Source: Rubellimicrobium roseum (GTDB lineage Bacteria; Pseudomonadota; Alphaproteobacteria; Rhodobacterales; Rhodobacteraceae). Taken from it: 64,000 bases of DNA. The DNA is taken from positions 1 through 64,000 of the forward strand of contig NZ_VDFV01000009.1 of the NCBI RefSeq assembly GCF_006152145.1, given 5' to 3'. The translations under genes were made by a program, and so were the position numbers. Each line of letters opens with the position of its first letter. The first letter of the stretch is position 1. Positions 1 through 64,000 of this stretch are shown here, one piece after another. Under the pieces are notes generated by a model. It saw only the letters and a program-made list of their open reading frames with translations, had not been told where the DNA came from and did not search any database.

Positions 1-118
1 GCCGCCCTGACCGGCTCCAGCCCGCGGCACACCCGCCGCAGAGGCCATGGCAGAGGCCCGTCCAGAACAAGCACAAGTCCAAACCTCAGCCGCCTCATGC
101 AACAGAGCCCGGCGAGCG

Positions 119-445
119 TCATGCCTCGATCTCGAACCGAACGATGGGGTGGGCGCAGCAGGCCAGGATATAGCCTTCAGCAATGTCATCATCGCTGATT
201 CCGCCGTTGTGCACCATGTGGACCTCCCCAGAAGTCCTTCAGATCCTACAGGTGCAGCAGAGCCCGAAGTTGCAGCTTGAGGGAATCCACAGGCCAGCGT
301 CCTTGGCGATCTGTAGGACCGTGTTCGTCTCCCGGCCAGTGCGGACTGGGCCGCTCCTCGCGAAGATGACCTCAGCCTCGGTGGTCTCGTCAGGCACGAC
401 GTCGTGGATCGGATCGGGGTCGAGCAGGCCCCGGGCCCGCGCGTC
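119..445 (-). pseudogene. GbcB-like reductase, C-terminal 2Fe-2S remnant
   Basis: This is the tail of a GbcB-type ferredoxin reductase, the electron donor of betaine-type Rieske monooxygenases. Reading the minus strand from about 445, the peptide runs through RETNTVLQIAKDAG and a cysteine cluster ending NFGLCCTCRI, a plant-type 2Fe-2S domain. A TGA at 239-241 then interrupts the frame. The same frame resumes beyond the stop with GEVHMVHNGGISDDDIAEGY and ILACCAHP and ends at the natural stop at 119-121. The N-terminal FAD/NAD domains are missing, and the fragment is joined in frame to the end of a proC-like remnant, so a deletion made the junction. The family assignment comes from recalled motifs. 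Loss of function is seen directly from the stop and truncation. Confidence 0.75.
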
Positions 446-983
446 GGCAAGCATCGCCGCAGCCATCAGCGCCGGATAGGCCGCCCCCAGCCGGACAGGG
501 CGGTCAGGTAGTCGATCTCCCCTTCGTCGCGGACCTCGTCCTTGGTCCCGACCCGCGCCAGCAGGGCGCGCACAATGGCGCGGTCGGCCGCAATCACCGC
601 GCGTCCGGCCAGCCATGGCCTGTAGGAGCGCCCCGTCTCAGCGGCGGCATTGGGCATGGCCCACACGACACGCACGCCGGCCGCCTTCTGCAGAGCCGCA
701 ATCGGCATTCCGGCCATCAACGATATGACGAGCCGGTCCTGAGCACACTGCAAGGTTGGCGAAGTCCTTAAGGCGGACCGAAACCACAAGAACCTCGGCG
801 CGCCGGGCCATGTCTGCCGCGTCACGGGCCCAGCCGACCCTTGATTGGGCGAAGGCCTCAGGCCGCGCGCCACTGCGGTTCAGGAGCAGGAGCCCGAGGC
901 CGGAGCCATTCCCTCCGCCAGGGGTGCCCGCATGAGGGCCGAGCCGAGCCACTCCGTGGCACCGATGATTCCCAAATGTATCA
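443..983 (-). pseudogene. ProC-like pyrroline-5-carboxylate reductase remnant
   Basis: A broken reductase of the pyrroline-5-carboxylate reductase family is spread over three frames. It starts at the TetR stop codon with LGIIGATEWLGSALMRAPLA (Rossmann start). It shifts frame near 890 into GLLLLNRSGARPEAFAQS and VLVVSVRLKDFANLA, shifts near 745 into LVISLMAGMPIAALQKAAGV and RVVWAMPNAAAETGRSY, and continues to DYLTALSG, the conserved substrate-site motif. A last shift near 480 leads to AYPALMAAAMLADARARGL, where it runs into the GbcB-like fragment. At least three frameshifts are visible. Gene order TetR-proC-like-gbcB-like on one strand suggests one former operon, in which a ProC homologue would fit a proline-betaine or related pathway. 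That pathway link is inference. Confidence 0.75.
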
Positions 984-1613
984 GGCGGCTCCTGCGTTAT
1001 CAGAGGCATAACCATGCCGGGCGTGGAAGCGCGCCAGTTCGCGAGGTTGGGGCTTCTGGCCGGTGTAGATCTCCACATAGGTGGGGATGCGCCTCATCCT
1101 CTCGGCCAGGGTCTCGTTGGACTGCAGCGAGATATAACCGATCTGGACGAGGTAGATGGTGCGTGCCCGCACGTCGGCGTCGAGCAGGGCATGGCCCCAG
1201 CGCTCCAGCATGGCTGTCAAGGCGGCGATCCGGTCCCGGTCGGCCATGGCGATGCGCCCGGTCATCTCGGGCGACCGGAGGGCCCAGCTCCGCACGGCGA
1301 ACTCGAAGCGGGCGTCGAAGGCGGCCGGGTCGAGGAAGCACCCGATGACATTCAGCATGGCCTCGGACTCGGTTTCCGCATAGGCCTGCGTGGCGGCGAC
1401 AAGGGCGCCGGTGTTTCGGCCAGCCCAGCGGTCGGCCAAGGCCCCCAGCAGTTCGTCACGGTCCTTGAAAAACCAATAGAAGCTCGTGCGCGCGAGCTTG
1501 AGCCGCTGGGCCAAGGGAAGGATCTTCACAGCTTCCACGCCGCCTTCGACGAGGGCCTCGTAAGCGGCGTCGAGCCAGATCTCAGGCGATCCGCGCCATC
1601 CCGTCTCGTTCAA
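981..1613 (-). CDS. TetR/AcrR-family transcriptional regulator
   Basis: An intact 210-residue TetR-type repressor. The N-terminal helix-turn-helix reads around LPLAQRLKLARTSFYWFFKD (residues about 32-51), the standard TetR recognition layout. The remainder is the helical ligand-binding and dimer domain. It is divergent from the StcD/DgcA-like demethylase at 1756, with a 142-base intergenic region that holds a candidate operator, so control of that gene is likely. Downstream on the same strand are the collapsed proC-like and gbcB-like genes; the TGA at 981-983 overlaps the start of the proC-like remnant. The ligand is unknown; a methylated osmolyte or a breakdown product is plausible from context only. 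Unlike its neighbours the gene has no lesion. Confidence 0.85.
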   Translation of the reverse strand: MNETGWRGSPEIWLDAAYEALVEGGVEAVKILPLAQRLKLARTSFYWFFKDRDELLGALADRWAGRNTGALVAATQAYAETESEAMLNVIGCFLDPAAFDARFEFAVRSWALRSPEMTGRIAMADRDRIAALTAMLERWGHALLDADVRARTIYLVQIGYISLQSNETLAERMRRIPTYVEIYTGQKPQPRELARFHARHGYASDNAGAA

Positions 1614-1693
1614 CCTGCGAGCCCTCCTGCCCTGCCTGTCCTATCAGCGTGAACAACCCTACACAACGAACCGGTGCAGCGATGGCCGTTAAC

Positions 1694-1722
1694 TTGACAC
1701 AGGTGAACATTCCACCCTAGGC
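1694..1722 (+). promoter_or_regulatory. Candidate promoter with TetR operator
   Basis: A TTGACA box at 1694-1699 is followed, 17 bases later, by a weak CTAGGC (1717-1722). The spacer carries GGTGAACATTCCACC (1702-1716), an imperfect inverted repeat with GGTG/CACC ends. A repressor bound in the spacer would block this promoter. Only the sequence pattern supports this; it lies 34 bases before the ATG of the demethylase gene. Confidence 0.35.
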
Positions 1723-1755
1723 CTGCAGCACCATCTTTGCGCCCGAGGCCGCCCC

Positions 1756-3792
1756 ATGATCCCCGATCCGCTTCTTCAGCCCTTCCAGCTCAAGCACCTG
1801 ACGTTGCGCAACCGCGTCATGATCACGAGCCACGAGCCCGCCTACCCCGAGGATGGGATGCCCAAGGAGCGCTACCGCGCCTACCACGTGGAACGGGCCA
1901 AGGCTGGCATCGCGCTGACGATGACGGCGGGCTCGGCCTCGGTGGCGCGCGACAGTCCGCCGGCATTCAACAACATTCTGGCCTGGAAGGACGAGGTCGT
2001 GGGCTGGATGCGCCAGCTCGTGGACGAGTGCCACGACCACGGCGCGGCGGTCATGATCCAGCTCACCCACCTTGGGCGCCGCACGCGCTGGGACAAGGGC
2101 GACTGGCTGCCCGTCATCTCGCCCTCACATGAGCGCGAGACCTCGCACCGGGCCTTTCCCAAGCGGATGGAGGACTGGGACGTCGCCCGCGTGATCCGCG
2201 ACTACGCGGACGCGGCCGAGCGGATGAAGGGCGCAGGCGTCGACGGCATCGAGTTCGAGGCCTACGGTCACCTTCTGGACCAGTTCTGGTCGCCGCTGAC
2301 CAACGACCTTGACGCGCCTTATGGGGGCAGCCTCGACAATCGTCTGCGTTTCACCTTCGACGTTCTCAAGGCCGTGCGCGAGCGCTGCGGGACCGAGTTC
2401 ATCGTGGGCGTGCGCTATACCGGCGACGAAGGTCTGCCGGGCGGGATCACCCCCGCGGAGGGCGTAGATATCTCGCACCGGCTTAAGGACAGCGGGCTCG
2501 TCGACTTCCTCAATGTGGTGCGCGGTCACATCGACACCGATGCGGGTCTTACGGACGTGATCCCGATTCAGGGTATGGCCAACGCCCCGCATCTCGACTT
2601 CGCGGGCGAGATCCGCGCCGCCACGGGCTTCCCGACCTTCCACGCGGCCAAGATCCCCGACGTGGCCACCGCGCGTCACGCCATCGCAGCCGGAAAGATC
2701 GATATGGTGGGCCTTACCCGCGCTCACATGACTGACCCCCATATCGTGCGGAAGATCATAGAAGGGCGCGAGGACGACATCCGCCCCTGCGTGGGCGCGA
2801 ACTACTGCCTCGACCGCATCTACCAAGGGGGCGCGGCCTTCTGCATCCATAATGCCGCCACTGGGCGCGAGACCTCGATGCCTCATACCATCTCGGTCGC
2901 GCCTGTCGCCAAGCGGATCACCGTGGTGGGCGCGGGCCCGGCGGGGCTCGAGGCCGCGCGCGTGGCGGCCGAGCGCGGGCACGAGGTCACGGTCTTCGAG
3001 GCGGCCGATGAGCCCGGCGGGCAGATCCGTCTCACGGCGCAAAGCGAGCGGCGGCGCGAGATGATCTCAATCATTGCCTGGCGCATGAGCCAGTGCGAGA
3101 AGCGCGGCGTGCGCTTTCACTTCAACACGGTCGCGGACGCCGACGCAGTGCTGGCCACCGAGCCCGACGAGGTGATCGTCGCCACCGGCGGGTTTCCACA
3201 TACGGAGGTGCTGGAAGCGGGCAACGACCTCGTGGTCTCGGCCTGGGACATCCTGTCGGGCGATGCGCGACCAGGAGGCAACGTGCTCGTCTATGACGAT
3301 GCGGGTGACCATGCGGGGCTGCAAGCTGCTGAGATGATCGCCGCCGCCGGAGCCAGGGTCGAGATCGTCACGCCCGATCGCACCTTCGCGCCCGAGGTCA
3401 TGGCCATGAACCTCGTTCCCTACATGAGGAGCCTCCAGCGGCGCGACACGACCTTCACCGTCACCTGGCGGCTCCGGGCCGTCGAGCGGCAGGGCAACCA
3501 ACTCCGGGCCACGCTGGGCTCGGACTACGGGGACATGACGCGCGAGCGGGTCGTCGACCAAGTGGTCGTCAATCACGGCACGCGCCCCCTCGACGAAGTC
3601 TACTTCGACCTGAAGGCACTGTCTTCGAACGCCGGCGAGGTGGACTACGAGGCCTTGGCCACCGGCCAGCCCCAACAGGTCATCCGTCACCCTGAGAGCC
3701 GCTTTCGCCTGTTCCGCATCGGCGATGCCGTCGCCGCCCGCAACACCCACGCTGCCATCTATGATGCGCTCAGACTGGTGAAGGACCTGTAA
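1756..3792 (+). CDS. StcD/DgcA-like NADH:flavin oxidoreductase (N-demethylase)
   Basis: A 678-residue flavoprotein of the trimethylamine dehydrogenase / 2,4-dienoyl-CoA reductase type, closest in feel to StcD and DgcA, which demethylate stachydrine or dimethylglycine. Residues about 1-340 form an old-yellow-enzyme barrel (MITSHEPAYPEDG, MIQLTHLGRR, DGIEFEAYGHLLDQFWSP). Residues about 344-365 hold the iron-sulfur segment CVGANYCLDRIYQGGAAFC. From about 390 an FAD/NAD fold begins with ITVVGAGPAGLEAARVAAER. Trimethylamine dehydrogenase binds 4Fe-4S with C-x2-C-x2-C-x12-C; here the second position is Ala, leaving three clear cysteines. This may be normal in the StcD/DgcA branch. The frame is intact although surrounding betaine-related genes are dead. 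Exact substrate (proline betaine, dimethylglycine or another N-methyl amino acid) cannot be decided here. Confidence 0.8.
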   Translation: MIPDPLLQPFQLKHLTLRNRVMITSHEPAYPEDGMPKERYRAYHVERAKAGIALTMTAGSASVARDSPPAFNNILAWKDEVVGWMRQLVDECHDHGAAVMIQLTHLGRRTRWDKGDWLPVISPSHERETSHRAFPKRMEDWDVARVIRDYADAAERMKGAGVDGIEFEAYGHLLDQFWSPLTNDLDAPYGGSLDNRLRFTFDVLKAVRERCGTEFIVGVRYTGDEGLPGGITPAEGVDISHRLKDSGLVDFLNVVRGHIDTDAGLTDVIPIQGMANAPHLDFAGEIRAATGFPTFHAAKIPDVATARHAIAAGKIDMVGLTRAHMTDPHIVRKIIEGREDDIRPCVGANYCLDRIYQGGAAFCIHNAATGRETSMPHTISVAPVAKRITVVGAGPAGLEAARVAAERGHEVTVFEAADEPGGQIRLTAQSERRREMISIIAWRMSQCEKRGVRFHFNTVADADAVLATEPDEVIVATGGFPHTEVLEAGNDLVVSAWDILSGDARPGGNVLVYDDAGDHAGLQAAEMIAAAGARVEIVTPDRTFAPEVMAMNLVPYMRSLQRRDTTFTVTWRLRAVERQGNQLRATLGSDYGDMTRERVVDQVVVNHGTRPLDEVYFDLKALSSNAGEVDYEALATGQPQQVIRHPESRFRLFRIGDAVAARNTHAAIYDALRLVKDL

Positions 3793-3939
3793 GGGAGCGA
3801 ACGGGTTGACGGCTCGGCCAGCCGTTCACGGGGGCGCCTGTGGACCGATATCCTGGTAATTAAAGCAACAAGAAATGCCGCTGTCGCTTGGATGGCGGCA
3901 TTTACTATCCAAGCCAGTTGCGCCGGCCGGTCCCAATGG

Positions 3940-5270
3940 TCGTTGTTCAGGGCATCCACGGCCGGGATCTCCCGTTCGCGGCGCGCCGTCTAGTCACACA
4001 GAGCCTCGTCGGTTCCCGGATCCAGCTTGGGTTCCTCGCATTCACTCAGAAGCTTGCGGGCGCAGGACAAGGCGCGCACGGTGATTCGTGCCAGTCTTCC
4101 GCCTGTCACTACTCGATAGAGTTGTTGTCAAAGAGCTTGAGCATGAGGAAGGCCCGTTTGAAGCTGGCTTGAGTGCGCGGGTGGCCCAGGTAGTGGCCAC
4201 TGGAGCCCACGTCGTGCACCGCCTCCATCGCCTCGTCGGCGTCGTCCCAGCGGGGGCTTTCGGCCATGCGGTAGCCCACGGCGCACATCTCTGCGTCTAC
4301 GACGAGCTTGGCGACCGAACAGTGCATCCCCGCTTCACTTCAGCCGGCGGAGTGCCAGATGTAGTTGGCGCCCGCTTGCAGGACGGCGTTCAGGGTCATG
4401 GTGCTCTCTCGTAGACCGCCTGGCTATTGAAGGTTTTGGCCACGCCCAGAGAGGTTCGAGGTCCGCCACGGCGCGCCGTAGAAGCGCGCCATCTGCCCAA
4501 TCATGAAGTTCATGAAACTGATCTCGGGCGTCTCCAACATGGGCGCGCCGGACTTCATGGACACCGTGGACAGGTAATGTTCGTAGATGGCTGGGCAGCC
4601 TTTGCGGATCACCTGCGTGTAGGTCAGCGCCGAGAGCGCCTCGCCAGGGAGTTGCGCCACGGCCGGCACGACCGAGGCGGAGGTGTTGGCGCCGCCCAGC
4701 ACGGAGAGCGAGCAGAGCACCGGCTGGTCCCTGCGGCAGCAGGCGAGCATGGCCCTCAACATCATCTCGTCCCAGACGAGGGGCGAGTTGCCGTTGTAGT
4801 TCCCGGTCGTGACCGGAGTCTACTCCATCACGTCCTCGCCGAAGAGGATCGCGCACAGCACCATGACGTCCTCGGCGTTCCGGGGCGAGGTGGTCGTCCC
4901 CCTGAACGTCTTGTCCGCGTGCTTCATGATGGATGAGTGATGTGGAGGTGGCTGGCCTTCAGGTGCATCGACTTCACGATGTGGTGCGCCGTGGAGTGCA
5001 GCGCCGGGTTAATGTGGGCGAGCTTGTGGAACATGTGGAGGTCGGCCATCGTCGGCCAGCGCCTCACGTCATTGAGGTCGCGCAGGAACGGCGCACCTAT
5101 CATTTGCACGAACATGGGGTGGCGTGACGCTGAAGGGGGGCTGCGCTCGGGGTTGCGAGCGCGGTAGATAAAGGTCGAGGGAAGCGTGGAGGTCAGTTCG
5201 CGCATAAGGCCGCGGTTAAGGACATGGAAGGGCCGTCAATCCGTTCGACATGCTCGCCGCTCATGACTTC
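3940..5270 (-). pseudogene. MttB-family trimethylamine-type methyltransferase, decayed
   Basis: Pieces of an MttB-superfamily corrinoid methyltransferase occur in order on the minus strand. 5205-4924 gives FIYRARNPERSP, MIGAPFLRDLND and HSTAHHIVKSM. About 4850-4424 gives ILFGEDVME, TTGNYNGNSPLVWDE and ISFMNFMIGQMARFYG. 4327-4109 gives MHCSVAKLVVDAEMCAVGYR and KLFDNNSIE. A shifted frame then continues to ALSCARKLLSECEEPKLDPG and DALNNDHW near 3943. Stops inside the reading include TAG at 4820-4822 and tandem TAG-TGA at 4111-4106. Frames change near 4920, 4425 and 4100. The TAG at 4820 falls between E and T in a conserved stretch, and other stop types occur as well, so pyrrolysine decoding is not the explanation. 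Next to it is the IS element. Confidence 0.82.
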
Positions 5271-5347
5271 GAGACAGGGATGCCGCGCCGGAGCGAGGGC
5301 AGCATGGACATGTCAGGCGTCGCCCTGGCTGTGCCCTGATCACGGCG

Positions 5348-6240
5348 TCAGGGTCGATGATAGTTCGTTGTGGCATAGCGGGCGGGCGTCGTAGCGGGCC
5401 GGACGGGGGACTTGGGAAGCCGGACCTCTGGGGCGGGTGGCGTCCATCGCAGGGCCGGATGGCGTTGCAGGGCTGGCGCCAGCCCTCGATCAGGATCTGG
5501 GCCTCGTTGAGAGAGCCGACGATCTCGCGGTTGAGCAGGTCGTCGCTGAGCCTGGAGGTGAAGCTTTCGACAGAGCCGTTCTCCCAAGGTGAGCCGGGCT
5601 CGGTGTCAGCGGTCCTGGCGCCCACGGCCCTGATCCAGTCCCGCACGCTCCGGGCCACGAACTCGGGGCCATTGTCCGAGCGGAGGGGCCCAGGCACGCC
5701 GCGCTCGAGCATGAGCTCAGCCAAGGTCTCGAGGACCCCGGCCGAGGAGGGCGTGCGATCGACCCGGATGGCCAGGGCTGCCCGGGTGAACTCGTCCACC
5801 ACGCGCGACGCATGCGGAACGTGCGCCCGGCGTGGGTGCGGTCCTGCACGAAGTCGCAGGCCCGGACAGGGTGGGCCCGCTCCGGCCGGAGCCGTCGTTC
5901 CGCCGGAGCCGTCCCTTCTTGGGGGGCCTCCGGGGAACCCTGAGCCCTCCGCGTCGCCGGATGCGCTCCATGCGCTTGTTCACGACCCAGCCTGCCTGAC
6001 GCAGGCAAGCCGTGATGCGGCGGGAGCCGCCGCGGCCGGACAGGGTCGCGAGTTCGATGATGGCGGCCGTGAGGCGCTCTTTGTCGTCTGCCACCTTCAG
6101 GACCCGGCGCCGGGTCGAGCGCGGCTGGCCAATGACCCGGGCCCGCCGCTCGGAGACGCCGAGCTCCGAGCAGACCTGCTCGACCCTTGGCCGGCGACGC
6201 GAAGGGCCGGTCCGTTTCCCCGGAGCGCCTCGGCCAGGAT
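5348..6240 (-). pseudogene. IS3-family transposase orfB (DDE), frameshifted
   Basis: Fragments of the rve/DDE transposase lie in at least three frames. From 6094: LTAAIIELATLSGRGGSRRI and RQAGWVVNKRMERIRRR (HTH_21 part). Near 5860: the DFVQDRTHAGRTFRM segment carrying the first catalytic Asp. From 5802: VDEFTRAALAIRVDR, then LRSDNGPEFVA (second Asp) and SPWENGSVESFTSRL (Glu). A last shift near 5430 restores the end TPPAPEV, closing at 5348. All three DDE residues are still encoded, but never in one frame. The family assignment rests on these motifs. Confidence 0.75.
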
Positions 6241-6486
6241 CTGCCTGTCCAGGGTGAGATCGGAGACCGCCTTCCTGAGCCGACTGTTCTCCAGCTCAAG
6301 GGCCTCCAGCCGTCGCACCTGGTCGAGCTGGAGCCCGCCGAACTCCTTGCGCCAGCGGTGGCAGGTGGCCTCGGCCACCCCAATGGCGCGGATCGCCTTT
6401 CCCAAGGTCCTCCCTTGCGCGGTCAGGACGTCCACCTGGCGCAGCTTCGCCACGATCCCCTCGGGGCTGCGTCGCTTCCTCGGCAT
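6097..6486 (-). pseudogene. IS3-family transposase orfA
   Basis: The first 90 or so residues match an IS3 orfA. It starts MPRKRRSPEGIVAKLRQVDV, continues with a helix-turn-helix GVAEATCHRWRKEFGG, and ends in a heptad-like helix LEALELENSRLRKAVSDLTL. After about residue 92 the reading runs on into arginine/serine-rich sequence where the orfB frame should begin, so the stop normally found at the orfA/orfB boundary is lost. With orfB broken, this is counted as part of a dead element although the DNA-binding half could still be translated. Confidence 0.7.
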
Positions 6487-6904
6487 GGATCCTCCTCATC
6501 CGGCACGCCGACATCGCAGGCGGATCCGTTCTCGGGTGGCAGTCCAATCCCCGGTACCTCGCTCCGATCGCCTCGCGACCTGCAGCCCCGACTCAGGTCG
6601 TGGCGCGAAGTTGCCACATTCTGCACCGCCAGACGCGCCATATGCCGCCAGATCGGTCTACCCTGCCTGCGAGACTTCCGCCTCATCAAGGACAGGGTTC
6701 GGCCATCTGGGCAGTTCTTTCCCTAGATAATCGCAATCGCCCGGATCCAGGGCGTCGCCGACCCACGAATTCTTGCTTCCCGTCCGCTCACCGTCTGAAC
6801 ACTGCGCGAGGTAGCGCGGCCACGGCTGGCCTTGCCGCTCCGCCAGAGGGATAAAGATCGCAAGACCATGGTCCCTTGGCCCAAGGAGCGGCGGCCCGAC
6901 ATAC
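6487..6904. other. Intergenic, no recognised gene
   Basis: About 420 bases between the IS remnant and the SUKH/HIRAN-like gene. Short open frames exist on both strands, including one on the minus strand from 6963 to 6658, but none shows a recognisable motif or a convincing ribosome site. It may hold the downstream gene's promoter. Confidence 0.4.
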
Positions 6905-8074
6905 ATGGAACCTACGAAGCTAGACATCGGAGACGTGGCGCTGGCCCGCAGGACCCCGCGCAAGGCGGCCCTGGAGGCCTTGGAGCGGCTCTTACGCGCC
7001 CATGTCGCCCTGTCTTCCCATCGGAGCCCGGAAGGTGCTTATGGCTTGCTCCGTCCCGCCCGAGAGGACGAAATGGAAACCATCGAGGCCGTGTTCCTCC
7101 ATTGCGGGGTCCCCCTGCCCCAGACCCTGCGCCTGATCTACCGTCGGACGCTCGGCGTTGGAAACCCGGTCTCCTTCCTGCCCGTGCTGGCCGCGCCTTT
7201 CCTGCGCGCGGTACTCCCGGACGAAGGCTTTGGCAGCCCGGTAGTGGGAATCGAACGGTTCGAGACCGATCTCGGCCTTTATCGGGACGAGATGGCTTCG
7301 GAACGCCCTCCCATCCTGCCACTCGGCCATGCCGCGCCGCTCGGACTGACGGCAATCCGGAACGGGCTCTGGTCCCTTCAAGATTACCAGGGACGCCGCG
7401 AGCCGCCTGCGACCCAAGACTTCGGCCTCGTCTTCGAGGCGGCATTCTGCATCTATGTCGATCAAGTCCTGCTAGTCTGGGCCAACGACCTGGCCGGAGA
7501 CCCGGTCAGGCGCGGCAATCTAGACGTGACCCGAGGCGCCTCCCTGGCCGCGATGCCGGCCGCCGTGCGGGACGCCATGGCCGAACTGCTGGCGCCTCGT
7601 ACCCTGACGCCCAGGATCTGGGGTGACCTGCGGGCCTTGGATGGCGGCGATCTGTTGCGCACTCGTCCCCGCAGCGGCGACTCCTCGAAGACGACCTCCC
7701 TCAATGCACAGGTCACGGTGGTGGGGCTGCCCTACGGCCCCCACCCTGAGATGGCTGGCCGGATCGAGCCCGGAACCCGGCTCAGGCTGCAGCCCGTGGA
7801 CGACAATCCCCACGACCCGAAGGCCGTCGAGGTCTGGTATGACGGACCAACGGTCACCCGCTTGGGCTTCGTGGCCCGAGCGGAAGCTCCAGGCGTTCGG
7901 GACTTGCCCGATGGGGCCACGGCCTGGCGTCTCCGCGTGCTGGGCCGCGTGGGGAACGTGTTCCATGCGGCCCTGGAGCGGCGGCGGCCGGAAAACGAGA
8001 CAGCCCCGGTCGGCGCCGGCCAGGATGGGAAGCTGTCCGACCCGGTCGGGGACCTGTTTCCACGGGATGCCTAG
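6905..8074 (+). CDS. Orphan protein: SUKH-like N-terminus plus HIRAN domain
   Basis: A 389-residue soluble protein. The last third (about residues 265-365) has HIRAN features: a strand VTVVGLPYG, then GTRLRLQPVDDNPHDPKAVE, then VTRLGFVARAEAPGV. HIRAN domains bind DNA 3' ends or damaged DNA in Rad5/HLTF-type proteins and also occur as lone bacterial modules. Residues about 50-200 resemble a SMI1/KNR4 (SUKH) fold: an opening EMETIEAVFLHCGVPLPQTL, RLIYRRTLG, later ILPLGHAAPLGLTAIRNG. SUKH proteins often act as toxin immunity factors. The SUKH call is much weaker than HIRAN. ATG at 6905 has no strong ribosome site. The gene stands alone between an IS remnant and a cell-wall hydrolase. Function unknown; genome defence or toxin immunity is only a suggestion. 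Confidence 0.55.
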   Translation: MEPTKLDIGDVALARRTPRKAALEALERLLRAHVALSSHRSPEGAYGLLRPAREDEMETIEAVFLHCGVPLPQTLRLIYRRTLGVGNPVSFLPVLAAPFLRAVLPDEGFGSPVVGIERFETDLGLYRDEMASERPPILPLGHAAPLGLTAIRNGLWSLQDYQGRREPPATQDFGLVFEAAFCIYVDQVLLVWANDLAGDPVRRGNLDVTRGASLAAMPAAVRDAMAELLAPRTLTPRIWGDLRALDGGDLLRTRPRSGDSSKTTSLNAQVTVVGLPYGPHPEMAGRIEPGTRLRLQPVDDNPHDPKAVEVWYDGPTVTRLGFVARAEAPGVRDLPDGATAWRLRVLGRVGNVFHAALERRRPENETAPVGAGQDGKLSDPVGDLFPRDA

Positions 8075-8336
8075 TTCGACGCCTGACTTGGCGGATGGCC
8101 GAAATCAGCGTCGGAGTCGGGAGCGGATGGATGCTCCGACTGAATCAGACGTATAGGCACGTTAGCAGGACGGTCCTTCGCTCGCCGACCGGGGATGACC
8201 ACCTCGGCCGGGTGGAGATCATCGGATAGGCCTGTCCTTAACCGGCACTCCGACGAAGAGGCTCCGCTGCCTGCGCCGGGAGCAGCCGAGCGGCGGGCGC
8301 GAAGCTCCCCGCGTCTCGGTTCCGGGCCTGCGGCCC

Positions 8337-9563
8337 TTAGGGGAGGAGCCCAGGTTCGGGGAAACAGGTGGGCCGCCGTCCGGCCGCCTCCTGCCAGTGG
8401 CCGATGGAACGGCGTGTCCTGTAGCCTGGCAAACCATCCACCCCGCCGACGTCGTACCCCCGATCGGCAAGCGCCCGCTGGAGATCCGCGATGTCGGATC
8501 GCAAAAGCCCGCCCATCTCGTCCCACCCTTCCGCGAAGCCCGCCGTCCCGAATGCGATCCGATCACTCACATGGCCCACGAACAGTGCATAAAGGTCGCT
8601 GGTGTTGTAATCCTTCAGCACATAGAAATTGGGGGTGACCAGAAAGGCCGGTCCATGCCGGCCCGCCGGCATCATCAGGTATCCCGCCTGCGGCCGCTCG
8701 GCCTCGGGAAAGGGCCGCCCCGAGACGCGGCGGATCCCCATAGCTTCCCACTCGGCGATCCGGCGTCCCTGGTCGGGTCCTTCCAAGGCGCAGGAGACCG
8801 AGGGCGGCACCATGACCTCGAAGCCCCAATCGCGCCCCGCTACCCAGCCATGCCGGGCGAGATAGGTCCCGATGGACGCGAGGGTGTCGGCCTCCGAGCC
8901 CCAGATGTCGATGCGACCGTCGCCGTCGCCGTCGGTCGCGTAGGTCAGGACGCTGGACGGCATGAACTGCGGCTGCCCGAGCGCTCCGGCCCAGCTGCTC
9001 CTCAGGCCGTCGACCGGCGCGAAGCCGGCCTCGGCGACGCGAAGCGCGGCGACGAGTTCGTCGCTGAAGTAGCCGGCGCGCGTGCTCATGAATCCCTTGG
9101 TGGCCAGCACCTCGAAGGCGTCGTGCGTCAGGTCGGCACGGCCATAGGCGCTCTCGCGTCCCCAGATCGCGAGAATGATGCGGCCGGGCACGCCCGTGGC
9201 CTGCTCCACCGCCGTCAGGGTCGCCTCATGACGCTCCGCCATCCGTCGCCCCGCCGTCACGGTCGCCTCGACCGCCTCGGGGCGGAAATAGGCGGCGGGC
9301 GAGGCGAACTCGGCCTGTTGCTGCTGTGGCGGCGTCTGGCTCGGGGCACCTGGCGGAACAAGGTCGGGTAGGTTCCAGTCGAGGTCGACGCCCGCCAGCG
9401 CCGCATCGAAGGTGGGCCGCGACACGCCGGCGGCCTGCGCACGGGGCCAGACCGTCGTCTCCAGCCAAAGCTGGAACCGGCTCTCGACGGCAGAGCGGTC
9501 CTGCGCGAGCAGCGGCCCCTGCGCGACGACGAGCCAGGCCAGGAAAAGAACAGTGCGGAGCAT
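8337..9563 (-). CDS. MltB-type lytic murein transglycosylase
   Basis: A 408-residue exported peptidoglycan lyase. The N-terminal MLRTVLFLAWLVVAQGPLLA is a signal peptide. The catalytic domain follows: ILAIWGRESAYGRADLT carries the catalytic Glu of the MltB (SLT_2) family, then SWAGALGQPQFMPSSVLTYA and DGDGDGRIDIWGSEADTLAS. The C-terminal part (from about residue 340) is a peptidoglycan-binding domain, IADLQRALADRGYDVGG. Such enzymes cut the MurNAc-GlcNAc bond to give 1,6-anhydroMurNAc during wall turnover. It has no lipobox cysteine, so it is a soluble periplasmic form. It is a single gene; the 262 bases beyond its stop up to the HIRAN gene carry nothing recognised. Confidence 0.92.
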   Translation of the reverse strand: MLRTVLFLAWLVVAQGPLLAQDRSAVESRFQLWLETTVWPRAQAAGVSRPTFDAALAGVDLDWNLPDLVPPGAPSQTPPQQQQAEFASPAAYFRPEAVEATVTAGRRMAERHEATLTAVEQATGVPGRIILAIWGRESAYGRADLTHDAFEVLATKGFMSTRAGYFSDELVAALRVAEAGFAPVDGLRSSWAGALGQPQFMPSSVLTYATDGDGDGRIDIWGSEADTLASIGTYLARHGWVAGRDWGFEVMVPPSVSCALEGPDQGRRIAEWEAMGIRRVSGRPFPEAERPQAGYLMMPAGRHGPAFLVTPNFYVLKDYNTSDLYALFVGHVSDRIAFGTAGFAEGWDEMGGLLRSDIADLQRALADRGYDVGGVDGLPGYRTRRSIGHWQEAAGRRPTCFPEPGLLP

Positions 9564-9692
9564 GGGCGCGGACCTTCGGCAGACTGGAGTCGTGGAGAGT
9601 CCTAGCGTGGCACGGCTGGGGGTGCATCAGGGTTCCGGAAATCCCGGATTGCGGCGCTGGGGCGCGATGGCCGGTTCCCGTCGCACGCACCA

Positions 9693-10151
9693 TCACCCCG
9701 CAAAGATCCGGGCGACCTGCCGCATGTCCAAGGGCTTCTCGCAGCGGGGCTGGCTGGCATAGGGTTCGGGGATCGCCCACTGTTCGTAGCCCGGGGCGAA
9801 AACGAAGGGGATGGCCCAATCCCGCAGCCGGTCCGCTAAGGGAAAGACTATCTCTCCGCCCAGGTTGATGTCGAGGATGGCGGCGTCGGGATGCGGGCCG
9901 GAGTCGAGAAGGCTCAGGGCGCCGGCGAGATCGGGCACGGACCCCATCACCTCGGCGCCCGGCCCCTCCAGTTCCATCGCGAAATCCTCCGCCGTGATAA
10001 AGTCGTCCTGAACCACAAGAGTGCGGCAGCCTCGCAGGGATGGAGGGCGATCGTTCCGGTCATGAGCGTCTCTTCCGTCTCGGCCCTGAGCCTCACCTAG
10101 CCGGAGAATGCCACATCCGGGGTCGACGACACAGGTACGACGATGGTGCAC
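9693..10151 (-). CDS. Single-domain response regulator receiver, probably impaired
   Basis: A receiver-domain protein ending at 9693. Recognisable parts are TLVVQDDFITAEDFAMELE, PDAAILDINLGGE with the phospho-acceptor Asp, and PRCEKPLD with the invariant Lys. The segment FVFAPGYEQW has Pro where the switch Thr/Ser of receivers normally sits, and the acidic pocket reads QDD instead of EDD. There is no good start in frame: the ATG at 10151 lies inside the upstream kinase remnant, while an ATG in another frame near 10063 suggests a +1/-1 slip just before the domain. It follows the HWE kinase on the same strand and would be its partner. Given the broken kinase, the altered residues and the unclear start, this gene may also be decaying. 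Confidence 0.5.
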   Translation of the reverse strand: MHHRRTCVVDPGCGILRLGEAQGRDGRDAHDRNDRPPSLRGCRTLVVQDDFITAEDFAMELEGPGAEVMGSVPDLAGALSLLDSGPHPDAAILDINLGGEIVFPLADRLRDWAIPFVFAPGYEQWAIPEPYASQPRCEKPLDMRQVARIFAG

Positions 10152-12348
10152 CTCAAGCCTTCAGGCGTGAGTTCGCAGGTCGTCGGCGCCCGAAGTTGAT
10201 AAGGCAGCGCCCGTTTGAGGAGCTCGCGGCCATATCCTTGTCGAGAGAAGGCGACCGCCTCGGCAGGAGCTTCGCCCGAGGCCCTAGCCGACCCGTCCCG
10301 CTCGCGCCGTTCCACCCGCAGCCGCCGCTTTCCCGCCGGCCGTGCACCAGTGCCCAAGGCACGTCGAGGCGTCGCTCCGACCGGGAAAGCGCACCGTGCT
10401 TGAGCGCGTTGGTTGCCAGTTCTTGGAGCACGAGCGCGAAGGTCTGCACGGTGGACGACGGCAGCAGCACGCCTGTCGGGCCGCTGGGACGCACTTGGCC
10501 ACCATGATCCTCGCCGTCTAGAACCCCGTGTGCGGCCAACTCCGTCCGCAAGAGCTGGTCGAAGGTGATCCGCTGGCCCTCCTCCAGACGCGGCAGTAGG
10601 CCGTTGACCCGGGCCAAGGCCTTGACGCTCGAGCGGAAACGGGGACGGCAATCCTCCAGCGTCTCGGAGCCGGCGAGCGTCCGCTCCACCACGCCTTTCA
10701 CCCCAGAGACCAGTTTGCGGGAGCGGTGCTGAAGCTCGGCGACCAGCACGCGCAGGTGGTCGTTCAGTTCGACCTTCTCGGTGGCGTCGTGCCCGATCCC
10801 GGCCACGCGCTGCACCCCACCGGCCCGGTCGAGCAGAGGGAAGCCGGTGTCACGAATCCAGCGCACCTCTCCGTCGGGCCGCAGGATTCGATAGGCATGG
10901 AGCACGTGTTCGGCCGCACGGACGCGTCGAAGATGATCGAGGGCCAACGCCCGGTCCTCGGGCAGAACCAGCTCCATCCAGCGCCGGACGGAGTTGCGCA
11001 TTTGGGTGGAGCCGAGCGGAACCCCGTAGATATCCTCATGCGAGGCTGACGTACTCGAATTCCAGCGTCTCGGCGTTTCGGATCCAGAGCACCTCAGCTG
11101 AGGCATCGCCGAACTGCCGGAAGTGCGCCTCGCTCTCGCGGAGGGCCTCTTCGGTCGCGCGCCTGTCCGTCAGTCCTGGCCCACCTTCAGGAAGCCTGTA
11201 ATCACGCCTCCCGAGTTGGTGAGCGAGCGCATTATCCCATCGATGAACACCCGCGCGCCGTTCTTACACAGATGCCAGCGCACATCGGGTGCGTGCCCTT
11301 GCTTACGGGCCTCCTGCCGCTCCGCCGCCGGCGCGCCCGCCGCGCGGTCCTCGGCCGTGAAGGTGAGATCGATCGGCTGGCCCACCGCCTCTTCTGCCGT
11401 CCAACGAAGACCTCCTCGGCTCCCCGGGGCTAGGTCACGATGCGGCATGCCGCGTCGGTGGTGAAGGTGGCGTAGTCCCGCGCGGTCTCGACGATGGCGC
11501 GAAAGCGCTTCTCGCTCTGGTGCAGGGCGACTTCGGCCCTGAGGCGATCTGACTCGGTTCGCTTCTTCTCCGATATGTCGCGAGGGTAGACTGAGAGCCC
11601 GCCATCCGTCGCCGCGGAACGAGGTCCCAGCGCGGGCGCGCTCCACCGCCGCCCAGGTGCGCTCGGCCATTTCCTGAGGCAGCGCGACCTCCTCGAGGGT
11701 GAAGTCGTGAGCGGTCGCGTGATGGACCGCCAGCATCACGACGAGTTGCCCGCCCTTGACCAGCGGCACGTTCAGGGTGGCGCCGAGTTGCAAGGCGGCG
11801 TGCGTGGCCTTCTCGGCCTCGGTGAGAGCGGGATCAATGGCGATGTCGGGACGGACCACGACATGGCCCTCCCGCATCGTGCGGATGAGCGCTTCACCAT
11901 AGTCGGCAGAGCGGTCGCGGCCTCGGATGCTGGGTACTCCGTCCGTGTAATCGTGCGTGAGGAGCACCGTCTCGTCGTCGCCCATGTCCTCGGCATGGGC
12001 GACCCGACTGGCGCGCAGATGATCTCCCATAAGGCGGCTCGCCTCGCGCAGGATTACGACAGCGTCGTCCAAGGGTCGTAGCGCATCGGCGAACCGCAAA
12101 AGGAAAATCTGCCGCTCTTGACTCTCGTGCAGCGCGCCGCCGGTCGTCATACGCTCGGCGATGACGCTCCGGCCCGGCTCGGGGCTCCCGGTCAGGGTAC
12201 TGTCGCCGTGGACGCGGGACGTTTCGGCGACCATGCCGAACATTCCTTCGACCCGGCCCGCGTCGTCCCGCAGGGGATTGTCGATGGACGCCATCGGCTT
12301 CTCCCTGTTCTCCAAAGCCTGCCCGGCAGAACGAACGTTGACGCACAC
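10097..12348 (-). pseudogene. HWE-family sensor histidine kinase, multiply frameshifted
   Basis: A long cytoplasmic-type sensor kinase is readable in order but in several frames. First a GAF-like domain (about 12150-11640), with LRPLDDAVVILREASRLMGD and HVVVRPDIAIDPALTEAEKA. Then a PAS domain (about 11560-11170) ending GGVITGFLKVG. A second PAS domain follows (EEALRESEAHFRQFGDASAE, then YRILRPDGEVRWIRDTGFPL). The HWE kinase core has VAELQHRSRKLVSGVKGVVE (His box) and VLQELATNALKHGAL (N box), and ends GYGRELLKRALPYQLRAP at 10097. Frames change near 11600, 11170, 11045 and 10320, so no full product can be made. It would have phosphorylated the receiver protein downstream. Such kinases often serve light or general stress sensing; the signal here is unknown. 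Confidence 0.8.
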
Positions 12349-13318
12349 CGTTCAATCGAGAAGGCCCCACGCCTCCTATTGATTCAGACGCGTCGCACCA
12401 ACGCAACCTTGCAGGCATATCGGGTCGGCACGGCGACCGGGTGCCCTCGGCCGGCCCTTCAGAGCAATCGGGTTGACGGAAGCCTCGAATCGCCTCGGGC
12501 GTTCTGGAGATACAGAATTGGTCCTCCGGCGCTTCGCGGGCCGACGCCCAACTGTGCCGCGATAAATGCGTTCCAGTTGTCAGGAGCGCCACATCGAGGG
12601 TGTTACCCGGGAAGATCAGGTCGCACACGGCAGCGGGCAGGGTCGCCCAATCGGAAACGGGCTCCGGGCACCAGCTCGACCTGCTCGGGCCGAGGCAGCC
12701 CGGCCGGCTGGCCGGGGCGAGCCTACGTCTGCGGTGGCACTACCCAACCATCAGCGAAGGCCAGATCTGCGAAGTTTCCCGTAGCGCCTTGCCTTGCCCC
12801 GGAAGGCAGCTGCCGTCATCCATCAAGTTGGCCATAACACGCGCGGCCGGGCCTCGGCACGGAGATCCACGCCATAGGCCAGCAGGAGCACCTTGTCCTG
12901 CCCCGCCTCGATCAGGTGGGCTTGGTCGCAATCGGACATCGCCAAGGATTGCGGCGTCATGCCTTTACTGATGCAGCGATGCGGCCGTCCCTGGATCGAG
13001 GCACCCAGCATCACGACGATCTCGCCCCCCGACTTTCGTCATTCCCGTCCATGAGCGAAAATACCAGCGGCGCGTTGGCGGTCCGCGAGTGTTGCGGAAG
13101 GCGAGATCGCTCTCAACCTCGACCACTTGCCGATAGTGGTTGCCGAAACGCAGCGTGTGGATCAGCGGCGAGAACCGGTCCTGCTCCAAGATGCTGGTCG
13201 GACCACCCGATCGGAGCAGGCCACCCACTGACCGAAACACCGCCTCTTTTGTCGGAAACGCCCGAGTCTGTCGGTTCCCGGAGGTGCTAGACAGAACGGG
13301 CTGAAAGGGGAGCGACCC
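12349..13318. other. Long intergenic region before mgdA, no recognised gene
   Basis: About 970 bases with no convincing gene. On the minus strand between about 13260 and 12830 the composition is protein-like in pieces (for instance a stretch reading SGGPTSILEQDRFSPLIHTL near 13200-13140), broken by frame changes, so an old gene of unknown kind may lie here. The last 100 bases must hold the mgdA promoter; a good ribosome site AAGGGGAG precedes its ATG. Confidence 0.4.
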
Positions 13319-14569
13319 ATGAAGTTTTCCGGATGGCGGGTCTTCCGCGAGGCCCTGACAGGCCACAGGGGCTGGACGGCCAACTGGCGCGATCCCGACC
13401 CCAAGCCCGCCTACGACATCATTGTCGTGGGCGGCGGGGGGCACGGGCTCGCCACGGCCTTCTACCTCGCCAAAGAGTTCGAGCAGGCCAGCGTGGCCGT
13501 GCTCGAGAAGGGGTGGATCGGCGGCGGAAACGCAGGCCGCAACACCACGATCATCCGGTCGAACTACCTCCTCGACGGGAACGAGCCCTTCTATGAGTTC
13601 TCCATGAAGCTCTGGGAGGGGCTGGAACAGGATCTTAACTACAACGCGATGGTGTCGCAGCGCGGCATCCTGAACCTGTTCCACACCGACGCCCAGCGCG
13701 ACGCCTACACGCGGCGGGGCAACGCGATGCTCCTGCACGGGGCGGATGCGGAGCTTCTGGACCGCGATCAGGTGCGGACGATGTATCCGTTCCTGAACTT
13801 CGACCATGCGCGCTTCCCCATCAAGGGCGGGCTCCTGCAGAGGCGGGGCGGGACGGCGCGGCACGACGCGGTGGCCTGGGGCTATGCCCGCGGGGCTGAC
13901 ATGCGCGGCGTGGACATCATCCAGAACTGCGGCGTCACGGGGTTCCGGATCGAGAACGGGAAGGTCCTCGGGGTCGAGACGACGCGCGGCTACATCGGCG
14001 CGAAGAAGGTGGGCGTGGCGGTGGCGGGCAATTCGTCCCGCGTGATGGCGGCGGCCGGGATGCGGCTGCCGATCGAGAGCCACGTCCTGCAGGCCTTCGT
14101 GTCCGAGGGGCTGAAGCCCGTGATCGACGGGGTGATGACCTTCGGGGCGGGGCACTTCTACGTGTCGCAGTCCGACAAGGGCGGCCTCGTCTTCGGCGGC
14201 GACATCGATGGCTACAACTCCTACGCCCAGCGGGGGAACCTCCCCGTGATCGAGGACGTGGCCGAGGGGGGCATGGCGCTGATGCCCATGATCGGGCGGG
14301 CGCGGCTCCTGCGGACCTGGGGGGGCGTCATGGACATGTCCATGGACGGGTCGCCCTTCATCGACCGGACGGGGGTCGAGGGGCTCTACTTCAACGGGGG
14401 CTGGTGCTACGGCGGCTTCAAGGCGACGCCGGCAAGCGGGTACTGCTTCGCGCATCTGCTCGCCACCGACCGCCCGCACGCGACCGCGACGGCTTACCGG
14501 CTCGACCGCTTCAAGCGCGGCGCGATGATCGACGAGAAGGGCCAAGGCGCCCAGCCGAACCTCCATTGA
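13319..14569 (+). CDS. mgdA: N-methylglutamate dehydrogenase subunit A (SoxB-like)
   Basis: A 416-residue flavoprotein like the beta subunit of heterotetrameric sarcosine oxidase. It demethylates N-methylglutamate to glutamate, passing the methyl group as a C1 unit to folate with its partners. A dinucleotide-binding motif YDIIVVGGGGHGLATAFYL sits at residues 32-50. TARHDAVAWGYAR (about 179-191) contains His182, matching the covalent-FMN histidine region of SoxB. ATG 13319 has a strong ribosome site. The next gene starts 10 bases after the stop. It is called MgdA rather than sarcosine oxidase because the same locus carries mgsABC and gmaS and because the small subunit lacks SoxD zinc ligands. 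Substrate assignment is therefore contextual. Confidence 0.9.
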   Translation: MKFSGWRVFREALTGHRGWTANWRDPDPKPAYDIIVVGGGGHGLATAFYLAKEFEQASVAVLEKGWIGGGNAGRNTTIIRSNYLLDGNEPFYEFSMKLWEGLEQDLNYNAMVSQRGILNLFHTDAQRDAYTRRGNAMLLHGADAELLDRDQVRTMYPFLNFDHARFPIKGGLLQRRGGTARHDAVAWGYARGADMRGVDIIQNCGVTGFRIENGKVLGVETTRGYIGAKKVGVAVAGNSSRVMAAAGMRLPIESHVLQAFVSEGLKPVIDGVMTFGAGHFYVSQSDKGGLVFGGDIDGYNSYAQRGNLPVIEDVAEGGMALMPMIGRARLLRTWGGVMDMSMDGSPFIDRTGVEGLYFNGGWCYGGFKATPASGYCFAHLLATDRPHATATAYRLDRFKRGAMIDEKGQGAQPNLH

Positions 14570-14579
14570 GATTGCTCCC

Positions 14580-14861
14580 ATGCTGATTCCGCACCCCCTC
14601 CTCGGCCCGCGCGACGCGCAGGAGTTCACCTATCTCGGCGACGCCGCGCTGATCGACCGGCCCGACGGGCTGACCGAGCCCGAGAAGTTCCACGACTACG
14701 CCTATCTGCGCGACAACCCCGCCGGGGTGCACAAGGAGCTGTGGTTCCACGAGCAGGGCGACCGGTCCTGGCTGGTGGTCACGCGCAACACGGTCACGCA
14801 CGAGATTCTGGGGGCGGTGCTCGCCCGCGACACCGCCCGCGGGCGGGGGAGGTCCAAGTGA
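14580..14861 (+). CDS. mgdB: N-methylglutamate dehydrogenase subunit B (SoxD-like)
   Basis: A 93-residue small subunit of the dehydrogenase complex, equivalent to sarcosine oxidase delta. SoxD subunits begin with a CPxCG zinc site. This protein begins MLIPHPLLGPRDAQEFTYLG and contains no cysteine at all, so it cannot bind zinc in the SoxD way. This is consistent with the MgdB branch. It has no separate catalytic role; in SoxD the subunit is structural. Start ATG 14580 lies 10 bases after mgdA. The stop overlaps the GTG start of mgdC by four bases (GTGA), showing translational coupling. Confidence 0.88.
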   Translation: MLIPHPLLGPRDAQEFTYLGDAALIDRPDGLTEPEKFHDYAYLRDNPAGVHKELWFHEQGDRSWLVVTRNTVTHEILGAVLARDTARGRGRSK

Positions 14862-17800
14862 CGGAAGTTCTTCGCGACACGAGCGGAGTCCTCACGGGGC
14901 AGGACGCGGCGCCCGTCCTGGCCTCCCAGCCGATGCGGGTGACGGGCGGCCTTGTAGACCGCTCCCGGTCGGTGCGCTTTACCTTTGACGGCAAGTCCTA
15001 CACGGGCCATCCGGGGGACACGCTGGCCTCGGCGCTGCTTGCCAGTGGCGTGAAACTGATGGGCCGGTCCTTCAAGTACCACCGGCCGCGCGGCGTGCTG
15101 TCGGCGGGCTCCGAGGAGCCCAACGCGCTCGTGGAGCTGCGCTCGGGCGCGCGCCGGGAGCCGAACACGCGGGCTACAGTGGCGGAACTGTACGACGGGC
15201 TGGAGGCGAGCAGCCAGAACCACTGGCCGACCCTAGCCTTCGACGCGATGGCGGTGAACGACTGGCTGTCGCCGTTCTTCACGGCGGGCTTCTATTACAA
15301 GACCTTCATGTGGCCGGCGGCCTTCTGGGAGAAGCTCTACGAGCCGATCATCCGCCGCGCGGCGGGGCTCGGAACTCTCTCGCGCGAGCCCGATCCGGAT
15401 GCCTACGACAAGGGCTTCCTGCACTGCGACGTGCTGGTGATCGGCGCGGGGCCTGCGGGCCTCATGGCGGCGCTCACGGCGGCGCGCGCGGGCGCGCGGG
15501 TCATCCTCGCGGACGAGGATTTCGCGCTGGGCGGGCGGCTGATTGCGGAGACGCACGAGGTCGGCGGGCAGTCGGGCGCGGGCTGGGCAACCTCGGCGGT
15601 CGCGGAGTTGGCGGGGATGCCGAACGTCCGCGTCATGCCGCGCACGACCATCATGGGCGTCTTCGACCACGGCGTCTATTCGGCGGTCGAGAGGGTGTCG
15701 GACCACTTCGCGGCCCCTCTCGCCGGGAAGCCCCGGCAGGTTCTGTGGCGGGTTTACGCGAAGCGCGCGATCCTCGCGGCGGGTGCCCTGGAGCGGCCCA
15801 TCGCCTTTGCGGACAACGACCGGCCCGGCGTGATGATGGCGGGGGCGGTGCGCGCCTATCTCAACCGCTGGGGCGTGGCGGCCGGCAAGCGGGTCGCTCT
15901 CTTCGTCAACAACGACGACGGGATGCGCACGGCGCGCGACCTGATGGCTCGGGGCGTCGAGGTCGTCGCTGTGGTGGACCCCCGGCGCGACATCCGGCGC
16001 CAGGCCGGCCTCCCGCACATGCTGGGGGTGGTCACGGGGACCACGGGGCGGCTGGGCCTCACCGGCATCAACGTGCGCCGCATCGACGGGCGCGAGGAGC
16101 ACGTCGTCTGCGACGCCCTCGCGGTGTCGGGGGGCTGGAACCCCACGGTCGCGCTGACCGCGCACCAGTCGGCGCGGCCCGTCTGGGACGAGAAGATTTC
16201 CGCCTTCCTCGCCTCGCCAAACGCTCCCGCCGGGCTGATCCCGGTCGGTGCGGCGGCGGGGGCGTTCTCCACCCATGGGGCGCTGGCCTCGGGTGCCGCC
16301 AAGGCCGCCGAGGCGGTCGAGGCGCTGGGCTTCCGCGCGCCCGCGGCCGATCTCCCTCAGGCCGAGGACGCGCCCGTGCGGATCGCGCCCTTCTGGCACG
16401 TACCGGGGAAGGGGCGCGCCTGGGTGGACTTCCAGAACGACGTGACCGTCAAGGACGTGAAGCTCGCCCATCAGGAGAACTTCCGCTCGGTCGAGCACCT
16501 GAAGCGCTACACCACGCTCGGGATGGCGACGGACCAGGGCAAGACCTCGAACGTCCTCGGCCTCGCCGTCATGGCGGAGCTGACGGGGCAGAGCATCCCC
16601 GAGACGGGCACGACCATGTTCCGCCCGCCCTACACGCCCGTCGCCATGGGCGTCCTGGCCGGTCGGTCGCGCGGGGAGGAGTTCAAGCCGACGCGCCTCA
16701 CCCCCTCGCACAAGTGGGCCGAGGAGCGGGGCGCGGTCTTCGTCGAGGTGGGGATGTGGCTGCGGGCCCAGTGGTTTCCGCGCCCCGGCGAGACGACCTG
16801 GCGCGAGTCCGTGGACCGCGAGGTGCTGGCCACCCGCAAGGCCGTGGGCGTCTGCGACGTGACCACGCTGGGCAAGATCGACATCCAGGGGACGGATGCG
16901 GGGCTTTTCCTCGACCGGGTCTACGCCAACACGTTCTCGACGCTCCCCGTGGGCAAGGTCCGCTACGGGCTGATGCTGCGCGAAGACGGGATCGTCATGG
17001 ATGACGGCACCACCGCGCGGATGGGCGAGCATGAATACGTAATGACCACCACCACGGCCAATGCCGTGCCGGTGTTCCGGCACCTCGAGTTCTGCCGCCA
17101 GTGCCTCTGGCCCGACCTCGACGTGCAGCTCATCTCCACGACCGAGGCCTGGGCGCAGTTCTCGGTCGCGGGGCCGAACGCGCGGGCGCTGCTTTCGCGC
17201 ATCGTCGATCAGGACATCTCGGACGCGGCCTTCCCCTACATGGCCTGCGGCAACGTCACGGTCTGCGGCGGGCTGCGGGCGCGGCTGTTCCGGATCAGTT
17301 TCTCGGGCGAGATGGCCTACGAGATCGCAGTGCCGACGCGCTACGGCGACGCGTTGGTGCGCGAGCTGATGGCGCAGGGGCAGGACCTGGGCGTGACGCC
17401 CTACGGGACCGAGGCGCTGGGCGTCCTGCGGGTCGAGAAGGGCCATGTCGCGGGCAACGAGCTCAACGGCCAGACCACGGCGCTGAACATGGGCCTGGGC
17501 AAGATGGTGTCGAAGAAGAAGGACAGCATCGGCATGGTCCTCTCGCAGCGCGAGGAGCTGGTGCGCGAGGACGGGCTGCGGCTCGTGGGCATCAAGCCGG
17601 TGGACCCGGCCGCCCAGCTCAAGGCGGGAAGCCACTTCATCGCCTTGGGCAAGGACCCGGTGGCCGCGAACGACGACGGCTGGATCACGTCTCTCGTCCA
17701 TTCGCCGCATCTAAGGCACCAGATTGCGCTCGGGTATCTGAAGAACGGCGCGGCGCGGATGGGGGAGCGGCTGCGGGCCGTAAACCTGCTCGCGAAGACC

Positions 17801-17866
17801 GAGGTGGAGGTCGAGATCGTGTCGCCGCACTTCATCGATCCGCAAGGGGAGCGCCTCCGTGGCTGA
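14858..17866 (+). CDS. mgdC: N-methylglutamate dehydrogenase subunit C (SoxA-like)
   Basis: A 1002-residue large subunit like sarcosine oxidase alpha. Order of parts: an N-terminal segment VRFTFDGKSYTGHPGDTLAS with GRSFKYHRPRGV (Fer2-like fold without iron ligands, as in SoxA); an NAD-binding core starting LVIGAGPAGLMAALTAARAG (about residue 190); and a C-terminal GcvT-like domain from about 590, containing SFSGEMAYEIAVP and PYGTEALGVLRVEKGH, which binds tetrahydrofolate and takes up the methyl carbon. The GTG start at 14858 is chosen because it overlaps the mgdB stop (GTGA) and follows GGGGGAGG. An in-frame ATG at 14741 lies inside mgdB and is not used. It overlaps mgdD by 8 bases. Confidence 0.92.
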   Translation: MTEVLRDTSGVLTGQDAAPVLASQPMRVTGGLVDRSRSVRFTFDGKSYTGHPGDTLASALLASGVKLMGRSFKYHRPRGVLSAGSEEPNALVELRSGARREPNTRATVAELYDGLEASSQNHWPTLAFDAMAVNDWLSPFFTAGFYYKTFMWPAAFWEKLYEPIIRRAAGLGTLSREPDPDAYDKGFLHCDVLVIGAGPAGLMAALTAARAGARVILADEDFALGGRLIAETHEVGGQSGAGWATSAVAELAGMPNVRVMPRTTIMGVFDHGVYSAVERVSDHFAAPLAGKPRQVLWRVYAKRAILAAGALERPIAFADNDRPGVMMAGAVRAYLNRWGVAAGKRVALFVNNDDGMRTARDLMARGVEVVAVVDPRRDIRRQAGLPHMLGVVTGTTGRLGLTGINVRRIDGREEHVVCDALAVSGGWNPTVALTAHQSARPVWDEKISAFLASPNAPAGLIPVGAAAGAFSTHGALASGAAKAAEAVEALGFRAPAADLPQAEDAPVRIAPFWHVPGKGRAWVDFQNDVTVKDVKLAHQENFRSVEHLKRYTTLGMATDQGKTSNVLGLAVMAELTGQSIPETGTTMFRPPYTPVAMGVLAGRSRGEEFKPTRLTPSHKWAEERGAVFVEVGMWLRAQWFPRPGETTWRESVDREVLATRKAVGVCDVTTLGKIDIQGTDAGLFLDRVYANTFSTLPVGKVRYGLMLREDGIVMDDGTTARMGEHEYVMTTTTANAVPVFRHLEFCRQCLWPDLDVQLISTTEAWAQFSVAGPNARALLSRIVDQDISDAAFPYMACGNVTVCGGLRARLFRISFSGEMAYEIAVPTRYGDALVRELMAQGQDLGVTPYGTEALGVLRVEKGHVAGNELNGQTTALNMGLGKMVSKKKDSIGMVLSQREELVREDGLRLVGIKPVDPAAQLKAGSHFIALGKDPVAANDDGWITSLVHSPHLRHQIALGYLKNGAARMGERLRAVNLLAKTEVEVEIVSPHFIDPQGERLRG

Positions 17867-18422
17867 GCATCGCCTGACACCTCTCGCCCCTCTGGGCCAT
17901 GCGGAGCCCATTGAGGAGCGCATCGGACCCGTCCTGATCGCGGAGCGGACCGACGTGGCCATGGCCTCGGTCGCGACGCGCCGGGGGTGGGAGACGGAGC
18001 TGGCCGCCCGCGCCGCGCAGGCAGGCCTGCCGCTGCCCCCGCCGGGGCAGGCGGCCGAGAACGCGCCCTGGGGGTCGTTCTGGCTCGGACCCGAGATGTG
18101 GATGGTCGAGGCGCCCTATGCCACGCACGAGGACGTGGCGGCGCAGGTGAAGCCCGCGCTGGGCGAGGCGGCCTCGGTGACCGAGCAGACCGACGCCTGG
18201 GTGCGATTCGAGGTCGCCGGGCCGCTGAAGCCGCTGTTCGAGCGGCTCTGCAACATCGACCTCGACCGCTTCGCGCCGGGATCGGCCACGCGCACGCTCA
18301 TGGAGCATCTGGGGGTCTACGTGATCCGGCGGGCCGAGGATCGGATGACGGTGCTGGGCCCGCGCTCCTCGGCGGGCTCGCTCCACCACGCGATCACGGT
18401 CGCGGCGCGCAGCGCGTTCTAG
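17859..18422 (+). CDS. mgdD: N-methylglutamate dehydrogenase subunit D (SoxG-like)
   Basis: A 187-residue subunit like sarcosine oxidase gamma, with a truncated GcvT-like fold: MVEAPYATHEDVAAQVKPAL, then TEQTDAWVRFEVAGPLKPLF and TRTLMEHLGVYVIRRAEDR. In the sarcosine oxidase family this subunit completes the folate-binding side of the complex. It starts with GTG inside the end of mgdC (8-base overlap), behind AGGGGAG. It is the last gene of the mgd operon. The gene beyond is convergent; no clear terminator hairpin is visible in the 82 bases between them. Confidence 0.88.
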   Translation: MAEHRLTPLAPLGHAEPIEERIGPVLIAERTDVAMASVATRRGWETELAARAAQAGLPLPPPGQAAENAPWGSFWLGPEMWMVEAPYATHEDVAAQVKPALGEAASVTEQTDAWVRFEVAGPLKPLFERLCNIDLDRFAPGSATRTLMEHLGVYVIRRAEDRMTVLGPRSSAGSLHHAITVAARSAF

Positions 18423-18504
18423 GCAGACATCGAGGGCGGCCCCAACCGCCACGCTCCATGGTCGGCTGTCCCATGATGATGGCTGAAAGCCGGGGGGTCG
18501 CCTC

Positions 18505-19578
18505 TCACCCCAGCGCCGCCGGAGGCACGCTGCCCGCCAGCCCCCTGAGCCCCGCAAGCCGGCGGCGCTCGTCGGCGGGGTGGACGCCAAAGGCCTCCGC
18601 ATAATGGCGAGCAAAGTCGGTGGAGGTGGAATAACCCACCGATCGGGCGATCTCGGTCACCGTGTCGGTGGAGTAGAGCACGCGCTGGCGCCCGCGCTCG
18701 AGACGCATGCGGCGATAGTAGCGCAAGGGAGTCTCCCCGATTGCGGCTTTGAAGGCGCGCTCGAGCGTACGCTCGGACAGGCCCAGTTCCCGCGCGACAT
18801 CGGCAATGGCAAGCGGGTCCTCGATGTGCGAGGCCATGAGCCTCAGCGCCTCGCGCAGTGGGCGGGGCAACATGGCTTCGGTTCCGCCCGCACTTGCGAC
18901 TGGTGTGGCCTGTGGCGCGTTCTCGTCGCGCACGAAGGGATGCTGGAACCAGCAGGCCACCTCGGTCATCAGCGCCCGCCCGCCCCGTTCCTCGATGACG
19001 CGGAGCATGAGGTCGAAGACCGCCCCCGCGCCCGAGACGGTGATGCGGCCCGCGGCCCGCTCGATGGCGGCGCGCGAGGTGGCGGCGTCCGGGAACTCGC
19101 CTGCCCAAGCGGCCTCGTAGCACCAGTGGACGGAGGGTCGATGCGCGCCCATGGCCTGTGCCCGCATGAGCGGGAAGACCCCGCCCGAGAAGCCGCCCAG
19201 GGTCACGCCATGACGCGCAAGGAGCCGCAGGGCCGCGCCCCCTCGACGCGGGTCGGCGAAGCGCGCGTCGGGTGGAGACAGGCAGATCAGGGCGTCGAGC
19301 CGCGCCGGGACCTCGGCCGCCTGCGCGAGCGTAAGGTCCGCGTCGAACCGCACGGCGGCCGAGGAGCGTACCGGGCCGGGCTTCTCCCCGACGAGCGTCC
19401 AGGCGAAGTCCGGCCGGCCGGTGATCTCGTTGGCGGCGCGCAGGGGCTCGACGGCCGAGGTCAGGCAGGCCATGGGGAAGCCCGGGAACAGCAGGAACCC
19501 CCAGGAGCGCAGGGCGGTTTCAGTTGATCGGCCGGTTTGGGTTTGAGTGGCGACATGTTTCACGGTAGGAAACACCAT
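18505..19578 (-). CDS. GlxA-family AraC-type transcriptional regulator
   Basis: A 357-residue activator of the GlxA/GbdR/CdhR kind. The N-terminal DJ-1/PfpI-like domain reads LRSWGFLLFPGFPMACLTSA and DALICLSPPDARFA. In place of a catalytic Cys nucleophile it has GGFSGGVFPLM, so it is a sensing domain. The C-terminal AraC domain has two HTHs: PLAIADVARELGLSERTLER and VTEIARSVGYSTSTDFARHY. Relatives control glycine betaine, carnitine, dimethylglycine and sarcosine use. It lies between mgdD (convergent) and an XRE-cupin regulator (divergent, 23 bases apart), so activation of mgd/mgs genes in response to methylated amines is a reasonable guess. Confidence 0.88.
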   Translation of the reverse strand: MVFPTVKHVATQTQTGRSTETALRSWGFLLFPGFPMACLTSAVEPLRAANEITGRPDFAWTLVGEKPGPVRSSAAVRFDADLTLAQAAEVPARLDALICLSPPDARFADPRRGGAALRLLARHGVTLGGFSGGVFPLMRAQAMGAHRPSVHWCYEAAWAGEFPDAATSRAAIERAAGRITVSGAGAVFDLMLRVIEERGGRALMTEVACWFQHPFVRDENAPQATPVASAGGTEAMLPRPLREALRLMASHIEDPLAIADVARELGLSERTLERAFKAAIGETPLRYYRRMRLERGRQRVLYSTDTVTEIARSVGYSTSTDFARHYAEAFGVHPADERRRLAGLRGLAGSVPPAALG

Positions 19579-19601
19579 AGGACAGAAGGAACCCGCGCGC
19601 C

Positions 19602-20303
19602 ATGCCTGAAGATTTCGACGGGACCGAGGACGCCGTCCGCGCCGCGCACAGCGGAGCGCCCTCGCCCGACCGGCCCAGGGGCAAGCCCGCCTTCAGCCAG
19701 GACCCCCACCGGGTGCGGGATCTCGCGGAGCGCAACCTGGAGACGGCGATCGGGCGCGAGGTGCGGGCCTTTCGCCGCGCACAGGGAATGACCGTGGCGG
19801 ATCTCGCGCAGGCGACGGGGCTGTCCATCGGCATGCTGTCCAAGATCGAGAACGGGATGACCTCGCCCTCGCTCGCGACGCTGCAGGCGCTGGCGCACGC
19901 CTTCTCGGCCCCGATCACCGCCTTCTTCCGGGGTTACGAGGAGAAGCGGGAAGTCCAGCACGTCAAGGCAGGCGAGCATCTGGAGATCGAGCGGCGCGGC
20001 ACGCGGGCGGGGCACCAGTATCACCTTCTGGGGCATATCGGGGCCAATGCCTCGGGCGTGGTGGTGGAGCCTTACGTCATCACGCTCACCGAGGAATCGG
20101 ACGTCTTCCCGACGTTCCAGCATGACGGGATCGAGCTTCTCTACATGCTGGAAGGCGAGGTTACCTACCGGCACGGGGACCAGCTCTTCCATCTGCGCCC
20201 CGGGGACTCGCTCCTCTTCGACGCGGACGCGCGGCACGGGCCCGAGGTGCTCAACAGGCTGCCTGCCCGTTACCTGTCGGTCATCTCGTACCCGCAGCCC
20301 TGA
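19602..20303 (+). CDS. XRE-family regulator with C-terminal cupin
   Basis: A 233-residue regulator with a lambda-repressor-type HTH (REVRAFRRAQGMTVADLAQ, then SIGMLSKIENGMTSPSLATL; residues about 50-90) and a C-terminal cupin sensor (about 160-230; FQHDGIELLYMLEGEVTYRH, HLRPGDSLLFDADARHGPE). The cupin histidines may bind a metal or small ligand. Proteins of this layout often control amino acid or amine use. It is divergent from the GlxA-type regulator with only 23 bases between starts, so the two probably share and contest one promoter region. The 3' end overlaps by 23 bases the convergent small membrane protein gene. Confidence 0.88.
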   Translation: MPEDFDGTEDAVRAAHSGAPSPDRPRGKPAFSQDPHRVRDLAERNLETAIGREVRAFRRAQGMTVADLAQATGLSIGMLSKIENGMTSPSLATLQALAHAFSAPITAFFRGYEEKREVQHVKAGEHLEIERRGTRAGHQYHLLGHIGANASGVVVEPYVITLTEESDVFPTFQHDGIELLYMLEGEVTYRHGDQLFHLRPGDSLLFDADARHGPEVLNRLPARYLSVISYPQP

Positions 20304-20547
20304 TCGTCCCGGTCCGGAGGCGCGCCACGCGATAGGCGTCCAGAACGGCCATCAGATGGACGAAGATCCCGCCCGCGAGACGTCCCACCCAGGACACCCC
20401 GGGGTCGGCGGTGACGAAGGTGAAGGTCCCGAGCAGCAGCGCGAAGAAGGCGAAGATCAGCCCCCGCACGGGTTGGCGGTTCAGGACTTGGCCCATGCCC
20501 GGGAGCACGAGCGCGACAACGAGGACGAGGTGAGGCGACAGGGGCAT
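20281..20547 (-). CDS. Small integral membrane protein
   Basis: An 88-residue protein with two or three hydrophobic helices (HLVLVVALVLPGMGQVLN; GLIFAFFALLLGTFTFVT; GGIFVHLMAVLDAYRVAR). The GMGQ...RG opening resembles small membrane proteins of TM2-like type, but no function is recognised. Its start is adjacent to the stop of the gene upstream on the same strand, and its end overlaps the XRE-cupin gene. It is the last gene of the permease-containing minus-strand group. Confidence 0.65.
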   Translation of the reverse strand: MPLSPHLVLVVALVLPGMGQVLNRQPVRGLIFAFFALLLGTFTFVTADPGVSWVGRLAGGIFVHLMAVLDAYRVARLRTGTIRAAGTR

Positions 20548-21230
20548 CAGGCGCTGAGACGTTCCGGTTGGGGCGCGAGAGCCGCGCGGAAATCGAGGAG
20601 TGCTTCAAGGAGCGGCGCGAGTTCGGAGGGGTCAAACGGGGTCGCCCCCATCTCGGCGTCGCGGAAGACGAGATAGCGGGTGCGCGGCGCCTCCTCCGCC
20701 AGCCAGGTGAGGCGGAGGCCCTTGGGCGAGAGGATCACCTCCTTCAAGCGGTCCTCGCCCAGGCGGGCGACGACCTCGGCCAGCAGCCCGGGCGGCGTGC
20801 CTTCGGCGGCGTCGGTGCGGACCGCGCTGTCGGCGGGCAGGTCTGGTACAGGCGCAAGCTGGCGTGGCAGGCGGTCGAAGGCCGAGAAGGTCTCTCCCCC
20901 GCGCGGACGCAGCATCAGATGCCAGGTCCAGGCCAGCGGCATCGGCTCGGGCAGCGTGACGAGCAGCCAGAGCGCCGGGAGTTTTCGGGTGGCGAGCGTG
21001 TCGGGCACTACCCGCACCTCGAACGGCGCACCGCCCCGGAACCCGGTAACGCGCGGAAAGCCGTAGGGCTCCAGACGCGCGGCCGGCGAGGCCAGCAGGG
21101 GAAGAACCGCGTCCAGGTACCCGGCTCGCATGGCTCGCCGGACGGCGGCGGCACGGGACAGGCGCCGGGCCTGCCAGACCAGGAGCAGCCCCAAAGCAAG
21201 GAGCGCGAGGAGGACGCGAGGCTCGGCCAT
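20547..21230 (-). CDS. Membrane-anchored protein of unknown function
   Basis: A 227-residue protein starting MAEPRVLLALLALGLLLVWQ, a single N-terminal anchor, followed by an apparently soluble domain (GFPRVTGFRGGAPFEVRVVP, LAEVVARLGEDRLKEVILSP, RTRYLVFRDAEMGATPFDPS). The soluble part looks like a mixed alpha/beta domain. I do not recognise the family. The ATG at 21230 is chosen because it opens the hydrophobic helix; the frame is open farther upstream but that part is antisense to the permease end. It is separated from the permease by a UUCG-capped hairpin, so it may be transcribed at a reduced level relative to it. Confidence 0.6.
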   Translation of the reverse strand: MAEPRVLLALLALGLLLVWQARRLSRAAAVRRAMRAGYLDAVLPLLASPAARLEPYGFPRVTGFRGGAPFEVRVVPDTLATRKLPALWLLVTLPEPMPLAWTWHLMLRPRGGETFSAFDRLPRQLAPVPDLPADSAVRTDAAEGTPPGLLAEVVARLGEDRLKEVILSPKGLRLTWLAEEAPRTRYLVFRDAEMGATPFDPSELAPLLEALLDFRAALAPQPERLSA

Positions 21231-21252
21231 GTCAGTCTCCGGCACGGGTGGA

Positions 21253-21272
21253 CGGGCCCCCGAAGGGGCCCG
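21253..21272 (-). terminator. UUCG-tetraloop hairpin after the permease gene
   Basis: Three bases after the permease stop (reading the minus strand) is CGGGCCCC-TTCG-GGGGCCCG, a perfect 8-bp GC stem with the extra-stable C(UUCG)G loop. No U tract follows, so it may act as a transcript 3'-end stabiliser or a partial attenuator before the two downstream genes rather than as a full terminator. Confidence 0.6.
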
Positions 21273-21274
21273 CC

Positions 21275-22687
21275 TCAGTAGCCCTGCGGCTTGGGCCAGG
21301 GCATCGTGAACTGGTCGGCGCGCTTTACGTATCGGTAGCGGCGCAGGTGGAACCAGAGCGAGGCCACGATGTAGAACACCACCATCGCGATGAGCTGGGT
21401 GCCGTAACCCAGGAACACCGCGAAGAAGGTCACCGCGCAGAGCAGGATCAGCACGATCGCTGGGACCGGGTGCATCGGGTGGACGTAGCCCCGCTTGATC
21501 GAGCCCAGCGGCCACTTGCGGCGGAACATGATCATGTTGAAGGGCATGAAGGTATAGCCCAGCAGCCCCGAGAGGATCGAGAAGGTCACCACCTGATCGA
21601 GCGGCGCCCCCAGCGCGAAGACGAGTGCGATGGGTACGAGGAAGATGATCGAGCGGTAGGGCGTCCGGTAGACCGGGTGCACCGCGCCGAACCACGCGGG
21701 CAGGTAATGGTCGCGGCCCATGGAGAACCAGGCGCGGCTCGCGTCGTTGATGCAGCCGTTGGCGGAGGCGAGGGTCGCGAAGAGCGTCCCCACGCCGAGC
21801 AGCACGAGGAGCGCCGTCGAGCCCGTCATCCGCGCCGCGTCGAAGAGCGGCACGCCCGACTGGCCCAGATACTCCCAGGGCATGAGGCCCACGCAGACGT
21901 ACCAGGTGAGCGTCGCCGCGATCACCAGCGTCATGATCCCCGCGAGCGTCCCGAAAGGCAGCGAGCGGGCGGGCGAGCGCACCTCCTCGGCCGCTTGGCA
22001 GGTGCCCTCGATGCCGAGATAGTACCAGAGGCCGAAATGCATGGCCGCGAGCACGCCGAGCCAGCCATAGGGCAGGTCGGTCATAAGCTCCGCGTGACGC
22101 AACGGCGTAGCGTCGGACCAGGGCGCGGTGCCGAGGAAGAGGATCAGGATCGCCACGAAGGCCACGGCGGTGATGACGAGGCTGAAGTTCAGCGTCGCGA
22201 GCACGCCCCGGTAGTTGAGCCAGGCGAGGAAGAGGATGGAGAGCACGATGAAAGGCTGCGGGTTCAGCCCCTCGTGCCCGGCCATGGCGGCCACCGTCTC
22301 CATCAGGAAGCCGACGGTCAGGGCGTTCGCTGCCTCGAGCATCGTGTAGGCGAAGACAAGGTAGAGGCCCACGTTGAAGGCCATGAGCGGCCCGACGATG
22401 TGCTTGGCCTGCGTGTACTGGCCCCCGGCCGCGGCGACCGTCGAGGTCACCTCGGAGTCGATCATGGCCACGCAGGAGTAGAGGAGCCCCGCGAACCAGC
22501 AGGCGATGAGCGCGGCGTAGGCCCCGCCCTTCCCCACCGCGAAGTTCCAGCCCATGTACTCGCCCACGAGGACGATGCCCACGCCCAGCGCCCAGACATG
22601 GGCGGGGCCGAGGACGCGGACGAGGCCAACCTTGGTGGCGTGCACCATTCCGTCCGCGACGGGAGAGGCGATGTCGGTCTGCGCCAT
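21275..22687 (-). CDS. APC-superfamily amino acid/amine permease
   Basis: A 470-residue transporter with about 12 helices. The first helices read VWALGVGIVLVGEYMGWNFA and AALIACWFAGLLYSCVAMID, and later LTWYVCVGLMPWEYLG and IIFLVPIALVFALGAPLDQV. The GEYMGWN and TVAAAGGQYTQA segments fit the APC family (ethanolamine/amino acid permease type). Lying between mgdABCD and mgsABC-gmaS, it is a candidate importer of methylamine or an N-methylated amino acid; this is inference. The start ATG at 22687 abuts the stop of the upstream 54-residue protein. Three tiny membrane proteins precede it in the same operon, an unusual partner set for a permease that normally works alone. Confidence 0.85.
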   Translation of the reverse strand: MAQTDIASPVADGMVHATKVGLVRVLGPAHVWALGVGIVLVGEYMGWNFAVGKGGAYAALIACWFAGLLYSCVAMIDSEVTSTVAAAGGQYTQAKHIVGPLMAFNVGLYLVFAYTMLEAANALTVGFLMETVAAMAGHEGLNPQPFIVLSILFLAWLNYRGVLATLNFSLVITAVAFVAILILFLGTAPWSDATPLRHAELMTDLPYGWLGVLAAMHFGLWYYLGIEGTCQAAEEVRSPARSLPFGTLAGIMTLVIAATLTWYVCVGLMPWEYLGQSGVPLFDAARMTGSTALLVLLGVGTLFATLASANGCINDASRAWFSMGRDHYLPAWFGAVHPVYRTPYRSIIFLVPIALVFALGAPLDQVVTFSILSGLLGYTFMPFNMIMFRRKWPLGSIKRGYVHPMHPVPAIVLILLCAVTFFAVFLGYGTQLIAMVVFYIVASLWFHLRRYRYVKRADQFTMPWPKPQGY

Positions 22688-22851
22688 CAGCGGTGCTCCT
22701 CGGTGAGGGCCTCGATCTCGCCCTCGCGCGAGGAGGTCAGGACGTCCTCGTCGTAGGTCGAGTCGATGCGGATCCAGTCGGCGATGATGAGGACGGCGAA
22801 GAGCGCCGAGAGCGCCCAAGCCGCGACTTCCAGGAAAGTCCAGACATCCAT
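22687..22851 (-). CDS. Tiny single-pass membrane protein (permease operon)
   Basis: A 54-residue protein starting MDVWTFLEVAAWALSALFAV with one transmembrane helix and a charged tail STYDEDVLTSSREGEIEALT. The ATG at 22851 has GGGAG eight bases before it; a GTG three codons upstream overlaps the previous stop but is less well placed. It shares its boundary with the permease start. It looks like an accessory subunit or a regulator of the permease; no family is recognised. Confidence 0.6.
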   Translation of the reverse strand: MDVWTFLEVAAWALSALFAVLIIADWIRIDSTYDEDVLTSSREGEIEALTEEHR

Positions 22852-22856
22852 GGCGC

Positions 22857-23237
22857 TCACTCCCGTCCGAACTTCTCGGCGATGACTTCGCGGTACTCGC
22901 GATCGCTCAGGCGGAACATCAGGACGAAGTAGCCGACGACCACGACGACCATCACGATGAGGCTCAGCGCGCCGAACGAATAGTCGAAGCGCGAGGTGAT
23001 GATGTCCTGCGCCGCCGTCGGGTCGGCGTAGCCGAGCGCGTTCCATCGTTCGACCATCGCCTCGTTCTGGCCGAGGCTTTCCCAGGTCGGGTTCTCCTGC
23101 GGGCTGGGCGAGGCGGTGCGGCCGGCGAGGCCCATGTAGAGCGGCAGGTAGAGCGCGCCGAAGGTGAGCGCGAGAAGGACGATCACGTCCACGATCTGTC
23201 CGAGTTTCGACTGCGCGGGGGGGCGGTAGCGGGCCAT
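22857..23237 (-). CDS. Two-helix membrane protein (permease operon)
   Basis: A 126-residue protein with a helix at each end (IVDVIVLLALTFGALYLPLY at about 15-34; GALSLIVMVVVVVGYFVLMF at about 89-108). Between them is a presumably extracytoplasmic segment of about 50 residues, NPTWESLGQNEAMVERWNAL and DPTAAQDIITSRFDYS. The gene lies 3 bases after one small membrane protein gene and 5 before the next. No family is recognised. The conserved-looking loop could touch a substrate or the permease. Confidence 0.65.
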   Translation of the reverse strand: MARYRPPAQSKLGQIVDVIVLLALTFGALYLPLYMGLAGRTASPSPQENPTWESLGQNEAMVERWNALGYADPTAAQDIITSRFDYSFGALSLIVMVVVVVGYFVLMFRLSDREYREVIAEKFGRE

Positions 23238-23240
23238 GGC

Positions 23241-23528
23241 TCAGCCCCTCCCGCTGCGGAGGGCGTCGAGGAACTTGAGGTCGAGCCCGTAGATGAAGTC
23301 GCGGTCCTCGCGGTAATGGGCGAGCATGGCGATGATCGCGGCGGTGTTGAAGACCAGCACCGCCACGCCGCCGACCAGCAGCAGGGTCCGCGCGGTCGCG
23401 CTGGGCGCGATATCCCAGGTCGCCCAGAGCACGAAGAGGATGGCGAACCAGAGGCCCAGCACGAAGGCCCAGGCGGCGGCGGTGTCGCGTCGATGCATGG
23501 ATGGGATGCGGGAGTCCGTTGACGGCAA
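23241..23528 (-). CDS. Two-helix membrane protein, first gene of permease operon
   Basis: A 95-residue protein with helices AAWAFVLGLWFAILFVLWAT and ARTLLLVGGVAVLVFNTAAI, then a cytoplasmic end HYREDRDFIYGLDLKFLDAL. The TTG at 23528 is chosen because AGGAGGAGG stands just before it; the first in-frame ATG (23498) has no ribosome site and would remove ten residues. It opens the six-gene minus-strand group that includes the permease, and is divergent from mgsA with about 260 bases between. Function unknown. Confidence 0.6.
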   Translation of the reverse strand: MPSTDSRIPSMHRRDTAAAWAFVLGLWFAILFVLWATWDIAPSATARTLLLVGGVAVLVFNTAAIIAMLAHYREDRDFIYGLDLKFLDALRSGRG

Positions 23529-23787
23529 GGGTGAGTCCTCCTCCTGTTGGTGCGACCGGATCGTGCCGGTCAACTTTTTTTCCTTTGAGGAGAAGCCGGG
23601 GCTGCCCGTCTGTCAAGCAGAGACCATGGCTCGCTGCCCTGTCTTTAGGCGATCCGCAAAGGCCCGGAACGCGGACGAGGCCCAAGGCTCGGCACCCTTG
23701 CCCCAAGGTGAAAAAAGTTTCATCTAGGTTGAGCGACGGAAAACCCGGTGCTAGGCTGGCCCCGACGATGCAAAGGAGATCGTGACC

Positions 23788-24684
23788 ATGTGCGGGATCG
23801 TGGGCCTGTTCCTGAAGGACCCCAAGCTCGAGCCGCATCTCGGCGAGATGCTGGCCGACATGCTCATCACCATGACCGACCGCGGCCCGGACAGCGCCGG
23901 GATCGCGGTCTATGGCCGCCCCCGGAAGGGCCGCGCCAAGCTGACCGTGCAGTCCGCGAACCCGGGCGCCGACTTTGACGGCCTCGACCGCGATCTCAAG
24001 AAGGAGATCGGCGGCAAGGTCGGGATCGAGGTCAAGGACACCCATGCGGTGCTCGAGGTCGACGAGGACCGGCTCGAGGTCGCGCGCGATGTCGTGCGGA
24101 CCCTCCGCCCCGGCCTCAAGCTCATGAGCGCGGGCGAGGGGATCGAGATCTACAAGGAGGTGGGCCTGCCCAAGGACGTGGCCGCCCGCTTCGAGATCGC
24201 GCGCATGTCCGGCACCCACGGCATCGGCCACACCCGGATGGCGACCGAGTCGGCGGTGACGACCATGGGCGCCCACCCCTTCTCCACCGGCCCGGACCAG
24301 TGCCTCGTGCACAACGGGTCGCTGTCGAACCACAACGCCGTGCGACGGACGCTGAAGCGCGCCGGCATGACCTTCGAGACCGAGAACGACACCGAGGTCG
24401 CGGCCGCCTACTTGAGCCACAAGATCGCGGACGGCGCGGGACTCGGGCAGGCGATGGAGGGAACGCTCCAGGACCTCGACGGCTTCTTCACCTTCGTGGT
24501 GGGCACCAGGAACGGCTTCGGCGTGGTGCGCGACCCCATCGCCTGCAAGCCCGCCGTGATGGCCGAGACCGACCAGTACGTTGCCTTCGGATCGGAATAC
24601 CGTGCCATGGTCGGCCTGCCAGGGATCGAGACCGCCCGCGTCTGGGAGCCCGAGCCCGCCACCGTCTACTTCTGGGAACGCTGA
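23788..24684 (+). CDS. mgsA: N-methylglutamate synthase subunit A (amidotransferase-like)
   Basis: A 298-residue class-II glutamine-amidotransferase-type subunit (GlxB family). N-methylglutamate synthase swaps the methylamine of gamma-glutamylmethylamide or free methylamine onto the 2-oxoglutarate/glutamate skeleton with MgsB and MgsC. The mature protein begins with the nucleophile Cys2 (MCGIVGLFLKDP). Other motifs are TMTDRGPDSAGIAVYG, GIGHTRMATESAVTTMGAHP (substrate Arg) and CLVHNGSLSNHNAVRRTL. The ATG at 23788, not the GTG two codons earlier, is chosen because it places Cys at position 2 and has AAAGGAG nine bases before it. First gene of mgsABC-gmaS. Confidence 0.92.
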   Translation: MCGIVGLFLKDPKLEPHLGEMLADMLITMTDRGPDSAGIAVYGRPRKGRAKLTVQSANPGADFDGLDRDLKKEIGGKVGIEVKDTHAVLEVDEDRLEVARDVVRTLRPGLKLMSAGEGIEIYKEVGLPKDVAARFEIARMSGTHGIGHTRMATESAVTTMGAHPFSTGPDQCLVHNGSLSNHNAVRRTLKRAGMTFETENDTEVAAAYLSHKIADGAGLGQAMEGTLQDLDGFFTFVVGTRNGFGVVRDPIACKPAVMAETDQYVAFGSEYRAMVGLPGIETARVWEPEPATVYFWER

Positions 24685-24700
24685 GGGGCCCTGCCCCCTC
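24683..24700 (+). promoter_or_regulatory. Hairpin between mgsA and mgsB
   Basis: GAGGGG (24683-24688) and CCCCTC (24695-24700) can pair as a 6-bp stem overlapping the mgsA stop codon. It lacks a U tract; a minor mRNA-processing or attenuating role is possible. Confidence 0.3.
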
Positions 24701-24717
24701 ACCTTCAGGGACATGCG

Positions 24718-25458
24718 ATGCTGCACACCGCCACCGCCGAACTGACCGCCGCCGATCGCGAAGGGGTCAAGGTCTTCGACCTGACCGCCCATGGGCTGCG
24801 CGCGCTGAACCAGGCGCTGCACGACTTCCGGCGCAACCCGACGAACGAGACCGTCTGGGAGATCGTCAACACCAAGGGCGCCCACGCCATCGCCGTCGGC
24901 GTGGACGCCCCGCTCGACATCACCGTGCGGGGGACGACGGGTTACTACTGCGCCGGGATGAACAAGCAGGCCACGATCCGCATCGACGGCTCCGCGGGCC
25001 CAGGCACGGCCGAGAACATGATGTCCGGCACCGTCATCGTGGAAGGCGACGCCTCGCAATACGCCGGCGCCACCGGGCGCGGCGGGCTTCTCGTCATCAA
25101 GGGCAACGCTTCCTCGCGCTGCGGCATCTCCATGAAGGGGATCGACATCGTGGTGCATGGCAACATCGGCCACATGTCGGCCTTCATGGCGCAGTCGGGC
25201 AGCCTCGTGGTGCTGGGCGACGCGGGCGAGGCGCTGGGCGACTCGCTCTACGAGGCCAGGATCTACGTGCGCGGCCAGGTGAAATCCCTGGGCGCGGACT
25301 GCATCGAGAAGGAGATGCGGCCCGAGCACTACGAGCATCTCGAGGCGCTCCTGCGCCGGGGCCTCGCGGACGGGAAGGCCCGGCCGGAGGAGTTCCGCCG
25401 TTACGGCTCGGCCCGCAAGCTTTACACCTTCAACATCGACAACGCGTCGTCCTACTGA
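24718..25458 (+). CDS. mgsB: N-methylglutamate synthase subunit B (GXGXG domain)
   Basis: A 246-residue subunit corresponding to the GXGXG beta-helix domain of glutamate synthase (GlxC family). The repeats are visible: IDGSAGPGTAENMMSGTVIV, GRGGLLVIKGNASSRCGISM, DIVVHGNIGHMSAFMAQSGS and GDAGEALGDSLYEARIYVRG. In large-subunit glutamate synthase this domain is structural and lines the ammonia channel; here it is a stand-alone chain working with MgsA and MgsC. ATG 24718 has only a weak ribosome site. Nine bases separate its stop from the mgsC start. Confidence 0.92.
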   Translation: MLHTATAELTAADREGVKVFDLTAHGLRALNQALHDFRRNPTNETVWEIVNTKGAHAIAVGVDAPLDITVRGTTGYYCAGMNKQATIRIDGSAGPGTAENMMSGTVIVEGDASQYAGATGRGGLLVIKGNASSRCGISMKGIDIVVHGNIGHMSAFMAQSGSLVVLGDAGEALGDSLYEARIYVRGQVKSLGADCIEKEMRPEHYEHLEALLRRGLADGKARPEEFRRYGSARKLYTFNIDNASSY

Positions 25459-25467
25459 GGCCCGCCC

Positions 25468-26799
25468 GTGACCGAGTTCCCCCGCACCCCCCCGCGGCAA
25501 TCCTGGACCTTCTCGAACGACGCCAATGCCGAGATCCGGCGCGCGGCCGCCACCGGCATCTACGACATCCGCGGCGGCGGATCGAAGCGGAAGCTGCCGC
25601 ACTTCGACGACCTGCTGTTCCTCGGGGCCTCCATCTCGCGCTACCCGCTGGAAGGCTACCGCGAGAAATGCTCGACCGACGTCTGGCTCGGCACCCGCCA
25701 TGCCAAGAAGCCCATCCACCTCGACATCCCGATCACCATCGCTGGCATGAGCTTCGGCGCGCTCTCGGGCCCCGCCAAGGAGGCCCTGGGCCGTGGCGCG
25801 ACCGAGGCCGGCACCTCGACCACCACCGGCGACGGCGGCATGACCGAGGAGGAGCGCGGGCATTCCAAGACGCTGGTCTATCAGTACCTTCCCAGCCGCT
25901 ACGGCATGAACCCCGACGACCTGCGCCGCGCGGACGCCATCGAGGTCGTGGTGGGCCAGGGCGCCAAGCCCGGCGGAGGCGGGATGCTGCTGGGCCAGAA
26001 GATCAGCGACCGCGTGGCCGAGATGCGGAACCTCCCCAAGGGGATCGACCAGCGCTCGGCCTGCCGCCACCCCGACTGGACGGGGCCGGACGACCTGGAG
26101 ATCAAGATCCTCGAACTGCGCGAGATCACCGACTGGGAAAAGCCCATCTATGTGAAGGTCGGCGGCGCGCGGCCCTACTACGATACGGCCCTGGCGGTGA
26201 AGGCGGGGGCGGACGTGGTCGTGGTCGACGGGATGCAGGGCGGGACGGCGGCGACGCAGGACGTCTTCATCGAGCACGTCGGCATGCCGACGCTGGCCTG
26301 CATCCCGCAGGCGGTGAAGGCGCTGCAGGACCTCGGCATGCATCGCGAGGTGCAGCTCATCGTCTCGGGCGGGATCCGGTCGGGCGCGGACGTGGCCAAG
26401 GCGCTGGCGCTGGGCGCGGACGCGGTGGCCATCGGCTCGGCGGCGCTGGTGGCGCTGGGCGACAACGATCCCGTGTACGAAGAGGAATACCGCAAGCTCG
26501 GCACCACCGCCGGGGCCTATGACGACTGGCACGAGGGCAAGGACCCCGCCGGCATCACCACGCAGGACCCGGAGCTTTTCGGGCGCTTCGACCCGGTGCT
26601 CGGGGGCCGGCGACTCAAGAACTACCTCAAGGTGATGACGCTCGAGGCGCAGACCATCGCGCGCGCCTGCGGCAAGAGCCACGTGCACAATCTCGAGCCC
26701 GAGGATCTTTGCGCGCTCACGATCGAGGCGGCGGCGATGGCGGGCGTGCCGCTCGCGGGGACGAGCTGGATCCCCGGACGCTCGGGCGGGCCGTTCTGA
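25468..26799 (+). CDS. mgsC: N-methylglutamate synthase subunit C (FMN glutamate synthase-like)
   Basis: A 443-residue FMN-binding, glutamate-synthase-like catalytic subunit (GlxD family). A TIM-barrel synthase site is seen from about residue 90: IPITIAGMSFGALSGPAKEA, TSTTTGDGGMTEEERGH, then GQGAKPGGGGMLLGQKISDR. The phosphate-binding end of the barrel reads QLIVSGGIRSGADVAKALAL and GADAVAIGSAALVALG. It forms N-methylglutamate from 2-oxoglutarate and the methylamine unit delivered by the other subunits. It starts with GTG nine bases after mgsB. It is followed by a strong hairpin, then gmaS. Confidence 0.93.
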   Translation: MTEFPRTPPRQSWTFSNDANAEIRRAAATGIYDIRGGGSKRKLPHFDDLLFLGASISRYPLEGYREKCSTDVWLGTRHAKKPIHLDIPITIAGMSFGALSGPAKEALGRGATEAGTSTTTGDGGMTEEERGHSKTLVYQYLPSRYGMNPDDLRRADAIEVVVGQGAKPGGGGMLLGQKISDRVAEMRNLPKGIDQRSACRHPDWTGPDDLEIKILELREITDWEKPIYVKVGGARPYYDTALAVKAGADVVVVDGMQGGTAATQDVFIEHVGMPTLACIPQAVKALQDLGMHREVQLIVSGGIRSGADVAKALALGADAVAIGSAALVALGDNDPVYEEEYRKLGTTAGAYDDWHEGKDPAGITTQDPELFGRFDPVLGGRRLKNYLKVMTLEAQTIARACGKSHVHNLEPEDLCALTIEAAAMAGVPLAGTSWIPGRSGGPF

Positions 26800-26817
26800 T
26801 GTAAGCTCTTTGGCGGA

Positions 26818-26837
26818 GCCCCGGGACGAACCGGGGC
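26818..26837 (+). promoter_or_regulatory. Stable hairpin between mgsC and gmaS
   Basis: GCCCCGG-GACGAA-CCGGGGC forms a perfect 7-bp GC stem (26818-26824 with 26831-26837) 19 bases after the mgsC stop. No U tract follows and gmaS begins 28 bases later, so it may tune read-through or protect the mgs message rather than stop transcription. Confidence 0.45.
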
Positions 26838-26865
26838 CCGCGACATGCGAAAGACAGGGAGTCCA

Positions 26866-28218
26866 ATGGTGTTTCAGGATTTGCATCGGGGCCCGTGGGA
26901 GGCCCAAGCCCAAGTCCACGACCTCGCCGAGTTCGCGCGGGCGAATGGCGTCAAGTACTTCATGATCTCCTACACGGACCTGTTCGGGGGCCAGCGCGCC
27001 AAGCTCGTGCCCGCGCAGGCGATCTCGGACATGGCGGTGGAAGGGGCGGGCTTCGCGGGCTTCGCGACCTGGCTGGACCTCACGCCGGCGCATGCCGACC
27101 TCATGGCGATCCCCGACCCCTCCTCGGTCATCCAGCTGCCCTGGAAGCCCGAGGTGGCCTGGGTCGCGGCGACCGCGACCATGGAGGGCGCCCTGGTCGA
27201 GCAGGCCCCCCGCAACGTCCTGCGACGCCTGATCCACGAGGCCGCCAAGGAGGGCCTGCGCGTCAAGACGGGCGTGGAGCCCGAGTTCTTCATCCTCACG
27301 GCCGACGGCAAGCAGTGCTCGGACCCGCTCGATACAGCGGTGAAGCCCTGCTACGACCAGCAGGCGGTGATGCGGCGCTATGACGTCATCGCCGAGGTCT
27401 GCGACTACATGCTGAGCCTCGGCTGGGAGGCCTACCAGAACGACCACGAGGACGCGATCGGCCAGTTCGAGATGAACTGGAAGTACGACGACGTCCTGCG
27501 CACGGCCGACAAGCACAGCTTCTTCAAGTTCATGATGAAGAGCATCGCCGAGAAGCACGGGCTGCGCGCGACCTTCATGCCCAAGCCGTTCCAGGGCCTC
27601 ACCGGCTCGGGCTGCCATGCCCATATCTCGGTCTGGGACCTCGACGGCCGGAAGAACGCCTTCGCGGACGACGGCAAGGAGCTGGGGCTGTCGGACCAGG
27701 GGCGGCACTTCCTGGGCGGCATCATGAAGCACGCCTCGGCGTTGGCGGCGATCACCAACCCGACGGTGAACAGCTACAAGCGCATCAACGCGCCGCGCAC
27801 GACCTCGGGCGCGACCTGGGCGCCGAACACCGTGACCTGGACCGGCAACAACCGCACGCACATGGTGCGCGTGCCGGGGCCGGGACGGTTCGAGCTGCGC
27901 CTGCCCGACGGGGCGGCGAACCCCTACCTGATGCAGGCGGTGATCCTGGCCGCGGGCCTTGATGGCGTGCGGACCAAGGCCGATCCGGGGCCGCGCCACG
28001 ACATCGACATGTACGCCCACGGCTACAAGGTGAAGAACGCGCCGAAGCTGCCCCTGAACCTTCTCGACGCGCTGCGCGCCTACGAGAAGGACAAGACGCT
28101 CTGCTCCATGATGGGCGAGGAGTTCAGCAAGGCCTACGTGAAGCTCAAGACCGACGAGTGGAACGCCTACTGCGCCCATTTCTCGGAGTGGGAGCGGCAG
28201 AACACGATCGACATCTGA
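26866..28218 (+). CDS. gmaS: Gamma-glutamylmethylamide synthetase (type III GS-like)
   Basis: A 450-residue glutamine-synthetase-fold enzyme (GlnT/GmaS branch) that joins methylamine to glutamate with ATP, the first step of the N-methylglutamate pathway. Visible features are KYFMISYTDLFGGQRAKLVP near the N-terminus, LRVKTGVEPEFFILTADGK with metal-binding glutamates, the catalytic block FMPKPFQGLTGSGCHAHISV, then PTVNSYKRINAPRTTSGATW and a C-terminal RFELRLPDGAANPYL. ATG 26866 is chosen because AGGGAG stands just before it; an ATG seven codons upstream is the alternative. Assignment as GmaS rather than a glutamine synthetase comes from length, branch-like motifs and linkage with mgs and mgd. 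Biochemical proof of methylamine use is not in the sequence. Confidence 0.92.
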   Translation: MVFQDLHRGPWEAQAQVHDLAEFARANGVKYFMISYTDLFGGQRAKLVPAQAISDMAVEGAGFAGFATWLDLTPAHADLMAIPDPSSVIQLPWKPEVAWVAATATMEGALVEQAPRNVLRRLIHEAAKEGLRVKTGVEPEFFILTADGKQCSDPLDTAVKPCYDQQAVMRRYDVIAEVCDYMLSLGWEAYQNDHEDAIGQFEMNWKYDDVLRTADKHSFFKFMMKSIAEKHGLRATFMPKPFQGLTGSGCHAHISVWDLDGRKNAFADDGKELGLSDQGRHFLGGIMKHASALAAITNPTVNSYKRINAPRTTSGATWAPNTVTWTGNNRTHMVRVPGPGRFELRLPDGAANPYLMQAVILAAGLDGVRTKADPGPRHDIDMYAHGYKVKNAPKLPLNLLDALRAYEKDKTLCSMMGEEFSKAYVKLKTDEWNAYCAHFSEWERQNTIDI

Positions 28219-28723
28219 CACGCCGGGACCGGTCCCTGCCGCCCGCGACCGGCCCGCCGGGGCGCGGCTCGCGGGGATGCCCCGACCCGGACAGCGCGGT
28301 CGCGAAGCGCCGGCAGAAGGGGCGGCGGAGGTCCCCTGAGGGGCGGTCTGGGTCACGGAGCGGTCTCCTGGGGCGGTTCGTCCTCGCCACTGTGCCCCCC
28401 GAGGGTTAACGAAACCTGACAGCACCGCGCGGTGGTGGGGCGTTCGGCGCAACACCCCCGCGCTGGCCGGAAGCCGGCGCCGCGATTGGTCCTCTGCGCA
28501 GGCGGATCACCGGTCCGGAGACCGCCCGGCGAGGCCGCCGGAGGCCTTGGCGAGCGCCCGTCGCGGGCGGGAAAGGGGTTCGTTCCGGCGCCCGCCCGCC
28601 GCCGCGGATCGCGCCTGCGATTGTCAAGGCCGGCCAGCCGACCTAGGAGCACCTCCGAGAGCCCGGAACCGGCCGCCTCGTCGGCGGCCCTGCGGGACGG
28701 CGGATCGCCAAGGAGGACCATCC
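28219..28723. other. Intergenic region after gmaS
   Basis: About 500 bases of very GC-rich DNA without a recognised gene. It contains the perfect 12-bp palindrome GGGACCGGTCCC (28225-28236) seven bases after the gmaS stop, which may be part of a transcript end, and near its right end the ribosome site AAGGAGG of the next gene. No promoter could be named by eye. Confidence 0.45.
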
Positions 28724-30076
28724 ATGCCTACGAATGTTGCGCTGACGGGACTGGCGCGGGACCTCGCGGCGCGGGCGGAGGCGGGGCGCCCCGTGCGCAT
28801 CGGGCTGGTGGGGGCGGGCGAGATGGGGACCGACATCGTGAGCCGCGTGGCCCACATGCCGGGCGTCGAGGTCGGCGGCATCTGCGTCCGGACCCCGGCC
28901 AACGCCCGGCAGGCGGTGGCCATCGCCTACGGCAGCGAGGAGCGGGTGCGGGAGGCGGGCACGGCGGACGCGCTCAACGCCGCCGTCGAGGCGGGCGCGA
29001 TCGCGGTGACCTCGGACGTGGAGGCGCTTCTGGGCTCGGGCCTGATCGATGTGGTGGTGGACGCCACGGGAGTGCCGGCGGCGGGGGCCGAGATCGGGCT
29101 GCGGGCCATGGAGGCGGGCAAGCACCTCGTGATGATGAACGTGGAGGCCGACGTCACGATCGGCGCCTATCTGGCGACGCAGGCCCAGCGGCTGGGGGTG
29201 GTCTATTCCCTTGGCGCGGGCGACGAGCCCTCCTCCTGCATGGAGCTCATCGAGTTCGTCACCGCCATGGGGCACCGGGTTGTGGCGGCCGGCAAGGGCA
29301 AGAACAACCCGCTCAACCTCGACGCCACCCCCGACGCCTACGAGGCGGAGGCGCGGCGGCGGAGCATGAACCCGCGCATGCTGGTGGAGTTCGTGGACGG
29401 CTCCAAGACCATGGTGGAGATGGCGGCCATCGCCAATGCCACGGGGCTCATCCCGGACAAGCCGGGGATGCACGGCCCGGCTGCCACCCGCGAGGAGCTC
29501 TCCAAGGTGCTGGTGCCGACCTCCGCGGGAGGCGTGCTGTCGGATGTGGGGCGCGTCGACTACTCGGTGGGCCAGGGCGTGGCGCCGGGCGTGTTCGTGG
29601 TGGCCGAGATGGAGCACCCGCGCATCCGCGAGCGCATGGAGGACCTGAAGATGGGCGAAGGGCCCTACTTCACCTTCCTGCGCCCCTTCCACCTGACCTC
29701 GCTCGAGGTGCCGCTCAGCTGCGCGCGCGCGGTGCTTTACGGCCAGGCCGACATGGTGCCCCTGCCCCGGCCCGTGGCCGAGGTGACCGCCGTCGCCAAG
29801 CGCGACCTGGTGCCGGGCGAGCGGCTCGACCAGATCGGGGAATACACCTACCGCTCCTGGATCATGACCGCGCCCGAGGCGCAGGCCGCGCGGGCCATCC
29901 CCTGCGGGCTCCTGCAGGGCGCGGTGGTCACCGCCCCCATCCCCAAGGGCGCGCTCATCACCGCCCGCAACGCCCAGGTGCCCCCCACCAGCCGAATCGC
30001 CAGCCTGCGCGCCCAGCAGGACGCCATGCTGGGCCTGACCAGCGCCTGGCAGGCCAGCTCCCCCGAGCCCGCATGA
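28724..30076 (+). CDS. COG4091-type oxidoreductase with C-terminal SAF domain
   Basis: A 450-residue cytosolic protein of the predicted homoserine dehydrogenase-like family with a SAF domain. The N-terminal Rossmann fold reads VRIGLVGAGEMGTDIVSRVA (residues 24-43), followed by LIDVVVDATGVPAAGAEIGL and MEAGKHLVMMNVEADVTIGA. The C-terminal SAF module, from about residue 340, reads VAKRDLVPGERLDQIGEY and ends in a proline-rich tail. Relatives occur in sugar, sugar-acid and polyol pathways; true homoserine dehydrogenase activity is not implied. ATG 28724 follows AAGGAGG by seven bases. It stands alone, with the rbs-like transporter about 8 kb away; no pathway partner is adjacent. Confidence 0.82.
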   Translation: MPTNVALTGLARDLAARAEAGRPVRIGLVGAGEMGTDIVSRVAHMPGVEVGGICVRTPANARQAVAIAYGSEERVREAGTADALNAAVEAGAIAVTSDVEALLGSGLIDVVVDATGVPAAGAEIGLRAMEAGKHLVMMNVEADVTIGAYLATQAQRLGVVYSLGAGDEPSSCMELIEFVTAMGHRVVAAGKGKNNPLNLDATPDAYEAEARRRSMNPRMLVEFVDGSKTMVEMAAIANATGLIPDKPGMHGPAATREELSKVLVPTSAGGVLSDVGRVDYSVGQGVAPGVFVVAEMEHPRIRERMEDLKMGEGPYFTFLRPFHLTSLEVPLSCARAVLYGQADMVPLPRPVAEVTAVAKRDLVPGERLDQIGEYTYRSWIMTAPEAQAARAIPCGLLQGAVVTAPIPKGALITARNAQVPPTSRIASLRAQQDAMLGLTSAWQASSPEPA

Positions 30077-30294
30077 GGACGCCCGACAGGTTGCGGGCGA
30101 CGTCGCGAGGCCGGACCCCGGCGACCTGATCCTGCGGTCCGGGCCGCCGCGATCTGCGGCATCGGCCGGTGCGGACGGAAGGCGTCGGCCTGCGCGACGC
30201 TTCCGTGATCGGACACGAGGGCGCGGGGAACCCGTGGGACCGTCGAGGGTTCGGTGCGCGATGCCCGGGCGGCCGGGCCGCAACGGAGGGGAGC

Positions 30295-30639
30295 ATGGAC
30301 CAGGACCGCGAACAGCGCATCCGCGAGAGGGCGCACGCGCTCTGGCAGGCGGAGGGCCAGCCCGAGGGTCGCCACGAGGAGCATTGGCGGCAAGCGGCTG
30401 CCGAGATCGACCGCGAGGAGGCCATCGACCCCGACCGGGGCATCGCGGAAACCTTCGAGGGCACGGGCGACGCCGCCACGGGCGGGACCATGGGTGGCGC
30501 CTCGGGGCTGGCGAGCGGGCTCCAGCCGGGGGGCGTGAGCCCTGGCGGCGGACCTGGGGCCTCGGTGGGCAGCCTCGGCACGGGCGGCGGCTCGACGGCG
30601 AACGAGCCGAGCGGCGACGTTGCGGACCGGGGCCGCTGA
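30295..30639 (+). CDS. DUF2934-type small protein with Gly-rich tail
   Basis: A 114-residue protein. The first 40 residues (DREQRIRERAHALWQAEGQP, then HEEHWRQAAAEIDREE) are a DUF2934-type helix pair common in alphaproteobacteria. The remainder is low-complexity, rich in Gly, Ser and Ala. ATG 30295 follows GGAGGGGAG. The function of DUF2934 is not known. Downstream and convergent, 6 bases away, is a nucleotidase-like gene. Confidence 0.75.
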   Translation: MDQDREQRIRERAHALWQAEGQPEGRHEEHWRQAAAEIDREEAIDPDRGIAETFEGTGDAATGGTMGGASGLASGLQPGGVSPGGGPGASVGSLGTGGGSTANEPSGDVADRGR

Positions 30640-30645
30640 GGCGCG

Positions 30646-31128
30646 TCAGCCCTCGCGCAGGTCGAAGCCCAGCGCCCGCAGCGCCGCCAGGCTTTCGCGG
30701 GCGCTGCGGTGAGGAACGAAGACGCCGCCCGCCTCCTCCCAGAGGGGGCGGTACTTCAGCGTGTCGTCCACCAGCACGTCGCCGGGCGCCTCCATGTGCT
30801 CGCGCTTGGCGCGCGCCATGGTGGTGATCATGCGCGCCTGCGGGAAGTGCCGGGCCGCCCAGCGCATCTTCTGCGGCGCGGCCCAGGTGCCCAGCGGCGT
30901 CCCCGTCAGGATCACCGGATGCAGGTGCTCGACCGCCGACCACAACTCGCGCGCGTCGGGCATCAGCGGCAGCTTGAAGAAGAAGTCCTCGTGCCCCGCG
31001 ATGCGCGACCAGAAGGCCTTGCGGCCGTGACGCGCCTCGAACTCGCGCGGGGGGAGGCCCAGGATCTCGGTGGCATAGGCGTCGAAGTCGGCCAGCACCC
31101 CGTCGCAGTCGAGAAAGAGCTTGGGCAT
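30646..31128 (-). CDS. HAD-family 5'(3')-deoxyribonucleotidase-like phosphatase
   Basis: A 160-residue HAD-like hydrolase of the NT5C type. Motif I is FLDCDGVLADFD (residues 5-16), motif II sits near HPVILTGTPLG, and motif III includes the Lys-to-Asp pair VLVDDTLKYRP at about 118-128. The fold needs Mg2+ and removes phosphate from small phosphoesters, possibly deoxynucleotides. The short length and lack of a large cap fit this subfamily. It is convergent with the DUF2934 gene and 57 bases beyond the end of the sensor kinase gene on the same strand. Substrate not certain. Confidence 0.8.
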   Translation of the reverse strand: MPKLFLDCDGVLADFDAYATEILGLPPREFEARHGRKAFWSRIAGHEDFFFKLPLMPDARELWSAVEHLHPVILTGTPLGTWAAPQKMRWAARHFPQARMITTMARAKREHMEAPGDVLVDDTLKYRPLWEEAGGVFVPHRSARESLAALRALGFDLREG

Positions 31129-31185
31129 TCCGGTCCTCCGTCTGTGTCCCGTGGCACAACGGCCGAGCGGCGCGGGCGATCCCGC

Positions 31186-32571
31186 TCAGGCGGCCTCGGC
31201 CAGGGTGACGACCGCCCTCAGGCCCCGCCCGCCCCGCCCCGGCCCGAGATCCAGATGCCCGCCGAAGCGGCGCGCGATCTCGTCCACGATGGGCAGGCCC
31301 AGGCCCAGGCCGGGCGGCCCCTCCTCGCGCCCGCGGGCGAAGCGGCGCAGCGCCGTCTGGGCCAAACCGGGCGGCAGGCCGGGGCCGTCGTCCTCCACCT
31401 CGACCCGCGCCTGGGCGCCCGCGCGGGCCACGCGCACCGTCACCACCGCGCCCCGGCCCGCATAGGCGATGGCGTTCTCCACGAGGTTGCGCAGCATCTC
31501 GCGCAGGAGCGTGGGCTCGGCGCGGACCCGCAGCGGCGCGGCCCCGGCCTCGAAGCCCAGGTCGATGCCGGCGCGGGCGGCGCGAGGCACCAGCTCGGCC
31601 GTGAGGTCCCGCGCCAGGGCGCCGAGGTCCACCGCCTCGGGCGGCGGCCCGGCCCCGGCCGCGTCCACGCGCGCGAGCAGCAGAAGCTGCGCCAGCACCC
31701 GCTCGGCCTCGGCCAGGGCGGCGTCGGCGCGGGTCAGGGCATGGGCCGCCTCGTCGGGGCGCCCGGCGCGGGCGGCGAGCGCCACCTGCGCGCGAACCAC
31801 AGCCAGCGGCGTGCGGATCTGGTGGCCGGCGTTGCCGGTGAAGTTGCGCAGGGCCTCGATGGTGGTCCCGAGCCGGGCCATGACGCCGTTCACCGCCTCC
31901 ACGAGGCCGCGCACCTCCTGCGGGGCCTCGTCCCGCAGCGGCGACAGGTCCCCCGGCGCGCGGGCGGCCAGCGCCCGCGACAGCCCGTCGAGCGGGCGCA
32001 GGGCGCGGGTCACGGCCAGCCAGACCACCAGCGCCGCCCCCGCGATCATGCCGCCCAGGCGCAGCGCCGAGCGCCAGAGGATCGCGCGGGCCAGTTCGCG
32101 CCGCGCCCGCGTCGTCTCGGCCACGGTGACGGCGAAGGGGATGGCGTCCACGCCCGTCAGCGCCTCGCGCCGGAGCGTGGCGAGGCGGACGGGTTCGCCC
32201 GCATAGGTCGCGTCGGCGAAGGCCGCCCCCTCGGCGGGGCCGGGCACCACCGGCAGGTCGGAATAGCCGGTGATGCTGGCGCCCCCCGGCCCGTCCACCC
32301 GGTAGAAGACGCGGTCCTGCGCGGTCGAGGCCAGCATCTCCAGCGCCGAATAGGGGACCTCGGCCACGAGCGCCCCGTCGAGGTCCACGAAGACCCGCTC
32401 GGCGATGGCGAGCGCCGAGCCCGCGAGCACCCGGTCCGATACGGCCGCCGCCGTGCGGAGGGCCTCGCGCCAGGTGTCGAGCAGCGCCAGCACCCCCAGG
32501 AGCGCGGTGGCGACGAGAAGCCAGCCCAAGAGCCGCCGACGCAGCGACCCGCCGTCGCGCGTCGCGCTCAT
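31186..32571 (-). CDS. TctE-like sensor histidine kinase
   Basis: A 461-residue inner-membrane kinase. Two transmembrane helices (LLGWLLVATALLGVLALLDT near residue 15; GGMIAGAALVVWLAVTRAL near 170) frame a periplasmic 2CSK_N-type sensor. A HAMP-like linker follows, then the phospho-acceptor region GNAGHQIRTPLAVVRAQVAL, and an ATP domain with NLVENAIAYAG, EVEDDGPGLP and GLGLGLPIVDEIARR. It overlaps the response regulator by 4 bases. TctDE systems control tricarboxylate transporters of the TctCBA kind, and just such genes are divergently arranged here, so the likely signal is a di- or tricarboxylate or the binding protein carrying it. Confidence 0.9.
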   Translation of the reverse strand: MSATRDGGSLRRRLLGWLLVATALLGVLALLDTWREALRTAAAVSDRVLAGSALAIAERVFVDLDGALVAEVPYSALEMLASTAQDRVFYRVDGPGGASITGYSDLPVVPGPAEGAAFADATYAGEPVRLATLRREALTGVDAIPFAVTVAETTRARRELARAILWRSALRLGGMIAGAALVVWLAVTRALRPLDGLSRALAARAPGDLSPLRDEAPQEVRGLVEAVNGVMARLGTTIEALRNFTGNAGHQIRTPLAVVRAQVALAARAGRPDEAAHALTRADAALAEAERVLAQLLLLARVDAAGAGPPPEAVDLGALARDLTAELVPRAARAGIDLGFEAGAAPLRVRAEPTLLREMLRNLVENAIAYAGRGAVVTVRVARAGAQARVEVEDDGPGLPPGLAQTALRRFARGREEGPPGLGLGLPIVDEIARRFGGHLDLGPGRGGRGLRAVVTLAEAA

Positions 32572-33242
32572 GCCTCGTCCGTCGGTTCGAGGAAGTAGCC
32601 GATCCCCCGCGCCGTGCGCAGGGCAAGGCCATGGGGGGCGAGGCGGCGGCGCAGGCGGCTGGCGTACTGCTCGACGGCATTGTCGCTGAGCAGCTCGTCG
32701 AGCGGGGTGAGCGCCTGCTGGATCGCCTCCTTGGTCACGACCTGCCCCTGCCGCATCACCAGAAGCTCGAAGAGCGCGAGTTCCCGCGCGGGCAGGTCGA
32801 GCGGCTTGCCCTCGGCCAGGACGCGGCGGCGCGCGAGGTCGAAGGTGATCTCGCCCAGCCGCACCTCGGCGGCGCGGATGCCGGCGCGGCGGCGCAGGAG
32901 CGACCGAACGCGCGCCTCGAGCTCCCCCGCGTCGAAGGGCTTCACGAGGTAGTCGTCGGCCCCGAGGTCGAGGCCCCGGACCCGCTCCTCGGGCGCGCCG
33001 CGCGCCGTCAGGATCAGCACGGCCGCGTCGTCCCGCCGGGCGCGGAGCGCGCGCAGGACCGACAGGCCGTCCATCTCGGGCAGCCCGAGGTCGAGGATCA
33101 CGAGGTCGAAGCGCTCGGCCCGCGTCAGCGCCTCGGCGGCCAGGCCGTCGCCCACCGTGTCGACGGCATGGCCCGCCCCGCTCAGGAGCGAGCCGATCGC
33201 CTCGGCGAGGCCCGGATTGTCCTCCACGAGCAGGATGCGCAT
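32568..33242 (-). CDS. TctD-like OmpR-family response regulator
   Basis: A 224-residue OmpR-type regulator. The receiver domain begins MRILLVEDNPGLAEAIGSLL; Asp51 in LVILDLGLPEMDG is the phosphorylation site, and DDYLVKPFD holds the invariant Lys. The C-terminal winged helix reads VRLGEITFDLARRRVLAEGK and LSDNAVEQYASRLRRRLA. ATG 33242 is chosen because the receiver fold starts there. Its gene precedes and overlaps the kinase gene and is divergent from a periplasmic binding protein gene 79 bases away. It probably acts on tctCBA; the TGTCA/TGACA half-sites upstream of tctC are a candidate target. Confidence 0.92.
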   Translation of the reverse strand: MRILLVEDNPGLAEAIGSLLSGAGHAVDTVGDGLAAEALTRAERFDLVILDLGLPEMDGLSVLRALRARRDDAAVLILTARGAPEERVRGLDLGADDYLVKPFDAGELEARVRSLLRRRAGIRAAEVRLGEITFDLARRRVLAEGKPLDLPARELALFELLVMRQGQVVTKEAIQQALTPLDELLSDNAVEQYASRLRRRLAPHGLALRTARGIGYFLEPTDEA

Positions 33243-33321
33243 CGGCCCTCCCCTTCCCCGTCGCAGACTAGGGCGCGGGCGCGGCGTTGTGAACGGGCCC
33301 CCGCGCGGGCTAGGATGGCCC

Positions 33322-34350
33322 ATGCGGCTCCTCCTCGGCCTTCTCCTCCTCCTTTGCGGCCCGCTGCGCGCCGAGGTCACGCCCCCAGCGGCGGAGCTGG
33401 TCGTCTACTGGTCGCTCGACGAAGCGCTGGGCGCGCCGCTCGTGGAGGGGTTCCAGGCCCGCCACCCCGGCGTGGCCGTGCGGGCCGAGACGCTGCTCAC
33501 GGGCGAGATCCACGACCGCATCGTGCGCGAGACCGAGGCCGGCCGGGGGACCGCCGACCTCGCCTTCTCCTCGGCCATGGACCTTCAGGTGAAGCTCGCC
33601 AACGACGGCTACGCGCAGGAGGCAGTCACGCCCGCGACGGACGGCTGGCCCGCCTGGGCCAACTGGCGCGACACGGCCTATGCCCTGACCTTCGAGCCCG
33701 CGGTGATCGTCTATCACCGCCCGAGCTTTCCCGAGGGCCCGCCGGATTCGCGCGGGGCGCTGCTGGCGTGGCTGAAGGCGCAGGCGGCCCCCGCCGGGAT
33801 CGGCACCTACGACGTGGAGCGGGCGGGGGTGGGCTACCTGCTGCTCGCCCGCGACGCCGAGCATTTCCGGGACATCTGGCCGCTTCTGGGGGCCATGGGG
33901 CGCGCGGGGGTCGAGACCTTTCCCACGACGCGCGAGGTGCTGGAGCGGGTGGCGGACGGGCGGCTCCGGCTGGGCTACAACGTGCTGGGCTCCTACGCCG
34001 CCGACCTCGCGCGCGAGCGGCCCGACCTGGGGATCGTGGTGCCGCGCGACTACGTGGTGGTCGCCTCGCGGGTGGCGCTGGTGCCGCGCGCGGCGCGCTC
34101 GCCCGATCTGGGGACGGCCTTCCTGGCCTGGCTCATGTCGCCCGAGGGGCAGGAGGTGCTTGCCGACCGGCTGCGCCTGCCGGCCGTGTCGCTGGAGGTC
34201 GCGGGCCACGCCGACACGGCGGCCATGCGCGAGGCGCTGGGCGCGCGGCTCCGGCCCGTGCCGGTGAGCCCGGGGCTTCTCGCCTATCTCGACCGCTCGC
34301 GGCGCGACGGGATGATCGAGCGCTGGCGGGCGGCGCTGGCCGGAAAATGA
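33322..34350 (+). CDS. Extracellular solute-binding protein (family 1), TctE-linked
   Basis: A 342-residue periplasmic binding protein of the iron(III)/thiamine-type group (COG1840). A signal peptide MRLLLGLLLLLCGPLRAE opens it. The domain shows AELVVYWSLDEALGAPLVEG, ETLLTGEIHDRIVRETEAGR, DLAFSSAMDLQVKLANDGY and MSPEGQEVLADRLRLP. Proteins of this kind are commonly encoded beside TctDE and probably serve as signal-binding partners of the kinase rather than as transport proteins; no ABC permease or ATPase follows. The ATG at 33322 is chosen from the signal peptide. The exact ligand is unknown. Confidence 0.82.
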   Translation: MRLLLGLLLLLCGPLRAEVTPPAAELVVYWSLDEALGAPLVEGFQARHPGVAVRAETLLTGEIHDRIVRETEAGRGTADLAFSSAMDLQVKLANDGYAQEAVTPATDGWPAWANWRDTAYALTFEPAVIVYHRPSFPEGPPDSRGALLAWLKAQAAPAGIGTYDVERAGVGYLLLARDAEHFRDIWPLLGAMGRAGVETFPTTREVLERVADGRLRLGYNVLGSYAADLARERPDLGIVVPRDYVVVASRVALVPRAARSPDLGTAFLAWLMSPEGQEVLADRLRLPAVSLEVAGHADTAAMREALGARLRPVPVSPGLLAYLDRSRRDGMIERWRAALAGK

Positions 34351-34368
34351 GCGCCGGGCCGCGGCTCA

Positions 34369-34398
34369 TGTCAGCTTGATGACAGGTTCCGCTGTCAT
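34369..34398 (+). promoter_or_regulatory. Candidate TctD operator before tctC
   Basis: ATGACAG-GTTCCG-CTGTCAT (34379-34398) is a perfect 7-bp inverted repeat, and a further TGTCA lies at 34369-34373, giving three spaced TGTCA/TGACA half-sites. They end 54 bases before tctC. An OmpR-type regulator binding here is a reasonable inference from position. Confidence 0.55.
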
Positions 34399-34452
34399 GG
34401 GGGTCCCCGGAGAGGTCCGCCGGGAGGGTGGACCCGATGGGAGGAGAACCGA

Positions 34453-35397
34453 ATGAAGACCATCGTGCTGGCCGCCCTCGCGGCGGGCGCCCTGGCCGCC
34501 CATGCCCAGGCTGCCGACTACACGATCTTGGCTCCGGCCAACCCCGGAGGCGGCTGGGACCAGACCGCCCGCACCATGCAGGAGGTCCTTCAGGCCGAGG
34601 GCATCTCGGACAGCGTGCAGGTCCAGAACGTCCCCGGCGCGGGCGGCACCGTGGGGCTGGCGCAGTTCGCGTCCCAGGCGGCGGGCGACCCGAACCAGCT
34701 CATCGTCGGCGGCTACGTGATGGTGGGCGCGATCCTGACCAACCAGTCGCCGGTGTCGCTGGCCGACATCACGCCCATCGCGCGGCTGACCGGCGAATAC
34801 GAGGCCATCGTCGTCCCGGCCTCCTCCGAGATCCAGACGATCGAGCAGCTCGTCGAGCAGCTCAAGGCCGAACCGGGCTCGGTGAGCTGGGCCGGCGGCT
34901 CGGCGGGCGGCACGGACCACATCGCCGTGGGCCTTCTCGCCAAGGCGGCGGGCGTGGACCCGACGCTGATCAACTACGTCGCCTTCTCGGGCGGCGGCGA
35001 GGCGCTGGCGGCGATCCTGGGCAGCCAAGTAACGGCGGGCATCTCGTCCCTGGGCGAGTTCCGCGAGCAGGCCGAGGCCGGCACGCTGCGCATCCTCGCC
35101 GTGTCCTCGCCCGAGCGCATCGAGGGCGTGGACGCGCCCACGCTGCAGGAGGCCGGCTACGACATGGTGGTCGAGAACTGGCGCATGGTCGCCGCCGCCC
35201 CCGGGATCACCGAGGAGCAGAAGGCCGCCATCGAGGCCGACATCGAGGCCCTGGTGACCTCCGAGGGCTGGCAGCAGGCGCTGGCCGACCGCGGCTGGAC
35301 CGACACCTACCTCGCGGGCGAGGAGTTCGAGGCCCAGCTTCAGGAGGAGATCGCCACCACCGAGACCGTCCTGCGGGACATCGGCCTGGTGCAATGA
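34453..35397 (+). CDS. tctC: Tricarboxylate-type periplasmic binding protein TctC
   Basis: A 314-residue Bug/TctC-family binding protein. Signal peptide MKTIVLAALAAGALAAHAQA. Family motifs are ILAPANPGGGWDQTARTMQE, VQNVPGAGGTVGLAQFASQA, AEPGSVSWAGGSAGGTDHIA and AFSGGGEALAAILGSQVTAG. It delivers an organic acid to the TctBA membrane pair in a sodium-symport system. ATG 34453 follows GGGAGGAG. The stop overlaps the tctB start (ATGA). The carboxylate bound is not shown by sequence; citrate-type tricarboxylates are typical. Confidence 0.9.
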   Translation: MKTIVLAALAAGALAAHAQAADYTILAPANPGGGWDQTARTMQEVLQAEGISDSVQVQNVPGAGGTVGLAQFASQAAGDPNQLIVGGYVMVGAILTNQSPVSLADITPIARLTGEYEAIVVPASSEIQTIEQLVEQLKAEPGSVSWAGGSAGGTDHIAVGLLAKAAGVDPTLINYVAFSGGGEALAAILGSQVTAGISSLGEFREQAEAGTLRILAVSSPERIEGVDAPTLQEAGYDMVVENWRMVAAAPGITEEQKAAIEADIEALVTSEGWQQALADRGWTDTYLAGEEFEAQLQEEIATTETVLRDIGLVQ

Positions 35398-35915
35398 CCG
35401 GAACACCGGATCACGACGCGCGCCGCCCCCCTGGGGCGGCGCCATCTCCGCGCCGGGTGGACCGCGTGGGGCTGATCGTGGCGGTGGGGCTCGCCGCCCT
35501 TTCGGCCGTGCTGTTCTGGGACGCCGCGCGCATCCCCTCGACGGGCGGCTATGCAGGGATCGGTCCCGCCGACACGCCGCGCCTCATCGGGCTGGGGCTC
35601 GCGCTCTTGGCCGCCTGGGCCGCCTGGGATGCGTTCAAGGCTCCGGCCGAGCCCGCGCCGGCGCAGGACCTGCCGCCCATCCTGTGGATCGTCGGCGGGC
35701 TGGGGCTCCAGCTCCTCCTCTTCCGCTCGGCGGGCTTCTCGATCGCGGGGGGCATCCTCTTCGCCTGCACCGCCGCCGCCTTCGGCCGGCGCAAGCTCTG
35801 GATCACGCTGCCCATCGGCATCGTCTTCGCGCTGGCGGTCTTCGCCGTCTTCGCCATGCTCCTCGAACTGAGCCTGCCCGCAGGCCCGCTCGAGCGGCTC
35901 GTCTTCGGGGTCTGA
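35394..35915 (+). CDS. tctB: Tripartite tricarboxylate transporter small subunit TctB
   Basis: A 173-residue membrane protein with four helices ([76 protein letters not shown]). The [19 protein letters not shown] stretch is typical of TctB. It starts in the tctC stop (ATGA) and ends one base before tctA, so the three are coupled. It forms the small integral part of the carboxylate symporter. The N-terminal 20 residues are a charged extension rich in Pro and Arg. Confidence 0.88.
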
Positions 35916-35916
35916 C

Positions 35917-37434
35917 ATGGGCGCGTTCGAACAGCTTCTGAACGGGTTCGCCGTCGCCGCGGACCCCATGATCCTTTTCTATTCGCTCATCGGCGTGACG
36001 CTCGGCACGGCCGTAGGCGTGCTGCCGGGCATCGGACCGGCGCTGACCGTCGCGCTGCTGCTGCCGGTGACCTACGGGCTCGATCCGGCGGGCTCGCTCA
36101 TCATGTTCGCGGGCATCTACTACGGCGGCATGTACGGGGGCTCGACGACGTCGATCCTGCTGAACACGCCGGGCGAGAGCGCCTCCATCGTCACCGCGCT
36201 CGAAGGCAACAAGATGGCCCGGGCCGGCCGGGGGGGACCCGCGCTGGCCACCGCCGCCATCGGCTCCTTCGTGGCGGGGCTCATCGCCACGCTGCTCCTC
36301 GCGTTCCTCGCGCCCTCGGTGGTCAAGCTCGCGCTCGTCTTCGGGCCGCGCGAATACTTTGCGCTGATGGTGCTGGCCTTCGTCACCGTCTCGGCCGCCT
36401 TCGGCGACTCGGCCCGCAAGGGGCTCACCTCGCTCTTCCTCGGCCTCGCGTTGGCGCTCGTCGGGATCGACGGGCTCACCGGGCAGGCGCGGCTGTCGTT
36501 CGGCGTGCCGCAGCTTCTCGACGGGATCGAGGTCACGACGCTGGCGGTCGCCATGTTCGCCATCGGCGAGGCGCTGTTCGTGGCCGGGCAGCGGCACCGC
36601 GACGACAGCGGCGTGCTGGCGATCAAGGGCTCGATCTGGATGACCGGCGCCGACTGGGCGCGGTCGTGGAAGGCCTGGCTGCGGGGCACCTTCATCGGCT
36701 TCCCGATCGGCGCCATGCCCGCCGGGGGCGCCGACATCGCGTCCTTCCTGAGCTACGCCGCCGAGCGGCGGGCGACGAAGCACCCCGAGGAGTTCGGCCA
36801 CGGCGCGATCGAGGGCGTCGCCGGCCCCGAGGCCGCCAACAACGCCGCCGCCGCCGGGACGCTGGTGCCGCTGCTGACGCTGGGCCTGCCCACGACGGCG
36901 ACGGCGGCGATCATGCTGGCGGGGTTCCAGCAGTTCGGGCTCCAGCCCGGGCCGCTCCTGTTCGTCACCAACGCCTCGCTGGTCTGGGGGCTGATCGCGG
37001 CGCTGCTGATCGCCAACGTCATGCTGGTGGTGCTGAACCTGCCGCTGATCGGGCTTTGGGTGCGCCTCCTGACGATCCCGACGCCCTGGCTCTATGCGGG
37101 CATCCTCGTCTTCGCGACCATGGGCACGATGGGGGCCAATCCCTCGGCGGTGGAGCTGGGGCAGCTTCTCGTCTTCGGGGTGATGGGCTACCTGCTGCGG
37201 CTCTGGTCCTATCCCATCGCGCCGGTGGTCGTGGGCATGATCCTGGGACCCATGGCCGAGCAGCAGCTTCGCCGGGCGCTGGCCATCGCGCAGGGCGATC
37301 CGCTCACGCTGGTGCAGTCGCCGGTGGCGGCGGTGCTCCTGGGGCTCGCGCTCCTGGCGCTGGTGGTGCCGATGATCCTGCGGGCGCGCGGCCAGGGCGA
37401 GGTGCTGGCGCATCTGGCGGGCAACGAGGACTGA
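35917..37434 (+). CDS. tctA: Tripartite tricarboxylate transporter large subunit TctA
   Basis: A 505-residue, roughly 12-helix permease of the TctA family. Signature stretches are [40 protein letters not shown] and [20 protein letters not shown] in the first half, and [20 protein letters not shown] with [20 protein letters not shown] in the second. This is the main channel for the carboxylate/sodium symport. Last gene of tctCBA; two strong hairpins follow. Confidence 0.93.
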
Positions 37435-37436
37435 AC

Positions 37437-37494
37437 GGGGCGGCGGCCCTCCCCTCGGGCCACCGCCCCTCCCCCGGCGCGACGTCCGGGGGAG
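37437..37494. terminator. Twin hairpins, bidirectional terminator
   Basis: Two stem-loops lie back to back between the convergent tctA and SDR genes: GGGGCGGCGGCCC paired with GGGCCACCGCCCC (37437-37469, one mismatch, 7-base loop) and CTCCCCCGG paired with CCGGGGGAG (37469-37494, perfect 9 bp). Position and symmetry suit a shared terminator for both strands. Confidence 0.7.
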
Positions 37495-37505
37495 CGGGCG
37501 GCCTC

Positions 37506-38252
37506 TCACCTCACGGTGTAGCCGCCGTCCACGAGCAGGTCCGCGCCGTTGATCATGTCCGCGCCGGAGGAGGCCAGGAACACGGCCGCCGCGGCGATCT
37601 CCTCGGGCTCGGCGAAGCGGCCCGTGGGGATCAGCGCCTTCATGGCGTCGCCCTTCGGCCCATCCCAGGCCTTGCGGCCCAGCTCCGTCAGCACCACCGT
37701 GGGCGAGATGGAGTTCACGCAGATCCCGTGGCGGCCCCATTCCAGCGCCAGCGTCCTGGTCATGCCGATCACGGCGAACTTGGAGGCGCAGTAGGCCACG
37801 TGCCCCTCGATGGCGACGGACCCGGCCTGCGAGGCGAGGTTGACGATCTTGCCGCCGCCCTGCGCGATCATCATGCGCCCCACGGCCTGCGCCATCAGGA
37901 AGCTGCCCGTCAGGTTCACGTCCAGCGTGCGCTGCCAGGACCGCAGGCTGATCTCCTCGGCGGGGGCGAGGTCCACGATCCCGGCCGAGTTCACCAGGAT
38001 GTCGATGCGGCCCATCGCCTGCGCCACCTGCGCCACCGCCGCCTCGACGCTGCCTGCGTCGGTCACGTCGCAGGCGAAGGACTTTGCGCCCGACAGCCCT
38101 GCGGCGCGGGCCTGCGCCGCCTCCATGTTCATGTCCACCACGGCCACGCGCGCACCCTTCGCGGCATAGGCCTCGGCGATGGCCGCGCCGATCCCCGAGG
38201 CCGCGCCGGTGACGAGGGCCACCCTGCCCTCAAGTCCGAAGTTCAGGTCCAA
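37506..38252 (-). CDS. Short-chain dehydrogenase (polyol/sugar type)
   Basis: A 248-residue classical SDR. The cofactor motif is VALVTGAASGIGAAIAEAYA (TGAASGIG, residues 15-22), acidic VVDMN after the second strand favours NAD+, LVNSAGI is the NSAG equivalent, IVNLASQAG holds the catalytic Ser, and AYCASKFAV the Tyr-x3-Lys. It resembles galactitol/threitol-type dehydrogenases. It is the last gene after a sugar-type ABC transporter (binding protein, permease, ATPase) on the same strand, so it probably oxidises the polyol or sugar imported. The specific substrate cannot be read from sequence. Confidence 0.85.
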   Translation of the reverse strand: MDLNFGLEGRVALVTGAASGIGAAIAEAYAAKGARVAVVDMNMEAAQARAAGLSGAKSFACDVTDAGSVEAAVAQVAQAMGRIDILVNSAGIVDLAPAEEISLRSWQRTLDVNLTGSFLMAQAVGRMMIAQGGGKIVNLASQAGSVAIEGHVAYCASKFAVIGMTRTLALEWGRHGICVNSISPTVVLTELGRKAWDGPKGDAMKALIPTGRFAEPEEIAAAAVFLASSGADMINGADLLVDGGYTVR

Positions 38253-38304
38253 GATCGTTCCCTCGCATGACAGGGGCCGGGCCCGATGGCCCGACCCCGA
38301 TGGC

Positions 38305-39306
38305 TCACTGCCGCGTGGCGAGCAGCGCGTCCACGTTCTCGGCCGTCACCGGCGTCCATGGCACGTTGTATTCCTTGTCCGCGCCGTCATTCCACGGCAT
38401 GTCGGGATACTGCGCCCAGATCTCGGACTGGGGCTCCCAGCCCTCGGGCATCCCCGAGGCGTGGAAGATGGCGAGGTCGAGCGCGCCCTGCGCCTGGGCG
38501 TTGGCGTCCTGCAGGATCGACTGCATCTCACCCGCCTTCACGGCGTTGAGCGCGTCGGTGATCCCGTCGATCCCCGCGATGGCGAAGTCCGACACGTTCA
38601 GGCCCGCGCCCTTGATCGCCTCGATGGCGCCCAGGGCCATCTCGTCGTTCTGGCCGATCACGCCGTCGATGGTGTCGCCGTGGGTGGTGAGCCAGTTCTC
38701 CATCAGGGTCTGCGCCTCGGCGCGGCTCCAGTTAGCGGTCTGCTGCTCCAGCACCGTCACGTTCGGGCAGGCGGCCAAGGCCTCCTGGTTGCCTTCGAGC
38801 CGCTGGATCTGCGCCGACTGGCCGATGGGACCTTCGAGGATGACGACGTTGCCGCCCTCCTCGCAGCCGATCTGGCCCAGGACATACTCGGCCTCCATCC
38901 GGCCCGACTCGACGTCGTTCGAGCCCACATAGGCGGTGAGGAGGTCCGAGTTCACCCGCGTGTTGGACCCGATCACCGGGATGCCCGCGTCGGCGGCGGC
39001 CTGCACGGCGGCGGCCCCGGCCTCGATGTCGATCGGCACGAAGATGATGGCGTCGTAGCCCTCGGTGATCATGGTTTCGAACTGGTCCTGCTGGACGAGC
39101 GCGTCGTAGCGCCCGTCGAAGACCGTGACCTCGACGGAGCCGTCCTGCACCGAGGGGTGCTGCTCCAGGGCGGCAGACCAGATCTGCATGAACTCGGCGT
39201 TGAGGCCGTAGACGGCCGCGCCGATCCGCAGGGGCTCGGCGTCCTGCGCCGCCGCCATCCCGGCCGCCATCGCCAGGGCCGAGCTGAGGCTGAGAAGTCT
39301 CGTCAT
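38305..39306 (-). CDS. Ribose-type sugar ABC transporter binding protein
   Basis: A 333-residue periplasmic binding protein of the RbsB-like group. The signal peptide is MTRLLSLSSALAMAAGMAAA. The ligand domain reads PLRIGAAVYGLNAEFMQIWS, ITEGYDAIIFVPIDIEAGAA, GNVVILEGPIGQSAQIQRLE and GVIGQNDEMALGAIEAIKGA. It delivers a sugar or polyol to the permease encoded just upstream. Between it and the SDR gene are 52 bases. Relatives bind ribose, xylitol, erythritol or similar; the ligand is not fixed by sequence. Confidence 0.88.
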   Translation of the reverse strand: MTRLLSLSSALAMAAGMAAAQDAEPLRIGAAVYGLNAEFMQIWSAALEQHPSVQDGSVEVTVFDGRYDALVQQDQFETMITEGYDAIIFVPIDIEAGAAAVQAAADAGIPVIGSNTRVNSDLLTAYVGSNDVESGRMEAEYVLGQIGCEEGGNVVILEGPIGQSAQIQRLEGNQEALAACPNVTVLEQQTANWSRAEAQTLMENWLTTHGDTIDGVIGQNDEMALGAIEAIKGAGLNVSDFAIAGIDGITDALNAVKAGEMQSILQDANAQAQGALDLAIFHASGMPEGWEPQSEIWAQYPDMPWNDGADKEYNVPWTPVTAENVDALLATRQ

Positions 39307-39359
39307 CGTGCGTCGTCCTCCCTTGTTGTCGTCGGTCGTTCGCGCCGCCCTAGAGGCGG

Positions 39360-40361
39360 TCAGTCCCGTCTGCTGCGGGATTGGTCCAGCATCACGGCGG
39401 CCACGATCAGGACGCCCTTGATGACCTGCTGGTAGTAGGATTCGACCCCCATCAGATCGAGCCCGTTGTTCATCACCCCGATCAGGAGCGCCCCGATCAG
39501 CGTCCCCGTCACCCGCCCCACGCCCCCGGCGAGCGAGGTTCCCCCGATCACCACCGCCGCGATGGCGTCCAGTTCGTAGGCGATGCCGGCCTGCGTCAGG
39601 GCCGAGCCCGTCCGGGCCGCCAGCATCATCCCCGCGAGCCCCGCCAGCGCCCCCGAGATCACGAAGACCGACAGGCGCACGAAGGGGACCGAGATGCCCG
39701 ACACCGTCGCCGCGTGCGGGTTGCCTCCCACCGCATAGACCTGCCGGCCGAAGCGGCTCTGGTTCAGTACCCACCACGCGACCAGGAACACCCCCGCGAA
39801 GATCACCACCGGCATCGGAACGCCCAGCACGCTGCCCGTGCCCATGGCGCGGAAGCCCTCGGTCAGCGCCGGAACGGGCCGCCCTTCGGCATAGAGGAGC
39901 GCGAGCCCCCGCGCCGCCGACAGCATGGCCAGCGTCACCACGAAGGAGGGCACGTTGAAGCGCGCCACGATCGCGCCGTTCACCGCCCCGCAGGCCGCGC
40001 CCACGGCCAACCCCACGAGGATCGCCAGCGCCGCCGGGTAGGGTCCCCCCGCCACCATCGCCGTCGAGGAGGTGGTGGCGAGCGAGGCCGCGACGATGCC
40101 CGCCAGCGCCACCACCGATCCTACCGACAGGTCGATGCCGCGCGCCAGGATCACGAAGGTCATGCCGATGGCGAGGATGCCGTTGATCGCCGTCTGCCGC
40201 AGGACGTTCAGGATGTTGCGCGTGCTCAGGAAGTTGTCGTTCACCAGCGCCAGCACCACGCAGAGCACCGCGAAGGCGATCAGGATGCCGTAACGCCGCG
40301 CGAGGTCGCGCGGGTCCGCGCGCCTCAGCGCCGGTCCCCCTGCCGCCACCCGTTCCTGCAT
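39360..40361 (-). CDS. Ribose-type ABC transporter permease
   Basis: A 333-residue RbsC-like inner membrane permease with about 8-10 helices. Markers are NILNVLRQTAINGILAIGMT, FVILARGIDLSVGSVVALAG, RFGRQVYAVGGNPHAATVSG (the ABC-contact loop) and VVIGGTSLAGGVGRVTGTLI. It lies 12 bases after the ATPase gene and 53 before the binding-protein gene. The N-terminal 30 residues are a charged cytosolic lead. It imports the same sugar/polyol. Confidence 0.92.
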   Translation of the reverse strand: MQERVAAGGPALRRADPRDLARRYGILIAFAVLCVVLALVNDNFLSTRNILNVLRQTAINGILAIGMTFVILARGIDLSVGSVVALAGIVAASLATTSSTAMVAGGPYPAALAILVGLAVGAACGAVNGAIVARFNVPSFVVTLAMLSAARGLALLYAEGRPVPALTEGFRAMGTGSVLGVPMPVVIFAGVFLVAWWVLNQSRFGRQVYAVGGNPHAATVSGISVPFVRLSVFVISGALAGLAGMMLAARTGSALTQAGIAYELDAIAAVVIGGTSLAGGVGRVTGTLIGALLIGVMNNGLDLMGVESYYQQVIKGVLIVAAVMLDQSRSRRD

Positions 40362-40373
40362 CCCCGTCCCTCC

Positions 40374-41858
40374 CTACGCCGCCAGATGCACGAGCGCCTC
40401 GGCCGTGGCCTCGGCCCGCCCGACCTCGCCCGCCACCCGGCCATCACGGATCACCACCACCCGGTCGGCCATGCCCAGGACCTCCTCGATCTCCGACGAC
40501 ACCATCACCACCGTGCCGCCGCCCGCCGCGAAATCCGACATGATGCGGTAGATCTCGCGCTTGGCACCCACGTCCACGCCGCGCGTGGGCTCGTCGAGCA
40601 GCAGGATGCGCGGCTCGGTCAGGAACCACTTGCCCAGCACCACCTTCTGCTGGTTGCCGCCAGAGAGGCCCGACACGTCGAGCTGGTCCGAGGCCGTGCG
40701 GATGCCGAACATCTCGATCATGCGTCGCGCAGCCTCCTTCTCGCGCCGCACGCTCATCGCGGGGCCGAGCGACAGCCCCTCCAGCCCCGCCATGGCGATG
40801 TTGGCGCGCACGCTCTGGCTCAGCACGAGGCCCGAGCCCTTGCGGTCCTCGGTCACGAGCGCGAGGCCCCGCGCGATGGCCTCGCGCGGGGAGCGGATGC
40901 GGACGGGCGCCCCGTGCAGCCGCACCGTGCCCCCGGTCACGTCGTCCGCCAGCCCGAAGACCGCCTCCAGGATCTCGGTCCGGCCCGCGCCCATCAGGCC
41001 GTAGAGCGCCAGGATCTCGCCGCGATGCGCCGCGAAGGACACGTCGCGCAGGAGCCGCGCCCGGCTCAGCCCCTCGACGGCCAGCGTCACCTCCCCGCCG
41101 GGCCGGTTGGCCTTGACGAACTCCTCGGCCAGCGGGCGGCCCACGATCATCTGGATCAGCCCCTCGCGCGTGAGGTCGGCCATTGCGCCCGAGCCCACAT
41201 GGGCCCCGTCGCGGAAGACCGTGTAGCTGTCCGCGATGCGGAAGATCTCGGACAGGCGGTGGGAGACGTAGATGATCCCCTTCCCTTCCGCCCTGAGCCG
41301 CGCCACGGCGGCGAAGAGCTGGTCGGCCTCGTGCTCGCCCAGGGCGGAGGTCGGCTCGTCCATGATGATGACGCGGGCCTCGTGGCTCAGCGCCTTGGCG
41401 ATCTCCACGAGCTGCACCTGCGCCACCGTCAGGTCCATCATCATGCGGTCGGGCGGGATGGCGAAGCCCAGCCGGTCGAGAAGCTCCTGCGCCGCGCGGT
41501 TCATGTGGGCGAAGTCCACCCGGCCGAAGGCGCGTAGCGGCTCGCGCCCCAGGAAGATGTTCTCGGCCACCGTCATGGCCGGGATCGGGCTCAGCTCCTG
41601 CTCGATGATCGAGATGCCGGCGGCCAGCGCCTCGCGCGGCGAGGCGAACCGCACCTCGCGGCCCTCCAGCCGGATCGTGCCGGCGTCGCGCTCCTGGATG
41701 CCCATGACGATGGACAGGAAGGTGGACTTTCCCGCGCCGTTGCCGCCGCAGAGCGCATGGACCGAGCCCGGCATCAGCCGGAGCCGCCCGTCGCGCAGCG
41801 CCGCGACGCCGCCGAACGACTTCTTCAGGCCCTCCGCCTCGAACAGCGCGGCTGTCAC
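40374..41858 (-). CDS. Ribose-type ABC transporter double ATPase
   Basis: A 494-residue RbsA-like protein with two fused nucleotide-binding domains. The first has Walker A GGNGAGKSTFLSIVMGIQ, signature region DLTVAQVQLVEIAKALS and Walker B VIIMDEPTSAL. The second has the usual degenerate P-loop YGLMGAGRTEILEAVFGL, signature VSGLSGGNQQKVVLGKW and ILLLDEPTRGVDVGAKREIY. It energises uptake by the permease encoded next. It is the first gene of the four-gene operon on the minus strand. Confidence 0.93.
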   Translation of the reverse strand: MTAALFEAEGLKKSFGGVAALRDGRLRLMPGSVHALCGGNGAGKSTFLSIVMGIQERDAGTIRLEGREVRFASPREALAAGISIIEQELSPIPAMTVAENIFLGREPLRAFGRVDFAHMNRAAQELLDRLGFAIPPDRMMMDLTVAQVQLVEIAKALSHEARVIIMDEPTSALGEHEADQLFAAVARLRAEGKGIIYVSHRLSEIFRIADSYTVFRDGAHVGSGAMADLTREGLIQMIVGRPLAEEFVKANRPGGEVTLAVEGLSRARLLRDVSFAAHRGEILALYGLMGAGRTEILEAVFGLADDVTGGTVRLHGAPVRIRSPREAIARGLALVTEDRKGSGLVLSQSVRANIAMAGLEGLSLGPAMSVRREKEAARRMIEMFGIRTASDQLDVSGLSGGNQQKVVLGKWFLTEPRILLLDEPTRGVDVGAKREIYRIMSDFAAGGGTVVMVSSEIEEVLGMADRVVVIRDGRVAGEVGRAEATAEALVHLAA

Positions 41859-42318
41859 CCCGGTCCTCCCCTGCGGTCCGGGTCCGGCCCGTCTTGGGCG
41901 GGCGTTCCCGGATCACGTGTTCGTCATATGGATTGTTCGTTCGATCCTTCAAGAAGCCCGCTCCGAAGCCGGACACGCGCGGCCAGTGGCCGGTGCGCCT
42001 GCGGCCGTGCAGCGAGCGCCGAAAATTGTGGCAGGACGTCGGCCCGTGCCCGTTTCCTGATCGACCCGGCCGCAAGCGGGCGCGACGACGTCGGCCGCGG
42101 GTTGCCGTGATGTCGCGCGGCGCTTCTGCTGCGCGAGGGACCCCGGAAGCGACGGGGCCCGACAGGATGCCGCGCGGGACCGGTCCGGCCAGACTTGGGT
42201 TCCCGCGCGACAGCAGCGGAACGGCTGCGGCCCAAGGATAGCCCGGGGCCCGGAGGTCGCCAAGCCTCCGGGAGTGGCGATCCCTTGGCCCGGCCACGGA
42301 CAGGGAACCGGGACACCA
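41859..42318. other. Divergent regulatory region before urtA
   Basis: About 460 bases between the divergent sugar-transporter and urtABCDE operons. No gene is recognised. It must hold both promoters. A perfect hairpin CCCGGAGG-TCGCCAAG-CCTCCGGG (42249-42272) lies in the presumed urtA leader, 46 bases before its ATG; it could be an mRNA stability or attenuator element. Nitrogen-control (NtrC/sigma54) boxes could not be identified with confidence. Confidence 0.45.
42249..42272 (+). promoter_or_regulatory. Leader hairpin upstream of urtA
   Basis: Perfect 8-bp stem CCCGGAGG/CCTCCGGG with an 8-base loop. No U tract follows. The stem base lies 46 nucleotides before the urtA ATG. Function by position only. 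Confidence 0.4.
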
Positions 42319-43602
42319 ATGACCAAGACCACCTTCTCCATCGCGGCGCTTCTGGCCGCCCTGGGCGCCACCGGCGCCGTCGCGCAGGACGCCTGCCCCA
42401 TCAAGGTGGGCGTGCTCCATTCGCTGTCGGGCAGCATGGCGATCTCGGAAACGACGCTCAAGGACGTGATGCTGATGCTCGTCGAGCAGCAGAACGCCAA
42501 GGGCGGGCTCCTGGGCTGCCAGATCGAGCCCGTAGTCGTGGACCCCGCCTCGGACTGGCCGCTCTTCGCCGAGAAGGCGCGCGAGCTGCTGACCGTCCAC
42601 GAGGTCGACGTGATCTTCGGCAACTGGACCTCGGTCAGCCGCAAGTCGGTCCTGCCGGTGATCGAGGAGCTGAACGGACTGCTGTTCTACCCCGTCCAGT
42701 ACGAGGGCGAGGAGTCGTCCAAGAACGTCTTCTACACCGGCGCCGCGCCCAACCAGCAGGCCATCCCGGCGGTGGACTACTTCCTGGAGGAGCTGGGCAT
42801 CACCAAGTTCGCGCTGCTGGGCACCGACTACGTCTACCCGCGCACCACGAACAACATCCTGGAGGCCTATCTCCAATCCAAGGGCATCGCGTCCGAGGAC
42901 ATCTTCGTCAACTACACCCCCTTCAGCCATTCCGACTGGGCGACGATCGTGGCCGACGTGGCCGAGCTGGCCGCCGACGGCGAGCCGGTGGGCGTGATCT
43001 CGACCATCAACGGCGACGCCAACATCGGCTTCTACAAGGAGCTGGCGGCGCAGGGCATCTCGGCCGACGACATGCCGGTGGTGGCCTTCTCGGTGGGCGA
43101 GGAGGAGCTGTCGGGCCTCGACACCGCGAACCTCGTGGGGCACCTCGCGGCCTGGAACTACTTCATGTCCGCCGACACGCCCGAGAACGCGGCCTTCATC
43201 CAGGCCTGGCACGACTATATCGGCGACACCGCCCGCGTGACCAACGACCCCATGGAGGCCCACTACATCGGCTTCAACATGTGGGTGAACGCGGTGACCG
43301 AGGCCGGCACCACCGACGTCGATGCCGTGCGGACCGCCATGTACGGGCAGGAGTTCCCCAACCTCACCGGCGGGACCGCCGTGATGCTGCCCAACCACCA
43401 CCTGATGAAGCCCGTGCTGATCGGCGAGATCCGCGAGGACGGGCAGTTCGACATCATCTCGCAGACCGAGGAGGTCGCGGGCGACGCCTGGACCGACTTC
43501 CTGCCCGAATCCGCCGTGCTCGATGCGGACTGGGAGAAGCTCGGCTGCGGCATGTACAACACCGAGACGCAGACCTGCGTCCAGCTCACCTCCAACTACT
43601 GA
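42319..43602 (+). CDS. urtA: Urea ABC transporter substrate-binding protein
   Basis: A 427-residue periplasmic urea-binding protein. Signal peptide MTKTTFSIAALLAALGATGA. The family hallmark reads CPIKVGVLHSLSGSMAISET, followed by VDVIFGNWTSVSRKSVLPVI, ELNGLLFYPVQYEGEESSKN and FYTGAAPNQQAIPAVDYFLE. UrtA delivers urea (or short-chain amides) to UrtBCDE. ATG 42319 is chosen from the signal peptide. No urease gene is in the window; a urease locus may lie elsewhere. It is the first gene of the operon. Confidence 0.95.
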   Translation: MTKTTFSIAALLAALGATGAVAQDACPIKVGVLHSLSGSMAISETTLKDVMLMLVEQQNAKGGLLGCQIEPVVVDPASDWPLFAEKARELLTVHEVDVIFGNWTSVSRKSVLPVIEELNGLLFYPVQYEGEESSKNVFYTGAAPNQQAIPAVDYFLEELGITKFALLGTDYVYPRTTNNILEAYLQSKGIASEDIFVNYTPFSHSDWATIVADVAELAADGEPVGVISTINGDANIGFYKELAAQGISADDMPVVAFSVGEEELSGLDTANLVGHLAAWNYFMSADTPENAAFIQAWHDYIGDTARVTNDPMEAHYIGFNMWVNAVTEAGTTDVDAVRTAMYGQEFPNLTGGTAVMLPNHHLMKPVLIGEIREDGQFDIISQTEEVAGDAWTDFLPESAVLDADWEKLGCGMYNTETQTCVQLTSNY

Positions 43603-43711
43603 CGGAAAGGCTGGGGGACCCGCCCAGCCCGGCGCCTGCCGCCGGGCGTTCGCCCCTGAAGCCCGTCCCCCCGGACGGTCTTCGGGGCGGGGCTCACCCC
43701 CAGACCCTAGC

Positions 43712-45649
43712 ATGCGCATCCTCCTCGCCCTTCTCGTGGCGCTCTGGGCCCCGGCGGCCGGGGCGCAGACGCTTCAGGACCTGCTCCAGCAGGAGCCCGA
43801 GGCCATCTCGGACCCTTCGCGCCGCACGGTGGGCGAGGTGCTGGACAGGCTCGTCGATTCGGGCCTCCCCGAGGTGCCGGTCTTCCTCGAACGCTGGCAG
43901 GGCAAGGAGGTCTGGCAGCGCAAGAGCGACGGCCTGTTCTTCTATGCCGAGGAGGACGGCGACGGGCACGTGCTTTACGACATCTCCACGGGCGAGGAGG
44001 CCGGGCGGACGGGCCCGCGCGAATTGTCCGAACTCAAGCCCAACGCGGGCGTGCGCGGCGTCATCGGCTCGGCGCTCATCGAATTCCAACTCTCCGATCC
44101 CGACCCCGCGCGCCGCCAAGCCGCGCTGGACGCCATCGCCAAGGACCCCGCGCCCGAGCAGGCCGCCCCCCTCCGCGCCTCGCTGGAAGGCGAGGAGGAC
44201 CCGGACCTGATGGCCCGCAAGGAGCGGCTCCTCGCCCTGCTCTCGGCCCGCTTCGACGAGGACCCCGCCGCGCGCGTGGCCGCCATCGAGGCCCTGGGCG
44301 CCGACATCTCGGTCGAGGCGCGGGCGGTGCTGAACCAGATCCTGGCCAGCCGCCCGGCCGTCGCCGCCACCCTCCCCGAGGACGCCAACGTCGCCCGCCT
44401 CCTCGTGCCGGGCAGCGCCGACCTGCCGCGCGAGGCCGCCTATGTCATGCTGGTGGAGGCGGGCCTCGCGCCCCCCCGCGTGACGGAGACGGAGATCCGC
44501 GACGCGCTCGTGGCCTCCATCGCCGACGGCATGGTGGGCGAGACTCCCGTGGCGACGCTGGGCACCGACGCCGCGCGCCACGCGGCCTACGACGCCATCG
44601 CCCCCGCCCGGGGCCTTCCGCCCCGCGTGACGGAGGCCGAGGTGGACGCGGCGATCTCCACCCACGTCTTCTGGCAGGGCTACGCCGAGCCCGACGCGAC
44701 CGTCACCGCCGCGGCCCAGCGGGCGCTGGGCACGGCCGAGACGCGCGTCGCGCTGTGGCAGGGGGCCGACCTCCTCCTCGACGCGGTGTCGCTCGCCTCG
44801 ATCTACTTCCTCGCGGCCATCGGCCTTGCCATCACCTTCGGCGTCATGGGCGTCATCAACATGGCGCATGGCGAGTTCATCATGATGGGCGCCTACACGG
44901 GCTACGTCGTGCAGACCCTCGTGCCCGACTACACGCTGTCTCTCCTCCTCGCGCTGCCCTTGGCCTTCGCCGTCACCTTCGCGGCCGGGGTCGCGATGGA
45001 GCGGCTGGTCATCCATCACCTCGCGCATCGCCCGCTGGAGACGCTGCTCGCCACCTTCGGCATCTCCATCGCGCTCCAGCAGGTCGCCAAGAACGTCTTC
45101 GGCACGCAGGCGCGGCCCCTCACCTCGCCCGCCTGGCTCGACGGGGCCTGGGTCATCAACGACGTGGCGGGCATCGCCTACATCCGCATCGCCATCTTCG
45201 TCCTGGCGCTCCTGTTCCTGGGGCTCCTGTTGTTCATCCTCAAGCGGACCCGCCTGGGGCTGGAGGTCCGCGCCGTCACCCAGAATCCCGGCATGGCGGC
45301 CTCGCTCGGGATCAATCCCGACCGCATCGGGATGCTGACCTTCGGCCTGGGCTCGGGCATCGCCGGGATCGCGGGCGTGGCCATCGGGCTCTACGCCAAG
45401 GTGACCTCCGAGATGGGCGCCGACTACATCGTGCAAAGCTTCATGACCGTGGTCGTGGGCGGCGTCGGCAACGTCTGGGGCACGCTCGCGGGCGCCGGGC
45501 TCATCGGCGGCTTCCAGAAGGGGGTGGAATGGCTCAACCCCTCGAACACGCTGGCGGCGCAGACCTTCATGATCCTCTTCATCATCGCCTTCATCCAGGT
45601 CCGGCCCCGCGGGATCGTCGCGATGAAGGGCCGCGCGGCCGGAGCCTGA
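43712..45649 (+). CDS. urtB: Urea ABC transporter permease UrtB with N-terminal helical domain
   Basis: A 645-residue protein. A signal-like start MRILLALLVALWAPAAGAQT is followed by about 325 residues of an apparently periplasmic, helical-repeat-like region (IEALGADISVEARAVLNQIL, RQAALDAIAKDPAPEQAAPL). The membrane permease of the LivH type begins near residue 350: SLASIYFLAAIGLAITFGVM, MGVINMAHGEFIMMGAYTGY, then GLGSGIAGIAGVAIGLYAKV. Long N-terminal extensions are common in UrtB. It lies 109 bases after urtA and overlaps nothing; urtC begins 4 bases after its stop. Confidence 0.92.
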   Translation: MRILLALLVALWAPAAGAQTLQDLLQQEPEAISDPSRRTVGEVLDRLVDSGLPEVPVFLERWQGKEVWQRKSDGLFFYAEEDGDGHVLYDISTGEEAGRTGPRELSELKPNAGVRGVIGSALIEFQLSDPDPARRQAALDAIAKDPAPEQAAPLRASLEGEEDPDLMARKERLLALLSARFDEDPAARVAAIEALGADISVEARAVLNQILASRPAVAATLPEDANVARLLVPGSADLPREAAYVMLVEAGLAPPRVTETEIRDALVASIADGMVGETPVATLGTDAARHAAYDAIAPARGLPPRVTEAEVDAAISTHVFWQGYAEPDATVTAAAQRALGTAETRVALWQGADLLLDAVSLASIYFLAAIGLAITFGVMGVINMAHGEFIMMGAYTGYVVQTLVPDYTLSLLLALPLAFAVTFAAGVAMERLVIHHLAHRPLETLLATFGISIALQQVAKNVFGTQARPLTSPAWLDGAWVINDVAGIAYIRIAIFVLALLFLGLLLFILKRTRLGLEVRAVTQNPGMAASLGINPDRIGMLTFGLGSGIAGIAGVAIGLYAKVTSEMGADYIVQSFMTVVVGGVGNVWGTLAGAGLIGGFQKGVEWLNPSNTLAAQTFMILFIIAFIQVRPRGIVAMKGRAAGA

Positions 45650-45653
45650 TCCC

Positions 45654-46895
45654 ATGACCACCGCCCCCTCCTCCACCCTGCGGCCCCGCTTCGTGATCGC
45701 CGGAAACTCCTCCGTCCTCTGGGCGCTCCTCGTCCTGGCGCTCGTGACGGTGGGCGCGACCGTCCTGGCCGAGGCGGGGATGATCTCCACCTCCTTCGTC
45801 AAGACCCTGGGCAAGACGCTCTGCCTGTGCCTCGCGGCCATCGCCATGGACGTGGTCTGGGGCTACTGCGGCATCCTCAGCCTCGGCCACATGGCCTTCT
45901 TCGGAATCGGCGGCTACGCCATCGGCCAGTGGCTGATGACGGCGCGCACGACCGACATCGTGACACAGAACCTTGCCGGCCAGCCGCTCCCCCCCACCCC
46001 GCGCGAGATCGAGCAAGCCGTGGCCTCGCAGATCTTCGGGGTCGTGGGCGCCGACGACTTCCCCTGGATCTGGGCCTTCTCTCACAGCCTCGCGCTGCAA
46101 CTGCTGATGGTCGTGCTGGTGCCGGGCGTGCTTGCCGGGCTCTTCGGCTGGCTGGCCTTCCGCTCGCGCGTGACGGGGGTCTACCTGTCCATCCTCACGC
46201 AGGGGATGACACTCGCCCTCTCGCTCTGGCTGTTCCAGAACGACTCGGGGCTCCGGGGCAACAACGGGCTCTCGGGGCTCCAGAACATTCCCGGCCTCGA
46301 CCAGTGGGGGCAGGACCGGATCTCTCTCCTCTTCCTCTGGGCCTCGGCCGGGGCGCTGGGGGCGGGCTACGTCCTCTTCGCCTGGCTCACCTCCGGGCGG
46401 CGGGGCAGCGCCATCCGCGCCATCCGCGACGACGAGGCGCGGCTGCGCTTCCTCGGCCACGGGGTCGAGGGGCTCAAGCTCCTGGTCTTCACCCTGACGG
46501 CCGTGGTCACCGCCATCGCGGGCGCGCTCTATTACCCGCAGGCGGGCATCATCAATCCGGGCGAGGTCGCGCCCCTCGCCTCCATCTACCTCGCCGTCTG
46601 GGTCGCCATCGGCGGGCGCGGGCGGCTCTACGGCGCGGCGCTGGGCGCGGCGCTGGTGTCGCTCCTCTCCTCCTGGTTCACCGGGGGCGGGGCGCCGGAT
46701 ATTCCCCTGGGCTTCTACACGATCCAGTGGACCGACTGGTGGACCGTGCTCCTGGGCCTGACCTTCGTCGCCGTGACGCTCTGGGCGCCCAAGGGGCTGG
46801 GCGGGCTCTTCGACCTCGTGCCGTCCCGCAAGCCCCGGCAGGGCGACTGGGGCCCCGACGACGGCGCCTGGCGCCGCGAGGAGGGCCAGCCGTGA
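45654..46895 (+). CDS. urtC: Urea ABC transporter permease UrtC
   Basis: A 413-residue LivM-type permease. Markers are CLAAIAMDVVWGYCGILSLG, GHMAFFGIGGYAIGQWLMTA, SRVTGVYLSILTQGMTLALS, and late GLKLLVFTLTAVVTAIAGAL with YYPQAGIINPGEVAPLASIY. It pairs with UrtB as the translocation channel. ATG 45654 follows the urtB stop by four bases. Its stop overlaps the GTG of urtD (GTGA). Confidence 0.94.
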   Translation: MTTAPSSTLRPRFVIAGNSSVLWALLVLALVTVGATVLAEAGMISTSFVKTLGKTLCLCLAAIAMDVVWGYCGILSLGHMAFFGIGGYAIGQWLMTARTTDIVTQNLAGQPLPPTPREIEQAVASQIFGVVGADDFPWIWAFSHSLALQLLMVVLVPGVLAGLFGWLAFRSRVTGVYLSILTQGMTLALSLWLFQNDSGLRGNNGLSGLQNIPGLDQWGQDRISLLFLWASAGALGAGYVLFAWLTSGRRGSAIRAIRDDEARLRFLGHGVEGLKLLVFTLTAVVTAIAGALYYPQAGIINPGEVAPLASIYLAVWVAIGGRGRLYGAALGAALVSLLSSWFTGGGAPDIPLGFYTIQWTDWWTVLLGLTFVAVTLWAPKGLGGLFDLVPSRKPRQGDWGPDDGAWRREEGQP

Positions 46896-47632
46896 CCGCG
46901 CTCCTCCATGTCGACTCCATCTCGGTCAGCTTCGACGGCTTCCGGGCGATCAACGACCTGTCCCTGACCGTCGAACCCACGGGCCTGCGCGCCATCATCG
47001 GCCCCAACGGCGCGGGCAAGACCACCTTCATGGACATCGTGACCGGCAAGACCCGGCCCGACTCGGGCCGCGTCCTCTGGGGCGAGAAGGCGCAGGATCT
47101 CGTGGGCCTGTCCGAATCGCGCATCGCCCGCCTCGGGCTCGGGCGCAAGTTCCAGCGCCCCACCGTATTCGAGGCGCAGACCGTGGCCGAGAACCTCGAC
47201 CTCGCGCTTCGGAACCCCCGCCAGCCGCTGCGCGTCCTCTTCGCCCGCCGCACCGCCGACGACCGCGCCCGCGCCCTGGCCATCGCCGAGGAGATCGGGC
47301 TCCTTCCGCACCTCCACCGCCGCGCGGGCGAGCTGTCGCACGGCCAGAAGCAGTGGCTGGAGATCGGGATGCTGCTCGCGCAGGACCCCCGCCTCCTCCT
47401 CGTGGACGAGCCCGCCGCCGGCATGACCGTGCCCGAGCGCGAGCATACCACGGACCTCCTGCGCCGCGCCGCCGAGACCCGCGCCGTGGTGGTGGTCGAG
47501 CACGACATGGAGTTCGTCCGCCGCCTCGACTGCCGCGTGACCGTGCTGCACGAGGGCCGCGTGCTGGCCGAGGGCTCGCTGGACCACGTGACCTCCAATC
47601 CCGACGTCATCGACGTCTATCTGGGACGCTGA
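46892..47632 (+). CDS. urtD: Urea ABC transporter ATPase UrtD
   Basis: A 246-residue LivG-type ATPase. Walker A is IIGPNGAGKTTFMDIVTGKT, the signature is AGELSHGQKQWLEIGMLLA (SHGQ in place of SGGQ, a usual UrtD variant), and Walker B is RLLLVDEPAAGMTVPERE, with the switch His in VVVVEHDMEFVRRLD. The GTG at 46892 is chosen because it overlaps the urtC stop and starts a normal-length protein. It works with UrtE to power urea uptake. Confidence 0.94.
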   Translation: MTALLHVDSISVSFDGFRAINDLSLTVEPTGLRAIIGPNGAGKTTFMDIVTGKTRPDSGRVLWGEKAQDLVGLSESRIARLGLGRKFQRPTVFEAQTVAENLDLALRNPRQPLRVLFARRTADDRARALAIAEEIGLLPHLHRRAGELSHGQKQWLEIGMLLAQDPRLLLVDEPAAGMTVPEREHTTDLLRRAAETRAVVVVEHDMEFVRRLDCRVTVLHEGRVLAEGSLDHVTSNPDVIDVYLGR

Positions 47633-47634
47633 CG

Positions 47635-48330
47635 ATGCTCGAAGTCGAGAACCTGACCCTGCGCTACGGCCAGAGCCGCATCCTCCACGGCATCGACCTC
47701 GTGGCCCGCCCGGGCGAGGTGACGGCGGTGATGGGCGTGAACGGAGTGGGCAAGACCAGCCTCCTGCGCGCCATCGCGGGCCGCCACCCTTTCGAGGGGG
47801 GCACGATCCGCCTCGACGGGCGCGACCTGGGCCGCCCCACCGCCGCGCAGGCCGCCCGCGCGGGCATCGCCTACGTGCCGCAGGGGCGCGAGATCTTCCC
47901 CCTCCTGACCGTCGAGGAGAACCTGGAGACGGGCTTCGCCTGCCTACCCCGCGCGCGCCGCGAGGTGCCGGCCGAACTCTACGATCTCTTCCCGATCCTG
48001 ACGACCATGCGCCACCGGCGCGGCGGCGACCTGTCGGGCGGCCAGCAGCAGCAGCTCGCCATCGCCCGCGCGCTGGTGACGCGGCCCCGCGTCCTGCTGC
48101 TCGACGAGCCCACCGAGGGCATCCAGCCCAGCATCATCAAGGACATCGGCCGGGTGATCGAGGGGCTGCGCGACCGCGGCGACATCGCCGTGGTGCTGGT
48201 CGAGCAGTACTTCGACTTCGCCCACCGGCTCGCGGACCGCTTCGTGGCCATGAGCCGGGGCGCGGTGACGCTGGCCGCCCCGCGCGAGGGGATCGCGCGC
48301 GACCGGCTCCTGTCGGCCATCTCGATCTAG
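47635..48330 (+). CDS. urtE: Urea ABC transporter ATPase UrtE
   Basis: A 231-residue LivF-type ATPase. Walker A is VMGVNGVGKTSLLRAIAGRH, signature HRRGGDLSGGQQQQLAIARA, Walker B RVLLLDEPTEGIQPSIIKD, and the switch His region is replaced by VVLVEQYFDFAHRLAD (Gln), as usual for this family. ATG 47635 lies two bases after the urtD stop. The last codons overlap by 4 bases with a convergent gene on the other strand. Confidence 0.94.
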   Translation: MLEVENLTLRYGQSRILHGIDLVARPGEVTAVMGVNGVGKTSLLRAIAGRHPFEGGTIRLDGRDLGRPTAAQAARAGIAYVPQGREIFPLLTVEENLETGFACLPRARREVPAELYDLFPILTTMRHRRGGDLSGGQQQQLAIARALVTRPRVLLLDEPTEGIQPSIIKDIGRVIEGLRDRGDIAVVLVEQYFDFAHRLADRFVAMSRGAVTLAAPREGIARDRLLSAISI

Positions 48331-49124
48331 GCGCCCAGCGTCCCGCCCAGGTGACGCGCCGCGGCGACCGACACGAGGCCCGTGCTCCGGGCCTCGAACA
48401 CGAGCACGGTCACGACGCCGCCCTCGACCAGGACTCCGACGGCCATTCCCACGGGATCGGCGCGCAGGAGCAGGAACTGCCGGGCGGGCAGCACGCGCCG
48501 CGTGGCCGCGACCCATCCGGCCAGGTCCCCGGCGATCTCGGGGCCTAGGGCCTCCAGCGCCGAGCCCTCGCCCCAGCCCCGGAGGACCTCGCCCTCGGGA
48601 CCGAGTTGCAGCACGCCCCGGCAATAGGGCGCCGCCACGGCGACGAAGGCCTCCGCCGCTGCCGGGTCCGCGCCGCCGGCCGGGCGGGCGGCCTCCGGCT
48701 CCTCCTGCGCGAGCAGCCGCCGGCAGACGGAGCGCAGCTCGCCCGGCCCCCAGCCCTGGACCTTGCGCGACCAGCCGGTCGCGCCGCGCCGGAACTCGAT
48801 CGCCATGGGCCCGGGCTGGCGGATCAGCGCGCACAGGACATGCGCCACCTGCCGGAGGCGGTGCGCCGGTCGGCCGCCCCGGCCCGGAATGCGGGCTTCA
48901 ACGATCTCCAGCAACTGCCCAAAGCCCGCGAGAAGGACGATCTCGGCCGCGCCCGCCCGCAGCGTCACGGTCTGGACCAGCGCCGCCGTCTCGATCTCCA
49001 GCAGGATCGCCAGCAGGCGGTCGGCGGGAGCGTCGGCCTCGACCAGCCGGCTGCGCGTGGGGGGCGCGGGCTCGGCCTCCGGGCGGGGCGGGCGGCGGTC
49101 GGGCAGAAGGGCGGTGTCGGGCAT
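48327..49124 (-). CDS. Unknown protein with C-terminal Roadblock-like domain
   Basis: A 265-residue soluble protein. The middle part (DRLLAILLEIETAALVQTVT; VAHVLCALIRQPGPMAIEFR) resembles a small DUF4388-like effector module. The C-terminal half (AAEAFVAVAAPYCRGVLQLG; ALGPEIAGDLAGWVAATRRV; QFLLLRADPVGMAVGVLVEG) has the alternating helix-strand pattern of Roadblock/LC7 domains. Such pairs can act with small GTPases, but none is nearby. The ATG at 49124 is chosen because upstream sequence is arginine-rich and non-homologous. The 34-base gap to the next gene upstream suggests one operon. Confidence 0.6.
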   Translation of the reverse strand: MPDTALLPDRRPPRPEAEPAPPTRSRLVEADAPADRLLAILLEIETAALVQTVTLRAGAAEIVLLAGFGQLLEIVEARIPGRGGRPAHRLRQVAHVLCALIRQPGPMAIEFRRGATGWSRKVQGWGPGELRSVCRRLLAQEEPEAARPAGGADPAAAEAFVAVAAPYCRGVLQLGPEGEVLRGWGEGSALEALGPEIAGDLAGWVAATRRVLPARQFLLLRADPVGMAVGVLVEGGVVTVLVFEARSTGLVSVAAARHLGGTLGA

Positions 49125-49158
49125 GGTGCCTCGCGCGGATGAACAGGGGGAACAGTCG

Positions 49159-49554
49159 TCAGGCGGCCCGCGCCAGGGTTTCGACCCCGGCCCGGGCGCG
49201 GGCCAGGACCAGGCCGACATTGGCGGCCTTGCGGCAGACGTAGCAGATCACCCGGCCCGAGGTTGCCCCGAGGGGCAGGAAGACATGGAGATGCTCGTCG
49301 CTGAACACGACCATCTCGGGCAGGCGCGGCGCCCCGTCAGTCGGGCCCGCGAGCAGGCGCCCGATCCCGGACAGCGCCGCCCCCTGGAACAGGTCCGCCA
49401 CGGCGCCGCCCAGCCGGTCGAGCCCCCGCGCCAGGTCCGTGTCCGTGGCCCCGGTGGCCAGGAGCAGCCCCGACTCGGCGTCGAGGCAGCCCGAGGCCAG
49501 GCAGTCCGGGATGGCCGCCATCGTCGCCTGCAGCGCGGTCTCGAAACTCGACAT
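49159..49554 (-). CDS. Roadblock/LC7-like small protein
   Basis: A 131-residue protein of Roadblock/LC7 appearance: helix MSSFETALQATMAAIPDCLA, strands SGCLDAESGLLLATGATD, helix LARGLDRLGGAVADLFQGAA, strands EMVVFSDEHLHVFLPLGATS and GRVICYVCRKAANVGLVLA. Related bacterial proteins are of unknown role. Together with the 265-residue protein it makes a likely two-gene operon on the minus strand. No MglA-type GTPase is present in the window. Confidence 0.65.
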   Translation of the reverse strand: MSSFETALQATMAAIPDCLASGCLDAESGLLLATGATDTDLARGLDRLGGAVADLFQGAALSGIGRLLAGPTDGAPRLPEMVVFSDEHLHVFLPLGATSGRVICYVCRKAANVGLVLARARAGVETLARAA

Positions 49555-49685
49555 GCTCCGGTCCTTTCGTGGCGCGGGCCAGGGGGCGCGCGCCGACCGG
49601 ACTAGCGGGGCCACGTAACGGCCACGTTGGAGCATCCCGGCTTTTCCAAGCCTTTTTGAGGACGAAGCGGTGTCGCCGGGGCCGA

Positions 49686-50297
49686 TCAGCCCGACGCCGA
49701 GGCCGGGATGCCGCGCACGAGCGATTGGACCAGCGCCACGACCTCGTCCTCCAGCGCCTCGCGCGGGGTGCCCACGAATTGCCCGGTGAGCGACAGGTGC
49801 ACGACCCCATGGACGGCCGCGAAGAGCGTGCGCGCCCGCAGCGACAGCCCCTCGGGGCCAAGGTCGGGCCGCAGCCGCGCCAGCGGACCCGCGATCAGCC
49901 GCATGATCCGCACATGAGCCTCGCGATGATCCTCGGGGACGGGCACGCCCTCGGGCAGGCGGTGGTCGAAGAGCGCAGCCCAGAGCGGCCGCTCGGCCAG
50001 CGCGAAGCGGACATAGCCACGCGCGAGGGCTACCATCCGCTCGGCCGGGGGCAGGTCCTCGGGAGCCGCGTGGCGAAGCCTCTCGTCCAGCCGCGCCAGC
50101 GTGCGGGCGTTCACCTGCAGGATCAGCAGGTCCAGGCTCTCGAAGGCGCTGTACAGGGAGCCCAGCGCGACGCCTGCCTCGGCCGTCAGGTCCCGCGCGC
50201 GCAGTCCCCCGAGGCCGCCTTCCACGATGCGCCGCTCGGCCGCGTCCAGCAGGCGGCGGCGCAGTTCCTCGCGGCTCTCCTCGCGCTTGCCCATCAT
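49686..50297 (-). CDS. TetR/AcrR-family regulator with its own operators
   Basis: A 203-residue repressor. The HTH lies in LRARDLTAEAGVALGSLYSA (residues about 32-51). The C-terminal domain has PLWAALFDHRLPEGVPVPED and AAVHGVVHLSLTGQFVG. Tandem ATGs at 50297 and 50294 follow GGGAGG; either may be used. The divergent intergenic region holds three copies of a 13-bp palindrome TGAAC-N3-GTTCA, the first only 17 bases from this start, which strongly suggests self-repression and control of the divergent small genes. The inducer is unknown. Confidence 0.88.
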   Translation of the reverse strand: MMGKREESREELRRRLLDAAERRIVEGGLGGLRARDLTAEAGVALGSLYSAFESLDLLILQVNARTLARLDERLRHAAPEDLPPAERMVALARGYVRFALAERPLWAALFDHRLPEGVPVPEDHREAHVRIMRLIAGPLARLRPDLGPEGLSLRARTLFAAVHGVVHLSLTGQFVGTPREALEDEVVALVQSLVRGIPASASG

Positions 50298-50313
50298 CCC
50301 GCCTCCCAATCCA

Positions 50314-50385
50314 TGAACACCGTTCAACAAATATCTTGAACAACGTTCAGAGACAAGCTACAAATCACTTCATGAACAACGTTCA
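50314..50385. promoter_or_regulatory. Three TetR-type operators TGAAC-N3-GTTCA
   Basis: TGAACACCGTTCA (50314-50326), TGAACAACGTTCA (50337-50349) and TGAACAACGTTCA (50373-50385). Each is palindromic in its 5-bp arms, and two copies are identical. Starts are spaced 23 and 36 bases. They lie between the divergent TetR gene and the small gene at 50402, so one repressor could close both promoters. Confidence 0.85.
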
Positions 50386-50401
50386 CTATTCGGAGGACAT
50401 C

Positions 50402-50683
50402 ATGGAATCAACCATCCGACCCCAGCAGGACGACCTCCCGGCGCCCCGTGCCGCCGTTGGACCGACGACCGAAGCCGCCCGCGCCTGCGCGGAGCTGGGC
50501 GCGCTCGGCGCCCGCCATGTCTGGCTCCTGGCCGAGCGTTCCGCCGCCCTGGCTCGGGACGACCGTGCGGCCGCCGAGATCCTCGCGAGCCGCCTCGCGG
50601 CCATCGAGACCGACATGACGCGTGCCGTCGCGGTGCTGGTGGCCCGCAACGCCCGCCCCGAGCCGCCGCGCGCGCGGACCTGA
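50402..50683 (+). CDS. Small helical protein, TetR-controlled
   Basis: A 93-residue soluble, mostly helical protein (TEAARACAELGALGARHVWL; AAEILASRLAAIETDMTRAV). No known family is recognised. ATG 50402 is chosen because GGAGG lies six bases upstream; an in-frame TTG within the operator region is rejected. It is the first gene downstream of the three palindromes, so it is a likely target of the divergent TetR. The next gene, 31 bases on, is a membrane protein and probably cotranscribed. Confidence 0.6.
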   Translation: MESTIRPQQDDLPAPRAAVGPTTEAARACAELGALGARHVWLLAERSAALARDDRAAAEILASRLAAIETDMTRAVAVLVARNARPEPPRART

Positions 50684-50714
50684 CCCGTTTCCCATCCAGC
50701 GAAGGAGCCCTCCC

Positions 50715-50990
50715 ATGTCCACGCCGACCCGTTCCGACTCGTCCGCCTGGCGGACATTCACCTTCGTCAACTTCGCTGTCGCCGCGCTGATGATGGCGGG
50801 TGGCATCTGGTTCCTGGACGCCAGCTTCGCGGTGAAGGGGTTCTACGCGATGGCGGCGCTGATGCTGGTGAGCTCGACCGTGTCCCTGTCCAAGACTCTG
50901 CGCGACGAGGCCGAGGCCGAGCGCGACAGGGAACGCCGCCGCGAGGAGGCCGACGCGCGGCTGCCCGGTGGGATGGCGCACCCCTCCTGA
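50715..50990 (+). CDS. YiaA/YiaB-like inner membrane protein
   Basis: A 91-residue protein with two helices (TFVNFAVAALMMAGGIWFLD; GFYAMAALMLVSSTVSLSKT) and a charged C-terminal tail RDEAEAERDRERRREEAD. The W..FTFVNFAVA...GIWFLDASFAVKGFYAM pattern is typical of the YiaAB family. The family function is unknown. GAAGGAG precedes ATG 50715. It lies downstream of the TetR-controlled small gene in one likely transcription unit. Confidence 0.8.
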   Translation: MSTPTRSDSSAWRTFTFVNFAVAALMMAGGIWFLDASFAVKGFYAMAALMLVSSTVSLSKTLRDEAEAERDRERRREEADARLPGGMAHPS

Positions 50991-51140
50991 CCCTGCGGCA
51001 CCCTCAGGATCAGCCGACCCAACCACAGGGAATGCGGAACGCATCGGGAACACGCACAAGATGTAGTTGACCCCGGACTCCGCACCCCACAGCATGGTTA
51101 TCCACAGGCCCGCGCGTCGCGGACCCGGAGACGGACGCCC

Positions 51141-51587
51141 ATGCTCGAATCGTCACAGCCCGCCCTGCCGCTGATGGACCAGCTTCCCCTGTCCGCGCCT
51201 CCGGCGCGGGCGGGGCGGCGGCGGACCTCCGTGGCCGCGCGTCCGGCCGGAGCGGCCTGCAGCGCCGGCCAGCTCCGGGCGATGCGGCAGGCCTTCCTGG
51301 GTCTGGCGACGCGATGGGCGCTCTCGGGCGAGGAAGCGTTGCGCCTTATGGGAGAGCCCTTCGACGACGAGGCCGCGCGGATCGAGCGTCTGGAGGGCCT
51401 CCTCGGCATCCACCGCTCGCTCCTGCTGCTCCTGCCCGAGCCCGACACCTGCCTGTGCTTCCTGCGCCGCCCGGCCGCCGCCTTCGACGGCTGCTCGGCG
51501 CTGGGGGTCATGCTCGCGGACGGGCGCACGGGCATCGCGCGGGTGCGCGCCCACATCGTCGAGCACGTGGCGCGCGCGCCGCTCTGA
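51141..51587 (+). CDS. Orphan MbcA/ParS/Xre-like (DUF2384) protein
   Basis: A 148-residue protein. The C-terminal 100 residues have the MbcA/ParS-type toxin-binding layout: AMRQAFLGLATRWALSGEEA, LRLMGEPFDDEAARIERLEG, LLGIHRSLLLLLPEPDTCLC, and RRPAAAFDGCSALGVMLADG. In type II toxin systems of the Res-Xre kind this domain is the antitoxin. Here no RES toxin gene follows; downstream is an unrelated exported protein. So it may be an orphan regulator or antitoxin remnant. The N-terminal 40 residues are Pro/Ala/Arg-rich. Confidence 0.65.
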   Translation: MLESSQPALPLMDQLPLSAPPARAGRRRTSVAARPAGAACSAGQLRAMRQAFLGLATRWALSGEEALRLMGEPFDDEAARIERLEGLLGIHRSLLLLLPEPDTCLCFLRRPAAAFDGCSALGVMLADGRTGIARVRAHIVEHVARAPL

Positions 51588-51651
51588 TCCCCGGCTTGAT
51601 CGCGGGCCGCACCCCGGCGAAGCTCGTGGCCGTCCCCAGCCGGAGTCCGCC

Positions 51652-51999
51652 ATGACCGTCCGTCGCCTCGCCGCCCTCCTCCTCGCCGGCCTTCTTGCAT
51701 CGCCCGCGCAGGCGCAGGGCGTCCTCGACCGCCTTCTGGGCGACGACCCGGGCCGGGCCATCGCGCCCGCCGACCTCGTCGCGGCGCACATCTGGGTCTT
51801 CGACCCCCGCCGGGGCCTGTCGAACTTCCCCCAGGCCGAGATGCGCCCGGGGCCTCATGTCCTCGTGATCCTGACGGCCAACACCCGCGTCCCGAGCCTC
51901 GTGCTGCGCACCGAGACCGGCGCCGAATGCGCCGCCGCCGCGCGCTCGCTCACCTCCGTCCACGGCGGAGGGTTGGCCTACTGCCACCCGCTCGCCTGA
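51652..51999 (+). CDS. Small exported protein of unknown function
   Basis: A 115-residue protein with a signal peptide (MTVRRLAALLLAGLLASPAQ). The mature part contains DLVAAHIWVFDPRRGLSNFP, HVLVILTANTRVPSLVLRTE and two cysteines (CAAAARS, AYCHP) that could form a disulfide in the periplasm. No family is recognised. It follows the MbcA/Xre-like gene after 64 bases and overlaps by 22 bases the end of the convergent flavoprotein gene. Confidence 0.6.
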   Translation: MTVRRLAALLLAGLLASPAQAQGVLDRLLGDDPGRAIAPADLVAAHIWVFDPRRGLSNFPQAEMRPGPHVLVILTANTRVPSLVLRTETGAECAAAARSLTSVHGGGLAYCHPLA

Positions 52000-53090
52000 G
52001 CGGCCCGCCTGCGGGCCGCCTCGGGGATGCGCGTGCCCTGCAGCCCCCACCGCAGAAGGGCCGGGCCCAGGAGCCGCCCCGCCGCCACCTGCCCCCAGGG
52101 CGCCACCAGCGCCCGCGAGGCCCAGGTGCTGCGCCCCACCTGCCCCCGCAGGTCCTGCGCGAGCCGGCGCTGGAAGGCCTGCGGGTCCTCGCCCCGGACC
52201 AGCGCCGCCGCCGCCAGCCGCGCCCCATGGAGCGCGAGCGACATCCCCTCGCCGGTGAAGGACGGGATCACCGCCGCCTGGTCGCCCAGCCGCCAGAGGC
52301 CCCCGCTCTCCTCCTGCACGAGCCCGTAGGGAATGCGCGCCACCGCGAGCGGCCGGGCTGCCTCGGGCTCGGCCCCGTCCAGCACCGACAGGCCCGGGCC
52401 GGCCGCACGCAGATGGGCGAGAAGCCGGTCCCAGTCGCGCCCCAGCCCCGCGAAGGCCCCCTCGCGGACCAGCAGGCACAGGTTGGCCCGCCCCCCCTCG
52501 ACCGGCTGGAGCCCGGCATAGCCCCCGGGAAACAGATGCAGCTCCACCCGCCCCGCCAGCCGGCCGGGATCGGATAACCGCCAGTAGGTCTTGAGCCCGA
52601 GGAGGTCCGTCTGTCGGCCCTCGGGCCGCTTCCAGCCCCGCAGGTCGTGCTTGCCCGTGGCCAGCGCCACCGCCCGCGCGCGGACCGACCCGCCGTCCGT
52701 GCCGACCCGCCAGCCCCCGTCCGCCGGCTCCAGCGCCGTGGCGCGAACGCCGCGCCGGACCTCGGCCCCCGCGCCCGCCGCCCGCGCCAGCAGGGCCTCG
52801 TCGAGCACCCGCCGCGACAGGCTCAGCGCCTCGAAGCCCATCTCCGCCTCGGCCCGCCGCCGCCCCGCCTGCATCGCCACGCGATGGATCGGCACCGCGC
52901 CCAGGGCCCGCAGGTCGAGCTCCAACGCCCCCAATTCCTCCTGCGCCTCGTAGCTCAGGAACTCGCCGCAGACCTTGTCATGCGGGCCGGTGCTGCGCTC
53001 CAGCAGCAGCACGTCGCGCCCCGCCCCTGCCAGATGCGCCGCCGCCGCCGCCCCGGCCAGCCCCCCGCCGATCACGACGACCTCACGCAT
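51978..53090 (-). CDS. FAD-dependent oxidoreductase (geranylgeranyl reductase/monooxygenase type)
   Basis: A 370-residue flavoprotein. It begins REVVVIGGGLAGAAAAAHLA (FAD/NAD Rossmann), followed by LLERSTGPHDKVCGEFLSYE, and later LWRLGDQAAVIPSFTGEGMS, the GD motif that closes FAD in the PHBH-like group. ATG 53090 overlaps the stop of the methyltransferase gene (ATGA), so the two are coupled. It is third in the type III PKS operon. In phenolic-lipid operons (srsABC-like) a flavoprotein of this kind hydroxylates the aromatic ring; that role here is inferred by analogy. Confidence 0.82.
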   Translation of the reverse strand: MREVVVIGGGLAGAAAAAHLAGAGRDVLLLERSTGPHDKVCGEFLSYEAQEELGALELDLRALGAVPIHRVAMQAGRRRAEAEMGFEALSLSRRVLDEALLARAAGAGAEVRRGVRATALEPADGGWRVGTDGGSVRARAVALATGKHDLRGWKRPEGRQTDLLGLKTYWRLSDPGRLAGRVELHLFPGGYAGLQPVEGGRANLCLLVREGAFAGLGRDWDRLLAHLRAAGPGLSVLDGAEPEAARPLAVARIPYGLVQEESGGLWRLGDQAAVIPSFTGEGMSLALHGARLAAAALVRGEDPQAFQRRLAQDLRGQVGRSTWASRALVAPWGQVAAGRLLGPALLRWGLQGTRIPEAARRRAAQASGWQ

Positions 53091-53800
53091 CAGGCGGGCT
53101 TCACGCGGCCGACGCAGAGCCGGAACGGCATCCGGCGCCGCACCTCCGCCTCGGGCACCCCCGCCTCGGCCAGGAGCCGCCGCCAGTCCCCCGGCACGAA
53201 GGCGCGGGCAAAGGACACCGGCCCGTCGTGGCGCACGAAGGGATGCATCCGGAACGCCGCCGCCAGCGGCCCGAAGCCGTGATAAGCGAGCCTGTGGCGG
53301 TGCAGGTCGTTCACGAACCACCCGATCCGCGCCCGCGCCTCCATCCAGCGCAGGAAGCGCACCACGCCCGCGTCGTCGAGGTGATGGGCGAAGAGCGCGC
53401 TCAGGATCACGTCCGCGCGCCCCTCGTGGTCGAAGATGTCCCCCGTCACCCAGCGGATCGGCCGCCCCGGGGCCGTGGCCTCCCGCGCCGCGCGGGCCGA
53501 CCAGGGGCTCAGGTCCACCCCCGTCAGCCGCACCGCGATCCCGTGCCGCGCGGCCCAGCCGTCCACCGCCCGCAGAGCGTCGCCGTAGCCGCTGCCCGCG
53601 TCTAGGATCTCCACGGGCCGCCCCGGCCCGATCCGCCCCGCCCGCCGCAGGCCCTCCAGAAACCCGAGCGTCGGTCGATACCCCAGCGACAGCCGGTTGA
53701 CGCGCGCGAGGTCCCGCAGGCAGCCCCGGAACGTCGCGTAGTCCGTGTCGGGCGCGTCCATCAGCTCCGGCTCGCGCGACCGGCGCGACAGGTCCGCCAT
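53090..53800 (-). CDS. SAM-dependent class I methyltransferase
   Basis: A 236-residue methyltransferase. Motif I is PVEILDAGSGYGDALRAVDG, then VRLTGVDLSPWSARAARE and DVILSALFAHHLDDAGVVRF (motif IV region). The first 50 residues are a helical cap. It stands between the polyketide synthase and the flavoprotein, one base after the former and overlapping the latter. A role in C- or O-methylation of the polyketide ring is inferred. The ATG at 53800 may be replaced by one 13 codons later. Confidence 0.85.
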   Translation of the reverse strand: MADLSRRSREPELMDAPDTDYATFRGCLRDLARVNRLSLGYRPTLGFLEGLRRAGRIGPGRPVEILDAGSGYGDALRAVDGWAARHGIAVRLTGVDLSPWSARAAREATAPGRPIRWVTGDIFDHEGRADVILSALFAHHLDDAGVVRFLRWMEARARIGWFVNDLHRHRLAYHGFGPLAAAFRMHPFVRHDGPVSFARAFVPGDWRRLLAEAGVPEAEVRRRMPFRLCVGRVKPA

Positions 53801-53801
53801 C

Positions 53802-54866
53802 TCAGGCCGCGGTGAAGAGCAGCGTCTCGGCCGTGAGCCCCGGCCCGAAGGCCATGGCGCAGCCCTTCTCGCCGCCCTGCGCCCGCTCCATCATGCGCTG
53901 GAGCACGAAGAGCACCGTGGCCGAGGACATGTTCCCGAAGCGCCGCAGCACCTCGCGCGAATCCGACAGCGCCTCGGGCTCCAGCTCCAGCGCCCCCTGC
54001 ACGGCGTCCAGCACCGTGCGCCCGCCCGGATGCACCGCCCAGAGGTCGATATCCTCCATCGCCACGCCGTCCAGGATGCGCCCGCGCCCGCGCCGCAGCG
54101 CCTCGCCGACGGCCGCCGGCACCTGCCCCGACAGGTGCATGTCGAAGCCGTCGTTGCCGATCCGCCAGGTGATGTGCTCGGCCCCCTCGGGCAGAAGCGC
54201 CGCGTGGAAGCGGTCGAGCGACAGCCCCTCGGGATCCGCCGTCACCAGCGCCGCCGCGCAGCCGTCGCCGAAGATCAGGAAGCTCAGCACCTTCTCCAAG
54301 TCCTGCGTCTCCTGCAGGTGCAGCGTGCAGAGCTCGACCGACACGATCAGAACCCGCGCGGAGGGCTCGGAGCGCACGATGTGCCGCGCGAGCTTGAGCG
54401 CGTTGATCCCGGCGTAGCAGCCCATGAAGCCCACGCAGGTCCGCTCCACGGAGGGGTCGAGCCCGCAGCGCTCGATCAGTTGCAGGTCCAGCCCCGGCGC
54501 GTAGTGCCCCGTGCAGGACACCGCGAGGACATGGGTCACGTCCTTCGCCCGCTCGCCCAGCTCCAGCCCGGCCACGGCCCGTGCGCCCAGGTCGGCCGCG
54601 AAGCGCTCGTAGATCCGCATCCGCTCGCCGGTCGATGGAAAGCGGCCCCGGCGGTAGACCTCCTCGTTGCCCACTCCGGCCGAGCGGCCCTGGTCCGCCA
54701 GCGTCAGCACCGACCAGCGGTGGTCGATCTGGCTGCGCTTCACCAGGCGGTCGAAGACGGGCGCGCTGCGGTCGCCGTCCAGAAGACCCCGTGCGAAGCC
54801 CACGAAGGCCGCGTGGACGTCGTTGGGGGGAACGGCCGTGGCGATGCGGTTCAGATAGGCGGTCAT
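53802..54866 (-). CDS. Type III polyketide synthase
   Basis: A 354-residue chalcone-synthase-type enzyme. The catalytic triad is clear: Cys150 in RTCVGFMGCYAGINALKLAR, His279 in DLWAVHPGGRTVLDAV, and Asn312 in RRFGNMSSATVLFVL. It loads an acyl-CoA (often long-chain in bacteria) and extends it with malonyl-CoA to give alkylresorcinols, alkylpyrones or similar. With the methyltransferase and flavoprotein behind it the operon resembles bacterial phenolic-lipid (SrsABC-like) sets. Starter choice and product are not readable. First gene of the operon; a 200-base divergent gap separates it from the aldo/keto reductase gene. Confidence 0.92.
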   Translation of the reverse strand: MTAYLNRIATAVPPNDVHAAFVGFARGLLDGDRSAPVFDRLVKRSQIDHRWSVLTLADQGRSAGVGNEEVYRRGRFPSTGERMRIYERFAADLGARAVAGLELGERAKDVTHVLAVSCTGHYAPGLDLQLIERCGLDPSVERTCVGFMGCYAGINALKLARHIVRSEPSARVLIVSVELCTLHLQETQDLEKVLSFLIFGDGCAAALVTADPEGLSLDRFHAALLPEGAEHITWRIGNDGFDMHLSGQVPAAVGEALRRGRGRILDGVAMEDIDLWAVHPGGRTVLDAVQGALELEPEALSDSREVLRRFGNMSSATVLFVLQRMMERAQGGEKGCAMAFGPGLTAETLLFTAA

Positions 54867-55067
54867 GGGTCCTCGTGAGGCTCGGGGAAATGGCTCGCTT
54901 CCCCGCAGCTAGGCCCCGGCGCCGCCCGAGCAAGCGCGCCCCGCGCCGCCGCCCATCACGTCTCGACGCCGCGCGCGCCTTCGGCCAACCTGACGGCCCC
55001 GAGGCCTGGACCTTCCACCCGGCGCGCCTGCCTCGGGACAGGGCCGCGCCGCGCAAGGACATCGACC

Positions 55068-55961
55068 ATGGACCGCATCGAGATCGCCCCGGGGCTTACC
55101 TTCAGCCGCCTCGTTTACGGCATGTGGCGGCTCGCCGACGATCCCGACACCTCGCCTGCCCGCGTGCAGGCCAAGATCGAGGCCTGCCTCGATCAGGGCA
55201 TCACCACGATGGATCAGGCCGACATCTACGGCGGCTACACCGCCGAGGAGATCCTAGGCGACGCCCTGCGCGCCGCGCCCCACCTGAAGGACCGCGTCGA
55301 GATCGTCACCAAGTGCGGCATCCTCGTGGGCGCGGGCCGCTACGCCGACCGGCGGGTGAAGCACTACGACACGGGCCGCGCCCACATCCTCGCCTCCGTG
55401 GACCATTCCCTGCGGCTCATGGGGGTGGACCGGATCGACCTTCTCCTGATCCACCGCCCCGACCCGCTGATGGACCACCGCGAGACCGGCGCGGCGCTCG
55501 ACGAGGTGGTGGCCAGCGGCAAGGTCCGCGCCGTGGGCGTGTCGAACTTCCGCCCCTGGGACCTGTCGCTCCTCCAGTCCGCCATGGAGACGCGCCTCGC
55601 CACCAACCAGATCGAACTGAGCCTGTCCGCGCATCAGCCGCTGATCGACGGTCAAGTGGCCTCCCTGCAGGAGCGCGGCCTGCCGGTCATGGCCTGGTCG
55701 CCGCTCGGAGGCGGCGCGCTCCTGAGCGAGGGCAACGAACCCCTGTCCGCCCTCCTGCGCCGCCTGGGCGAGGAGTCTGGGACCGACGCGGCGGCCGTGG
55801 CGGTGGCCTGGCTCCTGGCGCATCCCGCGCGCATCCTGCCGATCCTGGGCACCAACACCCTCGACCGCATCCGCACGCTGTCGCAGGCCCTGAACGTGCC
55901 GATGGACCGGCAGACCTGGTTCGAGCTTTACAGCGCCGCGCAAGGGCACGAGGTGCCCTGA
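55068..55961 (+). CDS. Aldo/keto reductase (YdhF-like)
   Basis: A 297-residue TIM-barrel NADPH-dependent reductase. The catalytic Tyr is in DQADIYGGYTAEEILG, the Lys in VEIVTKCGILVGAG and the His in IDLLLIHRPDPLMDH. VSNFRPWDLSLLQSAM and GVPVMAWSPLGGGALL-like stretches follow (here GLPVMAWSPLGG). YdhF-type enzymes reduce carbonyl compounds of unclear physiology. ATG 55068 is the first good start. It runs divergently from the PKS operon, and its stop lies 3 bases before the end of the convergent SbcC-like gene. Confidence 0.88.
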   Translation: MDRIEIAPGLTFSRLVYGMWRLADDPDTSPARVQAKIEACLDQGITTMDQADIYGGYTAEEILGDALRAAPHLKDRVEIVTKCGILVGAGRYADRRVKHYDTGRAHILASVDHSLRLMGVDRIDLLLIHRPDPLMDHRETGAALDEVVASGKVRAVGVSNFRPWDLSLLQSAMETRLATNQIELSLSAHQPLIDGQVASLQERGLPVMAWSPLGGGALLSEGNEPLSALLRRLGEESGTDAAAVAVAWLLAHPARILPILGTNTLDRIRTLSQALNVPMDRQTWFELYSAAQGHEVP

Positions 55962-55964
55962 GCC

Positions 55965-58586
55965 TCAGCGGATGCGGACGAGCGGGGCCCCCAACTGGCG
56001 GAAGTCCCGCTCCCGGCAGGTCAGGACCAGCACCTGCAGGTTCTCGGCCGCCCGATGCAGGACAAGGTGCATCCGCGACAGCCGGGCCTCGTCCGTGTTC
56101 ACCAGCGCGTCGTCGAGGATCACCGCCGCCGACCGCCCCGCCCCCCGCAGGATGTCCGCGAGCGCGAGCCGCGTGACCACCGCCACCTGCTCGCGCGCGC
56201 CGATGGACAGGTCGTGGAAGGCCTCCTCGCGCCCGTCGCGGCGGAAGCCCTCGATCTCCAGCGTGGTCTCGTTCAGCACCACGTCCGTGTCAGGCTGGAG
56301 GAGCCGCAGGTAGGGCCGCACCTTCTCGCGCACGGGGCCCAGCCAGCGGTCCTTGCTCTCGCTCTGCGCCGCGACCAGCGCCTCGTGAAGGAGCTTCGAG
56401 GCCGCCGCCTCCTGCCCCCGAAGCCCGAGCTGCCGCCGCCGCAGCTCCAGCAGGCCCTCGACCTCGGCGAGCTGCTCGCCCACGCCCTCGCGACCCAGCG
56501 CGCCCAGCTCCACCTCCAGATCGCGCTTCTCGCGGCCCAGCCGGTCGATATCGGCGCGGATGGCCTGCTCCGCCCGTTCCGCGCGCTTCATCTCCAGCCG
56601 CACCACCTCGGGGTCCGACGCCTCCAGCGCCGCCCGGGCCGCGCCCTCAGCCGCCTCGGCCGCCAGAAGCTCCGCCCCGGCCTGCCCCAGCGCCGCCTCC
56701 AGCGCCTCGTCCGGCACGGCCGCCCGCGCCTCCGCCAGCTCCGCGCCCAGCGCCTCGTGCTCACGCGCCAGCCCCGCCGTCCGTCCTTCCAGCGTGGCGA
56801 GGTCCCGGTCCGCGGCGACCCGCGCCGCCTCGGCCGCCTTCGCCTCGGCCTCCACCCCCGCCACGGTCCCCATCGCCGCGTGCAGGTCCGCCCGCGCCGC
56901 CTCGACCACCGCCGCGTCGGCCTCCCCGATCCCGTCGCCCACCTCATCAAGAACGGACCGCTGCGCCGCGACCGCTGCCTGCAATGCCTCGATCCCCTGG
57001 GGCGCGAGCGCCTCCACCAGCCGTGCCTGCGCCTCGGCCTCGCCCTCGCAGGCAAGCCGGCGCTGCAGGGCCGCCCGCGCCTCGGCGGGATCGGCCACGC
57101 CCAACGCCGCGAGCCGCTCAGCCAGCGCCCGCCCCGCGTCCTCGGCCTCGCGGGCGAGGTCGCCCGCCCCGCCGCCGGGCCGCACCCGCAGCCGGCCGAA
57201 CCCTTCCAGCATGATCTCGGCATCCGCCGCCAGCCAGACCGGCGCCCCCGCGTCCTGCGCCCGGCCATCCACCGTCACGGCCCGCCCGTCGTCGGGGGCG
57301 AAGTCGATCCGCACGCTCGCCGCCTGGCTCCGGGCCAACGTCCGGTCGCGCGCCTGCGCCAGCGCCTCGACCTCCTTCAGCGCGGCGGCCGTGATCGCAA
57401 CCGCCGCCGCCCCGGCCAGCGCCACGCGCCGCCGCCGCTCCGCTTCCTCGGCCCCGCGAAGCTGCGCCTCCAGCCGCCCCAGCGCCTCGCGCGCCTCCTG
57501 CCGCCGCAGCGCCCGCTCCCCGGCCGCCAGCCGCTCGGTCGCCCGGTCACGCGCGCCCCGCGCCTCGGCCAGCCGCCCGGCCGCCCCACGCGCCGCCGCA
57601 TCATGCGCCTCCAGCACGCCCCGGAGCGCCCCCGCCTCCTCCTGCGCCGACGCCAGCGCCCGCGCCGCCGCGTCCCGCCGCCCGACCAGCGCCGCCCGCG
57701 CCGCGCGCCGCCCCTCGGCCGCGTCCCGCGCCGCCGCCGCCAGCTTCCGCCGCCCCTCGGCCTCGCGCAGCCCCTGCTCCAGCCGGGCCGCCTGCCCCTC
57801 GGCCACCCGCGCCGCCGCGAGGTCCCGCTGCGCCTGCCCCAGCGAATCCTCCCGCTCGTGCCGCGCCAGCGCCTCCTGCCGGGCCGCGAGGTCGCTCACC
57901 TTGCCGTCATGCGCCTCCCAGCGCCGCCGCAGGTCGGCCTGCCGCGCCTCCAGCTCCTCGACCTCCTCGCGCAGCTCCTTCCAGGGCCCGCGCGGCTTGT
58001 CGAGCTTGGTCCAGTGGTCCGCCCGCCGCCTCTCGGCCGCCGTCAGCAGCGCCCGGCCGCGCTCGCCGCCCAGCACCTGCCCGACCTCGGTCTCCAGCGC
58101 CGCCGCGATCCCCTCGCGCCCCGCGCCCACGCCCAGCGCCTCGTGCGCCGTCCCCTGCTGCACCCACAGCAGCCCATAGGCCCCCTGGTGCTCGCCGGGC
58201 TTGGACCCGCCCGCGCCGGGCGGCGTGAAGCCCAGAAGCTCCGCCAGCTTCTCCTCGACCTCGTCCCCGGACCAGCGGCCGCGCGGGCTCTCCAGCTCGG
58301 CCTCGGGCTTTTGCACGAAAGCCTTCCTCAGCCGCCACGCCTCGCCCCCCAGATCGAAATCGAGCCGGATCTCGGGCCGCACCGACTGGCCGAAGGGCAG
58401 CATCCCCTGCGCCGCCCGCCCGCCCACGCGATGCCGCTCGAACAGCACGGCCCGCAGCGCCGCAAGCAGCGTGGACTTGCCCGCCTCGTTGTCCCCCACG
58501 ACGACGTTCAGCCCGTCGCCCAAGCCCTCCACCACCAGATGCTGGAGCTTGCGGAAGTCCCTGACCTCGATCCGCCGGAGCCTCAT
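55965..58586 (-). CDS. SbcC/YhaN-like AAA ATPase with coiled coil
   Basis: An 873-residue SMC/Rad50-type ATPase. Walker A is VVVGDNEAGKSTLLAALRAV (residues 28-47). From about 190 to 720 the sequence is Ala/Arg/Glu-rich and coiled-coil, broken near 410 by a hydrophobic stretch ALAGAAAVAITAAAL, a possible membrane-near or hinge helix. The C-terminal lobe has the ABC signature LSIGAREQVAVVTRLALADI and Walker B SAAVILDDALVNTDE. It has no CxxC zinc hook, unlike classical SbcC. With the nuclease encoded immediately upstream it probably processes DNA ends. The gene starts one base after the partner's stop. Confidence 0.88.
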   Translation of the reverse strand: MRLRRIEVRDFRKLQHLVVEGLGDGLNVVVGDNEAGKSTLLAALRAVLFERHRVGGRAAQGMLPFGQSVRPEIRLDFDLGGEAWRLRKAFVQKPEAELESPRGRWSGDEVEEKLAELLGFTPPGAGGSKPGEHQGAYGLLWVQQGTAHEALGVGAGREGIAAALETEVGQVLGGERGRALLTAAERRRADHWTKLDKPRGPWKELREEVEELEARQADLRRRWEAHDGKVSDLAARQEALARHEREDSLGQAQRDLAAARVAEGQAARLEQGLREAEGRRKLAAAARDAAEGRRAARAALVGRRDAAARALASAQEEAGALRGVLEAHDAAARGAAGRLAEARGARDRATERLAAGERALRRQEAREALGRLEAQLRGAEEAERRRRVALAGAAAVAITAAALKEVEALAQARDRTLARSQAASVRIDFAPDDGRAVTVDGRAQDAGAPVWLAADAEIMLEGFGRLRVRPGGGAGDLAREAEDAGRALAERLAALGVADPAEARAALQRRLACEGEAEAQARLVEALAPQGIEALQAAVAAQRSVLDEVGDGIGEADAAVVEAARADLHAAMGTVAGVEAEAKAAEAARVAADRDLATLEGRTAGLAREHEALGAELAEARAAVPDEALEAALGQAGAELLAAEAAEGAARAALEASDPEVVRLEMKRAERAEQAIRADIDRLGREKRDLEVELGALGREGVGEQLAEVEGLLELRRRQLGLRGQEAAASKLLHEALVAAQSESKDRWLGPVREKVRPYLRLLQPDTDVVLNETTLEIEGFRRDGREEAFHDLSIGAREQVAVVTRLALADILRGAGRSAAVILDDALVNTDEARLSRMHLVLHRAAENLQVLVLTCRERDFRQLGAPLVRIR

Positions 58587-58587
58587 C

Positions 58588-59712
58588 TCAGCCCTCCGCC
58601 CCGCGCAGGTGGTCGAGGTAGATCATCCGCAAGGCCATCCGCGCCGCCGCCGCCTCCGGGTCCGCCGGGTCCTGCGCCCGCGCCCGCAGCCGCTCCACCG
58701 CCAGCCGCACGAATCCCGCCGTGTCCAGCGCGTCGAGGTCGTCCGCCGAGGGGTCGTCCACCAGCCCGCCCAGGTCCGCGTCGAGGTGATGGAGCCGCGC
58801 CTCCCACAGCGCCAGCGCCCGCTCCAGCCGGTCCCGCTCGGACAGCGACACGCTCCCCTTCAGCACCAAGGAGACCACGCAGGCCCGCGGATCGCGCCCC
58901 AGCGCCTCCAGCGCCTGGATCGCCTTGTCGCAGGTACCCAGAAGCTCCACCTCCAGCCGCACCCAGGCGAAGTGCCCCACGGCCCGCATCTCGACCCGCT
59001 CGGGCGCGCCGGGGCCGTCCAGCGTCACGAGATGGACATGCCCCGAGTCGTTGGCCTTGTGCCGGTCGGGCTCGGGCGCGCCCGCGTACCAGGTGCGCGG
59101 CGCGATCCGCAGCGCCCCGTGCCAGTCGCCCAGCGCCAGATAGCAGAGCCGCGCCCGCTCTGCGCGGTCGTCGCGGATCTCGTTGGACGAATCGCCCCTG
59201 TCCGGCAGCCGCCCGGCGACGCTCCCATGCGCCAGCCCCACGCGGCAGCTCCCCTCGGGGCTCGGGGCTTCGTCGAACCAGTCCGTCTGGTCCATGACCT
59301 CGCGCCGCCGCCGCAGGGGTGCGGGCAGCACGGTCGCACGCCCGTTCCAGCGGTCCACCGGCTCGGGCCGGTCCGCGATCACGATGTTGTCGGGCAGGCC
59401 CATGGCCCGCGCCCGCGTCCAGACGCTGTGCGCCAGCGCCGCGTCGTGGTTGCCCGGCAGGAAGACCCAGGTCCCCCCGAAGGGCTTCAGCGCCTCGACC
59501 GTGCGGAAGATCGTCCGGTCCGCGACCTCGTTGCTGTCGAAGGCGTCCCCCGCCACCAGCACCGCGTCCACCTGCGCCTCGGCCGCGAGTTCCGCGATGC
59601 GCTGCACGGTGCGGATGCGCTGGCTGCGCAGCTCGGCCCCGGGATCGCCCGCGACATGGGCGAAGGGCTTGCCGATCTGCCAGTCGGCGGTGTGGATGAA
59701 GCGAAAGGCCAC
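58588..59712 (-). CDS. SbcD/YhaO-like metallophosphoesterase nuclease
   Basis: A 374-residue Mre11/SbcD-type calcineurin-like nuclease. The five motifs appear in order: FIHTADWQIGKPF (Asp, His), LVAGDAFDSNEVADR, FLPGNHDAALAH, VGLAHGSVAGRLPD, and GDWHGALRI. A helical C-terminal part of about 110 residues likely contacts the ATPase. It cleaves DNA ends with Mn2+ together with the SbcC-like subunit. ATG 59712 has a modest ribosome site. This is the first gene of the two-gene operon. Because hooks and lengths differ from E. coli SbcCD, YhaNO-type is the better comparison. Confidence 0.9.
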   Translation of the reverse strand: MAFRFIHTADWQIGKPFAHVAGDPGAELRSQRIRTVQRIAELAAEAQVDAVLVAGDAFDSNEVADRTIFRTVEALKPFGGTWVFLPGNHDAALAHSVWTRARAMGLPDNIVIADRPEPVDRWNGRATVLPAPLRRRREVMDQTDWFDEAPSPEGSCRVGLAHGSVAGRLPDRGDSSNEIRDDRAERARLCYLALGDWHGALRIAPRTWYAGAPEPDRHKANDSGHVHLVTLDGPGAPERVEMRAVGHFAWVRLEVELLGTCDKAIQALEALGRDPRACVVSLVLKGSVSLSERDRLERALALWEARLHHLDADLGGLVDDPSADDLDALDTAGFVRLAVERLRARAQDPADPEAAAARMALRMIYLDHLRGAEG

Positions 59713-59913
59713 AGGCGTCCCCCGGATGACTCAACCGCCACGATATCCCCATCGCCCGCCGGGCGACAGGGACCCCGGCGGGTGTTGCGCGAAACGGGGG
59801 AGGACCGTTCGGTGGTCGAAGGTATCGTTAACCTTTGGCGGCGATCCTGTTCTCACGACGCCCCCGAAGGACCCGCCATGCCGCACGCCCCTGCCAATCC
59901 GTTCCCGCCCCGC

Positions 59914-61041
59914 TCAGCGGTCGAGCCGTGCGCTGTTCACCAGGTCCTCGTTGACCTCGATGCCAAGCCCCACGCCCTCGGGCGGGTTCACCCAGCCGTC
60001 GGTGTGCCAAACGGGCTTGTCCACGAGGTCCTTCTGCGCCGGCCCATAAACAGGCTGCAATTCCAGCTCGCGGCAGGCGAGGCTCGCGAAGCTCAGCGCC
60101 TGGGAGGCCGCCGAGACGATGGCCGTGGAGAAGTTGTGGGCGTTGGCCTGCCGGCGATGCAGCGCACAGATCTGGGCCGCCTTCTGGAAGCCCGTGATCC
60201 CCTCGATCCGCCCCGGGTCGAGCCCCACGACGTCCACGGTCCCCGTCTCCACGATGCGCTGCACGCCCCGGTGATTCCACTCCCGCTCGCCGTATCCGAT
60301 GCACAAGGAGGTCCCGGCCCGCAGCGCGCGGTAGCCCTCCGGGTCGTCGTGGCCCAGGGGCTCCTCCAGCCAGTGGATCTGGTACTCCTCGAAGGCCCGC
60401 GCCCGCTGGATGGCGGTGGGCACGTCCCAGAAGTTCTTGACCCCCAGGTCGATCATCAGCCGCTTGTCGGGCCCGACGGCCTCGCGCACGGTGCGGACGT
60501 ATTCGACGTCGCGGGCGTGGTCGAAGCCCAGATGCGCGTCGCCCTTCTTGCCGAAACCGACCTTCACGCCCTGCAGGCCCCCGGACAGGTAGCCCACGAT
60601 CTCCTCGGCCATGGCGGGGATGGAGGCGCGGGTCGCGTGGATCGAGGCCACGGCCGGCATCCGGTCATGGACGGGCCCGCCCAAAAGATCGAGCACCGAG
60701 CGCCCCAGCACCTTGCCCTTGAGGTCCCACAGCGCGATGTCGAGGCCCGATATGGCCAGCGAGGCGATCCCCGCCCCCGTGCCGTACCACCAGCTATGCT
60801 CCTTCAGGAGCCGCCAGATCGTTTCGGTCCGCACTTCGTCCTGACCGATGACGATCTCGGCCATCCCCTCCACCAGCGCCTTGGCGGCGCGCGAGGCCTC
60901 GGGGAAGTAGGCGCAGCACTCGCCCCAGCCCACGGCCCCGTCCTCGGTGGTGATCTTCACGAGGCAGACCGAGCGCAGGCGCGAATGGTCGTTGGGCTCG
61001 GGATAGGCAACGGGGATCGCCTCGACGGAGCGGATGGTCAT
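59914..61041 (-). CDS. Mandelate racemase/muconate lactonizing (enolase superfamily) enzyme
   Basis: A 375-residue enolase-superfamily enzyme. Metal ligands are Asp198 (LMIDLGVKNFW), Glu226 (IHWLEEPLG) and Glu252 (IGYGEREWN). A general-base Lys region reads GLQGVKVGFGKKGDAH (about 155-170), and a His in RQANAHNFSTAIVSAASQ could be the opposite-face acid/base. This fits the mandelate racemase side of the family; the substrate could be an acid sugar or a hydroxyproline-betaine-like compound, but nothing decides. It stands alone. The long upstream region carries no recognised gene. Confidence 0.85.
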   Translation of the reverse strand: MTIRSVEAIPVAYPEPNDHSRLRSVCLVKITTEDGAVGWGECCAYFPEASRAAKALVEGMAEIVIGQDEVRTETIWRLLKEHSWWYGTGAGIASLAISGLDIALWDLKGKVLGRSVLDLLGGPVHDRMPAVASIHATRASIPAMAEEIVGYLSGGLQGVKVGFGKKGDAHLGFDHARDVEYVRTVREAVGPDKRLMIDLGVKNFWDVPTAIQRARAFEEYQIHWLEEPLGHDDPEGYRALRAGTSLCIGYGEREWNHRGVQRIVETGTVDVVGLDPGRIEGITGFQKAAQICALHRRQANAHNFSTAIVSAASQALSFASLACRELELQPVYGPAQKDLVDKPVWHTDGWVNPPEGVGLGIEVNEDLVNSARLDR

Positions 61042-61821
61042 GGACGGGTCCTGGGCTTCGACGGATGGCCCATCACGGCGCAGCCGGACCGGAATGGCAA
61101 GGCCCCCGCGGTCACTACAGGCACGCCATCTTGCGGCAACGAAGGATCTGCCTTGCCTTCGGCCCGCAGGAGTCTTGGGCGCACACCGGCCTGCGCGTCA
61201 CACCGAGGAACCAAGGGAACGGGCGGTGAGCCGTGTGGGGACCGGACCTTCGACAAGCTGATCGAAATTCTGGTGCGCTCAGAAGGAATGATGAAGTGCT
61301 TCAAACACTCACGGCTCCTGCCCGGCACCTTTCACCCGGAGCGTCACGATCGCCCCCACAAGCGCTTCGCGGCAGTGTCCCCAGTACCTTGGTGGTTGGA
61401 CGTCATCACGGAGCCCAGCTGCATCCCGCTCCTCCTGCCTCGGAGATGCCACGAACGCATTGGCAATCCTGAGGAGCGCGGCTCTCGTCCGCGTGTCAAG
61501 CGCAGGCGGCCGCAAGGTCTTGCTCGTCCGTTGAGCAGCCGACCTAGACCATGCGCCGATGCCGCCCCCTGCCATCGTCGCCCTGCCATTTGCCGCAGCG
61601 GCGCAGAAGTACGAAGCCGTGCCAGCGCAGACTGTCCCCCGGACCGTCGAGATGTTGGCCACGATGCCGTGCCGGATCGACCCGGAGGACATCGAGATGG
61701 AAGAGGAGGACAGCAATGATGCGGACGATATGATGTGCGCCGATGAGCAGTTGACGTGAAGCTCGATGCTGAACCGCAACCCGTCGACGGACATCGCGCC
61801 TCGTCGTCCCGAGCTCCACGC
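61042..61821. other. Long intergenic region, no recognised gene
   Basis: About 780 bases between the enolase-superfamily and MFS genes. Open frames on both strands (for example 61559-61759 plus and 61794-61309 minus) lack family motifs and good start signals. The composition is less GC-rich than its surroundings, so this may be foreign or decayed DNA. Confidence 0.4.
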
Positions 61822-63018
61822 TCAGAGCACAGCCGTTGCGGTCGGCCGAGGCTCGGCCCCGGCCTCCCGACGCCCCAGGGCGCCTGCGGCCAGGAAGCTC
61901 AGGACGACGAAGGGCAGCCCCAGGCCATAGACCGACCGGATGCCCCAATGCTCCCCCACGAACCCCAGAAGCGGCGGTCCAAGAAGGAAGGCCACGAACG
62001 AGATCTGCGCGAGAGCCGCCACATTCGTCGCCGCAGGCCGGTCGGTGCGCTGCGCGGCGGCCGACATGGCCAGCGGGAAGATGGCACTGGACCCGAACCC
62101 CAGGAGCGCGAAGCTCAGGAGCGAGATCGCCGGCCCCGGGGAGACGAGCAGGAGCACAAGGCCCAGCGCCAGGATGCCGAGCTGGACGCGGGCCACGATG
62201 GCCGGGGAGTACCGCTCGACGAAGCCGTCGGAGTAGTAGCGGCCGACGGCCTGGGATCCGGCGACCAGCGCGACGGCCAAGCCCGCGCTGAACGAGGCCG
62301 AGCCCCAGACGTTGGTCATGTAGATGGCCGACCAGTCGAGCCCGGCGCCCTCCATCAGCACCGCCGAGAGCGTGACCGCAACGAGGACGAGGATAGGCCA
62401 TGTCGGCCAGGCAACGCCGGGCGCGGCCTCCTCGACGGCCCGGGTCGGAGCAGGCTCAAAGCCGCTGAAGACGAGCGCCACGGCAAGCACCACAACCGGC
62501 ACGACGAGGGCAAGATGGACCTGCGGAGACAGGCCGATCTGCGCCAGACCGGCACCCAGGAGACCGGTGGCGAAGAAGCCGAAGCTCCAGAACGCGTGCG
62601 CCCGGTTCATGATCCTCCGCCCCACCAAGGCCTCGGTTCGGTCAGCCTCGACGTTGAGAATGATCTCGACCGATCCGATCAGAAGGCCCGCGGGGATCAG
62701 GAGAAGGAACAGGGCCCAGGGCACCGTAGCCTGCACGGCGACGGCATAGGCCAGCGCCACAAGCGGCATGGCGACCAGAAGGGCGCGGCGGTATCCGACC
62801 CTCTCCAGCAGGGGAGACGCGGTTGTGAGCGCGATCAGGGTGCCGACGGGCACGCCGATGAGGCTCAGTCCCAACGTCCCCTCGCCCACGCCCATGGCGT
62901 CCCGGATCTCCGGCAGCCGGGGAAAAAGGCTACCCATGGTCATGGCATGGACCGCGAAGCCGGCGAACACGCGCCGCTCGGGGCTCAGATGGAGCCCCAG
63001 GCTCGACGGGGACCTCAT
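61822..63018 (-). CDS. MFS transporter
   Basis: A 398-residue, 12-helix major facilitator protein. Markers are VHAMTMGSLFPRLPEIRDAM near helix 1, TASPLLERVGYRRALLVAMP (A-motif-like loop between helices 2 and 3), and helix-rich LLLIPAGLLIGSVEIILNVE and LVAGSQAVGRYYSDGFVERY in the middle. It resembles YbjJ/fucose-permease-like MFS members; solute unknown. It is divergent from the TetR gene at the right edge, with 466 bases between them, so that repressor may control it. Confidence 0.88.
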   Translation of the reverse strand: MRSPSSLGLHLSPERRVFAGFAVHAMTMGSLFPRLPEIRDAMGVGEGTLGLSLIGVPVGTLIALTTASPLLERVGYRRALLVAMPLVALAYAVAVQATVPWALFLLLIPAGLLIGSVEIILNVEADRTEALVGRRIMNRAHAFWSFGFFATGLLGAGLAQIGLSPQVHLALVVPVVVLAVALVFSGFEPAPTRAVEEAAPGVAWPTWPILVLVAVTLSAVLMEGAGLDWSAIYMTNVWGSASFSAGLAVALVAGSQAVGRYYSDGFVERYSPAIVARVQLGILALGLVLLLVSPGPAISLLSFALLGFGSSAIFPLAMSAAAQRTDRPAATNVAALAQISFVAFLLGPPLLGFVGEHWGIRSVYGLGLPFVVLSFLAAGALGRREAGAEPRPTATAVL

Positions 63019-63484
63019 GATGGCTCTCCGTTACACTCCGGACGCAAGGCGTCATGACAGGTGATGATCGACCGGGTGCGGCACCCGAACAGACCTGCGT
63101 GGCAGGCCCCGGACAAACCCGGCCAGCCCTGGAAGGCACGAACTAGAAGGTCCTTGGCTTCCAGACAAGGTGACGGCTGATCTCATTGGGGCTGGGCGGC
63201 CAACGTATCCGCCGAGGCCCGCCGCCAGAAAGATCATCGTTGTCCGGAACGGCATGCTGCGTGTGCGGCCGCAGCCCTGCTCCGCCCGGAAAAGCCTTCG
63301 GGTTGCTCACGTTGGATTCTGGCATCGTCCCATGCACGTGCTTCCGAATGGCTCAGGCCGTTGATGAACGGAGGTCAGGGTCCCTGAGCGCCGTCAGGAT
63401 CTCCGATGCGGCTCATCCACCCTGAGCGGCTTGACAGAAGCAATAATTAGGTAGACCAGTCTAACCATAATCTGGGAGGCATCC
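63019..63484. other. Divergent promoter region of MFS and TetR genes
   Basis: About 470 bases without a recognised gene. It includes TTGACA at 63431-63436 and the palindrome at 63452-63463. Short open frames are present but carry no motif. Confidence 0.4.
63452..63463. promoter_or_regulatory. TetR-type operator TAGAC-CA-GTCTA
   Basis: TAGACCAGTCTA is a 12-base inverted repeat with 5-bp arms, 21 bases before the TTG start of the TetR gene. Operators of the form TAGACC...GGTCTA are known for NemR-like TetR proteins. Here self-repression, and perhaps repression of the divergent MFS gene, is likely by position. Confidence 0.65.
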
Positions 63485-64000
63485 TTGTCCAACACGTCCC
63501 CCGCGAAGGAGCGCCTGATGAAGGCCGCATCCGAACTCTTCTACAACAACGGCATCGCAGCGACCGGTATAGATACGATCACCGCGAGGGCGGGCGTGGC
63601 CAAGATGAGCCTCTACAACAACTTCGCGTCCAAGGCCGAGCTGGTGCAGGCCTATGTTCGGTCCCGGCACGACGAGTGGCATCGACTCTGCCTGGAGCGG
63701 ATCGGGGGCGCTTCGACCCCGCAAGAGCGCATCCTGGCGGTCTTCGACTCCTATCTCGATCATGCCGCCTTCGAATATCAGAGGGACTTTCGCGGTTGTG
63801 GGCTCTACAACGCCGCGGCCGAGCTTCCCGTGGGAGACCCCGGACGTGCCGAGGTCGCAGCGCAAAAGGACGAAGCGGAGCGCCTCATCCGGGAGGCTCT
63901 CGAAGAGCTCCTGCCTCAGGAGAGCGCCCGGGCCGCCGACATGGCCCAGCATCTGTCCTTCCTGCTCGAGGGCGCCATGACCCGCGCCGGGCTGGAAGGC
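63485..64000 (+). CDS. TetR/AcrR-family regulator, cut by window end
   Basis: The first 172 residues of a TetR-type repressor. The HTH reads TITARAGVAKMSLYNNFASK (residues about 31-50), after MKAASELFYNNGIAATGID. The ligand domain continues with YLDHAAFEYQRDFRGCGLYN. The TTG at 63485 is chosen because GGGAGG lies six bases before it. Residue style (MSLYNNF..K..L...Y) is that of NemR/YxaF-like repressors of redox or multidrug genes. The reading frame is open through the last base; the end of the gene lies outside. The divergent MFS gene is a likely target. Confidence 0.85.
   Translation, partial: MSNTSPAKERLMKAASELFYNNGIAATGIDTITARAGVAKMSLYNNFASKAELVQAYVRSRHDEWHRLCLERIGGASTPQERILAVFDSYLDHAAFEYQRDFRGCGLYNAAAELPVGDPGRAEVAAQKDEAERLIREALEELLPQESARAADMAQHLSFLLEGAMTRAGLEG

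Follow-up and report, generated by a model that had tools for sequence, protein, structure and literature searches.

Gene content of the locus

The stretch analysed here, 64,000 nucleotides of contig NZ_VDFV01000009.1 of Rubellimicrobium roseum (assembly GCF_006152145.1; hereafter the window), carries a row of six membrane-protein genes amid the genes of the methylamine-consuming N-methylglutamate (NMG) pathway (table 1). Three small genes (A, B, and C), whose products have two, two, and one Kyte–Doolittle segments, precede the permease gene D, and two further membrane genes, E and F, follow it, all as described in the initial annotation; the gaps that it gave between A, B, and C were measured as such, and the ends of C and D, which it saw as abutting, overlap by one base (TGATG). 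Its placement of the genes between mgd and mgs is also confirmed, with the refinement that two regulator genes separate the cassette from mgd. The TTG codon from which A is read is preceded by AGGAGGAGGA, and relatives of A have an ATG or GTG start near the position matching the start of the window A, under a start-choice rule of our own in which TTG is penalized.

Table 1. Features of the window discussed in the text, ordered by coordinate.
Feature	Coordinates	Strand	Remarks
mgdABCD (NMG dehydrogenase)	13319..18422	+	13319-14569, 14580-14861, ORF 14741-17866, 17859-18422
AraC/GlxA-type regulator, GbdR-like	18505..19578	-	NF052371 181 bits, below cut-off 480
PuuR-like HTH-cupin regulator	19602..20303	+	convergent with F; HTH_3 and Cupin_2 above cut-off
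Six-gene membrane cassette A-F	20281-23528	-	between mgdABCD and mgsABC-gmaS
Gene F	20281..20547	-	88 aa
Gene E	20547..21230	-	227 aa
Gene D	21275..22687	-	470 aa, APC-superfamily permease
Gene C	22687..22851	-	54 aa; 5-base gap to B
Gene B	22857..23237	-	126 aa; 3-base gap to A
Gene A	23241..23528	-	95 aa; TTG start 23528, stop ending 23241
Control region between A and mgsA	23529..23787		divergent, shared
mgsA, mgsB, mgsC, gmaS	23788..28218	+	23788-24684, 24718-25458, 25468-26799, 26845-28218

All the genes expected of an NMG locus (gmaS, mgsABC, and mgdABCD) are present in the window, in an arrangement that agrees with section 13 of PMC4543880. The mgs genes were assigned by homology to the genes so named in S. 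meliloti and P. aminophilus, and gmaS scores 664 bits on TIGR03105 (cut-off 470); mgdA and mgdB match the sarcosine-oxidase-type subunits that adjoin mgs in S. meliloti, mgdC is assigned by position and open reading frame only, and mgdD is also matched at the mgd end in the loci of relatives. Of the two regulators, the PuuR-like one stays below the threshold of the PuuR model (56.7 bits against 211) and has relatives in 32 of 85 loci, often adjoining the cassette, and the AraC/GlxA-type one is, by analogy, a possible counterpart of TmaR.

In the divergent control region, a TTGACA motif faces A (plus-strand TCTGTCAAG at 23609-23617), GTTGA/TGCTAG at 23728-23754 faces mgsA, and AAA(A/T)nGTT elements lie at 23572-23581 (minus strand) and 23711-23719 (plus strand). 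Across 46 such control regions, TTGACAGA occurs toward A in 45, and 24 have an AAA(A/T)nGTT element in each half (against a mean of 0.4 and a maximum of 2 in the controls), the count by half-region being post hoc; the first count, made by strand, had given 44, 7, and, for both strands, 7 of the 46 regions.

Conservation and co-inheritance of the six genes

The genes A to F form a unit and are not an accident of this genome. Indeed, A, B, and C adjoin each of the 107 distinct D genes for which 1 kb or more of upstream sequence was available, and E and F do so for all 105 with 1.3 kb of downstream sequence, counts that are non-independent because genomes are related, that include loci fetched through B (which contain B by construction), and that rest on A–F profiles for whose construction 85 of the counted loci had been used. 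Among the loci fetched by D alone, A–C were found in 76 of 76 and E–F in 77 of 77. The initial annotation was to be refuted by a lack of conservation of the small genes beside the permease; they are conserved there, with the correction that the conserved unit comprises six genes and not four, E and F included. In 1.69 Mb of loci chosen around D or B, all matches to A, B, C, E, or F stay within 3.5 kb of D, and five control loci, three of them ethanolamine permease (eat) loci, are devoid of all five; these linkage counts and controls led us to reject a chance neighborhood. Strict linkage between a carrier gene and small-subunit genes, one of the criteria for a multi-subunit secondary transporter, is what these loci display.

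The hosts of the cassette, of which 112 distinct copies were collected, belong to the Rhodobacterales and Hyphomicrobiales, with a Paraburkholderia plasmid and one genome of another class in addition. In Aminobacter niigataensis MD1 the cassette corresponds to O1Y97_RS25745 to RS25720, and in Paracoccus aminophilus JCM 7686, a strain that has a second methylamine route (mauA), to JCM7686_RS21935, RS21940, RS24840, RS21950, RS21955, and RS21960. Of 244 genomes of Rhodobacterales, nine carry D and the same nine carry B, B being found only where D occurs; three weak matches to the B profile (G065, G382, and G478; E 0.002-0.009) were taken as chance. Plasmid records number 22 for each of the two genes, and the 20 B records listed are all D records, the other two being, by counts, those of Paraburkholderia. 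Even within Rubellimicrobium the distribution is patchy, with B in three of eight genomes.

Co-inheritance extends to sequence divergence, as each of the five partner genes diverges in step with D over 61 loci (r of the gene distances 0.80-0.88). In the same loci, the partial correlation with D given mgsC reaches 0.60-0.73, versus 0.02-0.36 for mgsC given D, and the raw correlation of C is slightly higher with mgsA (0.86) than with D (0.84). With regard to these patterns, it seems unlikely that D works alone and that its five neighbors are co-regulated genes with jobs of their own, for instance in membrane stress or enzyme anchoring. Such a view could draw on the indirect nature of the evidence that A–C bind D, and on E, which is the least conserved member of the cassette (mean distance 1.01), but it has to accommodate the lack of a single D without A–C in the 107 cases, partner matches that keep to the vicinity of D, the restriction of B to genomes with D, and the co-inheritance of the partners with D.

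The permease and its candidate small membrane partners

Judged by its sequence, D is a member of the APC superfamily and a distant relative of the ethanolamine permease. It matches PF00324 (AA_permease; 100.6 bits against 24.6) and PF13520 (AA_permease_2; 95.4 against 27.0), the only two Pfam families found at E<=1, with no match to PF00909 (Amt/Mep/Rh). Its best NCBIfam model is the ethanolamine permease TIGR00908, a family which we take to be TC 2.A.3.5, and its score of 178.5 bits is below the equivalog cut-off of 381.75, so that D was rejected as an ethanolamine permease proper. D genes on plasmids are 68–83% identical to the window D, and the next permeases among the matches listed, many of them called ethanolamine permease, stay under 31%, those called eat being at 26–31%. 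Both D and the ethanolamine permeases belong to the APC fold family, and two plasmid examples adjoin a primary-amine oxidase, which adds to the likeness; the score below the family cut-off and the eat control loci without partner genes set D apart.

In our own alignment, from which both motifs below were taken, the TM6 stretch (I/V)EG...AAEE of D is common to three of three ethanolamine permeases and to neither of two other APC permeases. The TM1 motif G(E/D/Q)xxGW has E in D and in one of the three eat proteins, and D and Q in the others; since G(E/D)xxGW is also found in both other APC permeases, annotated merely as amino acid permeases, this motif does not single out amines. As pointers to methylamine, the sequence motifs of D are weak evidence.

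The small proteins A, B, and C are genuine conserved genes. The reading frames of the six genes are kept in 103-105 loci (some places having been fetched twice), and in six of six comparisons the third codon position varies the most; with the frames conserved, spurious small open reading frames were rejected. Of 103 relatives of A, 85 have two Kyte–Doolittle segments, as do 82 of 104 relatives of B, and 64 of 105 relatives of C have one, the other 41 having none above the threshold. A ends in a conserved tail, HYREDRDFxYGLDxKFLD, predicted to be cytosolic; B has a loop of ~50 aa between its two helices, predicted to lie outside, and a tail EYREVIAEKFG; the single helix of C is accompanied by a tail with an invariant SSREG. 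In all three proteins, conservation is highest in these C-terminal tails (0.87 in A, 0.83 in B, and 0.81 in C, vs 0.65-0.79 in the helices).

Neither Pfam nor NCBIfam gave a family at cut-off for the window A, B, C, or E. Relatives of A weakly match Rv2743c of Pfam in 24 of 28 cases (best E 0.003; the window A scores 11.3 bits against 27.7), and relatives of B match SP_C-Propep in 9 of 38 (best E 0.00055). Profile searches of the PDB with A, B, C, and E returned no explanatory match, and C, as a 30-row profile, matched no PDB chain, MgtS included, at E<=10. A solved fold was rejected as an explanation of B, whose model, with a pLDDT of only 77.8, resembled no fold of the PDB at E<=0.001. A defense function was likewise rejected, PADLOC having given one match, of A to RTasSLATT at E 0.051. 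E has one N-terminal segment followed by a soluble alpha/beta domain (AlphaFold2 pLDDT 92.6), and an explanation by a solved fold was rejected for it too, as its model matches no PDB fold at E<=0.001; the window E has no Pfam match at E<=1. F has three hydrophobic segments and is weakly DUF5683-like (PF18935, 21.0 bits, below the cut-off of 26.7).

Carriers with small partners have precedents. Some sodium/solute symporters have small subunits of the DUF485 or DUF4212 type, and they resemble the cassette in that a short gene accompanies that of a LeuT-fold carrier. They differ in carrier family, and the window A, B, and C match neither DUF485 nor DUF4212 at E<=1, both of which are also absent among the families listed for 38 relatives of B, 28 of A, and 30 of C. 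Closer to D is GkApcT, its nearest solved relative (6f34/5oqt; E 1.3e-18), an APC carrier that was crystallized with the one-helix protein MgtS on TM5 and that, without MgtS, is reported to take up less substrate at similar initial rates (Nat Commun 2018, PMC5803215). MgtS, however, came from the E. coli strain used for expression, whereas the cassette offers three to five dedicated genes in an operon-like row. LAT-type SLC7 proteins, as introduced in the same article, are APC carriers that need a partner as well, in their case the single-span SLC3 heavy chain, which is a glycoprotein (PMC5803215). The earlier statement that APC permeases normally work alone has to be read with such exceptions. 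Among the papers listed in our literature searches, no description emerged of this permease with small partners, nor of a named methylamine permease.

Association with the NMG pathway and proposed function

The cassette depends on the NMG genes. In the order, mgsA is present in nine of nine genomes with the cassette, compared with 81 of 244 overall (P 1.1e-4 with the own genome left out), and 77 of 80 D-retrieved loci lie in genomes with mgsA, the match in one of them (that of L026) covering only half of the gene; the three loci in genomes without a match (L016, L030, and L047) all come from MAGs. The cassette stands beside NMG genes in five arrangements, one of them in another class; in one genome (G246) it lies 3.3 Mb away from them, and on a plasmid of Paracoccus sp. 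MA no NMG genes were found within the 21 kb around it. The divergent control region that it shares with mgsA, being conserved, also speaks for the link. Conversely, 72 of the 81 NMG genomes are without the cassette, which is patchy even within a genus, so that the pathway does not need it. Amt genes are more numerous in the cassette-free genomes (mean 2.44, n=72, vs 1.56, n=9, with the cassette; one-sided P 0.005), as if Amt did the job of the cassette there; in the genome of the window, one Amt was found, on another contig. In this regard, Pseudomonas sp. C5pp has a gmas-mgsABC-amt operon whose amt is called a methylamine transporter (PMC8292978), a proposed entry for the NMG pathway like the one considered here, although Amt is of a family to which D does not belong. 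Induced "amino-acid permeases" are named in the abstract of a study of Methyloversatilis and do not appear in the parts of its table consulted.

Since a carrier gene travels with five small membrane genes, and nearly always in methylamine digesters, the cassette probably encodes a multi-part methylamine importer; to the full reading, that of a dedicated inner-membrane system feeding the GmaS/NMG pathway, we give close to an even chance. D would be the carrier, bringing methylamine (as methylammonium) into the cell. A, B, and C, with five helices in total and tails predicted to be cytosolic, would be obligate small subunits packed around D, which they may fold, stabilize, or gate, and E, with its membrane-anchored soluble domain, and F could have a role in assembly or control. 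GmaS would ligate the incoming methylamine to glutamate, and the gradient would thereby stay inward. A stronger version, in which an obligate hetero-oligomeric APC carrier of a new class (A–D, with E and F) docks GmaS through the A–C tails and the E domain and hands methylamine over to the ligase at the membrane, so that it is never free in the cytosol, is one that we consider quite improbable.

The initial annotation had left the choice between methylamine and N-methyl amino acids; the link with methylamine is strong, and methylamine is favored chiefly on account of NMG/GmaS, the partner that stays constant. Another substrate for the same multi-part carrier (gamma-glutamylmethylamide, N-methylglutamate, sarcosine, dimethylamine, or an ethanolamine-like amine) retains a minor though appreciable probability. 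Indeed, the best NCBIfam model of D is that of an ethanolamine permease, and in S. meliloti the cassette also adjoins DUF3445, PDR/VanB oxidoreductase, and aminomethyltransferase genes, which are presumably of the dimethylamine-oxidation type; however, the entry substrate of the constant partner, the NMG pathway, is methylamine, and the loop IIGTGIF of GkApcT aligns with VL-VGEY in D, so that the loop of amino-acid carriers is not kept, which is weak evidence against such a substrate.

Several APC proteins are exchangers, and D might be an antiporter or exporter through which ammonium, glutamate, or excess methylamine leaves the cell. Even with the release of ammonium by the NMG pathway (PMC13390433) in its favor, we hold this to be rather improbable, as the absence of the cassette from most NMG genomes, together with their additional Amt genes, fits a replacement in import better. 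Finally, the conserved tails of A, B, and C could suggest a methylamine sensor (transceptor) or a membrane scaffold for GmaS and the NMG enzymes instead of a bulk transporter; yet such tails may simply bind D, in which the APC-type TM1 and TM6 stretches are retained, and we regard this option as very unlikely.

Methylamine has to enter the cells of bacteria that consume methylated amines via the NMG pathway, and in the parts of the NMG literature consulted, no entry route is proposed besides Amt (PMC8292978). The importer proposed here would involve five small membrane-protein genes that are largely undescribed, in a concrete gene set that is testable in the tractable Paracoccus aminophilus, Aminobacter niigataensis, and Sinorhizobium. 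Should A–C prove to be true subunits, a bacterial APC carrier would have partners dedicated to it and encoded in its operon, and these would offer a simple model of why some SLC7 carriers need partners; a first function would then be assigned to four or more protein families (A, B, C, and E, with F weakly DUF5683-like).

A conserved six-gene membrane cassette

The six-gene membrane cassette is real, tightly conserved, and tied to the N-methylglutamate (NMG) pathway; the analysis shows its anatomy, its linkage, its co-inheritance, and its dependence on the pathway. It comprises six closely spaced genes, A to F, D being the APC permease. As the initial annotation had claimed, three small genes tightly precede the permease (3 bases between A and B, 5 between B and C, a one-base overlap of C and D) and the locus lies between mgd and mgs: mgdABCD flanks it on one side, separated from it by genes for AraC-type and PuuR-like regulators, and mgsABC-gmaS on the other. 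In relatives, the median gaps are 2 (A–B), 9 (B–C), 4 (C–D), and 60 bases (D–E), and E and F overlap by 4 bases.

Cassette genes and neighboring features of the window
Feature	Coordinates	Strand	Length	Description
Cassette A–F	20281-23528	minus		
A		minus	95 aa	two helices
B		minus	126 aa	two helices, ~50-residue loop
C		minus	54 aa	one helix
D		minus	470 aa	APC permease
E	20547-21230	minus	227 aa	one helix, soluble domain
F		minus	88 aa	three hydrophobic segments
FadH/OYE-type oxidoreductase	1756-3792			mycofactocin OYE_2 model, 474.8 bits (cut-off 793)
AraC/GlxA-type regulator	18505-19578			GbdR-like below cut-off; adjoins mgd
PuuR-like HTH-cupin regulator	19602-20303	opposite to F		3' end overlaps 3' end of F
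Dehydrogenase-like ORF	28547-30076		509 aa	after gmaS; NAD-binding/SAF-domain (by eye)
Urea ABC transporter genes	42274-45649			UrtA and UrtB models exceed cut-offs

The conservation of the small genes beside the permease, whose lack the initial annotation had named as a refutation, is borne out. With D as query, 404 places in genome contigs were found to encode a relative; among the best 80 of these, A, B, and C lie beside D in 76/76 loci with at least 1 kb upstream, and E and F in 77/77 with 1.3 kb downstream. Overall, D was found in 157 loci, 112 of them distinct in sequence, and in this larger set, which includes loci fetched with B that contain B by construction, the figures are 107/107 and 105/105. 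Five control loci (three ethanolamine [eat] and two other APC permeases) lack every one of D's five neighbors. The diverged group L126–L129 retains all six genes in order, its D being 65–67% and its B 37–41% identical to those of the window. Three loci carry a permease in two frames or interrupted by a stop (L134 9727-11349, L050 4995-6410, L078 3629-5092), which are either assembly errors or decaying copies.

The cassette is patchy, since B occurs in only 5 of 81 genomes (own and relatives), 3 of these among 8 of the own genus. Within the order, the same 9 of 244 genomes encode D (at E<=1e-90) and B, and a B profile convincingly matched 6 of 385 genomes of the class and 14 of 398 of the phylum, own genome included in both. 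On plasmids, 22 records encode a D 68–83% identical to that of the window; outside this group, the next permeases among the matches listed fall below 31%, and all 95 records beyond the 22 fall below 60%. Plasmid B was likewise found in 22 records, the 20 among the matches listed all lying within D's 22 and the remaining two being, to judge by the counts, from Paraburkholderia.

Linkage to the NMG pathway

mgsA is present within the retrieved DNA of 51 of the 80 D-retrieved loci, and elsewhere in the genome for 26 of the other 29 (in that of L026 as a partial match, residues 1–156 of 298); the genomes of L016, L030, and L047, all MAGs, gave no mgsA match. Within the order, 81/244 genomes encode mgsA, including all 9 with the cassette (hypergeometric P 1.1e-4, own genome left out, kinship ignored). 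In the window, as in 45 of the 80 loci, the cassette is divergent from mgsA; elsewhere, it lies on the same strand upstream of mgsABC-gmaS (L150, L151, L152, L155–L157) or downstream of gmaS (L126–L129), convergent with gmaS in Sinorhizobium (L108, L111), and upstream of mgdA, mgdB, and gmaS in G938, a B-profile genome from another class whose NMG genes are only 32–44% identical to the window's and whose D is 66% identical. This repeated joining to NMG genes in differing layouts argues for a shared function. In one genome (G246), D and mgsA lie 3.3 Mb apart, and the Paracoccus sp. MA cassette has no mgs gene in the surrounding 21 kb. On plasmid pAMI6 of P. aminophilus, the cassette adjoins mgsABC-gmaS; the account of mgs, gmaS, and mgd in the plasmid's paper, which reports them there, does not mention it (PMC4543880). 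In A. niigataensis MD1, it lies on paAMD1, ~12 kb from NMG genes, and most methylamine genes of this plasmid are described as reaching higher abundance with dimethylamine and metformin than with sucrose (PMC9699525).

Between A and mgsA, TTGACAGA is found toward A in 45/46 intergenic regions, and GTTGA...TGCTAG precedes mgsA. An AAA(A/T)nGTT element occurs in both halves of 24/46 regions versus a Markov-control mean of 0.4 (maximum 2), in a count by half-region that was picked after a first count by strand. The regions are related, and the conservation of these features is thus owed in part to common descent. Relatives of the PuuR-like regulator are present in 32/85 loci, and the AraC/GlxA-type regulator may correspond to TmaR, which a 2026 paper presents as the master regulator governing trimethylamine genes in Ruegeria pomeroyi (PMC13390433).

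Candidate partners of the permease

For each of the five other cassette genes, gene distances track those of D, more than those of mgsC when each is controlled for the other; for C, the raw correlation is slightly higher with mgsA (0.86) than with D (0.84). The best conserved parts of A, B, and C are their C-terminal tails, predicted to be cytosolic, which points to a putative contact with the inner face of D or with a cytosolic partner. A physical precedent for an APC carrier with a small partner, albeit not proof for the cassette, is the structure of GkApcT, which contains the one-helix protein MgtS packed on TM5 (PMC5803215).

At cut-off, A, B, C, and E of the window match no Pfam or NCBIfam model, and F weakly resembles DUF5683, under cut-off. 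When relatives were scanned singly in Pfam, the commonest weak match was Rv2743c for A (24/28, best E 0.003) and SP_C-Propep for B (9/38, best E 0.00055), C and E giving almost none, weak at best. The predicted structure of E is of high confidence (pLDDT 92.6) and has no PDB match by Foldseek at E<=0.001; that of B is modest (pLDDT 77.8), with no fold match found.

Substrate clues and methylamine entry

Pfam assigns D to the APC permeases; among NCBIfam models, it scores highest on ethanolamine permease (178.5 bits, below the cut-off of 381.75), and its closest solved protein is GkApcT (E 1.3e-18). In APC carriers, the substrate carboxylate sits in a G(S/T)G loop. In the HMMER alignment, IIGTGIF of GkApcT TM1 faces VL-VGEY of D, and this lack of the loop hints that D might take a plain amine; the hint is weak, because the TM1 motif of D, G(E/D/Q)xxGW, is common to three eat proteins and to two permeases whose annotation says no more than amino acid permease. 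EG...AAEE in TM6 of D is found in the three eat proteins and absent from the two amino acid permeases.

NMG genomes without the cassette encode more ammonium transporters (Amt; mean 2.44, n=72) than those with it (mean 1.56, n=9; P 0.005 in a one-sided test that ignores kinship), which fits Amt as an alternative methylamine entry in the former; Amt has been proposed as entry route in Pseudomonas C5pp (PMC8292978). The one Amt of the own genome lies on a different contig. In diverged L126, an ammonium-transporter-like ORF (12189-13646, read by eye) follows the cassette, so that both may coexist in one NMG locus.

Among the papers listed in searches of an open-access library, we found no description of the cassette, nor a named non-Amt methylamine permease of NMG bacteria. 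Induced amino-acid permeases are mentioned, genes unnamed, for M. universalis (PMC5023235), and in 2019 the mode of methylamine uptake was called unclear for pelagic Methylophilaceae, which lack the NMG pathway (PMC6794327). Overall, we infer from these observations that the cassette is most likely a multi-component methylamine importer, in which cassette proteins would form a complex, methylamine would be the substrate, and transport would be inward.
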